From Ornithinimicrobium sp. CNJ-824 (GTDB taxonomy: Bacteria > Actinomycetota > Actinomycetes > Actinomycetales > Dermatophilaceae), in NCBI RefSeq assembly GCF_001942405.1, contig NZ_MKKA01000044.1, positions 62,001 through 126,000 of the forward strand: DNA of 64,000 bases, read 5' to 3'. Numbering within the stretch: position 1 is the first letter of the stretch; every line of letters begins with the position of its first letter. A program made the translations under genes and the position numbers. Below are positions 1 through 64,000 of the stretch, piece by piece. Under the pieces are notes generated by a model, which searched no databases, was not told where the DNA came from, and worked only from the letters and a program-made list of their open reading frames with translations.

Positions 1-140
1 CCAAGCGGCAGAACTACGGCATCGCCGCGGCCGCCTCGGTGGTGCTGTTCGTCATCGCCCTCGTCATGGCCGTGCTCTACCAGCGCTTCGTCCTGCGGCG
101 GGACACCGCCGACGCCGACGTCCCCAGGGGGGTCCGATGA
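1..140 (+). CDS. Sugar ABC transporter permease, 3' end (partial)
   Basis: Only the last 45 codons are in the window. They encode one hydrophobic helix (ASVVLFVIALVMAVLYQRF) followed by a short charged tail, which is how MalF-type permeases of carbohydrate ABC importers end. The stop codon overlaps the start of the next gene (ATGA), a MalG-type permease, so the two would be co-translated and form the membrane channel together. The binding protein is presumably upstream, outside the window. The assignment rests mainly on this coupling and on the terminal membrane helix. Confidence 0.7.
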   Translation, partial: KRQNYGIAAAASVVLFVIALVMAVLYQRFVLRRDTADADVPRGVR

Positions 141-997
141 CCACCGCCACCCGGACCCGCGCCCCGCGCCAGGGCAGCGGCCGCAGCGAGGGCGGCGTGC
201 TCGTCTACCTCGTGGCCCTGCTCGTCGTCGCGCTCACCCTGGGCCCGGTCCTGTATGCCGTGCTCGGCGGCTTCCGCACGAACGCCCAGCTGGCCTCCGA
301 CCCCGCCGGTCTGCCCGACCCCTGGGTCGCGGACAACTACCGGCGGGTGATCACCGAGAGCTCGTTCTGGACCTACGCGGTCAACTCGGTCGCGGTCGCC
401 GTCATCACCACCGTCGTCACCGTGGTCTTCGGCCTGATGGCGGCCTACCCGCTGGCCCGCTACCAGTTCCGCTGGCGCGAGCCGTTGTTCATGGTCTTCG
501 TCGTGGGCCTGCTCTTCCCGGCCACCGTGGCGATCATCCCGCTGTTCATCCTGGTCACCCGGGACCTGGGCATCGGCAACACCTGGTGGGGCGTGGCCCT
601 GCCCCAGGCCGCCTTCGCGCTGCCGATGACGATCGTCATCCTGCGCCCCTTCCTCATGGCCATCCCGCGGGAGATGGAGGAGGCCGCCCTCATCGACGGC
701 GCCAACCGCCTGCAGTTCTTCTGGCGCATCCTGCTCCCGCTGTCGGCCCCCGGCGCGATCACCGTCGGCGTGCTCGCCTTCGTCGGCTCCTGGAACGCCT
801 ACCTGCTGCCGCTGCTGCTGCTGCGCGGGGACATGAAGACCCTGCCCCTCGGCGTGGCCGACTTCTCCTCGCAGTACAGCTCCGACACCGCCGGCGTGTT
901 CGCCTTCACCACCCTGGCGATGATCCCCGCGCTCATCTTCTTCCTCGCCATGCAGAAGCGGATCGTCAGCGGTCTGCAGGGCGCGGTCAAGGGCTGA
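137..997 (+). CDS. Carbohydrate ABC transporter permease, MalG-type
   Basis: The protein has 286 residues with about six hydrophobic segments, the usual size for the inner permease of a CUT1 sugar importer. The cytoplasmic EAA loop that docks the ATPase is visible at about residues 182-201 (EEAALIDGANRLQFFWRILLP region, with conserved G and I-LP). It starts at ATG overlapping the stop of the preceding permease. It lies directly upstream of a GH3 glycosidase in the same direction, so the imported substrate is probably a xylo- or gluco-oligosaccharide. No ATPase gene is nearby; CUT1 systems often share a single MsiK/MalK ATPase encoded elsewhere. Confidence 0.88.
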   Translation: MTTATRTRAPRQGSGRSEGGVLVYLVALLVVALTLGPVLYAVLGGFRTNAQLASDPAGLPDPWVADNYRRVITESSFWTYAVNSVAVAVITTVVTVVFGLMAAYPLARYQFRWREPLFMVFVVGLLFPATVAIIPLFILVTRDLGIGNTWWGVALPQAAFALPMTIVILRPFLMAIPREMEEAALIDGANRLQFFWRILLPLSAPGAITVGVLAFVGSWNAYLLPLLLLRGDMKTLPLGVADFSSQYSSDTAGVFAFTTLAMIPALIFFLAMQKRIVSGLQGAVKG

Positions 998-1057
998 CCA
1001 GCCCGAACCCACCCCTGCCCGTCCCGTCCGCCCCCTCGCCCCAGAGAGGCCTGTCCC

Positions 1058-3351
1058 ATGTCCCAGACCGCCGCACCGTCCAGCACCGCCCCGGTCCCGG
1101 AGGACCCCACCGACGTCCCCGGGATCGTCGCCTCGATGACCCTGGAGGAGAAGCTGGCCCAGATCGTGGGCTTCTGGGACAAGGGGGACGGCGACGCGGT
1201 CGCGCCCCTCCAAGGGGCGTTCGCCGAGCCGCAGGGCCTCTACGACGTGGCCGCGCGCGGCCTGGGGCACCTGACCCGGGTCTACGGCACCCGGCCGGTG
1301 GACCCCGTCGAGCGGGCCCGGTGGCTGTGGGACTTCCAGCGGTGGGTCGTGGCCAGCTCGCGCCACGGCATACCCGCCCTGGTCCACGAGGAGTGCCTGA
1401 CCGGGCTCTCGGCCTGGACGGCGGCCACCTTCCCCACGCCGCTGGCGTGGGGGGCCACCTTCGACCCCGACCTCGTCCGGCGGACGGCCGCCCTGGTCGG
1501 CCGGTCGATGCGGCAGCTGGGCGTGCACCAGGGCCTCGCGCCCGTGCTCGACGTCGTCCGCGACCCCCGGTGGGGCCGGGTCGAGGAGGCCATCTCCGAG
1601 GACCCCTACCTCGTGGCCACCATCGGCACCGGGTATGTCGAGGGGCTCCAGTCCGAGGGCGTGCACGCCACCCTCAAGCACTTCGTCGGCTACTCGGCCT
1701 CGCAGGCGGGCCGCAACTTCGCCCCCGTGCACGCCGGCCCGCGCGAGCTGGCCGACGTGCTCATGGTGCCCTTCGAGATGGCGGTCGTCGAGGGCGGCGT
1801 CCGGTCGGTCATGCACTCCTACACCGAGATCGACGGTGTCCCCGTGGCCGCGAACCCCGACCTGCTCACCGGCGTCCTGCGCGACCGGTGGGGCTTCGAC
1901 GGGACCGTGGTGGCCGACTACTTCGGGGTCGCCTTCCTGCACCTGCTGCACCACGTCGCCGCCGACCTCGGCGAGGCCGCCGGCCAGGCGCTGCTTGCGG
2001 GCGTGGACGTCGAGCTGCCCACCGGCGACGCCTACCTGGCGCCGATGGCCGAGGCGGTGCGTTCCGGCGCGGTCGACGAGTCGCTCGTGGACCGGGCCTG
2101 CACCCGGGCCCTGGAGCAGAAGGCCGAGCTCGGCCTGCTCGGCGCCACCTTCGAGGACGAGCCGCCGGCCCAGGTCGAGCTCGACGGCCCGGACCACCGG
2201 GCGGTGGCCCGGCAGCTGGCCGAGGAGTCGGTCGTGCTGCTGTCCAACGACGGGACGCTGCCGCTGGCGACCCCGGGCCGGGTCGCGGTGATCGGTCCGA
2301 ACGCCGACCGGCTCGCGGCACTGTTCGGGTGCTACTCCTTCGTCAACCACGTCATCCCGCAGCACCCGGGGACCGAGCCCGGCATCCTCGCCCCCACCGT
2401 GCGGGAGGCGCTGGGGGTCGAGTGGCCCGACGCCGAGCTGACCTACACCTGGGGCTGCGACGTCGAGTCCGAGGACGTCTCCGGCGTCGACGAGGCGGTG
2501 GCCGCGGCCCGCGACGCGGAGGTGGCCGTCGTCGTCGCCGGCGACAGCTCGGGGCTCTTCGGTCGGGCCACGTCGGGCGAGGGCTGCGACCGCGACGACC
2601 TCGAGCTGCCCGGCGTGCAGCGTCGGCTCGTCGAGGCCGTGCTGGCGACCGGCACCCCCGTCGTGCTCGTGCTCGTCACCGGCCGGCCCTACGCCGTCGA
2701 CTGGGCGCTGGAGTCCTGCGCGGCCGTCGTGCAGGCCTTCTTCCCCGGCGAGGAGGGGGCCGGTGCCGTGGCCGGCGTGCTCTCCGGCCGGGTCAACCCC
2801 TCGGGCCACCTGCCGGTGAGCATCCCCCGTTCGGCCGGCAGCCAGCCCTACACCTACCTGCACCCTGCCCTCGGCGGGGACAGCGACGTCACCAACCTCT
2901 CCAGCCGGCCGGCCCTGCCGTTCGGCCACGGGCTGTCCTACACCTCCTTCGAGCTCTCCGACCTCGATGTCCGGGCGGGTTCGACGGCCGACGACGTCGA
3001 GGTGACGGTGCGGGTCGGGAACACCGGCGAGCGTGCCGGCGGCGACGTGGTCCAGGTCTACGTCCGCGACCTGGTCGCCTCGGTGACCCGGCCGGTGGCC
3101 CAGCTCGTCGCTACGCCCGGGTGTCCCTGGAGGCGGGGGAGACCAGCACGCTCACGCTGCGGGTGCCGCCCGCCCGGCTGTCCTTCACCGGCCGGGACGG
3201 CCGCCGGGTCGTCGAGCCGGGCGAGCTCGAGGTGTGGGTGGGCGACTCGGTCGCCGACCGGCGCCTGCTGCGGACCGTGACGCTCACCGGCGAGGTCCAC
3301 GAGGTCGGGCTGCGCGACCCGCGGCGGACGACGGTCGACCCCGGCCTGTAG
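1058..3351 (+). CDS. GH3 beta-xylosidase/beta-glucosidase (one frameshift)
   Basis: Family 3 glycoside hydrolase. The N-terminal TIM barrel carries the DPRWGR segment, the KHF motif and the nucleophile motif VVADYFGV (Asp at about residue 287). A second alpha/beta domain and a C-terminal fibronectin-III-like domain follow. There is no signal peptide, so it probably acts in the cytoplasm on imported oligomers. The start is the ATG after a purine-rich stretch 60 bp past the permease, likely the same operon. At about 3,112 the frame breaks: restoring one G in CTCGTCG(G)CTACGCC joins the two parts up to the TAG at 3,351. Xylosidase is favoured over glucosidase by the xylan context only. Confidence 0.88.
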
Positions 3352-3372
3352 GGCGGTTCCGCGGGGCGGACC

Positions 3373-4917
3373 TCAGCCGGCCGCTCCGTGGTCGGCGGCA
3401 CCGGGCCCCACGGCGAGGACGACCATGCTCCACGACGCCGGGGGCAGCGCGGCGACCAGCTCTCCGTCGGCGACGGCCGCGGACGGGTGGCGGCGGGGGA
3501 CGACCCGGTCGGGTCGGTCCCGGGTGTTGGCCGCGGTGAGGTCGTCGTCGGCCAGCACGACGGCCTCCACCAGGCTGGCGCCGTCCCACCCGCTCAGGTC
3601 GGTGGTGAAGGACACCGGCTCGGACGGGTGCCGGTTGACCACGAAGAGCACCAGCCGGTTCCCGTCCTCGTCGTGGGTCGCGGCCGCGTCGACGACGGGC
3701 ACCTCGCCGTAGCGACCGGTGACCGTCGTCGGGGCGGCCAGCCGCAGGTCCAGGACGGTGCCGACGGCGTTCCTGGCCGTCAGCGCGAACGGGTGGAAGG
3801 TCGCCTGCCGCCAGGCCGGCCCGCCCGGCTCGGTCCGGATCGGGGCGATGGTGTTGACCAGCTGGGCCTGGGAGGCCGCGGTGACGCGGTCGGCGTGCCG
3901 CAGCAGCGTGACCAGGAGAGAGCCGACGACGACCGCGTCCAGCACGGTGTAGTCGTCCTCGCTGATCCGCGGCGCGACCTGCCAGTCCCGCGGCCGGTCG
4001 GCCTCCGCGGCCTGCAGCTCGTCGAGGTACCAGACGTTCCACTCGTCGAACGAGACGTCGATCCGCCGGTCCGAGCCCAGCCGGGCGCCGAGGTGGTCGG
4101 CGGTGGCCACGACCTGGTCGATGAAGCGGTCCATGTCGACCGCCGACGCCAGGAAGCTGGCGTGGTCGCCGTCCCGGAGCTGGTAGTAGGCGTGCGCCGA
4201 GACGTGCGTGACCAGGTCGTAGGTGTGCTCCAGGACGGTGGCCTCCCACGCACCGAAGGTGGGCATGTCCCGGCCGGAGGACCCGCAGGCGACGAGCTCG
4301 AGGTCGGGGTCGAGCTGGCGCATGGCGCGGGCGGTCTCGGCGGCGAGACGGCCGTACTCCGTGGCCGTCTTGTGGCCCAGCTGCCAGGGACCGTCCATCT
4401 CGTTGCCCAGGCACCAGATCCGGATGTCGTGCGGCTCCGGCGCCCCGTGCGCGACGCGCAGGTCCGACAGGGTGCTGCCCCCGGGGTGGTTGGCGTACTC
4501 GAGCAGGTCGACCGCCTCCTGGAGGCCGCGGGTGCCGAGGTTCACCGCCATCATCGGCTCGACGCCCGCCTTCCGCGCCCACCGGATGAACTCGTTCAGC
4601 CCGAACGCGTTCGTCTCGACCGACCGCCAGGCCGGGTCGAGCCGCGTGGGCCGGTCCTGCACCGGGCCGACGCCGTCCTCCCAGCGGTAGCCGGACACGA
4701 AGTTGCCACCGGGGTAGCGGACCGTGGTCACCCCGAGCTCGCGCACCAGGTCGAGCACGTCCCCGCGGAAGCCGTCGTCGTCGGCGCTCGGGTGGTCCGG
4801 CTCGTGGAGGCCGGTGTAGACGCACCGGCCCATGTGCTCGACGAAGGAGCCGAAGAGCCGGCGGTTGACCGACGCGACGACGAACGCAGGGTGGATCGTG
4901 GCGCGGGCGCTCAGCAC
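3373..4917 (-). CDS. abfA: GH51 alpha-N-arabinofuranosidase
   Basis: The protein has 514 residues, the full length of intracellular GH51 enzymes. Both catalytic glutamates sit in their family motifs: acid/base Glu173 in CLGNEMDGPW and nucleophile Glu292 in VSFDEWNVWY. The first residues (ATIHPAFVVASVNRRLFGSFVEHMGRCVYTG) match the usual beginning of the family. There is no signal peptide, so it would remove arabinose side chains from imported arabinoxylo-oligosaccharides. It is convergent with the GH3 gene, with only about 20 bp between the stops, and a LacI regulator gene lies just upstream on the same strand. Confidence 0.93.
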   Translation of the reverse strand: MLSARATIHPAFVVASVNRRLFGSFVEHMGRCVYTGLHEPDHPSADDDGFRGDVLDLVRELGVTTVRYPGGNFVSGYRWEDGVGPVQDRPTRLDPAWRSVETNAFGLNEFIRWARKAGVEPMMAVNLGTRGLQEAVDLLEYANHPGGSTLSDLRVAHGAPEPHDIRIWCLGNEMDGPWQLGHKTATEYGRLAAETARAMRQLDPDLELVACGSSGRDMPTFGAWEATVLEHTYDLVTHVSAHAYYQLRDGDHASFLASAVDMDRFIDQVVATADHLGARLGSDRRIDVSFDEWNVWYLDELQAAEADRPRDWQVAPRISEDDYTVLDAVVVGSLLVTLLRHADRVTAASQAQLVNTIAPIRTEPGGPAWRQATFHPFALTARNAVGTVLDLRLAAPTTVTGRYGEVPVVDAAATHDEDGNRLVLFVVNRHPSEPVSFTTDLSGWDGASLVEAVVLADDDLTAANTRDRPDRVVPRRHPSAAVADGELVAALPPASWSMVVLAVGPGAADHGAAG

Positions 4918-4949
4918 GGGTCAGGACTCACGGCGGGGGCTCTCCTCGG

Positions 4950-5951
4950 TCAGGGGGCGGCGGTCGAGGCACGCTCGACCAGCCGGGTCTGCAGGCGGGC
5001 GTGCACCTGCTCGGGCTGCCGCGCGGCCATCATCGTCAGCAGCATGTCCAGGGCGGTGCGACCCATCTCGCGCAGCGGCTGGGCGACGGTGGTCAGCGGC
5101 GGCTCCGTCAGCGCGGACTCCGGCACGTTGTCGAAGCCGACGACCGACAGGTCCTGCGGCACGCGCAGCCCGAGGGACCCGGCGACCTCGATGGTCCGGA
5201 TCGCCATGAGGTCGTTGGCGGCGAAGACCGCGCTCGGCCGGTCGCGGCGGTCCAGGAGCAGCCGGGCCGGGGCGACGGCCGAGTCGGCGCGGTAGGACCC
5301 GGTGGCCAGCAGGGTCTCGTCGACCTCCAGCCCCGCGGCCGCCATCGCCTGCCGGAACCCCTGCTCGCGCAGCCGGGCCGACTCCAGGTCCTCCCGGCCG
5401 CGGATCATGCCGATCCGGGTGTGCCCCAGGTCGATGAGGTGCTGCACGGCGGACCGGGCACCGCCCACGTTGTCCGAGTCGACGGTGGGCACGTCGCTGC
5501 TGCCGGTGTGCGGGTCGATCGCGACGACCGGCACCGCGCTGCCCGGCTCGATGACCGTGGGGGTGACGATGATCGCCCCGTCCAGCAGGGTCCCGCCCAA
5601 GCGCCGCAGCGACCGCCGCTCCCAGCCGACCGTCTCCCCGTGGGTGGCGCCGGCGAAGGCGAGCAGCTCGTAGCCGGTGTCCGCCATGGCGTCCGAGACG
5701 CCCTTGAGCAGCTCGGTGCTGAACGGCTCGAACTCGGCCACCAGCACCCCCAGGATCCCGGTGCGCGAGCTGCGCAGGCTGCGGGCCCCCAGGCTGGTCT
5801 CGTAGCCGAGCTCGGCGATGACCCCGTGGACCCGGGCGGTCGTGGCGGCGGCGACACCGTAGCGGCCGTTGACCACCTTGGAGACGGTCGCCACCGAGAC
5901 CCCGGCCGCCCGTGCGACGTCCTCCATGCGGACCCGGCCGTTGGTCACCAT
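4950..5951 (-). CDS. LacI-family transcriptional regulator
   Basis: The protein has 333 residues. The LacI helix-turn-helix is at the very N-terminus (RMEDVARAAGVSVATVSKVV), followed by a periplasmic-binding-protein-like sensor domain ending in the family segment VVGFDNVPESALTEPPLTTV. The start at 5,951 gives the canonical N-terminus; the open frame extends upstream without conserved sequence. Its position between abfA and the xylanase gene, on the same strand, suggests it represses the hemicellulose genes and is released by a xylo- or arabino-sugar. The ligand cannot be read from the sequence. Confidence 0.9.
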   Translation of the reverse strand: MVTNGRVRMEDVARAAGVSVATVSKVVNGRYGVAAATTARVHGVIAELGYETSLGARSLRSSRTGILGVLVAEFEPFSTELLKGVSDAMADTGYELLAFAGATHGETVGWERRSLRRLGGTLLDGAIIVTPTVIEPGSAVPVVAIDPHTGSSDVPTVDSDNVGGARSAVQHLIDLGHTRIGMIRGREDLESARLREQGFRQAMAAAGLEVDETLLATGSYRADSAVAPARLLLDRRDRPSAVFAANDLMAIRTIEVAGSLGLRVPQDLSVVGFDNVPESALTEPPLTTVAQPLREMGRTALDMLLTMMAARQPEQVHARLQTRLVERASTAAP

Positions 5952-5974
5952 GACGCCATTATCGGCCTCCGCCG

Positions 5975-6004
5975 TGGCGGGACCCGCGCAGGCAGGTCCC
6001 GCCA
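5975..6004 (-). terminator. Hairpin downstream of the secreted xylanase gene
   Basis: TGGCGGGACC at 5,975-5,984 pairs perfectly with GGTCCCGCCA at 5,995-6,004 around a 10-base loop. It sits about 25 bp past the stop of the minus-strand GH10 gene and just before the LacI start. There is no T-run, as is common for actinobacterial terminators. Confidence 0.6.
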
Positions 6005-6027
6005 CGCCGGGGCGGTCCACGGCTCTC

Positions 6028-7197
6028 TCAGCGCCCGCGCGGGGTGCGCGGCGAGACACCGGGGGTCGCCTCGCGCAGCGACTCGAGCATCGCGTGGTAC
6101 GCGGGCTTGGGCGTGTAGTCGTCGGTGAAGATCGTGGCCCACTCCTCACCCGGGAAGACGTCCGGCACCCACGAGTTCGCGTCCGGGAAGCCCCAGACCG
6201 TGAACGAGGTGCACGAGGGCACCGCCAGGCAGGCCTCGAGCATCGCGTCGTGCCGCTCGGCGTGCAGGTCGACCTGCTCCGGGGTCGGCCCGTCCCAGCC
6301 CTCCTCGATCGGGACGCGGACGTCGGCCTCAGTGACGGCGACGTCCAGCCCCAGGGCGGCGAACCGCTCGAAGTTGGCCTGGATCGAGGTGTCGAAGCCG
6401 TACTGCAGGCTCAGGTGGCCCTGGGCCCCGAAGCCGTGCAGCGGCACGCCGTCGGCCAGCAGCTCCTGGGCCAGCGCGTAGTAGGCATCGGTCTTGGCGT
6501 TGATCCCCTCGGCGTTGTAGTCGTTGAGGAACAGCCGGGCCTGCGGGTCCGTCTCGTGCGCCCACCGGAAGGTGTCCCCGATGAGCGCGACCGGGTCGTC
6601 CGCGCAGGCGGCCAGGAACGGGTTGGCCTCGGTGCGCAGCCGCACGCCCCCGGCGTCCCAGTCGTCCTGGATGATCTCGTTGGCCACGTCCCACTCGTAG
6701 ATCTCGCCGGCGTAGCGACCGACGACGGTGCGCACGTGGTCCTCGAGGACGTCGCGGGCCTCCTCGCAGGACCAGTCCGCGGCCGCCTCGTTCACCCACT
6801 CCGGGTTCTGGCTGTGCCACAGCAGCGTGTGCCCGCGCACCTCCTGGTTGTTGGCGCGGGCGAACTCCATGAGCGCGTCGGCCCCGCTGAAGTCGTAGAC
6901 GTCCGGCTCGGGGTGGACCTCGGCCCACTTCATGTCGTTCTCGGGCGTGATGGAGCCGAACTCGCGCGCCAGCACCCGCTGGTGGTCCGTCAGGTTCTTC
7001 CGGTCGTAGCCGATGAGGTCGCGCTGGCCCCAGACGGCGCTGCCGATCTGCAGGTCCTTCGGCGCCTGCCGGCGCAGCGTGTCCTGGTGCCCCTGGGCGT
7101 GGTCCGGCGGGGCCGCGGTCGCGGCGGGCACGGCCGCTGCGGCCGCCAGGGCGGTCGTGGCCGCGGCCACGACGACGGAACGGGTCAGGTGTCGCAC
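6028..7197 (-). CDS. Secreted GH10 endo-1,4-beta-xylanase
   Basis: The protein has 389 residues. A Sec signal peptide runs over about the first 30 residues (positive start, alanine-rich core, ATAAP cleavage region). The GH10 barrel follows with acid/base Glu174 in EWDVANEII and nucleophile Glu290 in VAVTEADV. No carbohydrate-binding module is attached; the protein ends soon after the barrel. It would cut xylan chains outside the cell and feed oligomers to the ABC importer. The start is an ATG preceded by GGAGAG. Confidence 0.93.
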   Translation of the reverse strand: MRHLTRSVVVAAATTALAAAAAVPAATAAPPDHAQGHQDTLRRQAPKDLQIGSAVWGQRDLIGYDRKNLTDHQRVLAREFGSITPENDMKWAEVHPEPDVYDFSGADALMEFARANNQEVRGHTLLWHSQNPEWVNEAAADWSCEEARDVLEDHVRTVVGRYAGEIYEWDVANEIIQDDWDAGGVRLRTEANPFLAACADDPVALIGDTFRWAHETDPQARLFLNDYNAEGINAKTDAYYALAQELLADGVPLHGFGAQGHLSLQYGFDTSIQANFERFAALGLDVAVTEADVRVPIEEGWDGPTPEQVDLHAERHDAMLEACLAVPSCTSFTVWGFPDANSWVPDVFPGEEWATIFTDDYTPKPAYHAMLESLREATPGVSPRTPRGR

Positions 7198-7266
7198 TGT
7201 GCTCTCCTTCGGGTGGTGGTGGGTGGTGCGAGTCGGGGTATGCGGTGCCGCCGGCGGGTGCGCGCC

Positions 7267-8574
7267 TCAGCCGGGACGGGGGTGCAGCTCGGCGACGACG
7301 TGGTCGGTCCCGGGCGCCAGGTCGACGGTGGCCGACTCATCCCCCCGGGGGAGGCGCACGGCATACCGCCCGTGCCAGCCCGAGAGGGGGACCCGGCCGT
7401 GCTCGTCCGTGCGGGCGGTGGTGGGGGAGAGCCACCACTCGTCCTTGACGAGGCGGCGGAGCGTGTCGTAGGCGGGCTTGGGCGAGCCGTCGGGACGCAC
7501 CAGCCCGGCGGGCGCGTGCAGCCAGGCGCCGCGGTCCCACAGGCCCCACCAGGTGATCGACTCCACCGACGGGTGGGACAGGACGGTCCGGTAGTGCTGC
7601 TCGAGCTCCTCGGCCTGGCGGGCCTCGCCCTCGGGCGTGCTCGGCCAGCCGCCGGGCTCGACGACGTGGTCGTTGAGGTCGACGACGTGCTCCGGCATGA
7701 GGTCGCCGGAGACCAGCGTGGTCTCGGTCAGGTGCAGCGGCAGGCCGTAGCGGGAGAACCGCTCGAGCACCTCCAGGGTCCTCTCCGTGCCCCACCAGCC
7801 CTGGTGCATGTGGCTCTGCAGGCCGAGGGCGTCGACCTGGACGCCCGCCTCGAGGACGCCCTCGACGAGGGTGTCGTAGGCGGTCGACATGTCGAAGTCG
7901 TTGAGCAGCAGGGTGGCCGAGGGGTTCGCGGCCCGGGCGGTCTCGAACGCCAGGCGGACCATGCCGACGCGCCCCAGGTGGCGGGCGAGCGGGGTGATCG
8001 CGTTCTCCTCGGCGGTGAACACCGGCATGATGACGACCTCGTTGATCGCGTCCCAGATGTCGACCAGCCCGGCCAGGTCGGTCACCTCCCGGGTGATCCG
8101 CCCCCGCAGCAGGCGCTCGACCTCCGCGAGGTCGCGACCCAGCAGCCACCGGGGCGCCAGGGTGTGCCAGACCAGCGGGTGCCCCTTCACCCGGACCCCG
8201 CGGTCCCGGAACCAGCGGGCCCCCTCCTGCAGCCGCCCGGTGTCCGGGCGACCCTCGGTCGGCTCGAACTGACCCCAGTAGAACGGCAAGGTCGCCGTGT
8301 TGAACAGCTCCAGCCACTGGGCCGCCATCCGCTCGCGCTCCTCGCCCGACCGCCAGGCGCCGGACCCTGCCTGCGCCGCCGGGTCGGGCGGGAGGAGCTC
8401 GAAGGCGGCGCAGCCGAGGCCGACGGCGTGGTCGACCTGCTCCAGGACCACCTCCGTGCCCGGCAGCGGACGCCCGGCGGGGTCCCTCACCTCCACCGTC
8501 ACGGTGCCCCTCCGGTGCGCCATCGTGGCGTCCGGTGCGGGGGAGTGCAGCGGGAAGGGTGGTCCAGCGGCCAC
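7267..8574 (-). CDS. Cytoplasmic GH10 xylanase-like enzyme
   Basis: A second GH10 protein, 435 residues, without a signal peptide. A small beta-rich N-terminal segment (about residues 18-60) precedes the barrel, as in some intracellular GH10 enzymes. Acid/base Glu179 is in IWDAINEVV and the likely nucleophile Glu284 is in LHLTETTL. The GTG at 8,574 is chosen because a GGAGG ribosome site precedes it; an ATG 17 codons later (8,523) is the alternative. It lies 69 bp downstream of nothing but the secreted xylanase start, so the two may be one transcript. It probably trims imported xylo-oligosaccharides. Confidence 0.87.
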   Translation of the reverse strand: MAAGPPFPLHSPAPDATMAHRRGTVTVEVRDPAGRPLPGTEVVLEQVDHAVGLGCAAFELLPPDPAAQAGSGAWRSGEERERMAAQWLELFNTATLPFYWGQFEPTEGRPDTGRLQEGARWFRDRGVRVKGHPLVWHTLAPRWLLGRDLAEVERLLRGRITREVTDLAGLVDIWDAINEVVIMPVFTAEENAITPLARHLGRVGMVRLAFETARAANPSATLLLNDFDMSTAYDTLVEGVLEAGVQVDALGLQSHMHQGWWGTERTLEVLERFSRYGLPLHLTETTLVSGDLMPEHVVDLNDHVVEPGGWPSTPEGEARQAEELEQHYRTVLSHPSVESITWWGLWDRGAWLHAPAGLVRPDGSPKPAYDTLRRLVKDEWWLSPTTARTDEHGRVPLSGWHGRYAVRLPRGDESATVDLAPGTDHVVAELHPRPG

Positions 8575-8602
8575 GAGGCGCCTCCGTCGTTGGTTGCGTC
8601 GT

Positions 8603-8625
8603 AAAACTATCGGCAAGAAACTATC
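8603..8625. promoter_or_regulatory. Direct-repeat operator candidate between xylanase and ROK genes
   Basis: AAACTATC occurs twice, at 8,604-8,611 and 8,618-8,625, about 14 bp start to start, on the same face of the helix to within a few bases. It is in the 100-bp divergent gap between the minus-strand GH10 gene and the plus-strand ROK regulator. It is one of the few AT-rich stretches in this locus. It could be the ROK protein's operator or overlap the GH10 promoter. Confidence 0.4.
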
Positions 8626-8661
8626 CCGGGACACGCGCCCGCGCAAGGGGGTCGAGGTGCG

Positions 8662-8667
8662 TAGGCT
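8662..8667 (+). promoter_or_regulatory. -10 box of a leaderless promoter for the ROK gene
   Basis: TAGGCT ends 7 bases before the ATG at 8,675 and no ribosome-binding sequence is present. This is the usual layout of leaderless transcripts in actinobacteria. Confidence 0.5.
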
Positions 8668-8674
8668 GACCGTC

Positions 8675-9877
8675 ATGCACCCGGTCCCCGTGGAGGTCCC
8701 GCCGGCCCTGGCCCACCAGTCGACGCTGCGCGAGGCCAACCTCGGGGTCGTGCTGCGCTCGGTCTGCGCCGCCGAGGAGCCGCTGTCGCGGGCCGGGGTG
8801 GCGGCCGGGACCGGGCTGACCCGCTCGACCGTCTCGCGCCTCGTCGACGAGCTGGTCGCCGGCGGTCTCGTCGAGGAGGGCACCGCCCTGCTGGCCGGGC
8901 CGGGGCGCCCGGCGACGCCGCTGCTGCCGTCCTCCCGGGTGTGCGCGGTCGGGCTGCAGGTCAACGCCGCGCACGTGGCGGCCAGGCTCCTCGACCTGCG
9001 GGGACGGGTGGTCGCCGAGTCGCGCTCCGAGCCCGACCTCGTGGGGTCCGAGCCGGCCGCCGGGCTGGCCCTGCTGGCGGACCACCTCGCCGAGGTGCTG
9101 GAGGCCGTGCCCACCGGTGGCCGCGTGCTCGGCGCCGGGCTCGCCCTGCCCGGCGTCGTGGACGCCGCCGGGGAGCGTCTGCTGCACGCGCCCAACCTCG
9201 GCTGGCGCGACCTCGACCCCGGGCCGGACCTGCGGGCCCTGCTCGACGGCATACCCCTGGGCCTGGCCAACGAGGCCAACCTCGCGGCGCACGCGTTCGC
9301 CGAGCCCGCCCCGGGGCGGCGGGGGCGCTCGGGCCACTTCGTCTACGTCTCCGGGGAGATCGGGATCGGCGGCGCGGTGGTCACCGACTGGCGGGTGCAG
9401 ACGGGGCTGCACGGGTTCGCAGGGGAGATCGGGCACATGCCGTTCCGGCCGGGCGGGGACCCGTGCCCGTGCGGGTCGGACGGCTGCCTGGAGCGGTATG
9501 CCGGACGCCTGGCGATGACACGTCGCGCCGGGCTGCCGCCCGGGACGACGCTGGCCGAGCTGGGCCGGCTGGCCGACGGCGGCCACGCGGCGGCGGCGGA
9601 GGCGATCGACCTGGCGGCCGACGCCCTCGGCGTCGTGCTGGCCGGCGTGGTCAACCTGCTCGACGTACCGACGGTTGTGCTGGGCGGGGAGATCGGCGAC
9701 CTGGCCGACCGGATCACGCCCCGGGTCACCGAGCTGCTGCGGGCCCGGGTCATGGCCGCCGCCTTCATGCCGCTGGAGGTCGTCCGGGACGCCGACGACG
9801 TCCCCGGCGCCACCGGCGGGGCGCTGCTGCACCTGAGCCGGGTCGTGGCCGGGCCGGCCGGCTTCCTGACGGTCTGA
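8675..9877 (+). CDS. ROK-family transcriptional regulator (XylR-like)
   Basis: The protein has 400 residues. An N-terminal winged helix-turn-helix (about residues 15-70; SRAGVAAGTGLTRSTVSRLV) is joined to a ROK sugar-kinase-like domain. The ROK zinc motif is present as CPCGSDGCLE, preceded by GEIGHM. Proteins of this build in xylan loci are XylR repressors that sense xylose or related sugars. It is divergent from the cytoplasmic xylanase and 38 bp upstream of the acetyl-xylan esterase, which fits local control. The frame continues upstream of 8,675 without conserved sequence. Confidence 0.87.
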   Translation: MHPVPVEVPPALAHQSTLREANLGVVLRSVCAAEEPLSRAGVAAGTGLTRSTVSRLVDELVAGGLVEEGTALLAGPGRPATPLLPSSRVCAVGLQVNAAHVAARLLDLRGRVVAESRSEPDLVGSEPAAGLALLADHLAEVLEAVPTGGRVLGAGLALPGVVDAAGERLLHAPNLGWRDLDPGPDLRALLDGIPLGLANEANLAAHAFAEPAPGRRGRSGHFVYVSGEIGIGGAVVTDWRVQTGLHGFAGEIGHMPFRPGGDPCPCGSDGCLERYAGRLAMTRRAGLPPGTTLAELGRLADGGHAAAAEAIDLAADALGVVLAGVVNLLDVPTVVLGGEIGDLADRITPRVTELLRARVMAAAFMPLEVVRDADDVPGATGGALLHLSRVVAGPAGFLTV

Positions 9878-9915
9878 GGAGGGGCCGCCCCCCGGGCGGT
9901 CCGGAGAGGAGACGC

Positions 9916-10908
9916 GTGCACACCGACCTGCCGCTGGAGCAGCTGCGGACCTACCGCCCGGAGGTGCCCGAGCCGGAGGACTTCGACGAGTTCTGGGCCG
10001 TCACCCTGGCGCAGGCGCGGGCCGCCGGGGGAGAGGCAGAGGAAGAGGTCACGTGCGTCCCGGCGGACACGCCCGTGACGGCGCTGCGGGTCGAGGACGT
10101 CACCTTCCCGGGGTTCGACGGCGAGCCGGTGCTGGCCTGGTTCGTGGCGCCGCCCTCGGATGGGCCGTTGCCCTGCGTGGTGGAGTTCCTCGGTTACGGC
10201 GGGGGGCGTGGTCTGCCCCAGGAGAGGTTGGCGTGGGCGGCCGCCGGGTATGCCCACCTAGTCATGGACACCCGTGGTCAGGGCTCGACCTGGGGCAGCG
10301 GGGGCGGCACGCCGGACCCGCACGGCTCCGGTCCGGCCTACCCCGGCGTGATGACGCGGGGGATCTCCTCGCCGCACGACTACTACTACCGGCGGCTCGT
10401 CACCGACGCCGTCCGGGCGGTCGACCACGTCCTGACCCGTGACGACGTCGACCCGGACCGGGTCGCGGTCGTCGGCACCAGCCAGGGCGGCGGCATGGCC
10501 CTGGCCGTCGGGGCCCTGCACGACCGGGTGGCCGCCGTCGTCGCCGACGTGCCCTTCCTGTGCCACCTCGAGCGGGCGGTGACGATCACCGACGCCGCAC
10601 CGTACGCCGAGATCACGGCCTACCTGGCGGTCCACCGGGGCATGCGGGAGCAGGTCTTCCGCACGCTGTCCTACGTCGACGGGGTGGTCATGGCCCGCCG
10701 GATCACGGCCCCGACGATGGTCTCGGTGGCGCTGATGGACCAGACCTGCCCGCCGTCGACCGTCTTCGCGGCGGCCAACGCGATCCCCGAGCCGCCGACG
10801 GTGGAGGTCTACCCGTTCAACGACCACGAGGGCGGGGCCCAGGAGCAGTGGGTCCGGTCGGTCCGGTGGCTGGGGGAGGTGCTGGCCGACCGGGGCGGGC
10901 GGCGGTGA
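9916..10908 (+). CDS. axe: CE7 acetyl-xylan esterase / cephalosporin-C deacetylase
   Basis: The protein has 330 residues with an alpha/beta-hydrolase fold. The nucleophile is Ser189 in VGTSQGGGMAL. The likely triad partners are Asp in MDQTCPPST and His in NDHEGG. The family-typical RGQGSTWG segment is also present. There is no signal peptide, as is normal for CE7 enzymes, which remove acetyl groups from xylo-oligosaccharides inside the cell. The start is a GTG behind GGAGAGGAG. It follows the ROK gene closely and is probably co-transcribed with it. Confidence 0.9.
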   Translation: MHTDLPLEQLRTYRPEVPEPEDFDEFWAVTLAQARAAGGEAEEEVTCVPADTPVTALRVEDVTFPGFDGEPVLAWFVAPPSDGPLPCVVEFLGYGGGRGLPQERLAWAAAGYAHLVMDTRGQGSTWGSGGGTPDPHGSGPAYPGVMTRGISSPHDYYYRRLVTDAVRAVDHVLTRDDVDPDRVAVVGTSQGGGMALAVGALHDRVAAVVADVPFLCHLERAVTITDAAPYAEITAYLAVHRGMREQVFRTLSYVDGVVMARRITAPTMVSVALMDQTCPPSTVFAAANAIPEPPTVEVYPFNDHEGGAQEQWVRSVRWLGEVLADRGGRR

Positions 10909-10911
10909 GGG

Positions 10912-12062
10912 TCAGCCGGCGCTTCGCACGAGGGCGTCCACCCCGTCCACCGACAGCAGCGTGTCGGTGACCAGGACCGAGGCGCCGACGATGCCGGCGC
11001 GCATGCCGCACACCGAGCTGACGATGCGCAGGTGATGGGTGCCCAGCGGCAGCGACCGCCGGTAGACCGACTCCCGGATCCCGGCGAGCAGCTGCTCCCC
11101 GACGCCGGACAGGCGGCCCCCGACCACGAGCACGGAGGGGTTGAGCAGGGAGACGACCCCGGCCAGGACGGAGCCGATGTCCCGGCCGGCCTCCCGGACG
11201 GCCTGGATGGCGGTCGTGTCGCCCGCGCGGACGAGCGCGACGACGTCGCCCTGGGTCCGGACCCCGGCGTCGTGCTCGTGCAGCTGGCGGGCCACGGCGG
11301 AGCCGGAGGCGACCGCCTCGAGGCAGCCGCGGTTGCCGCAGGAGCACAGGGTCTGGTTGCCGTCGGGCACGGCCACGTGCCCCAGGTCGCCGGCGGCGCC
11401 TGGGCGCCGCGCTGCAGCGCGCCTCCGCTGATGATGCCGGCCCCGATGCCGGAGGCGACCTTGACGAAGACCAGGTCGCTCACGTCCGGGTAGAGCTCGG
11501 CGCGCTCGCCCAGGGCCATGATGTTGACGTCGTTGTCGACCAGGACCGGCCCGGGCAGGGTCCGGCCCAGGAAGCCGGGCACGTCGAAGCGGTCCCAGCC
11601 GGGCATCACCGGGGGGCTGACCGGTTGGCCGGAGGAGAACTCGACCGGTCCCGGCAGGCCGATCCCGGTGCCGGCGACGTCGTCCAGCGTCCGGCCCGCC
11701 CGCTCGAGCAGGCCCAGGCCATGGCGGTGATCCGACCCAGCACGGCCTCCGGCCCGTCGGCGATCTGCAGGTCCTCCAGCACCTCGGCCAGGACCTGGTT
11801 GCGCAGGTCGGTCACGGCCACGTGCGCATGACTGACCCCCAGGTCCACCCCGACCACCACGCGGCTCGAGGGGTCGAAGACGAAGGTGGACGCAGGCCGG
11901 CCCCCGCTGGAGCTGGCCTCGCCCGTCGGGGCCACGAGCCCGGTGCCGAGCAGCTCCTCGATCCGGCCGGCGACCGTCGAGCGGGCCATCCCGCTGGCGG
12001 CGACGAGGTCGGCCCGGGTGCGCGGCTCACCGTCGCGCAGCAGCTGGAAGAGCGCCCCCGCG
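10912..12062 (-). pseudogene. ROK-family regulator, 5'-truncated and frame-broken
   Basis: A second ROK regulator. The helix-turn-helix ([19 protein letters not shown]), the VGVDLG sugar-kinase start, the DNDVN motif and the CSCGNRGCLE zinc motif can all be read, but in three frames. One missing C near 11,713 and one missing G near 11,410 restore the frame. At the 5' end the ROK sequence stops abruptly near 12,060, where it runs into the opposite-strand oxidoreductase gene, so the first 10-20 residues and the promoter are gone. The end is convergent with the CE7 esterase gene, 3 bp apart. As written it could not make a working repressor. Confidence 0.75.
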
Positions 12063-12588
12063 CCGAGAGCTTCTCCGGCCTCAGCGGGGTGGGCGGCACG
12101 GAGCGCGGCCCGGTGACGGTCGACGACGTGGCCCTGTTCACCGCCCGCCTGGAGTCCGGCGCCCCCGCCGTCTTCGAGGCGACCCGGATGGCCTGGGGCC
12201 GCAAGAACGCCATGCGCATCGAGGTCAACGGCTCGCGCGGGTCGCTGGCCTTCGACTTCGAGGAGATGAACGTCCTGCAGCACTACGACGCCGACGCGCC
12301 GGCCGGCGAGCAGGGCTTCACCCGCATCCTCGTCACCGAGCCCGAGCACCCCTACGTCGCCGCCTGGTGGCCCCCCGGCCACGGACTCGGCTACGAGCAC
12401 GGGTTCGTCCACCAGCCGCCGACCTCGTCCGCGCCCTGGCGGCCGGCGAGCAGCCGCGGCCGTCCTTCGCCGACGGCCTGGCCGTCCAGAGAGTGCTCGA
12501 CGCGGTCGAGCGCTCGCACGAGGACGAGGGGCGCCGGCACGACATACCCGAGCACCGAGGCACCAGCCTGGAAGGAGCTGCACGATGA
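12062..12588 (+). pseudogene. Gfo/Idh/MocA oxidoreductase, C-terminal half only
   Basis: The translated segment from AESFSGLSG onward ([23 protein letters not shown], then [16 protein letters not shown]) is the typical C-terminal domain of Gfo/Idh/MocA sugar dehydrogenases. The Rossmann half, about 190 residues, is missing. One base is lost near 12,413 (CAGGCC read as CAGCC). After repair the protein ends at the TGA of 12,588, overlapping the next start. The intact ancestor would have been divergent from the ROK gene and co-translated with the isomerase. Confidence 0.7.
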
Positions 12589-13585
12589 GCCGACCGATCA
12601 CCCTGTTCACCGGCCAGTGGGCCGACCTGCCGTTCGAGGAGGTGGCCCGCCTCGCCGGCGAGTGGGGCTACGACGGCCTCGAGATCGCCTGCTGGGGCGA
12701 CCACCTCGACCCGTGGCGGTGGGACGACGACGACTACGTCGCCGACAAGTTGGCGACGCTGGAGAAGAACGGTCTGCAGGTGTGGACCATCGCCAACCAC
12801 CTCAAGGGCCAGGCCGTCTGCGACGACCCGATCGACCAGCGGCACCGCGACATCCTGCCCGACCGGGTCTGGGGCGACGGCGACCCCGAGGGGGTGCGCG
12901 AGCGGGCCGCCGAGGAGATGAAGAACACCGCCCGCCTGGCCAAGCGGCTCGGGGTCCGCACCGTCACCGGGTTCACCGGGTCCTCCATCTGGAAGTACGT
13001 CGCGATGTTCCCGCCCGTGTCCGCCGACCTGGTCGAGGCGGGCTACCAGGACTTCGCCGACCGGTGGAACCCGATCCTCGACGTCTTCGAGGAGGAGGGT
13101 GTGCGCTTCGCCCACGAGGTGCACCCCAGCGAGATCGCCTACGACTACTGGACCACCAAGCGCACCCTGGAGGCCATCGGCCACCGGGAGGTGTTCGGGC
13201 TCAACTGGGGCCCCAGCCACATGGTCTGGCAGGACATCGACCCGGTCGGCTTCCTCTGGGACTTCCAGGACCGGATCTACCACGTGCACTGCAAGGACAC
13301 CAAGAAGCGCCTCGGCAACGGCCGCAACGGCCGGCTCTCCAGCCACCTGGCGTGGGCCGACCCGCGGCGCGGCTGGGACTTCATCTCCACCGGCCACGGC
13401 GACGTGCCCTGGGAGGACGCCTCAGGATGCTCAACGCCATCGGCTACGAGGGTCCGCTGTCGGTGGAGTGGGAGGACGCGGGCATGGACCGTCTGGTCGG
13501 TGCCCCGGAGGCGCTGGAGTTCGTGCGCCGGTATGCCTTCCCCCCGCCCGAGGCGGCGTTCGACGCGGCCTTCAGCACCCGCTGA
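12585..13585 (+). CDS. Sugar phosphate isomerase/epimerase, TIM barrel (one frameshift)
   Basis: A xylose-isomerase-like TIM-barrel protein (AP endonuclease 2 superfamily) of about 333 residues once one T is restored at about 13,422 (GCCTTCAGG written GCCTCAGG). Metal-site residues typical of the family are seen in [18 protein letters not shown] and YHVHCKD, and the final strand has [10 protein letters not shown]. The start codon overlaps the oxidoreductase stop (ATGA). This pairing is the usual myo-inositol- or sugar-acid-type catabolic couple of dehydrogenase plus isomerase. The exact substrate is unknown. Confidence 0.82.
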
Positions 13586-13700
13586 CATCACTGACCCACG
13601 ACACGTGCGTCGTGGCGGGCCGGGCCTCTCCTCGGGTGGTGGGGGCCCGGCCCGGTGCTGCCTGCGCCGGGGCGGGGGTCGGGCACGGGAGGATGGACGG

Positions 13701-14910
13701 ATGAGCACGAACTGGGGCGGCAACCTCGTGTATGCCGCGGCGCGTCTGGTCGAGCCGGCCTCGGTCGCCGAGCTGCAGGAGCTGATGCCGACCCTGGAGG
13801 AGCCGCGGGCGCTGGGCTCGCGGCACTCCTTCAGCCGGGTGGCCGACACCCCGGGTGTGCAGGTCTCGACGGCGTCGCTGCCCCGGTCGGTGCAGGTCGA
13901 CGGCGACCGGCGGGTCGTGCGGGTCGAGGGGGCGGTGCGCTACGGCGAGCTCGCGCCCGTCCTGGACCGGGCCGGCTGGGCGCTGGCCAACCTGGCCTCG
14001 CTGGGACACATCACCGTCGCCGGTGCGGTGGCCACCGGCACCCACGGGTCCGGGGACAAGGTCGGGTCCCTGGCCACCCAGGTGCGGGCGTGGAGGTCGT
14101 CGACCGGGCCGGAGGCTGCGCCGGCTCGACGCCGACCACCCCGACCTTGCCGGTGCGGTCGTCTCGCTCGGACGGCTCGGCGTGGTCACCGCGCTGGAGC
14201 TCGAGCTCGAGCCGACCTTCGAGGTCGCCCAGACGGTCGTCGACGACGTGCCGCTCGACGGCGTGCTCGCCGACCTGGACGCGGTGACCTCGTTGGGGCA
14301 CAGCGTGTCGCTGTTCACCCGGTGGACCTCGCCCGACGTCCTGGACCAGGTGTGGGTCAAGCGCCGCACCGACCAGCCCGCCGGGCCCGACCCGGCCGAG
14401 GTCCTCGGCGGACGGCCCGCGGACGGGCCGCGGCACCCCATACCCGGGGTGGATCCGGCACCCGCCACCGAGCAGGGCGGTGTGCCGGGGCCGTGGTGGA
14501 CCCGGCTGCCGCACTTCCGCCTGGACCACGTGCCCTCGGCCGGGCGGGAGATCCAGAGCGAGTGGCTCGTGCCGCGGGAGCACGGCGTGGCGGCGGTCGA
14601 GGCCCTGCGGGGGATGGCCGCGAGGCTCGCGCCGGTGCTGCAGGTGTGCGAGATCCGCACGGTCGCCGCGGACGGGCTCTGGCTGAGCGGGGCGTACGGC
14701 ACCGACGTCGTCGGCCTGCACTTCACCTGGCACCTGGACCCCGACGGGGTCGCCGCGGTCCTGCCCGAGCTGGAGGGCCGGCTGGTGCCGTTCGCCGCGC
14801 GGCCGCACTGGGGCAAGGTGCACCGCGAGGAGGAGCTGGACGCCGCGGCGCTCTACCGGCGGTGGGGCGACTGGCTGGACCTGCAGCGACGCTGGGGCGT
14901 CCCGGTCTGA
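13701..14910 (+). CDS. FAD-linked alditol oxidase (AldO-like), frame-broken
   Basis: Strong resemblance to Streptomyces AldO, which oxidises xylitol and sorbitol with oxygen. The start [10 protein letters not shown], the LGSRHSF segment and the flavin-attachment-type region TGTHGSGD are all recognisable. So are the central segments [13 protein letters not shown] and [10 protein letters not shown] and the C-terminal PHWGKV. Two bases seem to be missing near 14,096 and 14,133. The protein stops after [11 protein letters not shown], so the usual last stretch of the family (a DP-GKF-N-type ending) is absent. It would link pentitol oxidation to the xylan locus. The ATG is preceded by GGAGGATG. Confidence 0.78.
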
Positions 14911-14977
14911 GGGGGACCTGGTCCGGTCGGTCGCGTCTGGCCATCGCCTGGTCCGACCCGTCCCCTCCGTCGCGACA

Positions 14978-15039
14978 TGCAGCGGGAAACCGCTCCTGCA
15001 GCGGGGAGGAACCCGCTGTCAGAACCGGATGCCGCTGCA
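14978..15039. repeat. Nested-palindrome intergenic repeat, copy A
   Basis: Outer arms TGCAGCGG (14,978-14,985) and CCGCTGCA (15,032-15,039) enclose CTCCTGCAGCGGG-GAGGA-ACCCGCTG, so a hairpin can form inside a hairpin. The same order of words, in the opposite orientation, is found at 21,602-21,675. It lies between two convergent genes (alditol oxidase and aldose epimerase) and could act as a two-way terminator, a REP-like element, or both. Confidence 0.65.
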
Positions 15040-15116
15040 GGTGAAGGACGGTGGGACGCGAGCGACGCCCGGTGGCACCGGTCCCGCGGCAACCTCGTGG
15101 ATGCGCGACGTCCGGC

Positions 15117-15998
15117 TCAGGGGAGGGCGCTGATGCGCATCGTCAGCGTCCGGCTCGCGCCCGACGCCAGCAGCACGCCGTCGGGGTCGCGGTTGAAGGC
15201 GTCCGGGGGGCAGGTCATTGGCTCCACGCCCGCGGCGACCCGGCCGATCCGCTCGCCGGTGTAGAGCTGCACCCACGGGGCGTCGCTGTCCACCCGCACG
15301 CCGGGGGAGTCCGGGTGGGTGAGCTCGACCGCCCACGTACCCGGCAGTCCGGTGAACGCGTGGTCGACCGAGACCCCGCGCAGGGGCGTCGGGCCGGTCG
15401 TCTCGATCCCGACCTGCGAGGCGGGCACGACCTCGGTGGGGGAGGACCGTTCGTCGGTGAGCAGCACCGAGGCGGCCGGCAGGGTGACCAGGCACTCGTC
15501 GAGCGGCCGGCCGTCGCAGGTGAGGTAGGGGTGGATGGACGCGCCGAACGGGGCGGGTTCGGGGCCGGTGTTGGTGCCGGACACCGTGATCGAGAGACCG
15601 CCGTCGGCATCGAGATCGTAGGCGGTCGTGCACCGCACCTGGAACGGGTAGCCGTAGGACGCCGGCAGCTCCAGCTCCCAGGTCGCCCCCGTCGGCGAGC
15701 GGTCGACCAGGTCCCACCGCTGGAAGGCGGCCAGGCCGTGCAGGGCCGCTCCGGTCTCCGGCTCGTTCACCGGCAGGTGGTATGCGGTCCCGCCCACCTC
15801 GTAGCGCCCGTCCACGACCCGGTTGGGCCAGGGGACCAGGGTGCGTCCGTGCCAGGCGTCGTCCAGCTCGCCGGGGGTCACCGGGTCGACCAGGTGGTGT
15901 CCGCGGTGCCTGAGCGAGAGCAGGGTCGCGCCCACCTGGGCCACCTCGGCCGCGTAGTCGCCAGCACGGAGCGTCAGCACGGTGCCGTGGACGGTCAT
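15117..15998 (-). CDS. Aldose 1-epimerase family protein
   Basis: The protein has 293 residues in the galactose-mutarotase fold. Family landmarks are the N-terminal AEVAQVGATLLSLRH, the RVVDGRYEVGG strand, HGLAAFQRW (first catalytic His), ASIHPYL (second His) and the C-terminal QLYTGERIGR with EPMTCPPDAFN. It interconverts the anomers of sugars such as xylose, glucose or galactose. The start at 15,998 has an AGGGAG ribosome site. It lies 28 bp downstream of the aldo/keto reductase gene and probably belongs to the same transcript. Confidence 0.9.
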   Translation of the reverse strand: MTVHGTVLTLRAGDYAAEVAQVGATLLSLRHRGHHLVDPVTPGELDDAWHGRTLVPWPNRVVDGRYEVGGTAYHLPVNEPETGAALHGLAAFQRWDLVDRSPTGATWELELPASYGYPFQVRCTTAYDLDADGGLSITVSGTNTGPEPAPFGASIHPYLTCDGRPLDECLVTLPAASVLLTDERSSPTEVVPASQVGIETTGPTPLRGVSVDHAFTGLPGTWAVELTHPDSPGVRVDSDAPWVQLYTGERIGRVAAGVEPMTCPPDAFNRDPDGVLLASGASRTLTMRISALP

Positions 15999-16026
15999 GG
16001 GGTGCTCCCTGTCACGCTTCCGACCA

Positions 16027-17016
16027 TCACCAGCGGTGGTGGACGTGCTCCCGCACGTGGCGGTCGTAGATCTGCTCGTAGGCGGCCGCGTCCTCCGGTG
16101 TCGTCGCGGGAAGCGCCGCGGCGCCGGCGTTGGCACGGGCCTGCTCGGGCGAGCTGGCCCCAGGGATGGTCGTCGTGACGCCGGGCTGGTCGATGATCCA
16201 GCGCAGCGCCCGCTGCGCCGGGGTGCTGCCGGCGGGTCCGTGGACCGCAGAGAACTCCTGCGCGGCGCGGACGCCGACGTCGTAGGGCACGCCGGCGAAC
16301 GTCTCACCGACATGGAAGGCCTCCCCGTGCCGGTTGAACTGCCGGTGGTCGTCGGGGGCGAAGGTCGACGTCTCGTCGAACTTGCCCGTCAGCAGGCCGG
16401 ACGCCAGCGGAACCCGGGCGATGATCCCGACCCCGGCCTCGGCGGCGGCAGCGGTGACCTCCTCCAACGGCTTCCGGCGGAAGACGTTGAGGATGATCTG
16501 CACGGTGGCCACGTGAGACCGGGCGATGGCCGCCAGGGCCTCGGCGGTGGTCTCCACGGAGACGCCGTAGGCCCGCATCCGTCCCTCGGCGACCATCTCG
16601 TCCAACGTGTCGAACAGATCGTCCCGCTGGTAGACCGCCGGGGGCGGGCAGTGCAGCTGGACGAGGTCGAGGACGTCGTCGCCCAGCAGCTCCCGGGACC
16701 GGTCGTTCCACCGCCGCAGGTTGTCGGGGGTGTACTGGTCGGCCTCGTGCGGGTCGGCGCGCCGCCCCATCTTCGTGGCCACCACGAAGTCCTCCCGGCC
16801 ACGCTCGTGGACGAACCCGCCGACCAGCCGCTCGGACCGGCCGTCGCCGTAGACGTCGGCGGTGTCCAGGAAGGTGACCCCGGCGTCGGCGGCGGCCTCG
16901 AGGATCGCCCGGGCGCTGACCTCGGACACCTCTCCCCAGTCGGCGCCGAGCTGCCAGCAGCCCAGGCCGATCACGCTGAGCTCGCGGTCCAGACGGGGGA
17001 CGGGACGGTGCTCCAT
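16027..17016 (-). CDS. Aldo/keto reductase
   Basis: The protein has 329 residues. The AKR barrel shows the catalytic set: Asp and Tyr in LDTADVYGDG, Lys in VVATKMGRR, and His in LVQLHCPPP. The NADPH-binding C-terminal segment TTTIPGASSPEQARAN is present. It belongs to the subgroup often labelled general-stress or IolS-like. The start at 17,016 has an AAGGAGAG ribosome site. Next to the epimerase, a role in reducing or oxidising pentoses is plausible but not shown. Confidence 0.9.
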   Translation of the reverse strand: MEHRPVPRLDRELSVIGLGCWQLGADWGEVSEVSARAILEAAADAGVTFLDTADVYGDGRSERLVGGFVHERGREDFVVATKMGRRADPHEADQYTPDNLRRWNDRSRELLGDDVLDLVQLHCPPPAVYQRDDLFDTLDEMVAEGRMRAYGVSVETTAEALAAIARSHVATVQIILNVFRRKPLEEVTAAAAEAGVGIIARVPLASGLLTGKFDETSTFAPDDHRQFNRHGEAFHVGETFAGVPYDVGVRAAQEFSAVHGPAGSTPAQRALRWIIDQPGVTTTIPGASSPEQARANAGAAALPATTPEDAAAYEQIYDRHVREHVHHRW

Positions 17017-17204
17017 ACGACTCTCCTTCCGGCGGCGGTGGGTCTGCCGATCATGACATCCACCACCCGTCCCCGGTCGCGCGGTGGCCACCACCCTGGT
17101 GCCCCGCCGCCGGTCGACCCCCAGGACGCTGCGGCGATCGTCGAGCTGGTCGAGCAGCTCCATGTCACGTTCCCCGTCCGACGCGGTCGGCCCGAACGTC
17201 GCAC

Positions 17205-18260
17205 TCACAGCCGGACGAGGAGCTTGCCGAAGTTCCTGCCCTGGAGCATGCCGATGAACGCCTCCGGGGCGTTCTCCAGCCCGTCGACGACGTCCTCGCG
17301 GTAGCGCAGCTTCCCGTCCCGCACCCAGGCCGAGGCCTCGGCGAGGAAGTCGTCATGCATCTGGGGCACGAACTCGTTCTGGATGAACCCCCGGACGGTG
17401 AGGCTCTTGGACAGGACCAGGGAGAAGAAGCCGGGCAGGCGGTCCTTGCGCTCCAGTTCGACGCCGTTGTACTGCGCCACCAGGCCGCACACCGGGATCC
17501 GCGCGTAGAGGTTGAGCAGCGGCATCACCGCCTCGGCGACGTGGCCCCCGACGTTCTCGAAGTAGACGTCGATCCCGTCCGGCACCGCCTCGGCCAGCCT
17601 GCTCGCGAAGTCCGGGTCGCGGTGGTCGACGGCGGCGTCGAAGCCGAACTCCTCCAGCAGCGCCCTGCACTTCTCCGGCCCGCCGGCGATGCCGACCGCC
17701 CTGGCGCCCTTGAGCTTGGCGATCTGCCCGACGGCCGAGCCCACCGGCCCGGTCGCCGCGGCGACGACGACGGTCTCGCCCGGCTGGGGCCGGCCGATCT
17801 TCAGCAGCCCGGAGTATGCGGTGAAGCCGGGCATGCCCAGCACGCCCAGGGCGGTGGACACCGGGGCCGCCGAGGGGTCCAGCCGGCGCACGTGGGCACC
17901 GTCGACGACGGCGTGGGACTGCCACCCGGCGCCGGCCAGGACGTGGTCGCCCTCGGTGAGGTCCGGGTGCCTCGACTCCAGCACTTCCCCGACCGTCCCG
18001 CCGACCATGACGTCGCCCAGCTCCAGGTGCGCGGCGTAGGACTTCGCGGTGCTCATGCGCCCCCGCATGTAGGGGTCGAGGGAGAGGTAGACGGTGCGCA
18101 GCAGCACCTGCCCGTCGGCCACCTCGGGGAGGTCGGCGACCTCGGCCCGGAAGTTGTCCGGGGTCGGTTCCCCGTCGGGGCGGGAGGCGAGGACGATCCG
18201 GGTGCTGGTCCTGGGGTGTTCGGCCATGGGAGCAGTCTCGCCTGCCGACGGGTCCGTCAT
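17205..18260 (-). CDS. NADP-dependent MDR-family oxidoreductase (zinc-free)
   Basis: The protein has 351 residues. It belongs to the leukotriene-B4-dehydrogenase/CurA branch of medium-chain reductases: LDPYMRGRM near the N-terminus, a nucleotide site in AAATGPVGSAVGQIAKLKG, and YFENVGG followed by GLVAQYN. There are no zinc-binding cysteines. It would reduce alpha,beta-unsaturated ketones or quinones. The start at 18,260 overlaps the stop of a small upstream gene (ATGA coupling); an internal ATG 11 codons later is the alternative. Confidence 0.9.
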   Translation of the reverse strand: MTDPSAGETAPMAEHPRTSTRIVLASRPDGEPTPDNFRAEVADLPEVADGQVLLRTVYLSLDPYMRGRMSTAKSYAAHLELGDVMVGGTVGEVLESRHPDLTEGDHVLAGAGWQSHAVVDGAHVRRLDPSAAPVSTALGVLGMPGFTAYSGLLKIGRPQPGETVVVAAATGPVGSAVGQIAKLKGARAVGIAGGPEKCRALLEEFGFDAAVDHRDPDFASRLAEAVPDGIDVYFENVGGHVAEAVMPLLNLYARIPVCGLVAQYNGVELERKDRLPGFFSLVLSKSLTVRGFIQNEFVPQMHDDFLAEASAWVRDGKLRYREDVVDGLENAPEAFIGMLQGRNFGKLLVRL

Positions 18261-18502
18261 CGGTCGGGGGAGGACTCGGCCCTGGCCCGGCGGATCAGGC
18301 CGGCCTCCCGCGCCCAGGTGTCGGCTCTGGCCTGGCGTCGGGCGCGGTCCAGGGCCAACGCGCCGGACGCCTCGGTTAGGAGCAAGCTCTCCTCCAACCA
18401 GGCGAGACGCTCGGCCGGGCTGCTGCCTGCCCGTGCACGCAGGGCCGACGAGGTGTCCGACGTCCCGCGCCAGAGGTCGTCACGGTCCGGGCTCGTCGTC
18501 AT
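18257..18502 (-). CDS. Small hypothetical protein, 81 residues
   Basis: An arginine- and alanine-rich helical small protein (SSPAERLAWLEESLLLTEASGALALDRARRQARADTW) with no recognised domain. The arrangement suggests translational coupling to the MDR oxidoreductase, whose start overlaps its stop. The start at 18,502 is the ATG closest to conserved-looking sequence. It could be a toxin-antitoxin-type accessory or simply unknown; nothing in the sequence decides this. Confidence 0.6.
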   Translation of the reverse strand: MTTSPDRDDLWRGTSDTSSALRARAGSSPAERLAWLEESLLLTEASGALALDRARRQARADTWAREAGLIRRARAESSPDR

Positions 18503-18632
18503 GGCTCCCCACCGTAGGGTCCTGCGCGAGCTGCCACAACCGTTCGACTTCGACCCCGGATGAGGTGACGAGTTGTGGTCGTCATCGCGACCACGATCGG
18601 TCACCGTCGTCAAACGCGTCTACCCTCGTCCC

Positions 18633-20150
18633 GTGGGTGACGACAGGACCAAGGAGATCCGCCGCTGGGTGCAGGGGCTGTCCGAGGACGAGCTGGACGG
18701 GGTGCTGCAGGGCATCCTCGGCGGCGGTCTCGGGGCCTTCGCACCCGGGCCGGAACGGCATACCCCCGAGCTGCCCCCGCTGCCCGACCCGCCGGACGAG
18801 CCGTCCGCGCTCACGGTGCGCGTCGACGTCGACGGGGCCAAGCCCCCGGTGTGGCGGCGGCTGGTGCTGCACGGCGACCTCCTGCTCGACGAGGTGCACG
18901 AGATCCTGCAGGCGGCGTTCGACTGGCAGGACTACCACCTGCACAAGTTCTGGCCGGGGCCGCAGAAGCGGGTGTGGACGGGGCCGTCCTTCCTCACCGA
19001 GTTCGACCTGTCCGAGGGCGAGGAGGGCGTGCTCGAGTCGGAGGTGCAGCTCGACCAGCTGCTGCGCGAGCCGGGGGACCGGCTGTTCTACACCTACGAC
19101 TTCGGCGACGACTGGACCTGCACGGTCAGGCTCGAGGCGGTCGGCCCGCTCGACGAGGACTCCCCGACGGCCGTCTGCACCGGCGGCCGGATGGCCGGCC
19201 CGCTGGAGGACTGCGGCGGGGTGCCGGGGCACAACGAGCTCGTCGCGGCGTACCTGGAGGACCCCTCGCTACGCGCGCTCGACCGGGAGCGCCGGGACTG
19301 GTTGCCGCCCGACTGGGACCCCACGGAGTTCAGCACCGACGAGGTCGCCGAGCGGCTCTCGCTCGTCGGGCTGTCCACCGAGGAGGTCCTCCGGCAGCTG
19401 GGGGCCTCGGGCGAGCCGGGCGACACCGGGCAGTTCCCGGCGGCGCTGGAGCCGCTGCTCGACATCGCGCTCGCACCGACCGTGGCCGAGCTCGGGCGGC
19501 TGGTGGAGCGCGCCCGCACCGAGCACCCGGCCGAGCTGAGCGCGGAGGACCTGGCGCAGATCGCCCGGCCCTACCGCTTCCTCGTCGAGCTCGCCGGCGA
19601 GGACGGCATCCCGCTGACGGCGGCCGGCTGGATGAAGCCGGCCTACGTCGAGCGGACCTACCGTGAGCTGGGCCTCGACGAGGACTGGATCGGCAAGGGC
19701 AACCGGGAGGACCTGACCGCGCCCGTCGCGGACCTGCGCAGCACGTGCCAGGAGCTGGGGCTGCTGCGGAAGTCCAAGGGGCGCCTGCTGCGGACGAAGC
19801 TGGCGCGCGGGCTCACCACGGACGAGGAGTATGCCGACGCGCTCGCCGCGCGCCTGCTGCACCACCGCGACACCTGGGTGGAGGTGGCCGGGGTCCTCTT
19901 CGCGCTGCTGACCGCGGCGGAGGGCCGGCCATCGTTCGGCCACTGCGACACCATCGCCCGGATCCTCACCGACTGCGGCCTGCGGACGGCGCCGGGCGGG
20001 GTCGACAGCCGGCACGTGACGCAGTGGGTCCGCCCCGTCTGGTCCGCGCTGCGCCGGGCGGCGGGGGAGCGGCTGCTCGACCGGACCGGGAGGGAGCAGG
20101 ACCACCGGGCGGTCGCCCTGGCCCGGCGGGCCCTGTGGCCGGAGACGTAG
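18633..20150 (+). CDS. Plasmid pRiA4b ORF-3-like domain protein
   Basis: The protein has 505 residues. The pRiA4b ORF-3 domain covers roughly residues 50-200, with the hallmark segments PVWRRLVLHGDLLLDEVHEI, YTYDFGDDW and a GGVPG near its end. The C-terminal 300 residues are helical and unrecognised. This domain also occurs as a passenger of IS1096-type elements, but no transposase is seen here. The GTG at 18,633 follows a TACCCT box by six bases, suggesting a leaderless start. Function is unknown. Confidence 0.75.
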   Translation: MGDDRTKEIRRWVQGLSEDELDGVLQGILGGGLGAFAPGPERHTPELPPLPDPPDEPSALTVRVDVDGAKPPVWRRLVLHGDLLLDEVHEILQAAFDWQDYHLHKFWPGPQKRVWTGPSFLTEFDLSEGEEGVLESEVQLDQLLREPGDRLFYTYDFGDDWTCTVRLEAVGPLDEDSPTAVCTGGRMAGPLEDCGGVPGHNELVAAYLEDPSLRALDRERRDWLPPDWDPTEFSTDEVAERLSLVGLSTEEVLRQLGASGEPGDTGQFPAALEPLLDIALAPTVAELGRLVERARTEHPAELSAEDLAQIARPYRFLVELAGEDGIPLTAAGWMKPAYVERTYRELGLDEDWIGKGNREDLTAPVADLRSTCQELGLLRKSKGRLLRTKLARGLTTDEEYADALAARLLHHRDTWVEVAGVLFALLTAAEGRPSFGHCDTIARILTDCGLRTAPGGVDSRHVTQWVRPVWSALRRAAGERLLDRTGREQDHRAVALARRALWPET

Positions 20151-20163
20151 CCAGGCGGGTCCG

Positions 20164-20547
20164 ATGACCACCGACGGCGTGCAGGGACTGGGGTTCCTGG
20201 GGGTGCGGATCGAGGACCGGGAGAGGTTCCGGGCCACGGTCGCGCTCTACCGCGACACGCTCGGGCTGGAGGTCCTCCGCGACGAGCCCGACCGGCTGGT
20301 CTGGTTCCGCCTAGGCGACGGCACCGAGCTGCACGTCTACGGGCCCGAGGACGTCGATCACCTCGCGTTCGGCGAGCGGCCGTGCGTCGGCCTCGTCGTG
20401 GACGACGTCGAGGGGGCCCGGCGCCGCATGGAGGCCGAGGGGGTGGAGTTCCTCTGGGACACCCAGCGGGACGGGGACCGCGTCTGGGCGCACTACCGCG
20501 GCCCCGACGGCACCGTCTACGAGCTGATCGGTCCCACTGCCGGGTGA
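20164..20547 (+). CDS. VOC-family (glyoxalase-like) protein
   Basis: The protein has 127 residues, a single glyoxalase/bleomycin-resistance/dioxygenase domain. It has an N-terminal LGFLGVRIEDRERF and a repeat of the beta-alpha-beta-beta-beta unit ending DPDGTVYELIGP-like (here GPDGTVYELIG). Likely metal ligands are E in GDGTELHVY and E in VYELIG. Its last 31 bp overlap, tail to tail, the end of the nickel transporter gene. Substrate unknown. Confidence 0.85.
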   Translation: MTTDGVQGLGFLGVRIEDRERFRATVALYRDTLGLEVLRDEPDRLVWFRLGDGTELHVYGPEDVDHLAFGERPCVGLVVDDVEGARRRMEAEGVEFLWDTQRDGDRVWAHYRGPDGTVYELIGPTAG

Positions 20548-21581
20548 TGGCTGCCGCGTCCGGCCGACCGCCGGGCCACCGTCAGCCACACCAGCGCCAC
20601 CAGCAGGATCGCGGCCAGGCCCCAGCCCCAGTAGTCGGTCGCCAGCGTCGTCGTCCACGCCAGCGGGTCCGGCCAGCCGCCCCAGGTGGCCAGGGCACCG
20701 GAGAGCGACACCAGGCCGACCACCCCGGCGACGACCACGGACACGAGGGTGACCCCGACGTTGTAGCGTCGCAGCCGGTCGGGCTGGTCGGCCGCCCGCC
20801 CGTAGGCCAGCCGGGCCACCCACCCCTCGAGCAGGTCGAAGGTCGACATGCCGGCCGCGAAGAGCACCGGCAGCGTCATGACCGCCCACCACGGCAGCTG
20901 GGCCACCCCGGCCGAGCCGGCCAGGATGAGCAGGCTGACCTCGGTGGCGGTGTCGAACCCGAGGCCGAAGAGCAGGCCCACGACATACATCTGCCGGGGC
21001 GTGCGGATGCGGGTGCCGATCCGGTCCAGCACCCTGGTGACCGGGCCGGCCGGGCCGTGGCCGCCGGAGGCGCGCAGCGAGACGACGTTGACGGCGGCGA
21101 TGACCAGTAGGAAGATCCCCGCGACCAGCGGGCCCCACACGCTGGTGAACCGGTTCCACGTCGACTCGGCGCTGGTGGCGTCGCGCACGAGGGTGGACAG
21201 GCCGGCGGCGACGAGCGCGGCCAGCGCGACGACGACGGTGGAGTGGCCCAGGGAGAACCAGAAGCCCACGTTCGTCGCCGGCCGCCCCTCCGCGACCAGG
21301 CGTCGCGTGGTGTTGTCGATCGCCGCGATGTGGTCGGCGTCGAAGGCGTGCCGGGCGCCAAGGGTGAACGCGGTGATGCCGACCGCGACCCCGAAGACCT
21401 GCCCCTGCGCGCCGCCCAGCTCGAGCTGTGCCGGCCCGACGAGCAGGAAGAGGCTGCCCCACCCGAGGACGTGCAGCGCGAGGACGGCCAGGGAGGCCAG
21501 GACCATGCTGCGACGCTCGGCGGCGCTGAGGGTATGCCGTCGCGCCCCCCGCGGGGAGGCCGCGGTCGTCGTCGTGCTCAC
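20517..21581 (-). CDS. Nickel/cobalt transporter, NiCoT (HoxN/NixA) family
   Basis: The protein has 354 residues with about eight hydrophobic segments. The NiCoT signature HAFDADHIAAIDN is at residues 78-90, and a second signature LGFDTATE lies in the fourth segment region. It imports Ni2+ or Co2+ for enzymes such as urease or for cobalamin. None of these client genes is in the window. The 3' end overlaps the VOC gene in the opposite direction. Confidence 0.93.
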   Translation of the reverse strand: MSTTTTAASPRGARRHTLSAAERRSMVLASLAVLALHVLGWGSLFLLVGPAQLELGGAQGQVFGVAVGITAFTLGARHAFDADHIAAIDNTTRRLVAEGRPATNVGFWFSLGHSTVVVALAALVAAGLSTLVRDATSAESTWNRFTSVWGPLVAGIFLLVIAAVNVVSLRASGGHGPAGPVTRVLDRIGTRIRTPRQMYVVGLLFGLGFDTATEVSLLILAGSAGVAQLPWWAVMTLPVLFAAGMSTFDLLEGWVARLAYGRAADQPDRLRRYNVGVTLVSVVVAGVVGLVSLSGALATWGGWPDPLAWTTTLATDYWGWGLAAILLVALVWLTVARRSAGRGSHHPAVGPISS

Positions 21582-21601
21582 CGTCCGATGGTAGGTCGGT
21601 C

Positions 21602-21675
21602 CTGCTGCAACTCAGAGCGGCTTCCGGCTCCTGCGGCGGGTTCCTACCCGCTGCAGGAGCCGGTTTCCGCTGCAG
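21602..21675. repeat. Nested-palindrome intergenic repeat, copy B
   Basis: The reverse complement reads CTGCAGCGG-AAA-CCGG, then a stem of 14 bp with one mismatch (CTCCTGCAGCGGGT / ACCCGCCGCAGGAG) around AGGA, then CCGGAAGCCGC. It shares word order and most bases with copy A at 14,978-15,039, in inverted orientation. It sits in the 125-bp gap after the minus-strand uspA gene and before the transporter start, so it could end uspA transcription. Confidence 0.65.
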
Positions 21676-21705
21676 GTCGTGCGGGAAGGAACCTGGGTGC
21701 CGGCC

Positions 21706-22140
21706 TCAGTCGCCGGCGACCTCCGGCGTCCGCACCACGTGCACCGAGCAGCGGGCGTGCCGCACGACGCCCGAGGCGGTCGAGCCGAGGAGGAAGTGCT
21801 CCCACCCCGGCTGGGCCGACGGGATGACGATGCAGTCGAACCCCTCGGTCCGGGCCAGCTCGACGATGCTGTGGGCCGGGTGCCCGTTGAGGGTGACGAC
21901 CTCGACGTCCGTGCCGCCGAACTCGTCGACGATCGCCTGCACCGCCGTCTGCTGGCTCTCCTCGATCGCCGGCTCCAGGGCGAAGACGTCCGCGCCCAGG
22001 TAGCGGGGCAGCTCCTCGAGGACGGTGACGACGGTGATGGCGCCGTCCGGGGACCTGAGCGACTTCGCGACCTCCATGGCCTGTCCGGCCTCGTCGCCGT
22101 GACCGGGGACGACCGGCACCAGGATCTTCGAGTACGACAT
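21706..22140 (-). CDS. Universal stress protein, UspA family
   Basis: The protein has 144 residues and one Usp domain. The N-terminal strand YSKILVPVVPG and the C-terminal GSTASGVVRHARCSVHVVR are characteristic; the middle Gly motif is replaced by the less usual SAQPGWEHFLLGS, so ATP binding is uncertain. The start at 22,140 has a GGAGAGGAG ribosome site. It is divergent from the ABC-F gene, with about 115 bp between the starts. Confidence 0.88.
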   Translation of the reverse strand: MSYSKILVPVVPGHGDEAGQAMEVAKSLRSPDGAITVVTVLEELPRYLGADVFALEPAIEESQQTAVQAIVDEFGGTDVEVVTLNGHPAHSIVELARTEGFDCIVIPSAQPGWEHFLLGSTASGVVRHARCSVHVVRTPEVAGD

Positions 22141-22256
22141 GGTCTCTCCTCTCCTGGGGACCCGTCACGACCGGGAGTGGAGACGACGGGCCGACCCAGA
22201 CCGTCTACGTCCCATCGTAGTGGGAACCCCTCGTCCGCTGCTGGGAGGATGGGCCG

Positions 22257-23939
22257 GTGACCGCGACCATCCAGGCCCGGGACGTGGCCGTCGGCCACGG
22301 GGCCGCCCTCCTCTTCTCCGGCCTCGACCTCGTCGTCGCCCCGGGCGACGTCGTCGGGCTGGTCGGCCCCAACGGCGCCGGCAAGTCCACGCTGCTGCAC
22401 GTGCTGGCCGGGCGTCGTGCGCCGGAGGCCGGCACGGTGACCGTGTCGCCCCGGACCGCGCACCTGGGCCTGCTCACCCAGGAGCCCGACGCGCTGCCCG
22501 GCGAGACGGTCCGGCAGTCGCTGGCCCGCCGCACCGGGGTCGCCGCCGCCGAGGCGGAGATGGACGCCGCCGCGCAGCGGCTGGCGCAGCGGCCCGAGGA
22601 CGAGGCGGGCGCGACGGCATACTCCTCCGCCCTGGAGGCCTGGCTCGCGCTCGGCGGCGCGGACCTCGACGAGCGGGCCGAGGTGGTCGCCGCGCGGCTG
22701 GGCCTGGCGGTCGACCTGGACCGCGAGGTGCGCACCCTCTCCGGCGGGCAGGCGGCGCGGGTGGGGCTGGCGGGGCTGCTGCTGTCGCGCTACGACGGCT
22801 ACCTGCTCGACGAGCCGACCAACGACCTCGACGCCGCGGGCCTGGACCTGCTGGAGGAGTTCGTGCAGGGGCTGGAGGCGCCCGTCGTGCTCGTCAGCCA
22901 CGACCGCGCGTTCCTGTCGGCGACGGTGACGACGGTGGTGGAGATCGACCGCAGCCTGCGGCGGGTGGTGGCCTACGGGGGCGGCTACGACGCCTACCTG
23001 GAGGAGCGGTCGATCACGCGCCGGCACGCGCGGGAGGCCTTCGAGGAGTATGCCGCCCGCCGGCGGACCCTGGAGGCGCGCGCCCGGATGCAGCGCGAGT
23101 GGATGGACAAGGGGGTGCGGGCCGCCAACAGCAAATTGGCGCGGCGCAAGGAGAAGGACAAGAACATCCGGTTCCACCAGCAGGCGACCTCCGAGAAGCA
23201 GGCGGCCAAGGCCCGCCAGACGCAGCGGATGATCGAGCGGCTGGACGTGGTGGAGGAGCCGCGCAAGGAGTGGCAGCTGCAGTTCTCGATCGCGCAGGCG
23301 CCCCGGTCGGGCGACGTCGTCGCGGTCGCGCGCGGGGCGGTGGTGCGCCGGTCGGGGCCGGCGGGGGCGTACACCCTCGGCCCGGTGGACCTGCAGCTCG
23401 ACCTGGGCGACCGGGTGGCGATCACCGGGCCGAACGGGTCGGGCAAGACGACCCTGCTGGCGCTGCTGCTGGGGCAGGTGGAGCCGGACGAGGGCGCGGT
23501 GTCGCTGGGCTCGCGCGTCGTCGTGGGGGAGGTGGACCAGGCGCGGCGGCTGCTGGACGCGGTGGACGTGCCGCTGGCCCGGGTCTTCGCCCTGGAGCTG
23601 CCGGAGTGGACCGATGCCGACCGGAGGACGCTGCTGGCGAAGTTCGGCCTGGTCGGCGGGCATGTCGGGCGGCCGGCGTCGACGCTGTCGCCGGGGGAGC
23701 GGACCCGGGCTGCGCTGGCGCTGCTGCAGGCGCGCGGGGTCAACCTGCTCGTCCTCGACGAGCCGACGAACCACCTGGACCTGCCGGCGATCGAGCAGCT
23801 GGAGCAGGCGTTGGAGGCCTTCGACGGGACGCTGCTGCTGGTCACGCATGACCGGCGGATGCTGGAGACCGTGCGGCTGACCCGCCGGTGGGACGTCGAC
23901 GGGGGAGCGGTCACCGAGGTGCTGCCGGGGAGTGGGTGA
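22257..23939 (+). CDS. ABC-F family ATPase
   Basis: The protein has 560 residues and two ABC domains in one chain, without membrane segments. Walker A motifs are GPNGAGKS (about 37-44) and GPNGSGKT (about 393-400). Signatures are LSGGQ (161-165) and LSPGE, and both Walker B regions read DEPTN-LD. The linker is rich in Arg/Lys (RAANSKLARRKEKDKN), typical of ribosome-acting ABC-F proteins involved in translation rescue or antibiotic resistance. The start is a GTG after GGGAGGATG. Confidence 0.92.
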   Translation: MTATIQARDVAVGHGAALLFSGLDLVVAPGDVVGLVGPNGAGKSTLLHVLAGRRAPEAGTVTVSPRTAHLGLLTQEPDALPGETVRQSLARRTGVAAAEAEMDAAAQRLAQRPEDEAGATAYSSALEAWLALGGADLDERAEVVAARLGLAVDLDREVRTLSGGQAARVGLAGLLLSRYDGYLLDEPTNDLDAAGLDLLEEFVQGLEAPVVLVSHDRAFLSATVTTVVEIDRSLRRVVAYGGGYDAYLEERSITRRHAREAFEEYAARRRTLEARARMQREWMDKGVRAANSKLARRKEKDKNIRFHQQATSEKQAAKARQTQRMIERLDVVEEPRKEWQLQFSIAQAPRSGDVVAVARGAVVRRSGPAGAYTLGPVDLQLDLGDRVAITGPNGSGKTTLLALLLGQVEPDEGAVSLGSRVVVGEVDQARRLLDAVDVPLARVFALELPEWTDADRRTLLAKFGLVGGHVGRPASTLSPGERTRAALALLQARGVNLLVLDEPTNHLDLPAIEQLEQALEAFDGTLLLVTHDRRMLETVRLTRRWDVDGGAVTEVLPGSG

Positions 23940-23968
23940 GACGGCAGGTCCTGCACCGGTCTCACTCC
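23934..23968. terminator. Bidirectional terminator overlapping two stop codons
   Basis: GTGAGAC (23,936-23,942) pairs with GTCTCAC (23,959-23,965), with inner GCAGG/CCTGC pairing. The hairpin includes the TGA of the ABC-F gene and the end of the convergent minus-strand gene (23,962), so it would end both transcripts. Confidence 0.55.
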
Positions 23969-24696
23969 CACTCGTCGTCCGGTGGCAGGACCGCGCCGAG
24001 GAGCTCGCGTGGGTGCCCAGGGCCACCACCCAGCTGGTAGGTCCGGCCGTCGGCGAGCACGATGATCGAGCCGCCACCGTCGAGGGGTTCGCCGGGGTGC
24101 TCGGGGTCGGCGTAGTCGACGAGCCACAGGTCGAGGTAGGGGTTGGGGCAGATGGACTCCTCGTCGACGACCATGCTCGACCCCTCGTCCTCGAGGTGGG
24201 ATCGGGCCCGGGTCACCGCGTCGTTCTGCGTCATCGTCATGTCGCTGATCGCGTGGCGGGGCGGCTGGAAGAGTGCGTCCTCGCGGGCAGCGAGGGAGCG
24301 AGCGGGGTCGTCGTCGATGCCCACGGGGCGCTCGACGGGCATCCCGGCCCGCCTCCGCTCCGCCACGTCCGGGAACCAGCCGTCGCCGTCGTCGTCCTCG
24401 AGGATGTGGCGGCGGACGTCGTCGATGGCGTCACGCCATACGTGCTCGTCGACGTAGGCGACCACCTCGTGCAGGACGCGCAGGCGGACGTCGTCGAACG
24501 CGTCCGGCTCGCCCAGCCCGTAGACCTCGGCGATGCGCTGGAGCTGCCCCCAGCGCTCGCGCCCCTGGCGGCGGCGCCGCTCACGGGCGTAGCTCACCGT
24601 CGCGCTCGCCACCTCCGCCCCCTCCAGGTCGGCGAGGACCATCTCGTCCTCGCTGACCGACCGCTGCCGTCGCCCACCCTTGACCATCCCGACCAC
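23962..24696 (-). CDS. Hypothetical protein, 244 residues
   Basis: Not recognised. The N-terminal third is basic and helical (SYARERRRRQGRERWGQLQRI). The middle is acidic (DVRRHILEDDDGDGWFPDV). The C-terminal third is beta-rich (YLDLWLVDYADPEHPGEPLDGGGSIIVLADGRTY). Start 24,696 is the first Met; 24,687 is equally possible. It shares its strand with the next unknown gene (24,773-25,648) and may be co-transcribed with it. Confidence 0.6.
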   Translation of the reverse strand: MVGMVKGGRRQRSVSEDEMVLADLEGAEVASATVSYARERRRRQGRERWGQLQRIAEVYGLGEPDAFDDVRLRVLHEVVAYVDEHVWRDAIDDVRRHILEDDDGDGWFPDVAERRRAGMPVERPVGIDDDPARSLAAREDALFQPPRHAISDMTMTQNDAVTRARSHLEDEGSSMVVDEESICPNPYLDLWLVDYADPEHPGEPLDGGGSIIVLADGRTYQLGGGPGHPRELLGAVLPPDDEWE

Positions 24697-24754
24697 CTCT
24701 CGTCTGTCGTGCCAGCGTCCCAGGCGGGTCCGACATACCGCCCCCGAACGTCGC

Positions 24755-24771
24755 CTGCGTCGAGGACGCAG
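24755..24771 (-). terminator. Small hairpin at the end of the 291-residue gene
   Basis: CTGCGTC-GAG-GACGCAG, a perfect 7-bp stem with a 3-base loop, immediately follows the stop of the minus-strand gene ending at 24,773. It is short, so the call is weak. Confidence 0.35.
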
Positions 24772-24772
24772 T

Positions 24773-25648
24773 TCACCCGTTCCTGACTGCCTCGGCGAGT
24801 GCGGGGTGCGCGGACAACCGGTCGAGGAGCTCGTCGTGCTGCGACCCGGTCAGGTGGGTGCCGAGGAGGGAGTGCCACTCGCTCAGGTCCTCGGCCAGCT
24901 CCGTCCGGCTCCGCCCCTGTCGACCTCGCGCCCGCCTCCGCAGGACCGCGTCGACGGCGTCCGCATGCTCGCGCGCGGCCAGCGTCCACAGGTCGGGCAC
25001 GACGAGGAGACCGGCCAGCGTGCTCGCCAACGACACCTCCTGCGCACTCACTCGGCCATCACCTCGCCGCGTCCAGCCCCACCGCCGCTCCCACCGCACC
25101 AGGTCCTTGACGGCCTGCTCAACCATGGGGCCTGCGCCCTGGGTGTCCCGGAGCCGCGCCCACATCACCGCCACGGCGTCGGAGACGACGAAACGGGCTG
25201 CCTCCATCGGGTCCTCCGAGCGGAAGTAGTCGTACTCCTTCGTCTCGCACGCGAGGTCGACCAGCACCCTGACCGCACGGACGGCAGTGTGCACGTCGCC
25301 GCCGGAGAGTGCGCTGATGCTGTCCTGCGCAAGCGCGCGGAAGGTCGTGCGCCAGCGCGTCCTCTCCTGCCGGGACACCCTGCGATCGCCGGCCAGATAG
25401 GCCCCTGAGCGAGCCAGGGCGGCGAACTCCGTCACGCGGGCCAGCACCTGTCCTGCATCGGGTGGCTGCTGGCGGGCCGAGGCCCGTGCCTCCTTGGCCT
25501 GGGGCTCGAGAAGGTCCTCGATGCGTTCGCGGACCGGAGCTGAGCCCCGCCAGTAGAGCGTCCAGAGCACCTTCACCAGGTCGGCACGGTCGAACCCGGC
25601 CACATTGGCGTGGAACTCGTCGCGGGAGAACCGTCGTCCTGGCGTCAT
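24773..25648 (-). CDS. Hypothetical protein, 291 residues, helical
   Basis: Not recognised. The sequence is almost entirely helical, with many Arg and Ala and repeated hydrophobic spacing (RADLVKVLWTLYWRG, RWRTTFRALAQDSISAL). There are no cysteines of note, membrane segments or signal peptide. The start at 25,648 lies at the end of an open stretch. Codon use is like its neighbours. Confidence 0.6.
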   Translation of the reverse strand: MTPGRRFSRDEFHANVAGFDRADLVKVLWTLYWRGSAPVRERIEDLLEPQAKEARASARQQPPDAGQVLARVTEFAALARSGAYLAGDRRVSRQERTRWRTTFRALAQDSISALSGGDVHTAVRAVRVLVDLACETKEYDYFRSEDPMEAARFVVSDAVAVMWARLRDTQGAGPMVEQAVKDLVRWERRWGWTRRGDGRVSAQEVSLASTLAGLLVVPDLWTLAAREHADAVDAVLRRRARGRQGRSRTELAEDLSEWHSLLGTHLTGSQHDELLDRLSAHPALAEAVRNG

Positions 25649-25751
25649 GCCGCGGACGATACTGCCCCCCTGCCGCTGACCCGAGCGGCACCATTCACAC
25701 GCGTCTCCCGTCGCTCGCGATCGACGTCGAGCGTGTGGCGAAGTGGACGCG

Positions 25752-26036
25752 TCAGGCCGTGCGGGGCCGGGCGCTGCGGCGGTAGACCTCTTCCCGCTCC
25801 TCCTCGGTCATCCCGCCCCAGACCCCGTAGGGCTCGTGGACCGCCAGCGCGTGCTCGCGGCACTCGCGCAGGACGGGGCACTGCGCGCAGATGGCCTTGG
25901 CACGGGCCTCCCGGCGGCGGCGCGACGGGCCGCGCTCGCCCTCGGGGTGGAAGAAGATGTCGGGGTTGGTGGTGCGGCACAGGCCCTGGAACTGCCACTC
26001 CCACAGGGCGGCAACCGGCTCGGGCTGGTCGGACAT
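25752..26036 (-). CDS. WhiB-family iron-sulfur transcriptional regulator
   Basis: The protein has 94 residues. Four cysteines at 20, 50, 53 and 59 (C..., then CAQCPVLREC) would hold the 4Fe-4S cluster, followed by the G-rich turn GVWGGMT at 71-77 and a basic C-terminal tail. WhiB proteins occur only in actinobacteria and their phages and partner with sigma factor. It is divergent from the next gene, across a 134-bp gap. The exact paralogue (WhiB1-7) is not decided. Confidence 0.95.
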   Translation of the reverse strand: MSDQPEPVAALWEWQFQGLCRTTNPDIFFHPEGERGPSRRRREARAKAICAQCPVLRECREHALAVHEPYGVWGGMTEEEREEVYRRSARPRTA

Positions 26037-26170
26037 GACAGACCTCCTCGGTCTGGGTGATCGTCCACCATCGCACCGAACCGTCCGCCCGCATCACCTC
26101 CCTAGGGGTGAGACGGTGCAGCGCTGCTCGACGGGCTGCCCCGCTGCCGACGGCACGGCAGACTGGTCCC

Positions 26171-26752
26171 ATGGCAAGGAGCAGCTTCTGGTCGGGCACG
26201 GTGCGCGGCGGTGGGCCGTCGGCGGAGCAGGACGCCTCACTGGCCGGGATGGCCGCGGCCGCGAACCTCGTCCACAAGACGGTCGAGGCACTGGCCCGCG
26301 GGGATGAGGACAGGGCCCGCCGGCTGGCCGCTCAGGCGGCCGCGCGTCCCTTCGACGAGCACGAGGAGATCTGGCCGGGCCCGTGGGCGGCGCACTACGC
26401 CCTCTTCGAGCGGGTCACGGACCTGGTCGAGGACTGGCCGGAGGGCGACCACGCCTGGGTCGGCGCGCTGGCCGACCTCATGGGACGGGTGTCCGGACGT
26501 CAGCTCGACGAGCTGCGTCACCTGGCGGCCGTCCTCGACCAGGACGCCCGCCTCTTGAGCGTCGACGACGATGAGGCACGACGGCTCCGCAGACTCGCCG
26601 GCGACGCGGATCCGCTGGCGGAGCCCAGCATCGGTGTCCCCGAGGACGAGCGGGCCGACTACGTGCTCGACCTCTCCCGGCTCGTGCTCCTGGTGCGGAC
26701 GCGGCTGGAGGAGCTCCTGCTCGACGACGTCACACAGGATGGAGGATCGTGA
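26171..26752 (+). CDS. Hypothetical protein, 193 residues
   Basis: Not recognised. It is helical and acidic, with Trp-rich segments (DEHEEIWPGPWAAHYALFERV). The ATG at 26,171 is chosen over upstream in-frame codons because the sequence before it looks non-coding; a CAGACT box lies 9 bases upstream, possibly a leaderless promoter. Its stop overlaps the start of the DUF1801 gene (GTGA), implying co-translation. Confidence 0.6.
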   Translation: MARSSFWSGTVRGGGPSAEQDASLAGMAAAANLVHKTVEALARGDEDRARRLAAQAAARPFDEHEEIWPGPWAAHYALFERVTDLVEDWPEGDHAWVGALADLMGRVSGRQLDELRHLAAVLDQDARLLSVDDDEARRLRRLAGDADPLAEPSIGVPEDERADYVLDLSRLVLLVRTRLEELLLDDVTQDGGS

Positions 26753-27177
26753 TGAGCCCGGCGACGGACGACGCAGGCCCCAGGCTGCTCTCGGGCGGCA
26801 ACCCGCAGATCCCCAAGGGGGATGGCGACGGACCGGTGCAGGCATACATCGCGGCCATGCCCGGCTGGAAGAGCGGCGTCGGCCGGCGGCTGGACGAGCT
26901 GGTCACGAGCACCGTCCCCGACGTGCGCAAGGCGGTGAAGTGGAACCAGCCGTTCTACGGCGCCCACGAGGACCGCTGGTTCCTGTCCTTCCGCTGCTAC
27001 ACGAAGTACGTCCAAGTGCAGTTCTGGCAGGGCACCTCGCTCGACCCGGTGCCGCCGAAGGCGTCCAAGCACGAGGACGTGCGCTACCTCGACATCCACG
27101 AGGACGACGAGCTCGACGAGGAGCAGCTGCGGTCGTGGATCGAGCAGGCGGGCAGGCTGCCGGGCGCCAAGGTGTGA
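26749..27177 (+). CDS. DUF1801 (YdhG-like) domain protein
   Basis: The protein has about 142 residues. The DUF1801 pattern is clear: VQAYIAAMPGWKSGVGRRL, then AVKWNQPFYG and FLSFRCYTKYVQVQFWQG. The family fold resembles iron-chaperone-like YdhG proteins; function is not established. The GTG at 26,749 and the ATG at 26,752 are both possible, behind GGAGGA; the ATG has better spacing. Confidence 0.8.
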   Translation: MMSPATDDAGPRLLSGGNPQIPKGDGDGPVQAYIAAMPGWKSGVGRRLDELVTSTVPDVRKAVKWNQPFYGAHEDRWFLSFRCYTKYVQVQFWQGTSLDPVPPKASKHEDVRYLDIHEDDELDEEQLRSWIEQAGRLPGAKV

Positions 27178-27252
27178 GCAACCACCGCATACCCGTTGGG
27201 ACGGAGTCCTGACCTACGCCGCACCCATTCTGGTGCCGGACGCGGAACGCCC

Positions 27253-27756
27253 TCAGAACATGCAGGCCATCAACGGACCGACCAGGTCGTTCATGCCCTC
27301 GTCCTCCTTGCCCTGGAACATCATGGAGAACAGCTCGGTCAGGGTCTCCTCGTCCATCACCTCGCCGATGCACTCCTGCTGCTCGGCGGTCAGCTCGTCG
27401 TCGGCCGCGATCTCCTCCGTGAACATCTCGGCCGCGTCGACGCAGCCGACGAAGACCTCGGCGGCGGCGTCGGCGTCCTCCTCCGACATGGTGACCTCGC
27501 CCACGGTGTCGTCGACCTCGAGGTCGTCGGTGAGCATGCCGTAGTCCTGCAGCTGGTCGACGCCGATCTCATCGACCATGCCCTCGCCCACGCAGTCGGC
27601 CTGATCCTGGTCGACGGCGAACTCGTCGTCGGTCTCCTCCACCATCGAGGCCGAGATCGCCTCGGCGGCCTGGGCCTCGTCGCCCCCGCCACCGCAGGCG
27701 GTGAGCGAGAGGGACAGGACAAGTCCCCCGACGACGAGAAGCGAGCGGTTCTTCAT
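27253..27756 (-). CDS. Acidic secreted lipoprotein
   Basis: The protein has 167 residues. A type II signal peptide (MKNRSLLVVGGLVLSLSLTACGGGG) has the lipobox LTAC, so it would be lipid-anchored outside the membrane. The mature part is very acidic, with regularly spaced cysteines (DCVGEGMVDE, FVGCVDAAEMF, QECIGEVMDEE, MACMF). The repeated C-x-G-x-hydrophobic pattern suggests a small duplicated helical fold stabilised by disulfides. Function unknown. Confidence 0.8.
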   Translation of the reverse strand: MKNRSLLVVGGLVLSLSLTACGGGGDEAQAAEAISASMVEETDDEFAVDQDQADCVGEGMVDEIGVDQLQDYGMLTDDLEVDDTVGEVTMSEEDADAAAEVFVGCVDAAEMFTEEIAADDELTAEQQECIGEVMDEETLTELFSMMFQGKEDEGMNDLVGPLMACMF

Positions 27757-27891
27757 CAGATCCCCAATCCGGTGGGCGTGACACGCCGCGTGGTTTGACG
27801 GCCCCTGCGACCGGCGCGCTCGGAAGGGCACGCAACGACGACGCTAACAGCGGACGCGCCCATGGATCGGTCCGGCACCGACACGCGGGTA

Positions 27892-27925
27892 TGCGGTGCA
27901 CCCCGCCGAGGCGGGGTGCACCGCA
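27892..27925 (-). terminator. Strong perfect hairpin after the CocE-type hydrolase gene
   Basis: TGCGGTGCACCCCGC and GCGGGGTGCACCGCA form a perfect 15-bp stem with a four-base loop, about 18 bp beyond the hydrolase stop on the minus strand. No U-tract follows. Confidence 0.75.
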
Positions 27926-27943
27926 CACCTCCTCAAGAGCTCA

Positions 27944-29805
27944 TCAGCCGCGACCCTGGTTGACGGACAGGCTGAAGGTGCCCCGCATCCGGTCCTCCAT
28001 CGTGCCGGTGTAGGCGCGGAGGTAGGTGTCGAGGTAGGGCGCCCGGTCGCCGTGCGTTGGCACGTCGTTGCGGGTGTTCTGCAGCTGGAGCGACAGGGTG
28101 GGCGAGGAGACCGTGATCGTCTCGCCGGAGGGGGTGTCGCGCCACGACCGTGTCGTGTTCGTGCCGATGCCCACGACGAGCTGGTGGCCGGTCTTGAGGG
28201 TCCAGTCGGTGTCCTTGAGGTCGAACTCGACCGTGCCGTCCTGCACCAGCGACATCTGCTCGTCGAACATCACCGCCGTGCCGTCGGGGGCGACGTCCCA
28301 GGTCCGTACCAGCACGTTGCCGGTGCCGGCAGCCTCGAAGGCCGCCCGGGGCGTGCCGGTAATCCGCGTGTCGTGCTTCATCGGGCGTGACCAGGTGTAG
28401 AAGCGTTGCCGTCGTCGGTGACGCGGGGCGGTTTGCCGGGCCGGCCCTGGGCCTGGGGCGGCAGGGTCGGACCGTGCTCCATGTCGTAGTCGCCGTCGTC
28501 GGCGGGACCCCGTCCGGCGGCCTCCTGGCCCCCGTCGTCGACATAGCTGCCGGGCTCGAGGCGCACCGTCTGGGTGGTGGTGACCACCGGCCAGGTGTCC
28601 TGGGCGCGCCACTGGCCGAAGTTGTCCTGGATGACGAATGCAGGATCCTCGACGGACGGTTCGACGTCCAGGAGATGCTCGTCGTAGAAGCGCATGACCT
28701 CCTCGAACCACCCCTCCCGGCCCATCCGCAGGACCCCGTCGGAACCGCGGTCGTTGCCGCGCACGTGCTCGAAGGGGCCGAGCCAGCCGCGCTGCTCACC
28801 CTGGTGGTTGTCGAGGTACTGCTGCATGTCCTCGGGCTTGGTGTTGGGCTCCAGGAACCCCTGGGTGACGAAGAGCGGCACCGTCGACCCGGCGGCCATG
28901 GCGGCCAGGTCGCGGGCCTGCCAGTACTCGGAGTCGGGGTCCGGGTCCTGGGTGTCGGTCAGGTTGTCGGTGAGGCACTCGGGGTGAGTCTGCTCGTAGG
29001 CGGCGTTGGCCTTGTAGCGGTCGGTGTCGTCCGCCATCCCCTGGACGCTGGCGATCGAGTTGTAGGCCCAAGGGGTGCCGAGGTGGTTGGGCCGGCGGAC
29101 GCCGTTGGAGAAGAGGTAGTTGTACATGTCCCACAGCGGCTCCTGGGAGACGACGGCGGCAAGGCCCTCCGGCTCCTCGTTGGCACCGACCAGCCCGGTG
29201 ACGCCGTCGTAGGACTTGCCGTAGAGGCCGACCTTGCCGGTCGACCAGGGCTGGCTCGCCGACCACTCGACGGCGGCGACCACGTCGGCCTGCTCGCCGG
29301 GGCCGCCCCAGTCGAGGCACCCGGTCGAGCCGCCGAAGCCACGCAGGTCGACATAGACCACGGTGTAGCCGCGGGCCATCAGGTCGGCACCCTCGATGAG
29401 GTCGTTGAACCGCTCGGACGGGCCGGTCTGCTCGAAGCCGTCATCGCCGGTCTGTCCGGCGTGGGCGAAGTAGGGACCGACCGACAGGATCACTGGTGTC
29501 TTGCCGTCGGCCGGGAGGTGGGCAGGACGCAGCACGTCGGCGTGCAGCTCGACGTCGCTGCCGTCCGAGGAGGGGAAGTAGTGCTCGGTCCACGACGCGC
29601 CCTCGGGCACGCGTGGGTTCTCGTCGTGGGTGACGCCGTCCTCGACGGTGGCGCTCGCGGTCGCAGCGGCGTTGGCGGCCGCCGGCGAGTAGGTGGGGGA
29701 GGGCGTCGTCCCGGCCGTGGCAGCCAGCGGGCTGACCACGAGCGCGGAGGAGCAGGTGAGGATGAAGGTGGTCCGGTGCAGTCGCGTCCTTGCGGTGGTG
29801 TCCAT
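27944..29805 (-). CDS. Secreted CocE/NonD-type (S15) hydrolase (one frameshift)
   Basis: About 620 residues after restoring one base near 28,400. The N-terminal signal peptide (about 30 residues) is followed by an X-Pro dipeptidyl-peptidase S15 alpha/beta-hydrolase domain: the YVDLRGFGGSTG segment and nucleophile Ser198 in GLYGKSYDG. A C-terminal beta jelly-roll follows (WDVAPDGTAVMFDEQ, then DLKDTDWTLKTGHQLVVGIGT). Relatives hydrolyse esters (cocaine esterase), peptides ending in X-Pro, or lactams; the substrate here is unknown. It would be exported. Confidence 0.85.
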
Positions 29806-29857
29806 TGCCGGACCGTAGGGAGCGGCGTGGGCCGGGTGGAAGGGTTACTGGCGAGTC

Positions 29858-29929
29858 TTGGACAAGGCTTTACCCGACCTGTCCAGACGTGGTTTCCCCC
29901 AGACCAACTGTTTAACAACTCCTTGTCCA
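29858..29929. promoter_or_regulatory. Spaced inverted repeat upstream of the hydrolase gene
   Basis: TTGGACAAGG at 29,858-29,867 and CCTTGTCCA at 29,921-29,929 are inverted copies with 53 bases between them, in the AT-richer gap before the hydrolase start. They could be paired operator sites for a looping repressor. No dedicated regulator gene is adjacent. Confidence 0.35.
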
Positions 29930-30028
29930 GTGTTGACTGCACCGAGCTTCGCCGCGCGGCCCGCGGAGGCGCCGGCGCTGCGGGGACGGAGCGGACGACG
30001 GCTGAGGAGAGCTGTGCCCGGCCGCGGG

Positions 30029-31519
30029 TCACCGGTCCGTTGGTGCCCCCGCCGCGGCCGCCCGACGGCGGCCGTCCCACACCGCCGCGGCCAGCGCCAG
30101 GAGCAGCAGCGCCAGCGCGGTGCCGATCGCGGCCCGCAGCCCCGCCCCCGGGTCGCCGCCGTCCCCGGACCCGAGCTGGTATGCGGTGATGAGGGTTGCG
30201 GCGCCGATCGCGGCCCCCACGCGCTGGCCGGTCTGCAGCGCACCGCCGGCGGCTCCGCCCATACGGGGCGGCACCTCGGCCAGGGTGAGGGTGAAGTTGG
30301 GCGAGACGACCGCGCCGCCGCCGAGGCCCGCCAGCAGCAGGGGCAGCACGAGGGCCAGCCACAACCAGGACCGGTCCTGGGCCCAGGCGGCGAGCACGGC
30401 CAGCAGCACGAGCCCGGTCATCATGACGCCCAGCGCCCGGACCACCAGCGACCGCCCCATCCGGGTCACCGCCCGGCCGGCCCACATCGAGGACACCGCC
30501 GAGCCGACGGCGAAGGGCGTGAGCAGCAGCCCGGTGGCCAGGGTGGAGTAGCCCAGCCCGTCCTGCAGGTAGACCGACAGCACGAGGAACACCCCGGTGA
30601 AGCCGGTGAAGTAGAGCGCGCCGACGACGATGCCGTTGCCGTAGCCGGGGGTCCGCCTCAGCAGGGCGATGTCGAGCAGGGGTGCGCCGCCGGTGCGGGT
30701 GAGCCGGCGCTCCCACGCGATGAAGGCCCAGCCGGCAACGGGCACCCCGAGCAGCAGCCACAGGAGGCCGGTGGCGCCGGACTCGAGCGCCACGACCGGC
30801 AGCAGCAGGCACAGCACGGCCAGCCCGAGCAGCACCGCCCCGCCCGGGTCCAGCCGGGTGTCGGATTCCCCGACCTCGACCCGGGTGTCCGGCACCAGCC
30901 GGGCGATGGCCACGAGGAGCACCACCCCGATGGGCACGTTGACGAGGAAGATCCAGCGCCAGCCGCCCTCCTCGCCGGCGAGCGCGATGATCACACCGCC
31001 GAGCACCGGCCCGATCGCGGAGGCCACCGACACCACGAGCCCGAAGAGCCCGAAGGCCCGGCCGCGTTCGCCCCCGCTGAACAGCTCCTGGATGAGCCCG
31101 GTGTTCTGGGGAGCGAGCAGCCCTGCGGAGAGGCCCTGGACGAGCCGGGCCGCGACCAGCACCTCGACCGAGGGCGCCAGCCCGCAGGCGGCGCTGGCCA
31201 GCACGAAGCCGGTCAGCCCGACGAGCATGAGCCGACGCCGGCCCCAGGCGTCCCCGAGCCGGCCCCCGGTGACGAGCACGAGGCCGAAGCTGAGGGCATA
31301 CCCCGACACGACCCACTGGATCGTCGCGGCCGAGGTGTCCAGGCCCGAGCGCATCGACGGGATCGCGACGTTGACGATCGTCACGTCCAGCAGCGACATG
31401 AAGCCCACGGCCAGGGTGACGGCCAGGACCCGCCAGCGCGCCGGGTCGGGCTCGGTCCCGGTGGCGTCGCCGCTCCGCCGTTCCGGCGTCACGTCGTCGC
31501 CCCTGGTCACCCGGCCCAT
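30029..31519 (-). CDS. MFS drug/solute exporter, DHA2 (14-helix) family
   Basis: The protein has 496 residues with about 14 hydrophobic segments. The DHA2 motifs are clear: SLLDVTIVNVAIPSM in helix 1, GGRLGDAWGRRR after helix 2, RLVQGLSAGLLAPQN in helix 4 and GPVLGG in helix 5. It would be a proton-coupled exporter of drugs or metabolites. The start at 31,519 is the ATG closest to the first helix. No TetR or MarR regulator is next to it. Confidence 0.9.
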   Translation of the reverse strand: MGRVTRGDDVTPERRSGDATGTEPDPARWRVLAVTLAVGFMSLLDVTIVNVAIPSMRSGLDTSAATIQWVVSGYALSFGLVLVTGGRLGDAWGRRRLMLVGLTGFVLASAACGLAPSVEVLVAARLVQGLSAGLLAPQNTGLIQELFSGGERGRAFGLFGLVVSVASAIGPVLGGVIIALAGEEGGWRWIFLVNVPIGVVLLVAIARLVPDTRVEVGESDTRLDPGGAVLLGLAVLCLLLPVVALESGATGLLWLLLGVPVAGWAFIAWERRLTRTGGAPLLDIALLRRTPGYGNGIVVGALYFTGFTGVFLVLSVYLQDGLGYSTLATGLLLTPFAVGSAVSSMWAGRAVTRMGRSLVVRALGVMMTGLVLLAVLAAWAQDRSWLWLALVLPLLLAGLGGGAVVSPNFTLTLAEVPPRMGGAAGGALQTGQRVGAAIGAATLITAYQLGSGDGGDPGAGLRAAIGTALALLLLALAAAVWDGRRRAAAAGAPTDR

Positions 31520-31684
31520 GCTAGGACGCCGGGGGCGTCGGTCCCGTCCCCAGCGGCCACTCCACCTCACCGGCATGCAGTCGTCACTCGCGGGACCGAG
31601 GTCCCGACCGCGACCCGCGGCCGGGACCTCCTACCGTCTCCAGTCTGCGGCCGAATTTGGGAGGCTTGACGGCCTGTGCCCTTA

Positions 31685-32149
31685 TCAACTGCGGCGAGTG
31701 GGTTTACCGTCTGCGACCGGGGCGGACGACGTGGTCAGGACGTCGGAGGCCTGCTGGGTCTTCCAGTTGTCGTGGTGGCGCTGTGCCAAGAGGAAGGCCA
31801 CGTCGGCCTTCTTGACCAGCCTGTAGAGCCCGATGCAAAGCGCCAGGACGCCCGCCAGCTCCATCAGCGCAGCCAGAACGAACCATCCGGTGCCGTCGCT
31901 GTCGGAATACATGGTCGAGGTCAGCATCGTGTTGAAGCCGACTACGAAAGGAATCGCCGCCCCCATCACGAGACCAAGACCCCAGCCCACAAGACCGGCT
32001 GCGGGGGCAGATGACGCCCAAGATGCACCTCCGGGGCAGGGTTCCCCCACCTTGGTGTCGTGCGTCATGGGTTTGCCGTCGCTCCCCACGGGCACCTGCT
32101 GCATGCAGGCGGGACAGGTCTTCGTTTTCGTAGCGGTCGTCGTGGTCAA
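31685..32149 (-). CDS. Small membrane protein with an N-terminal Cys pair
   Basis: The protein has 154 residues. The N-terminus carries TCPACMQQVPVGSDGKPMTHDTKVGEPCPGG, a Cys-x-x-Cys plus downstream His/Cys arrangement like a small zinc ribbon, followed by two hydrophobic helices. The TTG start at 32,149 is chosen because GAGGAG lies six bases upstream; no ATG/GTG fits as well. Function unknown. It follows the EVE-HNH/MazG pair on the same strand, after a gap of about 115 bp, and may be the next gene of that unit. Confidence 0.55.
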   Translation of the reverse strand: MTTTTATKTKTCPACMQQVPVGSDGKPMTHDTKVGEPCPGGASWASSAPAAGLVGWGLGLVMGAAIPFVVGFNTMLTSTMYSDSDGTGWFVLAALMELAGVLALCIGLYRLVKKADVAFLLAQRHHDNWKTQQASDVLTTSSAPVADGKPTRRS

Positions 32150-32264
32150 GTCTGCTCCTCGAGTTGCGGCCAGGCCCGTGATGCGGGCGCCGCGCAATGA
32201 CACCACACGTCGCCCGCCCGCTCCACCCCAACAGTGCCCCCTGACGCCTGCGAAGCTCCGTCTG

Positions 32265-32579
32265 TTACCCGGAGGTCGGGAATCGCATTTTGTTCCGTCT
32301 AAACTTCCTGGCCACTTCATCGTCAAGCTGCACGCCGAGGACGTCAGTGAGTCGAAGAAGGTAGATGGCGATGTCGGCCAACTCGTCCCGGACTGCGTCT
32401 GCACTCTCACCGGACATCACCTGCAGCGACTCCTCAGGCGTCAGCCATTGAAAGATCTCCAGCAACTCGGAGGCCTCGACGGACAGCGCCATGGCGAGGT
32501 TCTTCGGTGTGTGGAACTGCAACCAGTCCCGTTCCTCGGCGAAAGTGCGCAGCTGCTCCTGCCAGTGCTCGACGTTCAT
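32265..32579 (-). CDS. MazG-like nucleotide pyrophosphohydrolase
   Basis: The protein has 104 residues, an all-alpha NTP pyrophosphatase of the MazG/dCTPase type. Metal ligands follow the family rule: VEASELLE (Glu35 and Glu38) and DELADIA (Glu66 and Asp69). It would hydrolyse a (d)NTP, possibly a damaged or modified one, to the monophosphate. The ATG at 32,579 overlaps the stop of the EVE-HNH gene (ATGA), so the two are translationally coupled, which suggests a joint job in nucleotide or phage-DNA surveillance. Confidence 0.85.
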   Translation of the reverse strand: MNVEHWQEQLRTFAEERDWLQFHTPKNLAMALSVEASELLEIFQWLTPEESLQVMSGESADAVRDELADIAIYLLRLTDVLGVQLDDEVARKFRRNKMRFPTSG

Positions 32580-33445
32580 CGCCCCAGCCAATCAGCGCAG
32601 TCCTCGTTGTGCTTGGTCAGAGCTTCGCGGGCGGGCTGCTCGTCCAGAGTCGACGGTACCGTGAGGACAGTGCCGGCGAGGGCTTCATACTCAGTGCCCT
32701 GCAGCGCGGGGGAGACACGCACCAGGAGGCTGTCCGCCTCAACGGTCAGGAGGAAGAGGTCGAAGAGGGTATGGAGGTCGGCGCGCAGGAGCAGGCCGTT
32801 CCAGACCTCGTTGGTCTGCTCGCCCTTGTGCGGCCAGATGTGGGCGGCCTCCAGCACCGACTCAACTGCGGTCCCGGTGATCGCGCACCGTCCCTCGTAG
32901 GCACTCAGGAGTGCTCCGCGGAACCGCGGCTGTCCCTGCCGAAGTGCCACCATCTGTACGCGGCGGACACGGAGATCCTCATCCATGTTGTCGAAGATCC
33001 TCTCCCGTTGCGCGTCGTTCAGTGAGCGCTGGGGATTCGGGTCACCACCGAGGTAGTCGTCCAGGATCGCCTGCTGCTCCGGCTTGAGCTTCCGGACGAA
33101 CGTGGGGTTCTTGCTCAGGCCGGTCGCTGCGGCGACGTCGTGCCAGCGAGGCTGCTCGCCCGCCTCGCCGGCGAGGACCTCGAGGGGGAATCGCTGGACG
33201 TACGGCTTGTCCTCGGCCCCAGGCCAGTCGTCCCACGGCCCCGGAGTGACCTGTTCCGCGTCGATCTCATAGGCATCCCGGAGCGCACGCACCTTGCCGA
33301 GGAGCGACGCCCCGCTCTGCCAGTAGTAGACGACGTCACCGGCCTTGATCCCGCGCGGGGTGATCAGGTCCCAGAGACCGTGCTCCTTCGCGTACTCCCA
33401 GTGCTGGGGGTAGTCCTTGCTGATCGTCAGCAGCCATGCCGCCAC
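32576..33445 (-). CDS. EVE-HNH modification-dependent endonuclease (type IV-like)
   Basis: The protein has 289 residues. Residues 1 to about 150 form an EVE domain (YWQSGASLLGKVRALRDAY), a base-flipping reader of modified cytosine. The C-terminal part is an HNH nuclease: Cys187 in GRCAITG, His202 in AAHIWPHK, Asn217 in VWNGLLL and His225 in DLHTLFD. EVE-HNH fusions are known as restriction enzymes of modified DNA (for example VcaM4I). The GTG start at 33,445 gives the EVE strand at once (AAWLLTIS). Expected target: 5-methyl- or hydroxymethylcytosine-containing DNA. Confidence 0.87.
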   Translation of the reverse strand: MAAWLLTISKDYPQHWEYAKEHGLWDLITPRGIKAGDVVYYWQSGASLLGKVRALRDAYEIDAEQVTPGPWDDWPGAEDKPYVQRFPLEVLAGEAGEQPRWHDVAAATGLSKNPTFVRKLKPEQQAILDDYLGGDPNPQRSLNDAQRERIFDNMDEDLRVRRVQMVALRQGQPRFRGALLSAYEGRCAITGTAVESVLEAAHIWPHKGEQTNEVWNGLLLRADLHTLFDLFLLTVEADSLLVRVSPALQGTEYEALAGTVLTVPSTLDEQPAREALTKHNEDCADWLGR

Positions 33446-33529
33446 GGCATGCGCCTTCCGTGCTCATCACGGGGGAGGCGTGTCCTTCACTGGAAGCCTG
33501 TCGATCCGTCGGTGTGTGGTTGTGGTCAT

Positions 33530-33546
33530 GGGCGGCTGGGCCGCCC
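33530..33546 (-). terminator. Hairpin after the DUF2075 relic
   Basis: GGGCGGC-TGG-GCCGCCC, a perfect 7-bp stem with a 3-base loop, follows the minus-strand stop at 33,548 by one base, and lies in the gap before the EVE-HNH start. Confidence 0.5.
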
Positions 33547-33547
33547 G

Positions 33548-35226
33548 CTACCTGCGGAGCAGGCTCCGGAGGAAGTCCCTTGTTTGCGGATCGGTCGAGT
33601 AGATCCAGGCGCTGCGCATCCCGCGCGTCAGCAGCACCTTGTAGACGTTGCGCACCAGCCGGTCGAAGTCGCGGTCCGACACCTTCGTGCGGTTGCGCAG
33701 CACCGGGTCGCGGTTTCCCTCCCGCACGGCCCGTCACGCCCCGTCACGCCACACCAGGTCGGGCCCGAGGATGATCCCCGCGTGGTCGTACTCGAAGCCC
33801 TGCGCCGTGTAGATGCACCCCACCTGCCCGAATCCCGCAGTCCGTCGCCCACAGCGCGGCAGCCGGCGCGCCGCCGACTGAGCGGTCGCCCTTGAGGTTC
33901 CACGGCCGTGACCAGTCCCCGATCCGCACGTCCTGCACGAGCGTTCCGTCCGGCTCGGGGTCCGACCACGGCCAGCAGTAGCCGGCCGCCATACGAGCCG
34001 TGTAGCCGTCCTCCTGCCGCAGCGCCAGCACGTGCTCCAGCTCGTCGGGGGAGTCGAGGACGCCCACCTCGAAGGCAGGATCACCGCCCCACCGGATCGG
34101 GCCACCGGGCGCCAGCCCCAGCAGCCGCTCGACCCACTCGACATACAGCGCCGAACCACCGCAGCGGAACTGGTCGTCGAGATCGATCTCGTGCACGTCC
34201 ATGCCCAGCGACTCGGCATACTCCGTGATCGCCTGGACCGTCCCCATCTCCCCGGGCCGCACGACCTGGTTCTGATCGAGCAGGAAGACCGGCACCAGCG
34301 CGGCGCTGAGCAGCTCGTCGAGCTGCGGGCGACCCGTCCGGTGCTCCTTGCGGGTGTAGCGCGACTCCGACGTCTCCCGGATGCGGTGCGCCTCGTCGAG
34401 GATGAGGCACTCCAGCTCGTTGGGCTCGGCCGCCATGCAACTGTTGAAGTAGCTAACATCTTGCGCACCCGCGGCGCCCGCGCGGCAGCCACCTTGCGCA
34501 GGGTCTTGGTGAACGACTGCGAGCCGGTCGCATGCATGACGGCGCGCCCCTGCCGGGACAGCTCGCCCATCACAGACAGGGCGATGACGCTCTTGCCGCT
34601 CCCCGGTCCGCCGCTGACGACGATCGCCGTCTTGGTGGTGCCCCGCCGCGCCTTCTCGACCGCGTGCAGCACCAGCTCGTAGGCGTCGCGCTGCTCGTCG
34701 AGCAGGACGAACTGCTCACGCCGCTGCACCTCGTCCGCTGCCAGTGCCAGCAGCTGCTTGGAGGGGGCGATGCGGCTGCTCAGCAGCCGGTCCGCATACC
34801 CCGCTCCGGGCACCCCGGGGGCGAAACGGCTCTTGAGGAAATCGACGAACTCACCCCGGTCCCGCCCGCTGAACATCCGCGCCGGCCTCGGGGTGTCGGG
34901 GACGGCCATGCCCCTCAGGTCTGCGATGCCCAGGCTGGTGGCGTTGTGCAGGTATGCCGTGCCGGCGAGCTCGTGCTCGTCCTCGGCCTACGTGACGAAA
35001 GAAGTTAGTGAGGTAGTGGCAGCAACCGTGGCGCCTGCTCCAGCGGGTGGTAGCCGTAGCCGCCGATCCGCACCCGCACGTCGCTGTCCTCGAAGCGCTT
35101 CGCCTCGCTCCACTGCTTGAGCTCGACGACGAGGTATGACGAACGCCCGGTCTGGGGGTGCTGCCGGCGCTGCACACCCTCGCAGGAGATCCACCCAGGT
35201 CGATGACAGATCACCGTCATCGCCAA
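33548..35226 (-). pseudogene. DUF2075 DNA/RNA helicase, decayed
   Basis: Pieces in several frames make up one DUF2075 protein: an N-terminal nuclease-like segment (SYLVVELKQWSEAKRF), Walker A (GGPGSGKSVIAL), DEAH (CLILDEAHRIRE) and the C-terminal YTAQGFEYDHAG with YKVLLTRGMRS. Breaks include a TAC-to-TAG stop (about 34,988), a TGG-to-TGA stop (33,734), a missing base near 34,445, two missing bases near 33,835 and more indels near 35,015. The in-frame reading past the TGA to 33,548 shows these are substitutions. Relatives are found in many defence islands. It is probably inactive. Confidence 0.8.
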
Positions 35227-35344
35227 GCAAGGCGCCCTGCCTCACGTTGACTCCCCGGCAGCCAGCCGCGCGTGGCACCCATCTCTCGGCCACACCCGGC
35301 TAAACCCAACTCAAGCCGACGTCCACCTGTATCGTCGGCAGTGC

Positions 35345-35361
35345 TGGCCCGGCCCGGGCCA
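35345..35361. promoter_or_regulatory. 17-bp near-perfect palindrome before the HTH gene
   Basis: TGGCCCGGCCCGGGCCA differs from its reverse complement only at the centre. It ends 19 bp before the GTG of the HTH gene, close to where its promoter should be, and could be its own operator. Confidence 0.4.
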
Positions 35362-35379
35362 GACCGAGGAAGGACCAAC

Positions 35380-35568
35380 GTGGCTGAGCAGTGGCTGTCC
35401 GCAGACGACATCGCGGCCCACCTCGGGGTCACTAAAGATACCGTCTACACCTGGATCGCCGAGAAGGCCATGCCAGCCCACAAGGTCGGGCGCCTCTGGA
35501 AGTTCCAAGCCAGCGAGGTCGACGAATGGGTGCGCCGAGGCGGCGCGGCGGGAGAAGCCGCTCCGTGA
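35380..35568 (+). CDS. Excisionase-type HTH protein at the head of the BREX locus
   Basis: The protein has 62 residues, a single MerR-like winged helix of the excisionase family: LSADDIAAHLGVTKDTVYTW, then HKVGRLWKFQASEVDEWV. Such small proteins occur both as excisionases of mobile elements and as putative regulators in defence loci. It is 96 bp upstream of brxA on the same strand. The GTG start is behind GAGGAAGG. Whether it regulates BREX or is a relic of the element that brought it is open. Confidence 0.85.
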   Translation: MAEQWLSADDIAAHLGVTKDTVYTWIAEKAMPAHKVGRLWKFQASEVDEWVRRGGAAGEAAP

Positions 35569-35664
35569 AGCTCAAGTGTCGGATGCTCCTGCTGCAATGA
35601 GGCCCGCGACGGAATCCATCTCAGAGCAGAGTCAGAATTCAGCGCTCTGGACGCTTGACGCGAT

Positions 35665-36450
35665 GTGCGTGTATGGAAGGTGAACAACCGAGAGATGACG
35701 AGTTCTCGTATCACTGGGGGTGACTTCACCCTCGGCACGTTGCGGACGACCGCAAGCCACACGATCGGCATTCCCCATCTGGTGGAGCTTCTGCGCGAGG
35801 TGCCGTCTGATGCGTCCGCCGAGCAGTACAGCGAGGCGGTAATCGAGGGCAACGTCCTTGGCCGCCCGACGCAGACCGGTCGGCAGCGGTCGTTCCGTCA
35901 CCTGCGCGAGTTGTACTTCTTGGACCCGAACCGCCCGGAGTTCACCGCGATGCGGCATTACTGGGACATCGACCCCGTGTCGCATCCCCTCCTTGCGGGG
36001 TTGCTGGCCTTTACCCGCGACGAGGTGCTCCGCGCTTCCTTCGCGGCGATCGCGGATCTTCCCGCGGGATCGAGCGTGACATCAGCGAACCTCACCGCAG
36101 CGGTCGCGGCGCAGTTCGGCGACGAGATGTCCGAGTCGACTCTCGGGAAGACCGGCCGCAACACCGGTGCCTGCTGGACCCAGACGGGCCATCTGGCGGG
36201 CCGCGCCAAGAAGGTGCGCACAGAGGTGGAGGCCCGCCCGGCCGTCATCGCCTATGCGGCGTACCTCGGGCACCTCGCTGGGGGCCGTGGCCTCGGCGTC
36301 CTCGATAATCCGTGGTCGCAGATTTTGGGGCTCGCTCCCGGGCGCACCTTGGAGGCGCTGCGCGACGCGCACACCCAGGGCATCCTCGACCTCCTCGTCG
36401 CGGGCAACGTGGTTGATGTGACCTTCCCAGCTCTCGGTGGTGGCGCATGA
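35665..36450 (+). CDS. brxA: BREX protein BrxA (DUF1819)
   Basis: The protein has 261 residues. The DUF1819 pattern is seen at the N-terminus (SSRITGGDFTLGTLRTTASH) and along an all-helical body. BrxA is a DNA-binding protein and the usual first gene of type 1 BREX. The GTG at 35,665 gives 10 extra residues; the ATG at 35,695, just before the conserved part, is an equally good start. Its stop overlaps brxB (ATGA). The following gene order brxB-brxC-pglX-pglZ-brxL confirms the name. Confidence 0.9.
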   Translation: MRVWKVNNREMTSSRITGGDFTLGTLRTTASHTIGIPHLVELLREVPSDASAEQYSEAVIEGNVLGRPTQTGRQRSFRHLRELYFLDPNRPEFTAMRHYWDIDPVSHPLLAGLLAFTRDEVLRASFAAIADLPAGSSVTSANLTAAVAAQFGDEMSESTLGKTGRNTGACWTQTGHLAGRAKKVRTEVEARPAVIAYAAYLGHLAGGRGLGVLDNPWSQILGLAPGRTLEALRDAHTQGILDLLVAGNVVDVTFPALGGGA

Positions 36451-37004
36451 GCCGCGTCTCTGATCTCGTCGATGCCTACAGGGCCGAGTTGACCTTGACG
36501 TGGAAGGACAACGTCTCGGGCGGCGAGCGGGTCTGGATGCTTGTCTATCCGCCGGACCTCGAACGCCAGATCCGGCACGCGCTCCCGAGTATGGAGTTGG
36601 CAACCACCCAGGCCGCTCGCGGCTGGGTCATCGTCGACGTCACCGACGACTTCGGTCGCTGGCTGTCGTCGCACCGGCACGCTGAGGCGTTCTACGAAGA
36701 GCCGAGCGACCTCACGCAGTCGATCCTCGACCAGTTTGAGATGACTCTGGTCACCCGCATTCGTGACGCGCTCAACGCGGCTCCCGGGAATGCCGTTGTG
36801 GCGCTCGTCGGCATCGGCTCGATCTTCCCGTTCTTGCGGGCATCGAGCGTGATCAAGTCTGTCGATTCCGCGGTGACGGGCCGCCTCCTCGTGCTCTTCC
36901 CCGGGCTTCACGACCCGGAGACTCATTCATTCCGCTTGCTCGACGCGCGTGACGGGTTCAACTACCGCGCTCGTGTCCTCGATCCGCAGAAGGACCTTAC
37001 GTGA
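36447..37004 (+). CDS. brxB: BREX protein BrxB (DUF1788)
   Basis: The protein has 185 residues, a DUF1788 protein: RVWMLVYPPDLERQIRHALP early, and VALVGIGSIFPFLRASSVI with LLVLFPGLHDPETHSFRLLDARDGFNYRA at the end, both typical. In type 1 BREX it is an essential component, probably a structural partner of BrxC/PglX. The start overlaps the brxA stop and its stop overlaps the GTG of brxC, so the three are co-translated. Confidence 0.92.
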   Translation: MSRVSDLVDAYRAELTLTWKDNVSGGERVWMLVYPPDLERQIRHALPSMELATTQAARGWVIVDVTDDFGRWLSSHRHAEAFYEEPSDLTQSILDQFEMTLVTRIRDALNAAPGNAVVALVGIGSIFPFLRASSVIKSVDSAVTGRLLVLFPGLHDPETHSFRLLDARDGFNYRARVLDPQKDLT

Positions 37005-40000
37005 CTACCAACAACGACCTTTTCGTCCGGCCACCGCTGAGCTTCGAGATCCCGAACGACGGTGTTACCAATGTCGACCGGCCTGAAGATTCCAACCAGT
37101 GGGATGTCCTCAAGTACGAACTGGAGAGCTTCGTTTGTGAGGGCGAGTACGAGCACGGCCTCCAGCGCATTCTCGACTCCTACATCGGGCACCGCAACCG
37201 CACGACGCAGCCTGCCGTGTGGGTCTCGGGCTTCTACGGCAGCGGGAAGTCCCACCTGGTCCGCGTTCTCCAGCACCTGTGGGCCGACACCAAGTTCCCG
37301 AACGGGGCAACCGCAAGGGGTTTGACGAATGTCCCGCAGGGCATCCAGGACCAGCTCACGGAACTGACGACGCTCGGCCGTCGGGACGGTGCCGCGCCGT
37401 GGGCGGCTGCGGGTGCGCTTGACCGTAGCGGTGACACCCTCAACTCGGTGTTCCTCTCCATCATCCTTGGGGCGGCGGGACTGCCCACCCGCGTCGCGCC
37501 CGCCCAAGTGGCTCTGTGGCTAGCGGACAACGGACACCTTGACGCCGTCCGTGACCACATCACCTCCAACGGTGGTGACCTTGTCGAAGAGCTGGGCGAG
37601 TACAACCTCAGCAAGCTTCTCGCCAACGCGGTTCTCGCCTCCGAGCCTGACTTCGCCGCATCGGCCAGGGATGTGCGTGCCGCGCTCCGCAGCCAGTTCC
37701 CGCCGGACACGCGTTCGTTCTCCACGGACGAGACGATCGTGTTGCTCAAGAAGATTCTGGAGTATGTCGGTGATGGCCAGGTTCCGCCGTCGCTGATCGT
37801 CCTCGATAGGTGCAGCAGTACATCAGCGGCGACGACGGGCGGGCGATGGAGGTGCAGAACCTTGTCGAGTCAGTGTCGCGGGAACTGAACGGCCGTGTGT
37901 TGCTCGTGGCCACCGGCCAGCAAGAGCTGACTGCCGATTCGACCCTCCAGAAGATCCAGGATCGCTTCACCGTCAAGGTTGTTCTCAAGAACCAGGACGT
38001 CGACGCCGTCGTTCGGCGTGTGCTCTTGAGCAAGGAGCCTGCAAAGAAGCCCGGTCTCGACAGCACCTTGTCCTCGGTCGCGGGGCAGATTTCCCGGCAG
38101 CTCATCGGAAGCAAGATCCAGCACACCGCGGCCGACGACAAGAATCTCGCCGAAGACTACCCGCTGCTTCCGGTGCGGCGTCGGTTCTGGGAGAGCGTGC
38201 TCCGTCAGGCCGACGCCGGCCGTGCCGGTCAGTTGCGCTCCCAGCTCCGCATCGTGCACGAAGCCAACCGCAAGGTCGCGCCGAACGCTGTGGGGACCGT
38301 GGTCGGGGCGGACTTCCTCTACTCCCAGAAGAACGAGGACCTCAACGGCGCTGGCCTGCTCCTCAAAGAGACGCAGACGCTGATCCATGAGCAGGGGGAG
38401 AAGGACTCCCTGCGCGGCCGCATCCTCGGCCTCATCCATCTCATCGGTTTGCTCCCGACATCTGGCCACGGCGACATCGGCGTGCGGGCGACTGCGGACC
38501 ACCTCGTCGACCTGCTCGTCGAGAATCTCGACCATGATGGCGACCGGCTGCGGCAGCAGGTGCCCGCCGTGCTCGAAGCACTCGCCGAGGAGGGCGTCGT
38601 TCAGCAAGACGGCGAGGAATTCCGTCTGCAGACCAAGGCGGGCCGCGAGTGGGACGAGGCGTTCCGCAGGCACCATGCGCAGGTGACCGACAGCGAGATG
38701 AGCATCGAGCGCGACTCGCTGCTGCTGGGAGAGATCCGCCGAGCCCTGCCCGTGAGTATCCAGCAGGGTCGTGCGAAGGAGTCGCGCAAACTCTCTCTCC
38801 ACGCTGACGCCTCACTCCCGCCCGACTCTGACGCGATCCCGGTGTGGCTCCGTTCCGAGTGGGACGAAGGGATCACGGCGAAGCAGTTCACCGAGGCCGC
38901 CCGCAGCCTCGGCGTCGACTCGCCGATCGTCCTCGTCCACCTGCCTCGCCTTCAGGCCCCGGCGTTCGCCGCAGCGGTCCGCAACAAGATCGCCGCACAG
39001 CGAGTGATGGACCAGCAAGGAATCCCCCAGGACGACGAGGGCAAGCAGGCCCGAAGCGCAATGCAGACCCGCCTCAACCGTGCGACGGAGCAGGTTAACG
39101 CCCACGTCCGTGACGTGATCTCCAAGGCCAGCGTGCTCCTCGGCGGGGGTACCCCTCCGAACGGGGTCACTCTGCGCGAGCGCATTGAACTCGGAGCCCA
39201 GGACGCCGCTACTCGCCTGTTCTCGCGGTTCTCTGACGCTGACGACGACCGCTGGCCCCAGGTAATCGCACGTGTAAGAAGCGGATCGGCGGTCGACGCC
39301 CTCAAGGCGGTTCAACACGACGCCGACCCCGAGCAGCACCGTGTCGTCAAGCAGGTGCTCGGCTATGTCGGCCCGGCTGGCACACCCGCGAGCGAGGTTG
39401 AGAAGGCCGTCACCTCGCCGCCGCTCGGCTGGCCGCGGGACGCGCTAATGGCTTCGCTCGGGGTGCTCCTCGACACCGGGGTCATCCGAGCGACGCTCAA
39501 CGGCAGCGACGCGACGACGGCCGACGTGCTCAAGCAGACTCGCCTCGGCAACGTGCAGCTCCGCCGCGAGGTCACCGTCCTCAAGCCCGCCGAAAAGATT
39601 CAGGCACGGCAACTGCTGAGCAGCCTTGGGTTCCCGACCGACAACGACGGACTTGCTTCGGCCGCCGAACAGGCGGTGAAGTCGCTTGTCGACCGCGCGA
39701 AGGGCGTGAGTGGACCTGCCCCGCTCGCGGACATCACCGTGCCGAGCGGCATCCAGGTGATCGTGAGCACGTCTGGCAACGACCGCGTGCACGCCCTGCT
39801 GGCCGCGAAGAGTGAGCTCACGAACTTCAACGACCAGCTCGGGGACCTGGAACGGCGGCTCAAGATGCGGACGTCGTCGCTTGATCTGGCACGTTCGCTC
39901 GCAACGTCAGCCGCGGAGCTGGAGCCCGCGTCGGCGGCCCGCGACCGGCTTGAGACGCTGGCCGTAAGCCGCGACCTCCTCGCCGACGCCGACCCTGTCG

Positions 40001-40458
40001 CCCCGATCGTCAAGGACCTCGCCAGCGCACTCAGAGATGCTATCCACCGCTCGGCAGTTGCATTGCGCGATGCCCGCGCGGCGGCTACCGCAAGCCTCGA
40101 ACAGCAGCCCGCATGGATGGCTCTCGACGAGGCGCAGCGCGAGGCGCTCCTGACGGAACACCGCCTCGGTGCCGAGTCCGAGCCCGACCTCGCCGATCCG
40201 TCGGCCGTTCTGAAGGCTGTTCAGACCCGGCCGCTCCAGGGATGGACTGCCGAGCTCGATGCCATCCCGCAGCGAGCCTCTCGGGTGTTGGAGGCGGCCA
40301 TTCAGCTCACGACGCCTGCTGCAAAGACGACCACGGTGAGGGTCCCGACGGCGAGCTTGAGCCGTGCGGACGAGGTCGAGAGCTACATCGACGCTCTGCG
40401 AACTCAGCTCCTCGACGCCTTGAGCAGCGGCAACGACACCATCGTGGTGAGGGGTTGA
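37001..40458 (+). CDS. brxC: BREX ATPase BrxC (DUF6079 type), one frameshift
   Basis: About 1,152 residues once one G is restored at about 37,809 (CTCGATGAGGTG written CTCGATAGGTG). Walker A is SGFYGSGKSHLVRVLQHLW (from about residue 77). The Walker B segment LIVLDEVQQYIS is exactly where the break lies. BrxC is the large P-loop ATPase required for both methylation and exclusion in BREX. The start is a GTG overlapping brxB. If the break is real, the ATPase would stop after about 295 residues and the system would be dead. Confidence 0.88.
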
Positions 40459-40460
40459 CC

Positions 40461-43400
40461 ATGGCGACGGCACCGACCACGGTCCTGAACTCCGATCAGC
40501 GGCGGTTCCTCGACACCCAGACTCAGCGTGCGCGCGCGGCGGCGCAGCGTGCGGCCGAGGATGCCCTCCGCGCCCTCGCTGTCGCAGAGCCGAGCCGTCC
40601 GGGCTACCTGAATGACGAACAGAACAAGTTGCGCCTCGCGTTGCGCGACAAGGCGCGGCAGCTCGGCGACGACACGTCACGAACGGGCGTGCCGCTCACC
40701 AACCTCATTCATGACGTGGCCTACGAGCAGTGGCATCGGTTGCTGTTCGCCCGGTTTTTGGAGGTTAACGACCTCTTGCGGCACCCGCAGTACCGCGACA
40801 TCCCGCTCTCCATGGAGGACTGCGGCGATCTCGCTTCCGACCTTGGCGAGCCGGACGCTTGGGCTGTTGCTGGACGGTTCGCGTCGGAGATTCTGCCCGG
40901 CGTGTTCCGCCTGACCGATCCCGCGGTGCAGGTGCGATTCGCAGCCGAACACCGCAACGCCTTGGAGCGCCTTCTCCTGGAAATACCCAGCGAGGTCTTC
41001 ACGACTGAGGACGCGCTGGGTTGGGTGTATCAGTTCTGGCAGACGGCCGAGAAGAAGCGTGTCAACGACTCGGGCGTGAAGATTGGCGGGGCCGACCTCT
41101 CGCCCGTCACGCAATTGTTCACTGAGAACTACATGGTGCGGTTCTTACTGGAGAACTCACTTGGAGCGTGGTGGGTTGCCCGCCACCCTGACTCGTCGCT
41201 CCGTGACGGCTGGGAGTACCTGCGTGTCAATGAGGACGGCACGCCGGCCGCGGGCACATTTAGTGAATGGCCCGATCGCGCCAGCGATGTGACGATGATG
41301 GACCCCTGCTGCGGCTCCGGGCATTTCCTCGTCGCCATGTTCGGCATGCTCTGGCGCATGCGCGCTGAAGAGGACAGTCTCACGCCGGCCGAGGCGCAGG
41401 ACGCGGTCCTGCGCGACAACCTCCACGGCCTCGAACTCGACCCACGCTGCACCCAGCTCGCGACCTTCAACGTCGCCCTCGAGGCATGGAAGCAGGGCGG
41501 TTTCCGCGAACTCCCCGCTCCGCAAATCGCGTGCTCCGGTGTACCCGTTCGCGCGGCTCGTCAGGACTGGGAGTCGCTCGCGGGCGACGATGACGATCTT
41601 CGGCGAGCTATGCGTGGCTTGCACTCACTCTTCCAGAACGCTGAGGGTTTAGGGTCTCTTATCGACCCGCGACGTGCAGAGAATGGAGACGGACTGTTCG
41701 GGCGTGATCTCACCGTCGGGGTATCTGCGGAACGAGTGCGTGGCCTACTCGCGACGGCACTCAGAGAAGAGAACCGAGACACGACCGTTCTCGGTCATGC
41801 GGCCAACGACGTCATGCACGCGGCCGACCTGCTTGGTCGGAATTACACGCTGGTCGCTACTAACCCCCCGTATCTCGGTACGCAACGGATGGACGAGGCC
41901 GCGGCCCAGTTCATCGCTGACCGGTTTCCACGATCGAGCTCGGAACTTGCCACGGCAATGCTTGAGCGGTACCTCCCAGAAGGGGCCGGCACCATCGCGG
42001 CCGTCATGCCGATGAACTGGCTCTTTCTAAAGTCTTTCAACTCACTGCGCATCTACCTACTTGACCAAGCCGGTTGGAACGCCGTCGCCCCACTTGGAAA
42101 AGGTGCATTCCAGACAATAACTGGTCAGGTCGTGCAGCCTGCATTAGTGCTGCTCTCCACGCGTCGCCCTCGAGAGATGTTGTTTGTCGATGCTCGCCAG
42201 GCGACGTCAGTCGAAGCCAAGGCGGAAGCGCTAAGGGCCGCCAAGATTGAACTGCCTGCCTTTGACCAGGTTCGGCAGAACCCGGGTTCGATTCTCGACG
42301 CAAGCGCGTTTGGGAAGAGCCTATTGTCGAACTACGCCACCAGCTGGCAAGGGCTGGTGACGATGGACACGTCCCAGTACGTATTGCGCTTCTGGGAAAC
42401 CAGTGGGGACCCCGCTGTGTGGGAGCGCTACGTTACAGCGCCATCCAAAACAGGTGCCAGCACTGGACGGCAGTATTTCCTCCGCTGGGAATCTGGGCGG
42501 GGCCGGCTCCAGTCGTCGAATGCACACAACTTCAACCCTCCCTCTGTACTCGGAAAGAGGGGTGTGCTCGTGGGTCAGTCGAGCCTTCGAGTCACTCTGT
42601 ACAATGGCGAGATGTTCAACGACGCTTCGGCGCCAGTAATCCCAATCAACCCTGACGACTTGGGTGCGGTATGGCAATATTTGCAGTCTTCTGAGTACGT
42701 CCAGGCGGTTCGTCGTTTGAACTCGAAGGTCGTGGTGAATCCGGGCTATCTCATCAGGGTGCCGTTCGATCGTGAGCGCTGGCGGCAGGTAGCTGAAGAC
42801 GCGGGCGCCGTAATTGCGAACGCTACCGGTGACCCTACGCAATGGTCGTTCCACGGGAAAGTGGTCGGTTCTGACCATCCGCTGCAAGTTGCAGTGGCGC
42901 GACTTCTCGGATACGGATGGCCTGATCAGATAGAGGATGACTTGGATTCCCTCGTGGACCGCGATGGCGTAGCTGCATTGGTGGCTCTCCCAGGTGAGCC
43001 TGACCTCTCCACGCGACTCCGCGAAGTCCTCAGCGTTGCGTACGGCGAGGAGTGGTCGGGGGCCACTGAGAGAAGGCTGGTGGCCGATGCGGGCGGCAAG
43101 AACGGACGGCTCGAAGACTGGCTCCGCGACTCGTTCTTCGTCCAGCACGTCAAAGTGTTCGACAATCGACCGTTCCTGTGGCACATCTGGGACGGTCGCA
43201 AGGACGGGTTCTCGGCGATCGTCAATTTTCACAAGCTCAATCGGCGCACGTTAGAGAAGCTGACCTTCACTTCTCTCGGTGCGTGGATCGATCGACAAAA
43301 GCACGAGGCCCGCGCCGAGCGTGCCGGGGCCGATGCGCGTCTCGCCGCTGCTGAGGCCCTCCAGCACAGGCTCAAGCTCATTCTCGAAGGGGCACCGCCG

Positions 43401-43646
43401 TACGACATTTACGTGCGGTGGAAGCGCATGGCCGAGCAGCCGATCGGGTGGGAGCCCGACCGCGACGATGGCGTCCGCCTCAACATCCGACCGTTCGTAA
43501 CTGCTGATCTGCTCCGGTCGAAGGTCAACGTTCACTGGAGGAGAGATCGTGGGAAGAACCCCGATGGGTCCGAACGGCACAACGATCTGCACCCCACTCT
43601 TGAAGAGCGCCGTGCTGCCAGGCGCGAGGCGGAGGCTGCTGAATGA
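40461..43646 (+). CDS. pglX: BREX adenine-specific DNA methyltransferase PglX
   Basis: The protein has 1,061 residues, full length and unbroken. Motif I is DPCCGSGHFL (about residues 281-290) and the N6-adenine motif IV is NPPY (about 468-471, VATNPPYLG). PglX methylates the BREX site on host DNA and also supplies recognition for exclusion. The ATG at 40,461 follows the brxC stop by two bases and starts a helical N-terminus. Coding between about 42,000 and 43,100 looks more AT-rich than the flanks, which fits an exchanged target-recognition region. The recognition site cannot be read from the sequence. Confidence 0.95.
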   Translation: MATAPTTVLNSDQRRFLDTQTQRARAAAQRAAEDALRALAVAEPSRPGYLNDEQNKLRLALRDKARQLGDDTSRTGVPLTNLIHDVAYEQWHRLLFARFLEVNDLLRHPQYRDIPLSMEDCGDLASDLGEPDAWAVAGRFASEILPGVFRLTDPAVQVRFAAEHRNALERLLLEIPSEVFTTEDALGWVYQFWQTAEKKRVNDSGVKIGGADLSPVTQLFTENYMVRFLLENSLGAWWVARHPDSSLRDGWEYLRVNEDGTPAAGTFSEWPDRASDVTMMDPCCGSGHFLVAMFGMLWRMRAEEDSLTPAEAQDAVLRDNLHGLELDPRCTQLATFNVALEAWKQGGFRELPAPQIACSGVPVRAARQDWESLAGDDDDLRRAMRGLHSLFQNAEGLGSLIDPRRAENGDGLFGRDLTVGVSAERVRGLLATALREENRDTTVLGHAANDVMHAADLLGRNYTLVATNPPYLGTQRMDEAAAQFIADRFPRSSSELATAMLERYLPEGAGTIAAVMPMNWLFLKSFNSLRIYLLDQAGWNAVAPLGKGAFQTITGQVVQPALVLLSTRRPREMLFVDARQATSVEAKAEALRAAKIELPAFDQVRQNPGSILDASAFGKSLLSNYATSWQGLVTMDTSQYVLRFWETSGDPAVWERYVTAPSKTGASTGRQYFLRWESGRGRLQSSNAHNFNPPSVLGKRGVLVGQSSLRVTLYNGEMFNDASAPVIPINPDDLGAVWQYLQSSEYVQAVRRLNSKVVVNPGYLIRVPFDRERWRQVAEDAGAVIANATGDPTQWSFHGKVVGSDHPLQVAVARLLGYGWPDQIEDDLDSLVDRDGVAALVALPGEPDLSTRLREVLSVAYGEEWSGATERRLVADAGGKNGRLEDWLRDSFFVQHVKVFDNRPFLWHIWDGRKDGFSAIVNFHKLNRRTLEKLTFTSLGAWIDRQKHEARAERAGADARLAAAEALQHRLKLILEGAPPYDIYVRWKRMAEQPIGWEPDRDDGVRLNIRPFVTADLLRSKVNVHWRRDRGKNPDGSERHNDLHPTLEERRAARREAEAAE

Positions 43647-45975
43647 CGCTCGTCCGTGCCTTCGTCGCCAAAGCACTCCGTGACGCCGCCGCCTTCAACG
43701 CGGGCGCGAACTCGCGCCCGCCGCCGTGCTCTGGTCCGACCCCGGTTACGCCTGGGCACCCGTGATTCGCAGCCTCCAGGAGGCAGTTCCCATCCTCGTT
43801 CTCGGTGAGTACGACCCCGCAATCGCCCAAGGCCCGGCCCTCTGGCTTCGAGCTGTGCTCGCTGCGCCAGATGTAGCAGAATTGCCACCTCATCTCGCCG
43901 AGCGCGATGAGCGCAACCCGTGGGTCATCTACCTGCCCGGCATCAACCGAGGTTCCGTCGCCGAGGCCTCCACGCTCGACGACTCGCTCGCACCGCTCGC
44001 AGACATCACAATTCGCTCCAACTGGTGGCCCTCCGCCCTCGGGCAGACTCCGTGGACGCCGCACTCGTTCCTGGCATCCAAGCAGGGTGCCGGGCTCGAC
44101 CTCGCCAGTGACGCCGCAACCAAGGCCGCCCTTGGGGAGGTGCTCGACAAGCTTCTTCTGGAAGACGTCGATGACTTGAAGCGCAAGGGGAGGCTCGACT
44201 CCTCTCGACTGCGGCATCTCGTCCTCAACGACCACGTCCGTACCCTCCTCGACTGGATGGACGATCCCGAAGTCACGCGCGTCTCGCTGACCGGCGTGCG
44301 GTGGAAGGCACTTATCGCTTCCTGCCAGGACACCTACGGGTTCAGCCCGGAGAAGGACGGCGCGCTCACCGCGGCAAGCAAGCTCGGAAGCCGCGCCGGA
44401 GAGTGGAACGCAGTCTGGCAGCGGTTCGCCGAGAACCCCGCGCGTTATCCGAACATCCCTGGCCTCCTCGACCAGGCCCGTCCCTCGGTCGTGCCGCTCT
44501 TCGGAGACACCGACCCCCACCCCGACTCCTGGCCCTCGTGGAACCGGGATCAGGAAGAATCGTTGCGGGCTGCCCTCGGCGCCCTTGCGACGTATCAAGA
44601 CCCGCGCGGCCGGATCGTGGAACTCGCTGCCGCACATGCGATGCGGGAAGAGAACGTATGGGCCGCGCTTGGGCAGGCTCCGCTCGCACGCGCCGTCGGA
44701 CACCTTGCCGAACTGGCCGATCGCGTTGCGACCGCGTCGTCCGCGTCAGACCTCAAGGCGCAGGTCAGGTGGTATGGCGATGAAGGGCACCTGATCGACG
44801 ATCTTGCATTGCGGGCCATCGCGTCGGCGAAGACTGCACAAGACCGGACCGCGGTCGCAGCGGCGCTCGGGACGCTCTACGACTCCTGGGTGGACGAGTC
44901 AGCGCGGTCGTTCCAGAAGGCCGCGGTAGCTGGATACGCCGGAGAAACGGGCCTGGCCGTCGAAGCGGGTACCGCCGTCGTCTACGTCGATGCGCTGCGC
45001 TTCGACCTAGCCACACGCGTGGCTCGGCGATTGTCGCCGCTCGTCGCCACCGTTGATACGCGGCTGGCCGCATTCCCCAGCGTCACCCCGACCGGGCAGC
45101 CGGCGGTCGCTCCCATCGCGATCACCGCGGGTGGCGGCGCAGCCTTCGACGCCGCAGACGATCAAGGCCGCTCCCTCACGGGCTCAGTCCTGCGCTCGGC
45201 GCTCGCAAGTGCGAACGTCCAGTTCCTGGAATGGGACGCCGCAGACATCGGAGACCCGACCGGCAGGGCGTGGACGCAAACCAACTCGATCGACTCACTC
45301 GGCCACTCCCACGGGCATGCTCTCGCCGACCTCGTCGACCAGCAGCTCGACCTCGTCGCCGAACGCGTACGTGGGCTTATCGATGCAGGTTGGCGGAAGG
45401 TCGTCATAGTTACCGACCATGGGTTCCTCCTGCCCGGCCTAGCAGCGCAGAAGGTGACCCTGCCGTTGCAGGTCACCGAGGGTGACGCGGCCCGCAAGCC
45501 TCGTGTCGCGCGCTTGAAGGCGGCCGCGGCGCGGCCGGATTTCCCCATTCTGCCGTGGACCTGGGATTCGTCGGTCGAAATGGTGAGCGCCCCGGGAAGC
45601 GCGGCATTCGAGGCAGGCCGTCTGTACGAGCACGGCGGACTGAGTCTGCAAGAGTGTCTAGTCCCCGTCGTCACGGTCACGCCTGGTGACTCCCTCGTGG
45701 CTCCGGTGCAGATCGAGGGCGTCCGGTGGACCGGGCAGCGATGCCGCGTCGACTACGGGCCCACCGAGGCCGAAATCGTCGCTGAGATTCGGCTCCGACC
45801 TGCCGACGCGTCGAGCGTCGTGGGCGGCCCAAGGCCACCCGCCGAACCCGGTGAGGTCAAGGTGCTCGTTGATGAAGAACAGGCCCCTGCTGGGGCGACC
45901 GCCTGGGTCGTGTTGCTGGATGAGAACGGCGGGGTTCTCGCCCAGACGCAAACGACGGTGGGAGGTACCGCATGA
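43643..45975 (+). CDS. pglZ: BREX PglZ protein, alkaline-phosphatase fold (one frameshift)
   Basis: About 777 residues if one base is restored near 43,708 (GCG?AACTCGCG region), joining MTLVRAFVAKALRDAAAFNAGA to LAPAAVLWSDPGY. The PglZ metal-hydrolase core is visible: VVYVDALRFDLATRVA and later VIVTDHGFLLPG. PglZ proteins are a constant BREX component and some have nuclease or phosphodiesterase activity. The ATG overlaps the pglX stop (ATGA) and the gene ends overlapping brxL. Confidence 0.9.
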
Positions 45976-48029
45976 CCGAGGCAATCACGCTCGATGAGAT
46001 CGACGAGACCGCGGCTTCGGCGTTCGAGGGATACGTCGTCCGCAAGGACCTCGCCCTGCAGTTCAAGGGCGCATATCCCGTTCCGACGTACGTCGGCGAG
46101 TTCCTCATCGGCCGCTATTGTGCTACGACGGACCCTGAAGAGATCGAGGAGGGGCTCCAGGTTGTGAGGCGGCTCCTCGCCGACCGCACCGTGCGGGCAG
46201 GCGAGGAGGAGTTGTTCAAGTCGCGTGCTCGTGAGCGCATGACCGTCAAGCTCATCGACCTCGTCAAGGCCCGTCTCGACGCGAAGTCGAACGCTTACGT
46301 CGCCGAGCTGCCCAGTCTTAGGCTCCGGGACGTCCGCATCGACGACGCCGTCGTCCGCGACAACGAGCGCATGCTCACCGGCGGCTTCTACGCTGAGGTC
46401 GACCTGTATTACGACGCCGCGATCGCCGACGAGAACAACGGCAAGCCCTTCGCTATCGGGTCGCTGCGGCCCATCCAACTGTCGACCCGCGATTCGCTCT
46501 CGCGGCTCGCCGAAGGTCGCTCACGATTCACGACCGAGCAGTGGAAACATCTTCTGCTTCGGTCGGTGGGCTTTGAACCCGCGCAGCTCAGCGAGCGCGA
46601 ACAGGACGTGCTGCTGCTGCGCATGGTTCCCTTCGTGCAGCGGAACTTCAACATGGTCGAACTGGGTCCGCGCGGCACCGGAAAGTCGCACCTATTCCAA
46701 CAGGTATCACCGTATGCGCATCTGATCTCGGGCGGTAAGGCCACGGTGGCGCGGATGTTCGTCAACAATGCGACGGGCCAGCGCGGCCTCGTCGCGCAAT
46801 ACGACGTTGTGTGCTTCGACGAGGTGTCCGGTGTCTCCTTCGATCAGAAGGATGGCGTCAACATCATGAAAGGTTACATGGAGTCGGGCGAGTTCTCCCG
46901 GGGGCGCGAGTCCATACGCGCCGACGGCTCGATCGTCCTTGTTGGCAACTTTGACGTGGACGTCGCTCACCAGCAGCGCATTGGGCATTTGCTGTCGCCC
47001 TTGCCGCCGGAGATGCGCGATGACACGGCGTTCATGGATCGCATTCACGCTTACCTGCCCGGCTGGGACGTCCCGAAACTCAACCCGACCTACTTCACTC
47101 ACCACTTCGGGCTTGTCAGCGACTTCCTGTCTGAGTGCTGCTCGCGCCTTCGTGACCAATCGCGCCTCGCGTCGATCCAGGGGCGGGTCAACTACTCCGA
47201 CGCCCTCTCAGGACGAGACCTCTCAGCCGTCAATAAGACGGTAGACGGCCTGCTGAAGCTCCTGTATCCCGACGCCGAAGGCGCGATCTCCGACGAGGAC
47301 CTCGAATGGGCCGTTCAGATCGCCTTGGAATGCCGGCGTCGCGTCAAGGAGCAGCAGCGCCGCATCGGCGCGGCGGAGTTTCGCAACACCCAGTTCGGCT
47401 ACCGCCTGGGGGAGGGAGTCGAACAGTTCGTCTCGACTCCCGAACTAGCAAGCCCCGACTCGATCAGCCTCGATCCGCTGCCTCCCGGCCAGGTGTGGGC
47501 AATCTCCGAGAGCAGCGACGACGTGGGTCCCGGGCTTTATCGGATCGAGGCAGCGGACACGCCCGGCTCAGGTGCACGCGGGCTGCTCAACCAGGCAGCA
47601 CCCGCAACGCTGCGCGAGAGCTTCAAGGTCGCCGAACAGAACCTCATCGCCCAGGCGCGACAGCTAGTGGGTGACCGTGATCCCCGTGAGCACAACCTCA
47701 CCGCCCAGATCCGCGCGCTCGACGCGGCCAAGACCGGCGCCGGCCTCGGGCTTCCGATTCTGCTGGCCCTCGCCTCCGCAATGCTTCAACGGTCGGCACG
47801 CGGTGGCCTGATCGCCGTCGGTAATCTCTCGCTGGGTGGCGGCGTCGAGACGGTTCTCAACGCTGCGCAGCTCGCGGAGCACGCCATGGAAAAGGGCGCT
47901 ACGGCGCTGCTGCTGCCGGTGTCCGCGCGCCGCCAGCTCCTCGACGTCAGCGACGAGGTCGCCACGAAGGTGTCATTCATTTTCTACAGCGACGCCCAGG
48001 ACGCTCTCGTGAAGGCGTTGGATGAATGA
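45972..48029 (+). CDS. brxL: BREX BrxL, AAA+/Lon-like protein
   Basis: The protein has 685 residues, unbroken. Walker A is GPRGTGKSH (from about residue 232), and CFDEVSGVSF is the Walker B region. The C-terminal domain resembles the Lon protease domain (DAAKTGAGLGLPILLALASAML, then KGATALLLPVS), but a Ser at the usual catalytic place is not evident. BrxL is required for phage exclusion but not methylation and marks type 1 BREX. The start overlaps the pglZ stop (ATGA). Confidence 0.93.
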   Translation: MTEAITLDEIDETAASAFEGYVVRKDLALQFKGAYPVPTYVGEFLIGRYCATTDPEEIEEGLQVVRRLLADRTVRAGEEELFKSRARERMTVKLIDLVKARLDAKSNAYVAELPSLRLRDVRIDDAVVRDNERMLTGGFYAEVDLYYDAAIADENNGKPFAIGSLRPIQLSTRDSLSRLAEGRSRFTTEQWKHLLLRSVGFEPAQLSEREQDVLLLRMVPFVQRNFNMVELGPRGTGKSHLFQQVSPYAHLISGGKATVARMFVNNATGQRGLVAQYDVVCFDEVSGVSFDQKDGVNIMKGYMESGEFSRGRESIRADGSIVLVGNFDVDVAHQQRIGHLLSPLPPEMRDDTAFMDRIHAYLPGWDVPKLNPTYFTHHFGLVSDFLSECCSRLRDQSRLASIQGRVNYSDALSGRDLSAVNKTVDGLLKLLYPDAEGAISDEDLEWAVQIALECRRRVKEQQRRIGAAEFRNTQFGYRLGEGVEQFVSTPELASPDSISLDPLPPGQVWAISESSDDVGPGLYRIEAADTPGSGARGLLNQAAPATLRESFKVAEQNLIAQARQLVGDRDPREHNLTAQIRALDAAKTGAGLGLPILLALASAMLQRSARGGLIAVGNLSLGGGVETVLNAAQLAEHAMEKGATALLLPVSARRQLLDVSDEVATKVSFIFYSDAQDALVKALDE

Positions 48030-48568
48030 GCATGGGGTCGAAAACGGGCTCTACGTAACTGAGCGTCGGGGACGGGCGGCACGCCGCCCCCTGAGTGAGG
48101 GAGGGCCAGGGTCTGAGTTCGCGATGATCGGAGAACTTCGACTTCTCCCAAACGTTAAGGACCCTGACGGGCCTGAGCCCAGATCGTTTTACCCAGTCCT
48201 GGGCGCGAGGACGGCGCGTACTGCCTCAAGGCGACCTGGCTGTGGGCCTCGTTCGGTCTGCACGTTTCCGACGCCATTCTGGCTGCTGCCATGACTCTCG
48301 TCCTTTACCGGAGCGGGCCTCTCCAGGGCCCCCGCGCGCTTGAAGTCGAAGAGCCTCGGAGCCGGCGATAGAAGGGGATGTCTGCTATATACACGGGCTG
48401 GTCCGCCCAAGAACGAACGCGGATAGACGCGCGCCAGACCGCCTCGCGCACCTTGAGCACGATACGCTCGGCCGGGGCCGGCAGTGCGGACGTTGCCCCT
48501 CAGAGGAGACTGGGGCGATCGTCCGCGCTGGCGCCGCCAGCAATTATTGACGAGTCGAGGGGCGACCA
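48030..48568. other. Intergenic gap between brxL and the GmrSD gene
   Basis: No convincing gene in about 540 bp. A hairpin (48,074-48,089) lies near the left end and an AT-rich CTATATACA near 48,384 could be a -10 region of the next gene's promoter. Open frames here are short and lack coding character. The spacer separates BREX from a nuclease that seems to have its own promoter. Confidence 0.6.
48074..48089 (+). terminator. Hairpin downstream of brxL
   Basis: GGGCGGC-AC-GCCGCCC (48,074-48,089), best drawn as a 6-bp stem with a CACG loop. It lies 45 bp past the brxL stop and probably ends the BREX transcript. Confidence 0.5.
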
Positions 48569-50347
48569 GTGATCAAGTCAGCCAACCAGTACCCGGTCCA
48601 CGCACTCTTCAGTCACGAGGCAAACGTCTTGTATCGGATCCCGCCATATCAGCGAGAGTATTCGTGGTACAAGGCGCAGTGGGAGGATCTGTTCGAGGAC
48701 CTCATAGAGGCGGACGGGGCTCATTTCCTGGGGACGATCATCACGCTCGACCAGACCACGGACACGCTGGAAGGCAACATCCTCCACGTGATCGACGGTC
48801 AGCAGCGGCTCACCACCTTGACTCTTCTGCTGGCGGCGGTGTACTCCGTGCTCAAGGAGCACCAGGCGGAGCTCGACGACGACACCCGAACAGACGTGAC
48901 GAACCTCGGGCGGCTGATCGTGAGGAAGGCTGACGGGCAGCCCAGGGTCACGCCGCAGAAGCAGGGGCACAACCTCCCCGACTACCGCAGGGTGCTGGAA
49001 GAGGCGGGTCTACCGATTGACGGGGAGTGGAAACCGTACTACCCGAGCCGGAGGATCGCCAAGTGTTACCGCTACTTCCGGTCGGCGATTATTAAGTTGT
49101 CGGAGACGGAAGAAGTCGCTCCTCAAGAGGCGGCTCTCCGGGTTCACGAGGCGGCGTTGCAGGCGGTCATCGTCAAGATCGAGGTCGCAAGTCACGCGGA
49201 CGCTTTCGTGTTGTTTGAATCATTGAACAACCGCGGAATGCCCCTGTCGCCCGTAGATCTCATCAAGAACCACTTGCTGGCAGAGTCAGAGAAAAAGCAA
49301 GTCATGGACGTCGACGAGGCATTCAAGCACTGGAACGAGATGTTGACGAGCCTCGGAGACAACTACTCCACCCAAGAACGCTTCCTCCGGCACTACTACA
49401 ATGCCTTCAAATCGGAAATGCCAGAGGTGGCGAACGCGCCGGTAGCAACGAAGTCCCGTCTGATCCGAATCTACGAGACCCTGTTGGAGGAGGACCTCAC
49501 GCAGGTGGTTGACTCGTTGGTGACGGCGAGCAAGATTTATGGTCGCATCAACTGTGTGGTCGAAAGGGACCAGCCGACGTCGCTCGATCGCGCGTTTCAG
49601 CGACTATTGCGGGCTCAAGGAGCACCGTCGTACGTACTTCTCATGTGGCTCATGTCGAAGCGGTCGGGGTTAGAACTCACAGACGGCCACATCGAGACCG
49701 TCGTGCATCTGCTGACTAACTTCTTCGTTCGTCGCAACTTGACGGGGTATCCGCCGACCTACGCCCTGGCGAAGCTGTTCATGACCACCATCGAGGCAGT
49801 AGGCGACGCCCGCGGCGACGCTGTGGTGTCCGTAGTGGGCGATCGACTACGGGCGGTCTCGGCCACCGATGAAGAGTTCCGGGCACGCCTGGAGGGGAGG
49901 ATCTACGAGGAGAACACCGACGTCGCGAGGTTCATCCTTGCCACGCTGGCCGAGGATGGGATGACGAAGGAGACGACGACCGACCTCTGGCTGCAGGAGA
50001 AAAACCACTTCGTCTGGACGATCGAGCACATCCTCCCCCAGGGGGAGAACCTGCCGCCCGCCTGGCAGGAGATGCTGGGCGGCAAGGAGGTTGCTGCACA
50101 AGTCCAGGAGGAGCACCGCCACAGACTCGGCAATCTCACCATTACCGCCTACAACAGTAACCTCGGCAACAAATCCTTCCTGGAGAAGCGGGACAGAAAG
50201 GATTCCAAGGATCGGTTCATCGGGTATCGAAATGGGCTCTCCCTCAATGCTGAGCTAGCCGACAGGGACTCTTGGACGACGGGCGACATCGAGAAGCGAA
50301 CCAAGGCCTTAACCGCGAAGGTAATAGCCCGGTTTCCTCTAGGCTAG
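48569..50347 (+). CDS. GmrSD-type (DUF262/DUF1524) type IV restriction enzyme, BrxU-like
   Basis: The protein has 592 residues in one chain. The DUF262 domain shows IPPYQREYSW (residues 24-33) and the NTP-binding DGQQR motif (76-80). The C-terminal DUF1524 nuclease has WTIEHILPQ (about 485) and HRHRLGNLTITAYNSNLGNKSF. This is the layout of GmrSD and BrxU, which cut phage DNA with modified (hydroxymethylated or glucosylated) cytosine. It is a separate transcript just after BREX, complementing it against phages whose DNA modification defeats BREX. The GTG start has GAGGGG upstream. Confidence 0.92.
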   Translation: MIKSANQYPVHALFSHEANVLYRIPPYQREYSWYKAQWEDLFEDLIEADGAHFLGTIITLDQTTDTLEGNILHVIDGQQRLTTLTLLLAAVYSVLKEHQAELDDDTRTDVTNLGRLIVRKADGQPRVTPQKQGHNLPDYRRVLEEAGLPIDGEWKPYYPSRRIAKCYRYFRSAIIKLSETEEVAPQEAALRVHEAALQAVIVKIEVASHADAFVLFESLNNRGMPLSPVDLIKNHLLAESEKKQVMDVDEAFKHWNEMLTSLGDNYSTQERFLRHYYNAFKSEMPEVANAPVATKSRLIRIYETLLEEDLTQVVDSLVTASKIYGRINCVVERDQPTSLDRAFQRLLRAQGAPSYVLLMWLMSKRSGLELTDGHIETVVHLLTNFFVRRNLTGYPPTYALAKLFMTTIEAVGDARGDAVVSVVGDRLRAVSATDEEFRARLEGRIYEENTDVARFILATLAEDGMTKETTTDLWLQEKNHFVWTIEHILPQGENLPPAWQEMLGGKEVAAQVQEEHRHRLGNLTITAYNSNLGNKSFLEKRDRKDSKDRFIGYRNGLSLNAELADRDSWTTGDIEKRTKALTAKVIARFPLG

Positions 50348-50392
50348 ATCAAGCGAAAGGTAGTTCCGCCTGAATTCTTAGGGGTTGCATAT
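50348..50392. other. Right border of the acquired defence block
   Basis: In these 45 bases the composition switches from the AT-richer GmrSD coding end to the GC-rich 3' end of addA. It contains CTTAGGGGTTGCATATTCAACG and no gene. No tRNA or clear direct repeat is seen. Confidence 0.4.
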
Positions 50393-53300
50393 TCAACGAT
50401 CCAACGTCACGACGTGAGCGCCGCTTGAGGTAGCGAGCGACGCCTCCACGTCACTGCTCCCCATAGCGCTGCGGACGATCTCGGCATACGTCCGCAGTTG
50501 CGGCGCGTAGAACGCTGCCCGGGCGGGCCACGCCTCTCCGGGCACGTCGTCTGTCTTGTAGTCGACCACCACGAGCCGTCCGTCGTCCTCGCGGTAGAGG
50601 AGGTCGACGAACCCCTCCAGCACCGTGCCGTCCTCCTGCGCCGTGGCGACGTAGGACTCCCGCCAGTGCTCGCGCGCCGCTGCCCTTCGGACGACGTCGG
50701 ACTGCAGCAGCGACCGAGCCAGGTCCCTGACGACGTCGGCGTGGTCGGTGACGCCCTCGGCCCAGCACTGCGCGGCCACCGCGTCCTCCAGACCGTCACC
50801 CGTGGCCAGGTCGACGCTCTGCATGACACCGTGCACCGCTCGACCGATCGCCGAGCCGTAGCGGCCCTTGACCCAGGCCGGGCGTCGACGTCCCGTGCAC
50901 CCTTGGCCTTCGACCGGGTCACCTGGTCGGCCTCCTCGTGCGACACGTCCGGTGTTCCCTCGACATCGCGCGCCGGTCGGGCCCCGACGACGGCGCCGCT
51001 CAGCTCGACCTCGGGGTCCGTCCCCTCCAGGCCGGAGGCGCTCTGGGCGCTGCGGCGGCGCGAGGAGGCCACGGCCTCGTCGAGCTGGCTGCGCCACCGG
51101 GACCACTCCGGCGGCGGAGGGACGGCCTCACGGGGACGGGTCGTCGCGCCGGTCGCGGGAGCCACGGTCGGCTGCACGGACTCGGCGCCCGCCGCGCTGT
51201 CCGCCCCTGCACCGGCGAGCAGGTGCGCCAGGGTGTCCTTCCCACTGCGGCCGTTCGCGGACCGGTGCATCGACACCACCAGGTGGTCCTTCGCCCGTGT
51301 CGTCGCGACGTAGAGCAGGCGCCGCTTCTCCAGGTCGCTCATCTGCTCGTCCACCGGCTGGGCGTCGGCGAAGTCGCCGGTGGTCATGTCCTTGCCCAGC
51401 GAGATCGCGAAGCCGTCGTCGGTCCACAGCAGCTGGACACCGCGGCGGTTGTTCGGCTTCGACGACAGGCCCGAGACCACGACCATGGGGAACTGCAGGC
51501 CCTTGGCCGCGTGCACGGTCATGATCCGCACCGAGTCGACGTCCGACTCCGGCAGCACCGCCTCGCCGGCCCGGGAGGTCTCCGACGCCTGCGCCTGCGC
51601 CCACGACAGGTAGGCGCGCAGCCCGCCGTGCTCGGTCTCCGACCAAGCCCGGGCCTGGTCCACGACATACCGCAGCCGCCGCCAGGTGTCCCGCGCGCGA
51701 GGTCCGTCCGCCGCCACCTCCTGCATGCGGCGGTCGACCACGAGCCGGCTGAGCACCTCGCTCGGGGTCAGCCAGCGCGCCTCGTCGTGCAGGCCCCGCA
51801 GGTATGCCGTCGCCCGCCCCACGGGGTGGTCGCTCAGGTGCTCGGGCACCGGCGCCAGCAGGTGGAACGTGCCACCGACCCGCTTGAAGGTGTACAGGTC
51901 GTCGTCGCCGCAGCCGAAGAGGCTGGAGCGCAGCGCCGTGACGAGGGAGAAGCCGTCGGAGGTGTCGGCGATGCTCCGCAGCGCGGCGAAGAGGTCGCGC
52001 ACCTCCTGGGCCTGGTAGACGATGGAGCTCGACTCGGTGCGGTAGTCGACGCCCGCCGCGTCCAGCGCCTCCTCCAGAAACGGCACCGACGTCCGGGCGG
52101 GCACGAGGATCGCGATGTCGTCCTCGCGCAGCGGACGCCAGACGCGACGGCGCCGGCCGTGCTCGTCCCGCTCGTCCGTCTCCGCCTCGGTGGTCCACCC
52201 CTCGTCGAGGGCGCGGCGGATCGCGGCCGCGACGTCGGTCGCCTCCCGTCGGCGCACCTCGTCGGCGGACGGCTTGTCCGCGTGCTCCTCCGAGCCGAGC
52301 ACGGCGACCGCCGGCCCCACGGTTGGGGACGACCGGTGCGGTGCCAGCGCCTCGTAGGTCGGCTGCCTGTCCGGCTGCTCGGTGATCAGCTGGGCGAAGA
52401 CGGCGTTGACCCACTCCAGCACCGGCGCGCCGCTGCGGAAGTTGGTGGTGAGCGACACCTGGTCGCCCAGCGTGTCGCGCGCCTGGAGGTACATGCGGAT
52501 GTCGGCCCGGCGGAAGCGGTAGATCGACTGCTTGGGGTCGCCCACGACGAAGATGGAGCCGGGCGGCACCTCCACGTCGCGCCAGTCGGGCTGGTCGGCC
52601 GCCGCGCCGCCGGCGATGCGGACCGCGATCTCGACCTGGATCGGGTCGGTGTCCTGGAACTCGTCGAGCAGCAGCCGCCGGTAGCGCTGCTGGAGTGTCT
52701 GCCGCACCTCTGGATCGCGGGCGAGCAGGTCGCGCGCGAGCACCAGCAGGTCGTGGAACTCCAGCCGACCCTCCCGCCGGCGCGCGTGGGCGGCCTCGAG
52801 CACCCGCTCGCCGCACCAGCGCACGATGACCCGCAGGCAGCGGTCCTTGAGCACGGCCAGCACCTGGGCGACCTCGCCCTGCCAGGTCCTGCAGTCGGAT
52901 CTGAGCTGTCCCAGGTCTGACCAGTTCTTGCCCCGCCCGTGGTGCCACCGCAGCGCCTCCACCGCCTGCAGCGATTCGACGGTCGATGCGGGGTCTGTCC
53001 CTCCCGCGCGATGCGCCTCGACCCACTCGGCCAGCTTGGTGAGGCGCCCGACGAACAGATCCTCGGGGTCGGCACAGGTGTCGGCGTTGGCGGCGAGCTC
53101 CACCGCCCGCTCCACGAGGTGGTCGACGTCGGGCAGGGTCGCAGGCTCCGGTGCTGGCGACCCGACGACGCGCGACTCCACGAGGTCCCAGTCGGCGTTG
53201 ACCTTGGCCACGATCGCGCGCACCTGGTCGACCTTCACGCCGGCCGTCAGGGCCAGCTCGAGCGTCGGCGCGAGCTCCTCGTCGTCCAGCAGCAGCCCCC

Positions 53301-53733
53301 GCAGCTCCGCCCAGCGGGCCTCGAACGCGACGGACGAGCCGACCTCGTCGAGCACCTGGACCAGCGGCGGCACACCGGCCTCGATCGGGTGCTCGGAGAG
53401 GATCCGCTGCGCGAAGGAGTGCAGGGTGCCGATCGCGGCCAGGTCGAGCCCCTCGAGCGCCGCCTCGGCCCGGGGGCGCTGCTCGCCGTCGCCCGCGCGT
53501 GCGACCTGCTCGAACGAGGCACGCAGCCGGTCGCGCAGCTCGGCCGCGGCGCGTTCGGTGAAGGTCACCGCTGCCACCGCCTCGATCGGTATGCCGTCGC
53601 GCAGCACGAGCGTGGACACCCGCTCCACGAGGGAGCGCGTCTTGCCCGACCCGGCGCCCGCCTCGACGAAGAGGGTCTCGTCGGTCCGCTCCCGGATGCG
53701 CCGGCGGGCGGCCTCGTCGGTGAGCTGCGTCAT
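50393..53733 (-). CDS. AddA-type UvrD/Rep helicase-nuclease (one frameshift)
   Basis: About 1,113 residues after restoring one base near 50,886. Walker A AGAGSGKT is at residues 25-32, DEFQDTDPIQ is the Walker B region, and QSIYRFRRADI and VHAAKGLQFPMVVV are superfamily 1 motifs. The C-terminal PD-(D/E)XK nuclease is visible in EGFVDLLY...VVVDYKTDD. With the upstream gene it would process double-strand breaks for recombination, and such complexes also degrade phage DNA. The ATG overlaps the upstream stop (ATGA). Confidence 0.88.
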
Positions 53734-56700
53734 ACCTCGTCCTCCTCCTCGCCCTCGGCCGGCGCGGCCAGGGCGTCGGGCTCCACCAGCCGGTGTAGTC
53801 CTGCAGCTCGGGCGTGGTGCGGAGCAGCTCCCACCGCTCGCGGATGTCGGCGTGCCCGAGGCCGTCCGGGTTGCACGCCGAGCACTGCGTGAAGCTGAAG
53901 TCGGCCGTCTTCGGTGCCGTTGGGGGAAGGCGCCCCGGGCGATGCCGTCGACGAGCAGGGCGAGCGTCTCGGCATACCGGTGCATGACCGCCTCGGTGAG
54001 CGGCAGCTGGACCCGGCCGGTGTCCTTGCCGGCGAACCAGTAGAGCGCCTCGACCGGGGTCTGCCCGTCCCCGTGCGCCGTCCGGGCGGCCAGCGCGTAG
54101 GCGGGGAGCTGCAGCTTGCTGCCCCCGAGCACCGGGTCGTCCTCGCTGATGTCCTTGAACGAGTTCTTGCGGCCGGTCTTGATGTCCGTCACGAGCAGGC
54201 TGCCGTCGCGGCGCCGGTCCACCTTGTCGGCGGACCCGCGCAGCAGGACCTCCCGACCGTCCGGCAGCGTGACGTGCACGGGCTCCACGCCGCGCATGCC
54301 GAACCTCAGCTCGCTGGTGACCACCGCCGCGCCGTGCTCCGCGCGCCAGGCGTCGTCCTCGGTCAGCATCCGGTCGAGGACGGTGCGGAGCCACTGGCGC
54401 TGCCGGGCCCACAGGCGGGGATGCCCGGTGCGCCCCTCCGCCTCGTAGCGTTCGCCGAGCTCCTCCCCGAGCTCGAGCAGCCGTGCCCGCTGGGCCGGGG
54501 TCCACGGCTGCCCGTGACCGGGCAGCTGCCCCTGCGCCGCGGCCTCGGCGACCAGGCCGTCCATGGCCTCGTGGACGAGGGAGCCGAGGTCGGCGGCGCT
54601 GATGGTGATGATCTCCTCGGGGGCCTCCACCGGCTCGACCCGCAGCAGCCGCTGCAGGAAGTAGGCGTGCGGGCAGGTCGCGTAGCTCTCCAGGGCGGTG
54701 GGGGAGACGGCGGACGTGCCCGCCCCGTGGTCGGGGAGCCCGGCGACGCCCGCGAGGTTGCCGTCGAAGCGGCTGAACGTCTCCCCGCGACGAGCACGGA
54801 CCAGCTCCTGGGTCGCGGTCACGACCGGGTCGTGCGGGGCGACGCCTGCCAGGTGCGCCCGGACCCGCCACTCCTGCTCGGTGGCCGGGTGCGGGGTCGT
54901 GCGCAGGCTGCCGGCGAAAGAGGGGGAGCCGTCGATGGTGTCGCGGGCGCTGCTGGCCCCGCGCTCCCACTCGGTGGCGGGGAGGTCGGGGTCGCCGCTG
55001 AGCGCGCGCAGCGAGGGGAGCAGCCAGCGCGAGGGGAGCCGGTGGGAGTGCCGGCGCAGGTCCCGCGGGGGAAGCTGGCGGTCACGTGCGGCGCGGAGTC
55101 GAAGGCGGCGAGCAGGCTCCGGTGCGTCCTGTCGGCGCGGCGTCGGCTGCTGCGGAGGGCCCAGCCGGTGGCCTCCCGGGCGCGCTCGGGCAGGAGGGAG
55201 TCCTCGCGCAGCGTGCCGGGGCACAGGTCCTCGGTCAGGCCGACGACGTAGAGGGCGTCGAGGTCGAGCCCGACCGCCTGCTCGACCGGGGCGACGAGGA
55301 CGCCCTGGCCGAAGGTGCCGACGCGGGGGAGCGCGCCGTCCAGCTCGAGGCCCAGGATCTCCTCCACGCCGGCGAGGGAGGGGCTGGTCGGCGTGCTGTC
55401 GAGCGCGCGCAGCTGTCCGAGTGCGCTGCGCACCGTCACGAGGGCGTGCTGCTCGGCGGGCGGTAGGTGCCGGTGGGTGGAGGGCGGCAGGAGGTCCTCG
55501 AGTATGCCGTGCAGCACCTCGGCGGCCCCGGTCCAGGTGGGGGTTCGGTCCAGGTCGGCGAGGCGTTCGCGCAGGGTGGCCATGAAGTGCTGCATGGACG
55601 CGGTGGCGTCGCGGTGCCGGGTGAGCCGGTCGCGGGTGCTGTCGTAGAGGTCCTCGTCCTCGAGCTGCTGCTCGAGGGAGCGACGGTGGAAGTCCAGGCG
55701 CTCGTGCCAGTCGTCCCCGGAGACGACGCCGGCCTCCCGGGTGATGCGCTCCCACAGGGGGAGGGGGAGCGTCGTGGTCGCGCGGTCGGAGTCCTCGAAG
55801 ATGGTGACCGGGAGCTCGCCGACGGCCCGGAGCACGTCGGCGCGCCGGTAGCCGGTGCGCGCGGTCTCCAGCAGGCCCAGGACGAGCCGGGCGACCGCCC
55901 GCTCGGCGACGGGGCGCACCCCGGGGCCGTTGACCTCGATGCCGGCGGCGGCAAGGTGCTCGTGGAGCAGGCGCCCGTAGGGGTCGCGAGCGGCATACAG
56001 GACCGCGACGCGGTGCGCGGGAGTGGTCCGCAGGGTCTGCACGACGTCCCGGACCACACAGCGCACCTCATCGTCGGAGTCGGACGCGTGCATGACCCGC
56101 TGCACCGTGGGCGGGGTGCGGAGCGGCGGGGGCGGGTCGTCGGGCGCGATGGCTGCGACCGACTCGGTCACGGCTGCGTCGGCGCGAGGGTCGCCGGTGT
56201 GCCCGGCGACGACGTGGGTGTCGGTGAGCCCCGCGAGCGTCGCGGCCAGGGCGGTCTCCGCGTGGGTGAGGTCCTGGGGCAGGTAGATCACGATGCTGCC
56301 GAGCTCGGCAGCACGATCGGCCGTGAGGGTCGCCGCCGCCGTGTGGAGCAGGTCGGTCTCGTCGTAGTGGCCGTCGGCGATCCGCTCTCGCGCTGCGCGG
56401 TGGACGCGCACGACCTCGGCGCACAGGCTGCTGGTCCCGGAGACCAGGTCGCATGCGGAGTCGTCCACGTCGCGCAGGTCGTGGTGGGCGCGGGCGAGGG
56501 CCCGCGCCGTCGACGGGTGGTCGGCTACCTCGCCGAAGACGCCCGGGTTGTCCAGCAGCACACCCCGGACCGTGGCGCCCACGAACGCGCGGGTGGCCGG
56601 TCTGCGGCCCGTGCCGGTGAGCTGTGGTGCGGCGAGCTGCTCGGCCAGCCGGGGGAGGGTGGTGATCCACAGGCCTGCGATGGCCGGTCGGTCGGGGTGG

Positions 56701-56864
56701 AAGCCGCGGGCGAGGTGGCGGCGGGCGACGATGCCGGCGATGTTGCTCGGGACGACGAGGGTGACGGGACGGAGAGGGTCGTCCTGCTTGAGGTGGGCCA
56801 CCACCTGGGTGAGGGCGTCCAGCGCCGATCGGCCGTAGGACGTCCACGTCACGTCTACCGGCAC
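53730..56864 (-). CDS. AddB-like PD-(D/E)XK nuclease subunit (three frame breaks)
   Basis: About 1,045 residues. The N-terminal half looks like an inactivated helicase (LVVPSNIAGIVARRHLA where a Walker A would be). The C-terminal part is a RecB-type nuclease: CPHAYFLQRLL, GSADKVDRR, VTDIKTGRK. A Cys pair (QCSACNPDG) recalls the iron-sulfur site of AddB, although fewer cysteines are visible than in the Bacillus enzyme. One base seems missing near 55,075, 53,935 and 53,800, each in a run of one base. It lacks a usable ATPase, so it fits AddB rather than mycobacterial AdnA. Confidence 0.82.
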
Positions 56865-56939
56865 CGGCCCTCCTTCAGTGTCCTGATGACACCGTACACA
56901 GAAGGGTCGTGTCTCCTGCCACGCGGTCGGACTGCGGCG

Positions 56940-58022
56940 TCAGCTCGTCCGGTCGAGGTCGAAGTGCTCGGCGAGCTTCCTCAGGGTGAAGTCCTGTCGA
57001 AGCTTGCAGGCGCTGTGCTGGGAGGCGAACATGCCTGCCTCGCGGTAGGCCTGGTCCGCCGGCACGGCGACGTCCCACTCGACCGGGACGATGTACTCCG
57101 CCCGATCTGTCTCGTCCTCAGGCAACCCTCGTCGGTAGTCGGCCTCGAGGGGAAGGTCGAGCAACCGCTGCCACTGGCCCTGGTGGAGCACTTCCGCGAC
57201 GTCGCTGCGCGTCGCCGGCCGAAGAGTCGTCCCGACCGCCACATACCCCTTCTGCGGCAGGTAGACGTTAACCCGCGCGCCGACGGGCAGGTTGCGCAGG
57301 GTGCGCGAGTACCACTCTCCGCCGCCTGCGGAGATAAAGCCGTACTCGAGGCCGTCCTCCCACGACCGGCTGTCGCCTTCGCCGAAGTTGACGTACCAGT
57401 CCTGCCCGTTCCAGCGGGCGATCTTGCCGCGCCGCGTTGCGCTGGGTGCGCCCTCGGAAGACTCGTCCGTGGCGAACCAGGATCGAGCCAGGTACTGCCG
57501 CCCGTCGTCCTGCAGGAACGAAAAGAAGACGGCGTTGATGGGCACGCCGAAGTCACGCAGATAGGTGACGATCCGCTCCGAGCTTGGGTCGAGCGAAGAG
57601 GCGACGACCGTGAGCTGGATGTCGTTGCTGAATTCGTCGGGCACAGGGGCATCGAAGGTTTCGGCGAAGACCGGCTCGAAGGCCTGCCCCAGGTGGTGGG
57701 AGGCGAGGTCGATGACGTCGTCTCGCTCAAGGGTGGAGACCCAGGAGCCGTAGTCCAGCACCTGGGCGATGACCTCGCGTGGGGTCTTGTCCCGCTTGAG
57801 CTCGAGAACGTGCAGCGTCCCCTCGGCGTCGATGGCGAGCAGGTCGATATAGGTGTTGTACGGCGTGCGGACCTGGCGACCGACGACCAGCAGCCGGTCG
57901 CCCAAGAGGGAGGGATCTCTGGCCAAGAAGTCTTCCAGCTGGGACTCGAGAGGCATCGCGCTGGGCTGGAGCCGGTGCGGCTGGTCTTGGTCGATCCGCC
58001 AGATTCCCATCTCGGTAGGCAT
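56940..58022 (-). CDS. NucS-like PD-(D/E)XK nuclease domain protein
   Basis: The protein has 360 residues. The N-terminal nuclease motif resembles NucS/DUF91: Asp60 in YIDLLAID, Glu74-x-Lys76 in HVLELKRDK, Gln87 in EVIAQVLDYG. The C-terminal 200 residues (WYVNFGEGDSRSW, VYLPQKGYVAVG) are an unknown beta-rich domain. It is not mismatch-repair NucS, which is shorter and hyperconserved; relatives of this longer kind are common in defence islands and may be modification-sensing. It lies 75 bp upstream of the AddB start, on the same strand. Confidence 0.75.
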   Translation of the reverse strand: MPTEMGIWRIDQDQPHRLQPSAMPLESQLEDFLARDPSLLGDRLLVVGRQVRTPYNTYIDLLAIDAEGTLHVLELKRDKTPREVIAQVLDYGSWVSTLERDDVIDLASHHLGQAFEPVFAETFDAPVPDEFSNDIQLTVVASSLDPSSERIVTYLRDFGVPINAVFFSFLQDDGRQYLARSWFATDESSEGAPSATRRGKIARWNGQDWYVNFGEGDSRSWEDGLEYGFISAGGGEWYSRTLRNLPVGARVNVYLPQKGYVAVGTTLRPATRSDVAEVLHQGQWQRLLDLPLEADYRRGLPEDETDRAEYIVPVEWDVAVPADQAYREAGMFASQHSACKLRQDFTLRKLAEHFDLDRTS

Positions 58023-58052
58023 GGGGACAGTCTGCCTCGGCAGGTTGGGCCG

Positions 58053-59026
58053 TCAGGGACCGGCCGTCGCCGGAGCCTGGGCGACGGTCTGGGCACCCTG
58101 CGCGGTGAGAGCGGCTGCATACGCTTCCGCAACCGTGGTGCAGAAGGCCCAGAGCGGCTCGATCCTCTCTGGAGTCAGCCATCCAGGCTCGGTGCGAGCC
58201 TGTCGTTCCGTGCCGCCGAAGCCGAAGAGCGCGTCCGCCTGGGCGCGGAACTCGGCCGTCGTGAGTGCAGTGACAGGCACGCCGCTGTTCTGCCCAGCGT
58301 ACGAACCGAACGGCACCATCACACGGCCATCCGTGTAGAGGGCCACAACCGTGCGGATGCCGCTCACGGCGGGTCCGCCAGCCTCAAGGACCACATGGCT
58401 CGGGCCGAGCCGCCGTCGGTAGCCGGCAGCGCCCCACCGGTCGAGCATCGTGCGAACGGCTGTCGCGGTCTCGTCCGAGTCGAACTGCTCCCAGAACTGC
58501 GCCAGTGTGGCGGGCCGCTCGTCCTGCTTGGCTCGCTCGACGGTCGCAGTGAACTGGTTCGGCTGGACGACGGCGGTGAAGAGCGGCGCCCAAGGCCCGT
58601 CGTCGACCCGCACTGCGCGAGCCTCCACCAGCCACACGGCGATCCCTCGCGCAGGATCCAGTTCCCTCATGTCGTTGAGATACTGCGCGACGGCGCGGAA
58701 CTCGTCGCGGTGTTCCTCCGCAACGAGCACCAGCCACGAGCGTCTCGGGCGACGGCATAGGCGAGCCCTCGCGTGAGGTGGTCGTGATCCGCACGGCCGT
58801 ACTGGTTCTCGATGACAAACTCGCTGCCGTCTGACCCTTGGGCCACGATGTCGATCCGGCGACCACCGGTCGTCGTCACCTCTGACCGTCCCGCCGCTAC
58901 GAGCCCGAGGTCCAGCGCCTCACCGAGCTGGTCCAGTCGATCCACCAGGAGCGGCGTGAAGTCGGACGCCTCGCCCGCCCACGCCTGGGTCAGACGGCCG
59001 AAGGAGAGCCTGCCCATGTACGCCAT
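58053..59026 (-). CDS. DUF4268-like nuclease-fold protein (one frameshift)
   Basis: About 324 residues once one base is restored near 58,738 (ARDARG/LVLVAEEHRDEF). The N-terminal part has a PD-(D/E)XK-like arrangement: Asp59 in RRIDIVAQ and Glu73-Asn-Gln75 in EFVIENQYG. Gln replaces the usual Lys, a variant known in this family. The C-terminal half is helical (AQFWEQF, EFRAQADALFGF). The gene ends 30 bp before the NucS-like gene on the same strand. Its start faces an unknown plus-strand gene 95 bp away. Likely role: DNA cleavage in defence. Confidence 0.7.
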
Positions 59027-59108
59027 GGTCTCTGTCTATCAGGACGGACCCCGCTGTCGCAGTGAGGCCTGAACGGACACTCTCCCAGGGGGTGTCGTGG
59101 GCGAGGAC

Positions 59109-59114
59109 TACGAT
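59109..59114 (+). promoter_or_regulatory. -10 box of a leaderless promoter
   Basis: TACGAT ends six bases before the ATG at 59,121, with no ribosome-binding site between. Consistent with leaderless transcription. Confidence 0.4.
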
Positions 59115-59120
59115 CACGGC

Positions 59121-60353
59121 ATGACAGAGGCAGGGGAAACGGTCGCGGTCTACGAGGCCGAGGACGGTGTGCTCGTCTTCGGCAGCGAGGCAGCGCTGGA
59201 ACTACTCGACGACGATGCTGGCCTGGCTTCTAGGCCGCTGTCGGCCAAACACCTGGCGAGGGTAATCGGCTATGCGGGAACAGCTGGTGGGCAGCTCGTC
59301 GCCGAGAGCGGACGATGGGTCAAGCTCACGAGTGAGTCGGCCGCAACTGCCGAGGCCACGCTGGGTGGCGTTGACAAGCTCACGTCGGGCGTGATCCGGA
59401 ACAAGGGCGGTGACATCGCCCAGCATGTCAACTTCGAGAACATCACCAAGGTCGGCGCCCTCACGCCGGCGGCCCCCGCGGTTCTGGGTGCGATGGCGAC
59501 CCAGTACGCCATCGAGTCGGCGTTGGACGACATCACCGCCTACCTCGAGGAGATCGACCGCAAGCTGGACCAACTGCTCAAGCAACGCAAGACCGAGACC
59601 CTCGGGCAGATCGGTGGTGTCTCGCTCGCGATCGACGAAGCGGCCTCCATCTACGCGTCGACCGGGACCGTCTCGAGCACCACGTGGTCCAAGGTGCAGG
59701 GCACGTCCCTTGCCCTGCAGACCATGCAGGCCGAATCGATCGAACAGCTGCACGCCCTCAGCGAGGACGTCAAGGCCGCGGCCGGAGACGCGGACAAGGC
59801 CGCGAAGGTGCTCACCCAGGTCAGCGACGACGTCCAGTTCTGGCTGGGTGTGCTGGCCCGGACGATCGCCCTGCAGGACAGGCAGTACGTGCTCGAGCTG
59901 GCCCGGGTCGCTGACGAGGACGAGCAGCAGCTGGACGCCCACCGCGAAGGAATCACGGTGGCGAGGTCAGATCGGGTCCGCCGCATCGTGGCCGGTCTGG
60001 AAGCCATCGTGGACTCGGTCACCGCATCGTCCACGCTGTCCAACGCCGCGAAGGTTGCCAACCCGATCTCGGCGCCGAAGGTCGCTCGACAGGCCAACTC
60101 CATCGCCGACAGCATCTCCGCCTTCGCGCAGCACGCCGGTCTGGAGCTCGGCGGCTCGGGGCCGGTCGACCTGACCCCTTGGGCCAGGGCGGCCCGAGGG
60201 CTTCTGGACGAAGCCTCCACGGTCGTGACCACCGCCGGCACAGGTGTGGCTGGCCGTGCCCGGTTGTTCGGTCGGGCGGTCGAGGAGCGGCGAGACGAGC
60301 GGGTCCTGCGAAGGGCGAAGAGGATCGAGGAGAAGCGCTCGGGCGATGCGTAG
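59121..60353 (+). CDS. Unknown helical protein with hydrophobic segment, 410 residues
   Basis: Not recognised. A short beta-rich N-terminus (VAVYEAEDGVLVFGSE) leads to a Gly/Ala-rich hydrophobic stretch near residues 120-135 (ALTPAAPAVLGAMATQYA). Long amphipathic helices with coiled-coil spacing follow (ITAYLEEIDRKLDQLLKQR and later). The tail is strongly basic (RRDERVLRRAKRIEEKRSG). This mix resembles some pore-forming or scaffold proteins, but no family can be named. It is divergent from the DUF4268-like nuclease and might form a functional pair with it. Confidence 0.6.
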   Translation: MTEAGETVAVYEAEDGVLVFGSEAALELLDDDAGLASRPLSAKHLARVIGYAGTAGGQLVAESGRWVKLTSESAATAEATLGGVDKLTSGVIRNKGGDIAQHVNFENITKVGALTPAAPAVLGAMATQYAIESALDDITAYLEEIDRKLDQLLKQRKTETLGQIGGVSLAIDEAASIYASTGTVSSTTWSKVQGTSLALQTMQAESIEQLHALSEDVKAAAGDADKAAKVLTQVSDDVQFWLGVLARTIALQDRQYVLELARVADEDEQQLDAHREGITVARSDRVRRIVAGLEAIVDSVTASSTLSNAAKVANPISAPKVARQANSIADSISAFAQHAGLELGGSGPVDLTPWARAARGLLDEASTVVTTAGTGVAGRARLFGRAVEERRDERVLRRAKRIEEKRSGDA

Positions 60354-60411
60354 CAGCACGTGATGCGCTCCTGGGTGCATCGGATTTCGCTTAACTGAGA
60401 GACATCTTCCA

Positions 60412-60495
60412 TCTATGCGAAGTTCCGGAACACCCGGCGAGCCGACCGCTGGCTGAGCTCCTCGACCTGAGCTTCGGTCGCGGTAAACCGGGCCG
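60412..60495 (-). pseudogene. Possible 3' remnant of a deleted gene
   Basis: The minus strand reads ARFTATEAQVEELSQRSA, RRVFRNFA and a stop: a well-formed helical protein ending without any start or upstream body. It may be the last 27 residues of a lost gene. Weak evidence. Confidence 0.25.
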
Positions 60496-60576
60496 CGCTG
60501 GGGCGCCTTGCGCGTCTGCACCAAGGAGAATGGCTGAACCCAGGACGGACCCGGGTGACAGGACGACGGAGGCGAG

Positions 60577-61197
60577 ATGCGGCATACCCCGCACTTTCTG
60601 ATGACGGACCCCGACGAGGTCCGCCGGCTGATCCGGAACCACCCGTGGGCCACGATCGTGTCGCCGGCCAGCACCGGGCTGGTCGCGTCGCACTACCCGG
60701 TCATCCTCGACGAGAGCGCCGATGGCCCGGACATCACCATCCTCAGCCACTTCGGGCGTCCGGACGACCGGCTGCACGAGCTGGGGCGGCACGAGATCCT
60801 GGTCATCGTCCAGGGGCCGCACGACTACGTCTCGCCCAGCTGGTACGCCCCCGGCGAGCTCGTGCCGACGTGGAACCACGTGACGGCGCACCTCTACGGG
60901 ACGCCCGAGATCCTCGACGAGGAGGAGAACTACGCGGCGCTCTCTCTCCTGACCGACCACTTCGAGCACGACCGGCCCGGCGGTCGCTCGCTCGCCGAGG
61001 ACGAGGCGGCCACCCGGCGGGAGGCCAAGGGGGCGGTGAGCTTCCGGATGCGGGTCGACCGGTTCGACGCCCGCGCCAAGCTCAGCCAGAACAAGGCGCC
61101 GGAAGTCGTCGACAACGTCATCGACCATGTCGAGAAGCACAACGCCGATCTCGCCGAGGAGATGAAGCGGGTCCGGGAGGGACGCCCGGAGTCGTGA
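60577..61197 (+). CDS. PaiB-family FMN-binding protein
   Basis: The protein has 206 residues. It matches the PaiB/FMN-binding split-barrel family: N-terminal RHTPHFLMTDPDEVRRLIRN, HPWATIVSP, WYAPGELVPTWNHVTAHLYG and the C-terminal ARAKLSQNKAPEVVDNVI. PaiB proteins are called negative regulators of sporulation and protease genes in Bacillus, but most are probably flavoproteins of unknown substrate. No partner paiA acetyltransferase is nearby. The start ATG follows GGAGGCGAG. Confidence 0.9.
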   Translation: MRHTPHFLMTDPDEVRRLIRNHPWATIVSPASTGLVASHYPVILDESADGPDITILSHFGRPDDRLHELGRHEILVIVQGPHDYVSPSWYAPGELVPTWNHVTAHLYGTPEILDEEENYAALSLLTDHFEHDRPGGRSLAEDEAATRREAKGAVSFRMRVDRFDARAKLSQNKAPEVVDNVIDHVEKHNADLAEEMKRVREGRPES

Positions 61198-61613
61198 TCT
61201 CGCGCCAGGACGATGTCGGTTCGCCCTGGATGTGTGGTCGGCTTAGTCAAGGCCCAGCACGGTCAGCATCGCCTCGTCAACGGCACGCATCTCCGCAGAC
61301 TCCAGCCGGCCCGCGGACTCGCCCAGACGGTCCTCGGGATCGATGACGGACAGCTGCTCGACCATCACGCGCCTTTTCACTCTTGCGTTCTTGGTGCCCG
61401 CAGGCGCAGAGCTCACCACGCACGCGCCTCGTCCATCACTGCTGCCAGCTGGCGCGAGGCGGCGACATTCTCAGGATCGTGGCGCAGAGCCTCGGCCTCA
61501 GCCCCCAGCCGGGCGCGTCGGTGCGCGCGTGTTCCGTCGAGGATCGCGGAAGCGACGGGGCACGGGGCCTGGAAAGGATACGGGAGTACGGGTCCAAGAG
61601 TATTGTTGCCCGT
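61198..61613. other. Gap holding toxin-antitoxin remnants
   Basis: About 415 bp between the PaiB-like gene and a vapB-like antitoxin. It contains the minus-strand fragments described as a mazEF remnant and an AT-rich promoter-like stretch (GAGTATTGTTGCC) just before the vapB start. Confidence 0.6.
61243..61575 (-). pseudogene. Possible mazEF (PemIK-type) toxin-antitoxin remnant
   Basis: Two overlapping minus-strand frames (GTGA overlap at 61,413-61,416). The upstream one ends ASRQLAAVMDEARAW, like the tail of antitoxins paired with PemK. The downstream one has VMVEQLSVIDPEDRLG, then EMRAVDEAMLTVLGLD, the C-terminal half of a MazF/PemK toxin. The toxin's first 60 or so residues, with the catalytic Arg, are missing, so this is a relic. 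Confidence 0.45.
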
Positions 61614-61846
61614 ATGAAGACCACCATCGACATCCCTGACGCCCTGGCGGAGGAGGCCAAGGCCGCAGCCCGGCGCTCGGGTGCCACCCTTCGCGAGTTG
61701 GTCGTGGCTGGCTTGCGGGCGGAGGTGTCCCGGCGCAAGACGCGGCCCAGGTCGACTTCCACTTCCCGACGGCCGGCGGCGACGGACTCGTCGCAGAGCT
61801 GGCTCCCGAGGACGCGGTGGCCCGCTCCTACGGGTTGCCGTCGTGA
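61614..61846 (+). CDS. vapB: VapB-type antitoxin (one frameshift)
   Basis: About 77 residues. The ribbon-helix-helix type start MKTTIDIPDALAEEAKAAARR is clear. Near 61,741 one base is missing (AAGGACGCG written AAGACGCG); after repair it continues AAQVDFHFP, GLVAELAPEDAVARSYGLPS and stops at 61,846, overlapping the toxin's GTG. It would bind and neutralise the VapC below and repress the pair. Confidence 0.8.
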
Positions 61847-62277
61847 TCGCGGTCGACACCAACCTGCTCGTCTACGCGCACCGCACTGACAGCCCGCACC
61901 ACGAACGGGCATCGGAGATCCTGCACCAGCTTGCCACCGGTCCTCGCCCCTGGGCGGTCCCGTGGCCGTGTCTTCACGAGTTCCTCGCGGTGGTGACGCA
62001 CCCGAGGATCTACCGACCACCGACGGCCCCGGCGCTCGCTGTCGAGGCCGTCCAGGCCCTCGTCGACGTGAGGACCGTCCAGCTGCTGTCGGAGACGTCC
62101 GACCACCTTCGGATCCTGAGGGGTCTCATCGCCACGCCGGGCCTGGCCGGTCCCAAGGTCCACGACGCGCGGATCGCGGCGATCTGTCTGGGTCACGGTG
62201 TGGACGTCCTGTGGTCCGCAGACCGCGACTTTTCGTGGTTCCCCGACCTCCGGGTCGTCAACCCCCTGACGGGGTAA
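61843..62277 (+). CDS. vapC: VapC toxin, PIN-domain ribonuclease
   Basis: The protein has 144 residues. The PIN-domain acidic set is complete: Asp5 (AVDTNLL), Glu46 (CLHEFLAVV), Asp108 (KVHDARIAA) and Asp127 (SADRDFSWF). It would cut tRNA or rRNA when free of antitoxin. The GTG start overlaps the vapB stop, as expected for a co-translated pair. Confidence 0.9.
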   Translation: MIAVDTNLLVYAHRTDSPHHERASEILHQLATGPRPWAVPWPCLHEFLAVVTHPRIYRPPTAPALAVEAVQALVDVRTVQLLSETSDHLRILRGLIATPGLAGPKVHDARIAAICLGHGVDVLWSADRDFSWFPDLRVVNPLTG

Positions 62278-62293
62278 GGACGCTGCCGCCCTC

Positions 62294-62335
62294 CATCAGC
62301 CACGGGCACCCCGGGCCGCCCGACGGCCCGCTCGC
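62294..62335. repeat. Fragment repeating part of the jetD-like gene
   Basis: CATCAGCCACGGGC followed by ACCCCGGGCCGCCCGACGGC closely matches 63,271-63,314 inside the TIGR02679 gene, same orientation, with a 2-base gap and a few substitutions. It lies outside any gene, just past the vapC end, and looks like a relic copy. Confidence 0.5.
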
Positions 62336-62424
62336 GTGCACGCAGGACGTCGGGGTCGGCCACGACCCGGTCGACGACGTCGACCACCGCTGGAGCGACC
62401 GCTCCCGTACGCTCGGCAGACCGG

Positions 62425-62826
62425 TCACCGAAGGTCGAGGACCTCCAGGCCGGTGACTGCTGCGATGCGCGCGTAGTCCGTGTCACGGTGGGCCACGGGT
62501 GTCTGGGTCCGGACCGCGATAGCGGCGATCAGACAGTCCTGGAGCGACCGGGGCTGGTGCCCGGACGCCCTGGCCGCCTGAAAGATGTCGGCAGCGGCTC
62601 GGTAGTCCAGGGCGGGCTCGACCTGCAACCAGTGCTGCCCCAGCATCAGCCTTTCCGCCGCTGACGTCTGGGCGCCGCTGGCAGCGCCGGCGAGCAGCTC
62701 CATGAGGATGGGCTTCGTCGTCGCGAGCCCGGCTCCGACCTGCTCCCTGACGAACAGGTGCGCGCGGCTGCCGGTGCCGCGCAGGTACTCGATCCAGACC
62801 GAGGTGTCGACCAGGACGAGGCTCAC
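62425..62826 (-). CDS. vapC: VapC toxin, PIN-domain ribonuclease (second pair)
   Basis: The protein has 133 residues. PIN residues are Asp7 (LVDTSVWI), Glu43 (ILMELLAG), Asp97 (SLQDCLIAA) and Asp115 ([10 protein letters not shown]). It belongs to a different PIN subgroup from the VapC at 61,843. The start overlaps the stop of its antitoxin (ATGA). Confidence 0.92.
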
Positions 62827-63032
62827 ACCTTTGCCACCGGGTCCGAGCGCAGCTCCTCAAGGTCGCCGTCCCAGCCGGAGCCCTCAAGGGCGAGGAGGTC
62901 CTCGCGCGTGGGCACCGGTCCCGCGAGCCGTCGCAGCGCGAGATCGACAGCTTGCTTCTTGGTACGCAGGCCGTAACGGCGCATCACCGTGGCGACCAGC
63001 TCGTCATCGATGTCGATGTTGGTGCGCGACAT
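62823..63032 (-). CDS. vapB: VapB antitoxin (second pair)
   Basis: The protein has 69 residues with a type II antitoxin ribbon-helix-helix N-terminus ([35 protein letters not shown]) and an acidic, Trp-containing C-terminus ([14 protein letters not shown]) that would mask VapC. The ATG at 63,032 is preferred to one eight codons upstream. The start region contains GGTGTAT twice (63,031-63,048), a candidate self-operator. Confidence 0.9.
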
Positions 63033-63097
63033 ACACCAACGATACACCTTGGGCACAGAACGGGCCCCCGGAGCTCGGGCCTACAGCTCGCTGAGGT

Positions 63098-64000
63098 CTA
63101 CCGCCCGCCGCCCATGGCGTCCAACAGCCGGGGCAGCACGGTCTCCTCGTGCACGGCGTGTCCGTGGTGCCGCATCGTGGCCCCCAGCTCGGGTCCCACG
63201 ACGGCTCCACCGGGGTGCCGACGAGCTGCGGGCCGCCGACGGCCACGCCGGCCAGGTAGTCCGGCACGCCCATCAGCCACGGGCGCACCCCGTGCCGTCC
63301 GACCGCCCGTTCGGCCAGGGCGAGCCCGGGCCAGTCGAAGTCGCCGTGGTAGCGCAGGTCGCCGCCCGCCGCGGCCAGCAGCCCGAGCACCTCGTCCACG
63401 ACCAGGTTGGGCTCGCCCGCGGTGCACACGACCACCCAGCCCTCCACCCGGCGCTCGGCCACCGCCTCGAGGACCCTCGGGTTCTCGCAGACCAGGACCG
63501 GCGCGTCGACGACCGGCTGCAGGCCCTCGGCGCGACGCAGGTCCCACGCGCTCAGGTGGACGGGGTCGCCCGCCCCGGCGGCGTCCGTCAGCGACGGGCC
63601 AGCGGGCCGTCCCCCTCGAGCCGCAGCCCCAGCACGAGGCAGGTGCGCGAGACCAGGTCCGGCGCGACCCCCACCCCCGCCCACAGGCCCTCCCGCTCCC
63701 GGGCCGACGTCGCACCGGCACCCCCGCCGCCGCGGCCAGGCCGCGCAGGACCACGTGGTGCACGAGGGTGTCCCGGTCGAGGGCGTGGGCGTCGCCGAGC
63801 AGCCGGGCGCCCAGCTCGACCCGGGACACGGTATGCCGTGCCGCACCCCGCGCGGGCAGCGCACCGAGCACCGTCGCGGCGTCGCGCACCACCTGCTCGG
63901 CGTCGGGGCGGGAGGTGAGCAGGCCGGTCCGACGCAGGCCGGCCACCCAGTCCGCCGACCAGGGCTGGCGGACCAGCTCCAGGGCCAGGGCCAGGGGCGC
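63098..64000 (-). CDS. Wadjet type II JetD-like (TIGR02679/DUF2399), partial, frame-broken
   Basis: The last 300 or so residues of a TIGR02679 protein, running in from beyond the right edge. Key segments: DTLVHHVVLRGLA, ENPRVLEAV, then YHGDFDWPGLALAE (the Toprim-like DUF2399 site) and RPWLMGVPDYLAG. Single bases seem missing near 63,715, 63,597 and 63,190. TIGR02679 is JetD, the nuclease of type II Wadjet, which cuts plasmid DNA extruded by an SMC-like partner. jetD is normally the last gene, so jetA, jetB and jetC should lie to the right of 64,000 on the minus strand. Confidence 0.8.
   Translation of the reverse strand, partial: APLALALELVRQPWSADWVAGLRRTGLLTSRPDAEQVVRDAATVLGALPARGAARHTVSRVELGARLLGDAHALDRDTLVHHVVLRGLAAAAGVPVRRRPGSGRACGRGWGSRRTWSRAPASCWGCGSRGTARWPVADGRRRGGRPRPPERVGPASRRGPAAGRRRAGPGLREPEGPRGGGRAPGGGLGGRVHRGRAQPGRGRGARAAGRGGRRPALPRRLRLARARPGRTGGRTARGAPVADGRAGLPGRRGRRRPAARRHPGGAVVGPELGATMRHHGHAVHEETVLPRLLDAMGGGR

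Follow-up and report, generated by a model that had tools for sequence, protein, structure and literature searches.

An EVE-HNH nuclease gene overlapping a MazG-like hydrolase gene in Ornithinimicrobium sp. CNJ-824, and its association with DUF2075

Described relatives and layout of the locus

VcaM4I is an EVE-HNH modification-dependent restriction endonuclease that reads 5mC and 5hmC (PMC7897488), and its base-pocket residues are P24, W82 and Y130. That article does not discuss gene partners of the enzyme (PMC7897488). For the hydrolase encoded beside the nuclease studied here, the closest described enzyme is DCTPP1/RS21-C6 (dCTP pyrophosphatase 1), an all-alpha NTP pyrophosphohydrolase that acts on 5-methyl-dCTP and has a pocket formed by H38, W47, E63, E66, W73, E95, D98 and Y102, with W47 and W73 contacting the 5-methyl group according to docking (PMC4491611). 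Hydrolases of 5-methyl-dCTP of both the MutT and the DCTPP1 kind have been cited, namely Orf135 of E. coli and mammalian RS21-C6 and DCTPP1, and there are reports of phage kinases acting on 5-methyl-dCMP and 5-hydroxymethyl-dCMP (PMC10742078). Streptococcus offers a parallel for a modification-dependent restriction enzyme encoded next to a pyrophosphohydrolase of nucleotides, since a figure legend places MutT homologues next to SauUSI homologues (PMC7641849); the nuclease and the hydrolase fold are both different from those described below, and the article mentions neither DUF2075 nor MazG. Candidate systems with a MazG pyrophosphohydrolase domain are among those predicted to be defensive by DefensePredictor, none of them experimentally validated according to the authors, and DUF2075 and EVE do not appear in the text of that article (PMC13092281). 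In the open-licence literature, judged by titles and the beginnings of abstracts and therefore as weak evidence, no description of MazG with EVE-HNH or with DUF2075 was recognized, and a search of open-licence full texts for DUF2075 with phage defense found nothing. To our knowledge, modification-dependent nucleases have no partner methyltransferase, and how the host tolerates them and what their accessory genes do is largely an open question.

The window, a stretch of 64,000 nucleotides, comes from an assembly of 3.4 Mb in 62 contigs that is 92.5% complete. On its minus strand lie the gene for an EVE-HNH nuclease of 289 aa with a GTG start (32576..33445), recognized by its open frame, profile, structure model and conserved residues, and the gene for a MazG-like (DCTPP1-type) nucleoside triphosphate pyrophosphohydrolase of 104 aa (32265..32579). 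The nuclease stop codon TGA (32578-32576) and the MazG start codon ATG (32579-32577) share the tetranucleotide ATGA (32576..32579, minus strand), an overlap also found in the Ornithinimicrobium pekingense locus (L112). The ATG at 32579 is the likely start of MazG; a TTG at 32591 gives merely the longest open frame. The preliminary description had named both genes and their ATGA overlap, and this holds: both frames are open, and profiles, structure model and catalytic residues agree with the two assignments. It had missed a third gene, a broken DUF2075 gene upstream on the same strand (33554..35169, minus), which comprises a PD-(D/E)XK-like segment and an SLFN-g3 helicase and is intact in relatives. 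No Rfam match was obtained between 30000 and 38000 of the window. Abutting the truncated end of DUF2075 is a BREX type 1-like locus (35272-48029, plus strand) with an HTH protein (MAD1-like), BrxA, BrxB, BrxC, PglX, PglZ and BrxL, in which a frame change near 37.8 kb of the window seemingly splits brxC.

The nuclease matches HNH_2 (PF13391) with an E-value of 2.5e-14, above the curated cut-off, and has no Pfam EVE match at E 0.1. Since folding from the single sequence gave an unusable result (pLDDT 38), an AlphaFold2 model built from a 30-row alignment was used instead (mean pLDDT 84.8, pTM 0.51). This model consists of an EVE/PUA-type reader at about residues 1-133, a helical linker and an HNH domain at about residues 168-289. 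VIA-align superimposed model residues 1-133 on the EVE protein PH1033 (Z 14.4, rmsd 1.9, 121 residues) and residues 168-289 on TagI (Z 14.0), with YTH and ASCH proteins, which belong to the PUA superfamily too, ranking next for the N-terminus at Z about 12. As judged from the model, EVE is the best PUA-superfamily match of the reader, although other PUA matches exist. A 12-row profile of the nuclease aligns with the HNH part of VcaM4I (6yex, E 3.1e-10) and, at the N-terminus, with PH1033 (E 0.02). VcaM4I, with the same two-domain architecture, is also the top Foldseek match of the model (E 4.1e-12, 18% identity in the Foldseek alignment), ahead of EVE, YTH and ASCH proteins, but the whole chains fit poorly (TM 0.37, rmsd 14), so that the domains match while their relative placement differs, and the domain placement in the model is provisional. 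The HNH triad H202, N216 and H225 is invariant in 30/30 rows, and W71 and Y82 are invariant in the 12/12 rows of the smaller alignment. The protein thus combines two features of EVE-HNH enzymes, an N-terminal EVE/PUA-superfamily reader fold and a C-terminal HNH domain with an intact triad, and by analogy it may read the same modified bases as VcaM4I. Among the matches listed, its closest named homologue is that of O. pekingense (91% identity; dN/dS 0.15 against L112), followed by Serinicoccus (81%). Plasmid records yielded 81 matches, none across more than 80% of the nuclease length.

The hydrolase matches MazG-like PF12643 (E 5.6e-14, 52.6 bits against a curated cut-off of 27), and among solved structures it comes nearest to 4qgp (E 4.4e-22) and to RS21-C6/DCTPP1 (E 6.6e-16 to 3.6e-14). 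The ExxE...ExxD metal site is present as E35xxE38 and E66xxD69. All seven DCTPP1 pocket residues that could be aligned are kept, with W19, E35, E38, W45, E66, D69 and Y73 corresponding to W47, E63, E66, W73, E95, D98 and Y102; the position of DCTPP1 His38 falls outside the alignment. These seven residues are invariant in 41/41 DUF2075-linked MazGs and equally kept in 5/5 unlinked ones, and are therefore family traits, which mark a DCTPP1-type enzyme but do not point to a special adaptation. The kept pocket tryptophans are compatible with, and no proof of, a predicted activity on dCTP or C5-modified dCTP. Unlike DCTPP1, the protein is bacterial, only about 104 aa long and encoded in an operon with a nuclease, and its specificity is likened to that of DCTPP1 from sequence. 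Coding constraint is also evident here, with a dN/dS of 0.23 against L112 (protein identity 77%).

DUF2075 (Pfam SLFN-g3 helicase) lies directly upstream of the nuclease and is split over several frames, two of which match PF09848 (E 1e-39 and 4.5e-20). Compared with the intact L112 copy, with which it shares 92% DNA identity where the two align, it lacks about 80 N-terminal codons and carries 10 indels, 9 of them out of frame, whereas no indels separate the intact L112 and L113 copies. The neighboring EVE-HNH and MazG genes served as a control stretch and differ from L112 by four gaps, two of which are not a multiple of three, with both frames open. The codons of the window's DUF2075 still give a dN/dS of 0.17. 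Across 45 homologues, D77, E96-x-K98, Walker A and DEAH are kept in 90% of the sequences or more, a pattern which we take to be that of a PD-(D/E)XK nuclease with a superfamily 1 helicase after it; the 5' truncation has removed D77 from the window's copy. With this truncation and the out-of-frame indels, the gene is not intact in this assembly. Homology is lost abruptly at 35169, on the side of BREX, which probably reflects a real truncation. Same-strand frame switches, a count that takes in ordinary overlapping genes too, number 6.9 per 10 kb in the window vs 2.0-4.2 in the loci of seven relatives; their density may be due to indel errors of the assembly, and the DUF2075 indels may in part have the same origin. 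A search of 32000-35700 found no sigma-70-like promoter, a weak test in a GC-rich genome, and DUF2075 had no match in the PDB at E 0.01.

Conservation and gene orders

Matches to the nuclease at a threshold of E 1e-10 were found in 42 of the 396 genomes sampled from the order, 12 of them, including the window's own genome, over the full length. DUF2075 is the next gene in 12/12 of these genomes, and MazG lies within 5 kb in 5/12. A scan of 84,980 species genomes, from which the best 80 of 559 HNH relatives were taken, yielded at least 15 EVE-HNH loci, all with DUF2075 within 3 kb; the EVE assignment rests on a full-length match for L112-L122, L134, L142 and L147, and on comparison of profiles for L188. 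Among the matches listed, MazG is present in 8 of these 15 loci, in addition to an edge fragment in L115. Together with seven loci from the order (L063-L066, L068, L069, L072), and with four further order genomes being the same contigs as species-scan loci, they form a set of 22 loci other than the window. Among the matches listed, DUF2075 is found within 3 kb in 22/22, with no gene between it and the nuclease in 17/22. MazG is present in just 10/22; the other 12 have none among the matches listed, except for the edge fragment in L115, and this counts against the explanation that we favor below. The pair named in the preliminary description recurs, but a free-standing two-gene system is not supported in Actinomycetota.

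Three gene orders are seen. The window, L112 and L118 have DUF2075, EVE-HNH and MazG on one strand, with the nuclease-MazG junction formed by ATGA in L112 as in the window and by a 28-nt gap in L118. MazG is divergent from DUF2075 followed by EVE-HNH in L114/L062, L117/L067, L068 and L069. In the remaining order, represented by L134, L142, L147 and L188, DUF2075 is divergent from MazG followed by EVE-HNH, and MazG sits between DUF2075 and the nuclease; the L147 copy of MazG contains an in-frame stop. The occurrence of three orders argues for selection on co-location.

Several loci show decay or insertion. In the Serinicoccus locus L113, MazG is reduced to a 61-nt remnant beside the nuclease, and no match to MazG was found elsewhere in that genome at E 1e-4. 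DUF2075 is split in L119. Another gene stands between DUF2075 and the nuclease in L115, from Rhodococcus jostii, where DUF2075 (799-5174) is interrupted by about 2.5 kb and has further frame changes. L028 may be an exception to the DUF2075 association; it encodes a distant HNH protein whose N-terminus resembles EVE weakly (probability 72.5, or about 73, over 57 columns), and its flanks of 1.5 kb contain no DUF2075 and no MazG. L149, which matches over residues 6-289 at 31% identity and has no DUF2075 or MazG, was rejected as an EVE-HNH locus, its N-terminus grouping with non-EVE proteins.

MazG also accompanies HNH nucleases with other N-terminal parts. We surveyed 118 HNH loci totaling 1.38 Mb, 66 of them genomic and 52 taken from viral contigs, of which only L188 has an EVE domain; 114 of the remaining 117 have none, and the N-termini of L294, L295 and L297 are too short. 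Compared with the EVE profile by groups, the larger ones by subset, 7/8 groups were negative and L188 alone was positive; one by one (n=136), L188 scored 98.75 and L028 gave its weak match. MazG occurs in 5/117 of these other loci (L131, L174, L271, L282, L291), always as the adjacent gene and never elsewhere in the flanks, and this recurrence extends the nuclease-MazG pairing to other kinds of HNH protein. The five nucleases have three kinds of N-terminal part, one shared by L174 and L291, one by L271 and L282, and one in L131, none with an EVE-profile match. The nuclease precedes MazG in L174 and L291, with a 2-nt gap and (frames read by eye) an ATGA overlap respectively, and follows it in L131, L271 and L282, the last two with a gap of 3 nt. 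The largest N-terminal group of HNH proteins has no MazG in 55 loci, which suggests that the MazG link depends on the reader. Within the Caulobacter order, MazG and a full-length L131-type nuclease were found in the same 2/200 genomes, adjacent and with a 1-nt overlap (TGATG) in both, and 11 further genomes match the nuclease in its HNH part only. The preliminary description had let its proposal depend on adjacency in other genomes, and adjacency is conserved: with the EVE-HNH nuclease in L112 and L118, with other readers in these five loci, and with the same overlap in the second Caulobacter-order genome.

A contig of a viral collection with 51% GC (L271, 4014-7206) carries MazG, an HNH nuclease and DUF2075 in a row, which makes a fourth gene order; its DUF2075 was found by a profile search, a single-sequence query having found no relative in viral contigs. 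In the Caulobacter order, the operon of MazG and HNH nuclease (L131, 6880-8408, and L233, 1480-2984) has no DUF2075 in the stretch examined and keeps TGATG.

Neighbors of DUF2075

Of 85 DUF2075 places in the order, 55 have MazG at a distance of no more than 5 kb: 21/48 in the clade of the window and 34/37 in a distant DUF2075 clade. This count of places used 19/44 nuclease matches, with the 25 weakest, HNH-core-only matches left out, and 1/3 DUF2075 fragments of the window's own genome, and one of the MazGs that it includes is 4 kb away (G263); N-termini are known for the order's nuclease matches that have a locus (30/44). At the 73 places where DUF2075 is without EVE-HNH, MazG is within 5 kb at 50, indicating that MazG and EVE-HNH vary independently beside DUF2075. 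Within the window's clade alone, MazG accompanies DUF2075 just as often when EVE-HNH is missing (16/36) as when it is present (5/12; Fisher p = 1), which again speaks against a free-standing pair. On a 49-row tree the MazG and EVE-HNH labels, with 11 and 10 changes, are uncorrelated; the loci of this tree were partly chosen for having EVE-HNH, and its labels count L188 as lacking EVE (the domain was found later) and the L115 edge fragment as MazG. In a phylum sample of 188 genomes, which shares G034 and G001 with the order sample, 16 other genomes have a clear DUF2075, and in 5 of them MazG is no more than 5 kb away from it. Gene content suggests that in Actinomycetota DUF2075 is a hub, with MazG and EVE-HNH as two accessories.

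In the distant clade (L211-L231), MazG is nearly always adjacent to DUF2075 and often overlaps it, and the surroundings are varied. The two genes overlap in 14/20 loci examined; in this 20-locus set the MazG of L219 was missed by the gene caller and found by the earlier search. A SauUSI-type protein occurs in just 2/21 loci of the clade, and an EVE-HNH-profile match in none of 20. Since SauUSI is rare and EVE-HNH absent in the loci examined there, modification-dependent restriction is not the only reason for the presence of MazG in this clade, and its DUF2075 and MazG are a candidate two-gene unit of their own.

Other restriction enzymes share the company of DUF2075. One DUF2075 locus (L193, 3108-6218) encodes a SauUSI-type type IV restriction enzyme, for which PADLOC mREase_IV gave 1188 bits, a score that covers the L193 protein only. 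Strong relatives of it, by tblastn or phmmer, are encoded in the DUF2075 loci L198, L206, L207, L188 and L225, at a distance from DUF2075 of 2.8 kb in L207 and 5.2 kb in L188. L211 and L119 give partial matches, at about 34-35% identity along the helicase part, and the proteins concerned could be other helicases. EVE-HNH occurs together with a SauUSI-type match in L188 and, counting the partial match, in L119. The possibility that the genes are BREX type 1 accessories was considered and rejected, as tblastn with the window's BREX proteins (E 1e-4) gave no match in the best 80 of 559 HNH loci with flanks of up to 8 kb; this absence among the matches listed makes BREX a casual neighbor.

Possible roles and competing explanations

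We favor, with a probability of roughly 0.4, the reading that the pair in the window is the tail, still intact, of a modification-dependent (type IV-like) restriction module of three genes in which MazG keeps modified dCTP low. The genes of this putative module would be the DUF2075 helicase-nuclease, the EVE-HNH nuclease and MazG, and among relatives the pair often belongs to this recurring cluster. The EVE domain would flip out and bind a C5-modified cytosine in incoming phage DNA, an HNH dimer would cut the modified DNA, and DUF2075, where intact, would translocate on and degrade the cut DNA. MazG may hydrolyze modified dCTP, and perhaps dCTP, made by the phage or freed by salvage of degraded modified DNA. 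It would thereby prevent the modified base from entering the host chromosome, which could otherwise become a target of the host's own nuclease, and it would starve the phage of precursor.

The strongest competing explanation, one that comes close in our estimate, is that MazG partners DUF2075 in a two-gene unit of its own, for example as a dNTP-depleting effector, with EVE-HNH a separate restriction enzyme traveling in the same island. The frequency of MazG within 5 kb of DUF2075 in the order (55/85) and above all in the distant clade (34/37), the overlapping genes in 14/20 loci, the 5/16 other DUF2075 genomes of the phylum sample and the lack of correlation between MazG and EVE-HNH are what this explanation predicts, and it accounts for the distant clade better than the three-gene module does. 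It fares worse with the pairs that have no DUF2075: MazG abuts HNH nucleases without DUF2075 in the stretch examined in L131, L174, L282 and L291, and also in G591 (L233, of which the stretch is only 4.2 kb), and these are better explained by the favored module. The presence of DUF2075 within 3 kb in all 22 EVE-HNH loci among the matches listed is also too tight for casual co-travel. DUF2075 with MazG is itself a candidate defense unit.

It is improbable that the strain's locus no longer works because the loss of DUF2075 has killed the module and recently orphaned EVE-HNH and MazG. The missing 80 or so first codons, the 9/10 out-of-frame indels against a copy that is 92% identical, the absence of indels between the intact L112 and L113 copies and the negative promoter search in 32000-35700, weak as this test is in a GC-rich genome, would fit such a loss. 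EVE-HNH and MazG are nevertheless open and show dN/dS values of 0.15 and 0.23, the DUF2075 codons are still at 0.17, and with frame switches dense and brxC also split, the indels may partly be assembly errors. Least probable of all, and very unlikely, is a chance clustering in a defense island next to BREX with MazG as an ordinary housekeeping enzyme. BREX does abut the genes, and ATGA overlaps are common in bacteria; against this stand the three gene orders, the conserved overlap, the recurrence in other lineages, the invariable adjacency of MazG in five other HNH loci, and the casual nature of BREX itself as a neighbor, with no match among the best 80 of 559 HNH loci.

A wider version of the favored module is more doubtful. 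Bacteria might repeatedly equip modified-DNA nucleases with a dCTP-analogue hydrolase as a chemical guard, with DUF2075 as a hub for interchangeable reader-nucleases (EVE-HNH, SauUSI-type) and the guard. If so, a nuclease without a matching methyltransferase could be kept safely, its host being protected in the nucleotide pool and not on the DNA. Conservation of a nucleotide-pool enzyme next to such nucleases predicts that its substrate is the triphosphate of the base read by the neighboring nuclease, in which case each such hydrolase neighbor would be a clue to a nuclease target.

Downstream of DUF2075 in a genus relative (L192) is a gene for a protein of 394 aa, which was considered as a swapped partner and set aside as it had no Pfam or PADLOC match; read by eye, the protein has a lipoprotein-like start.
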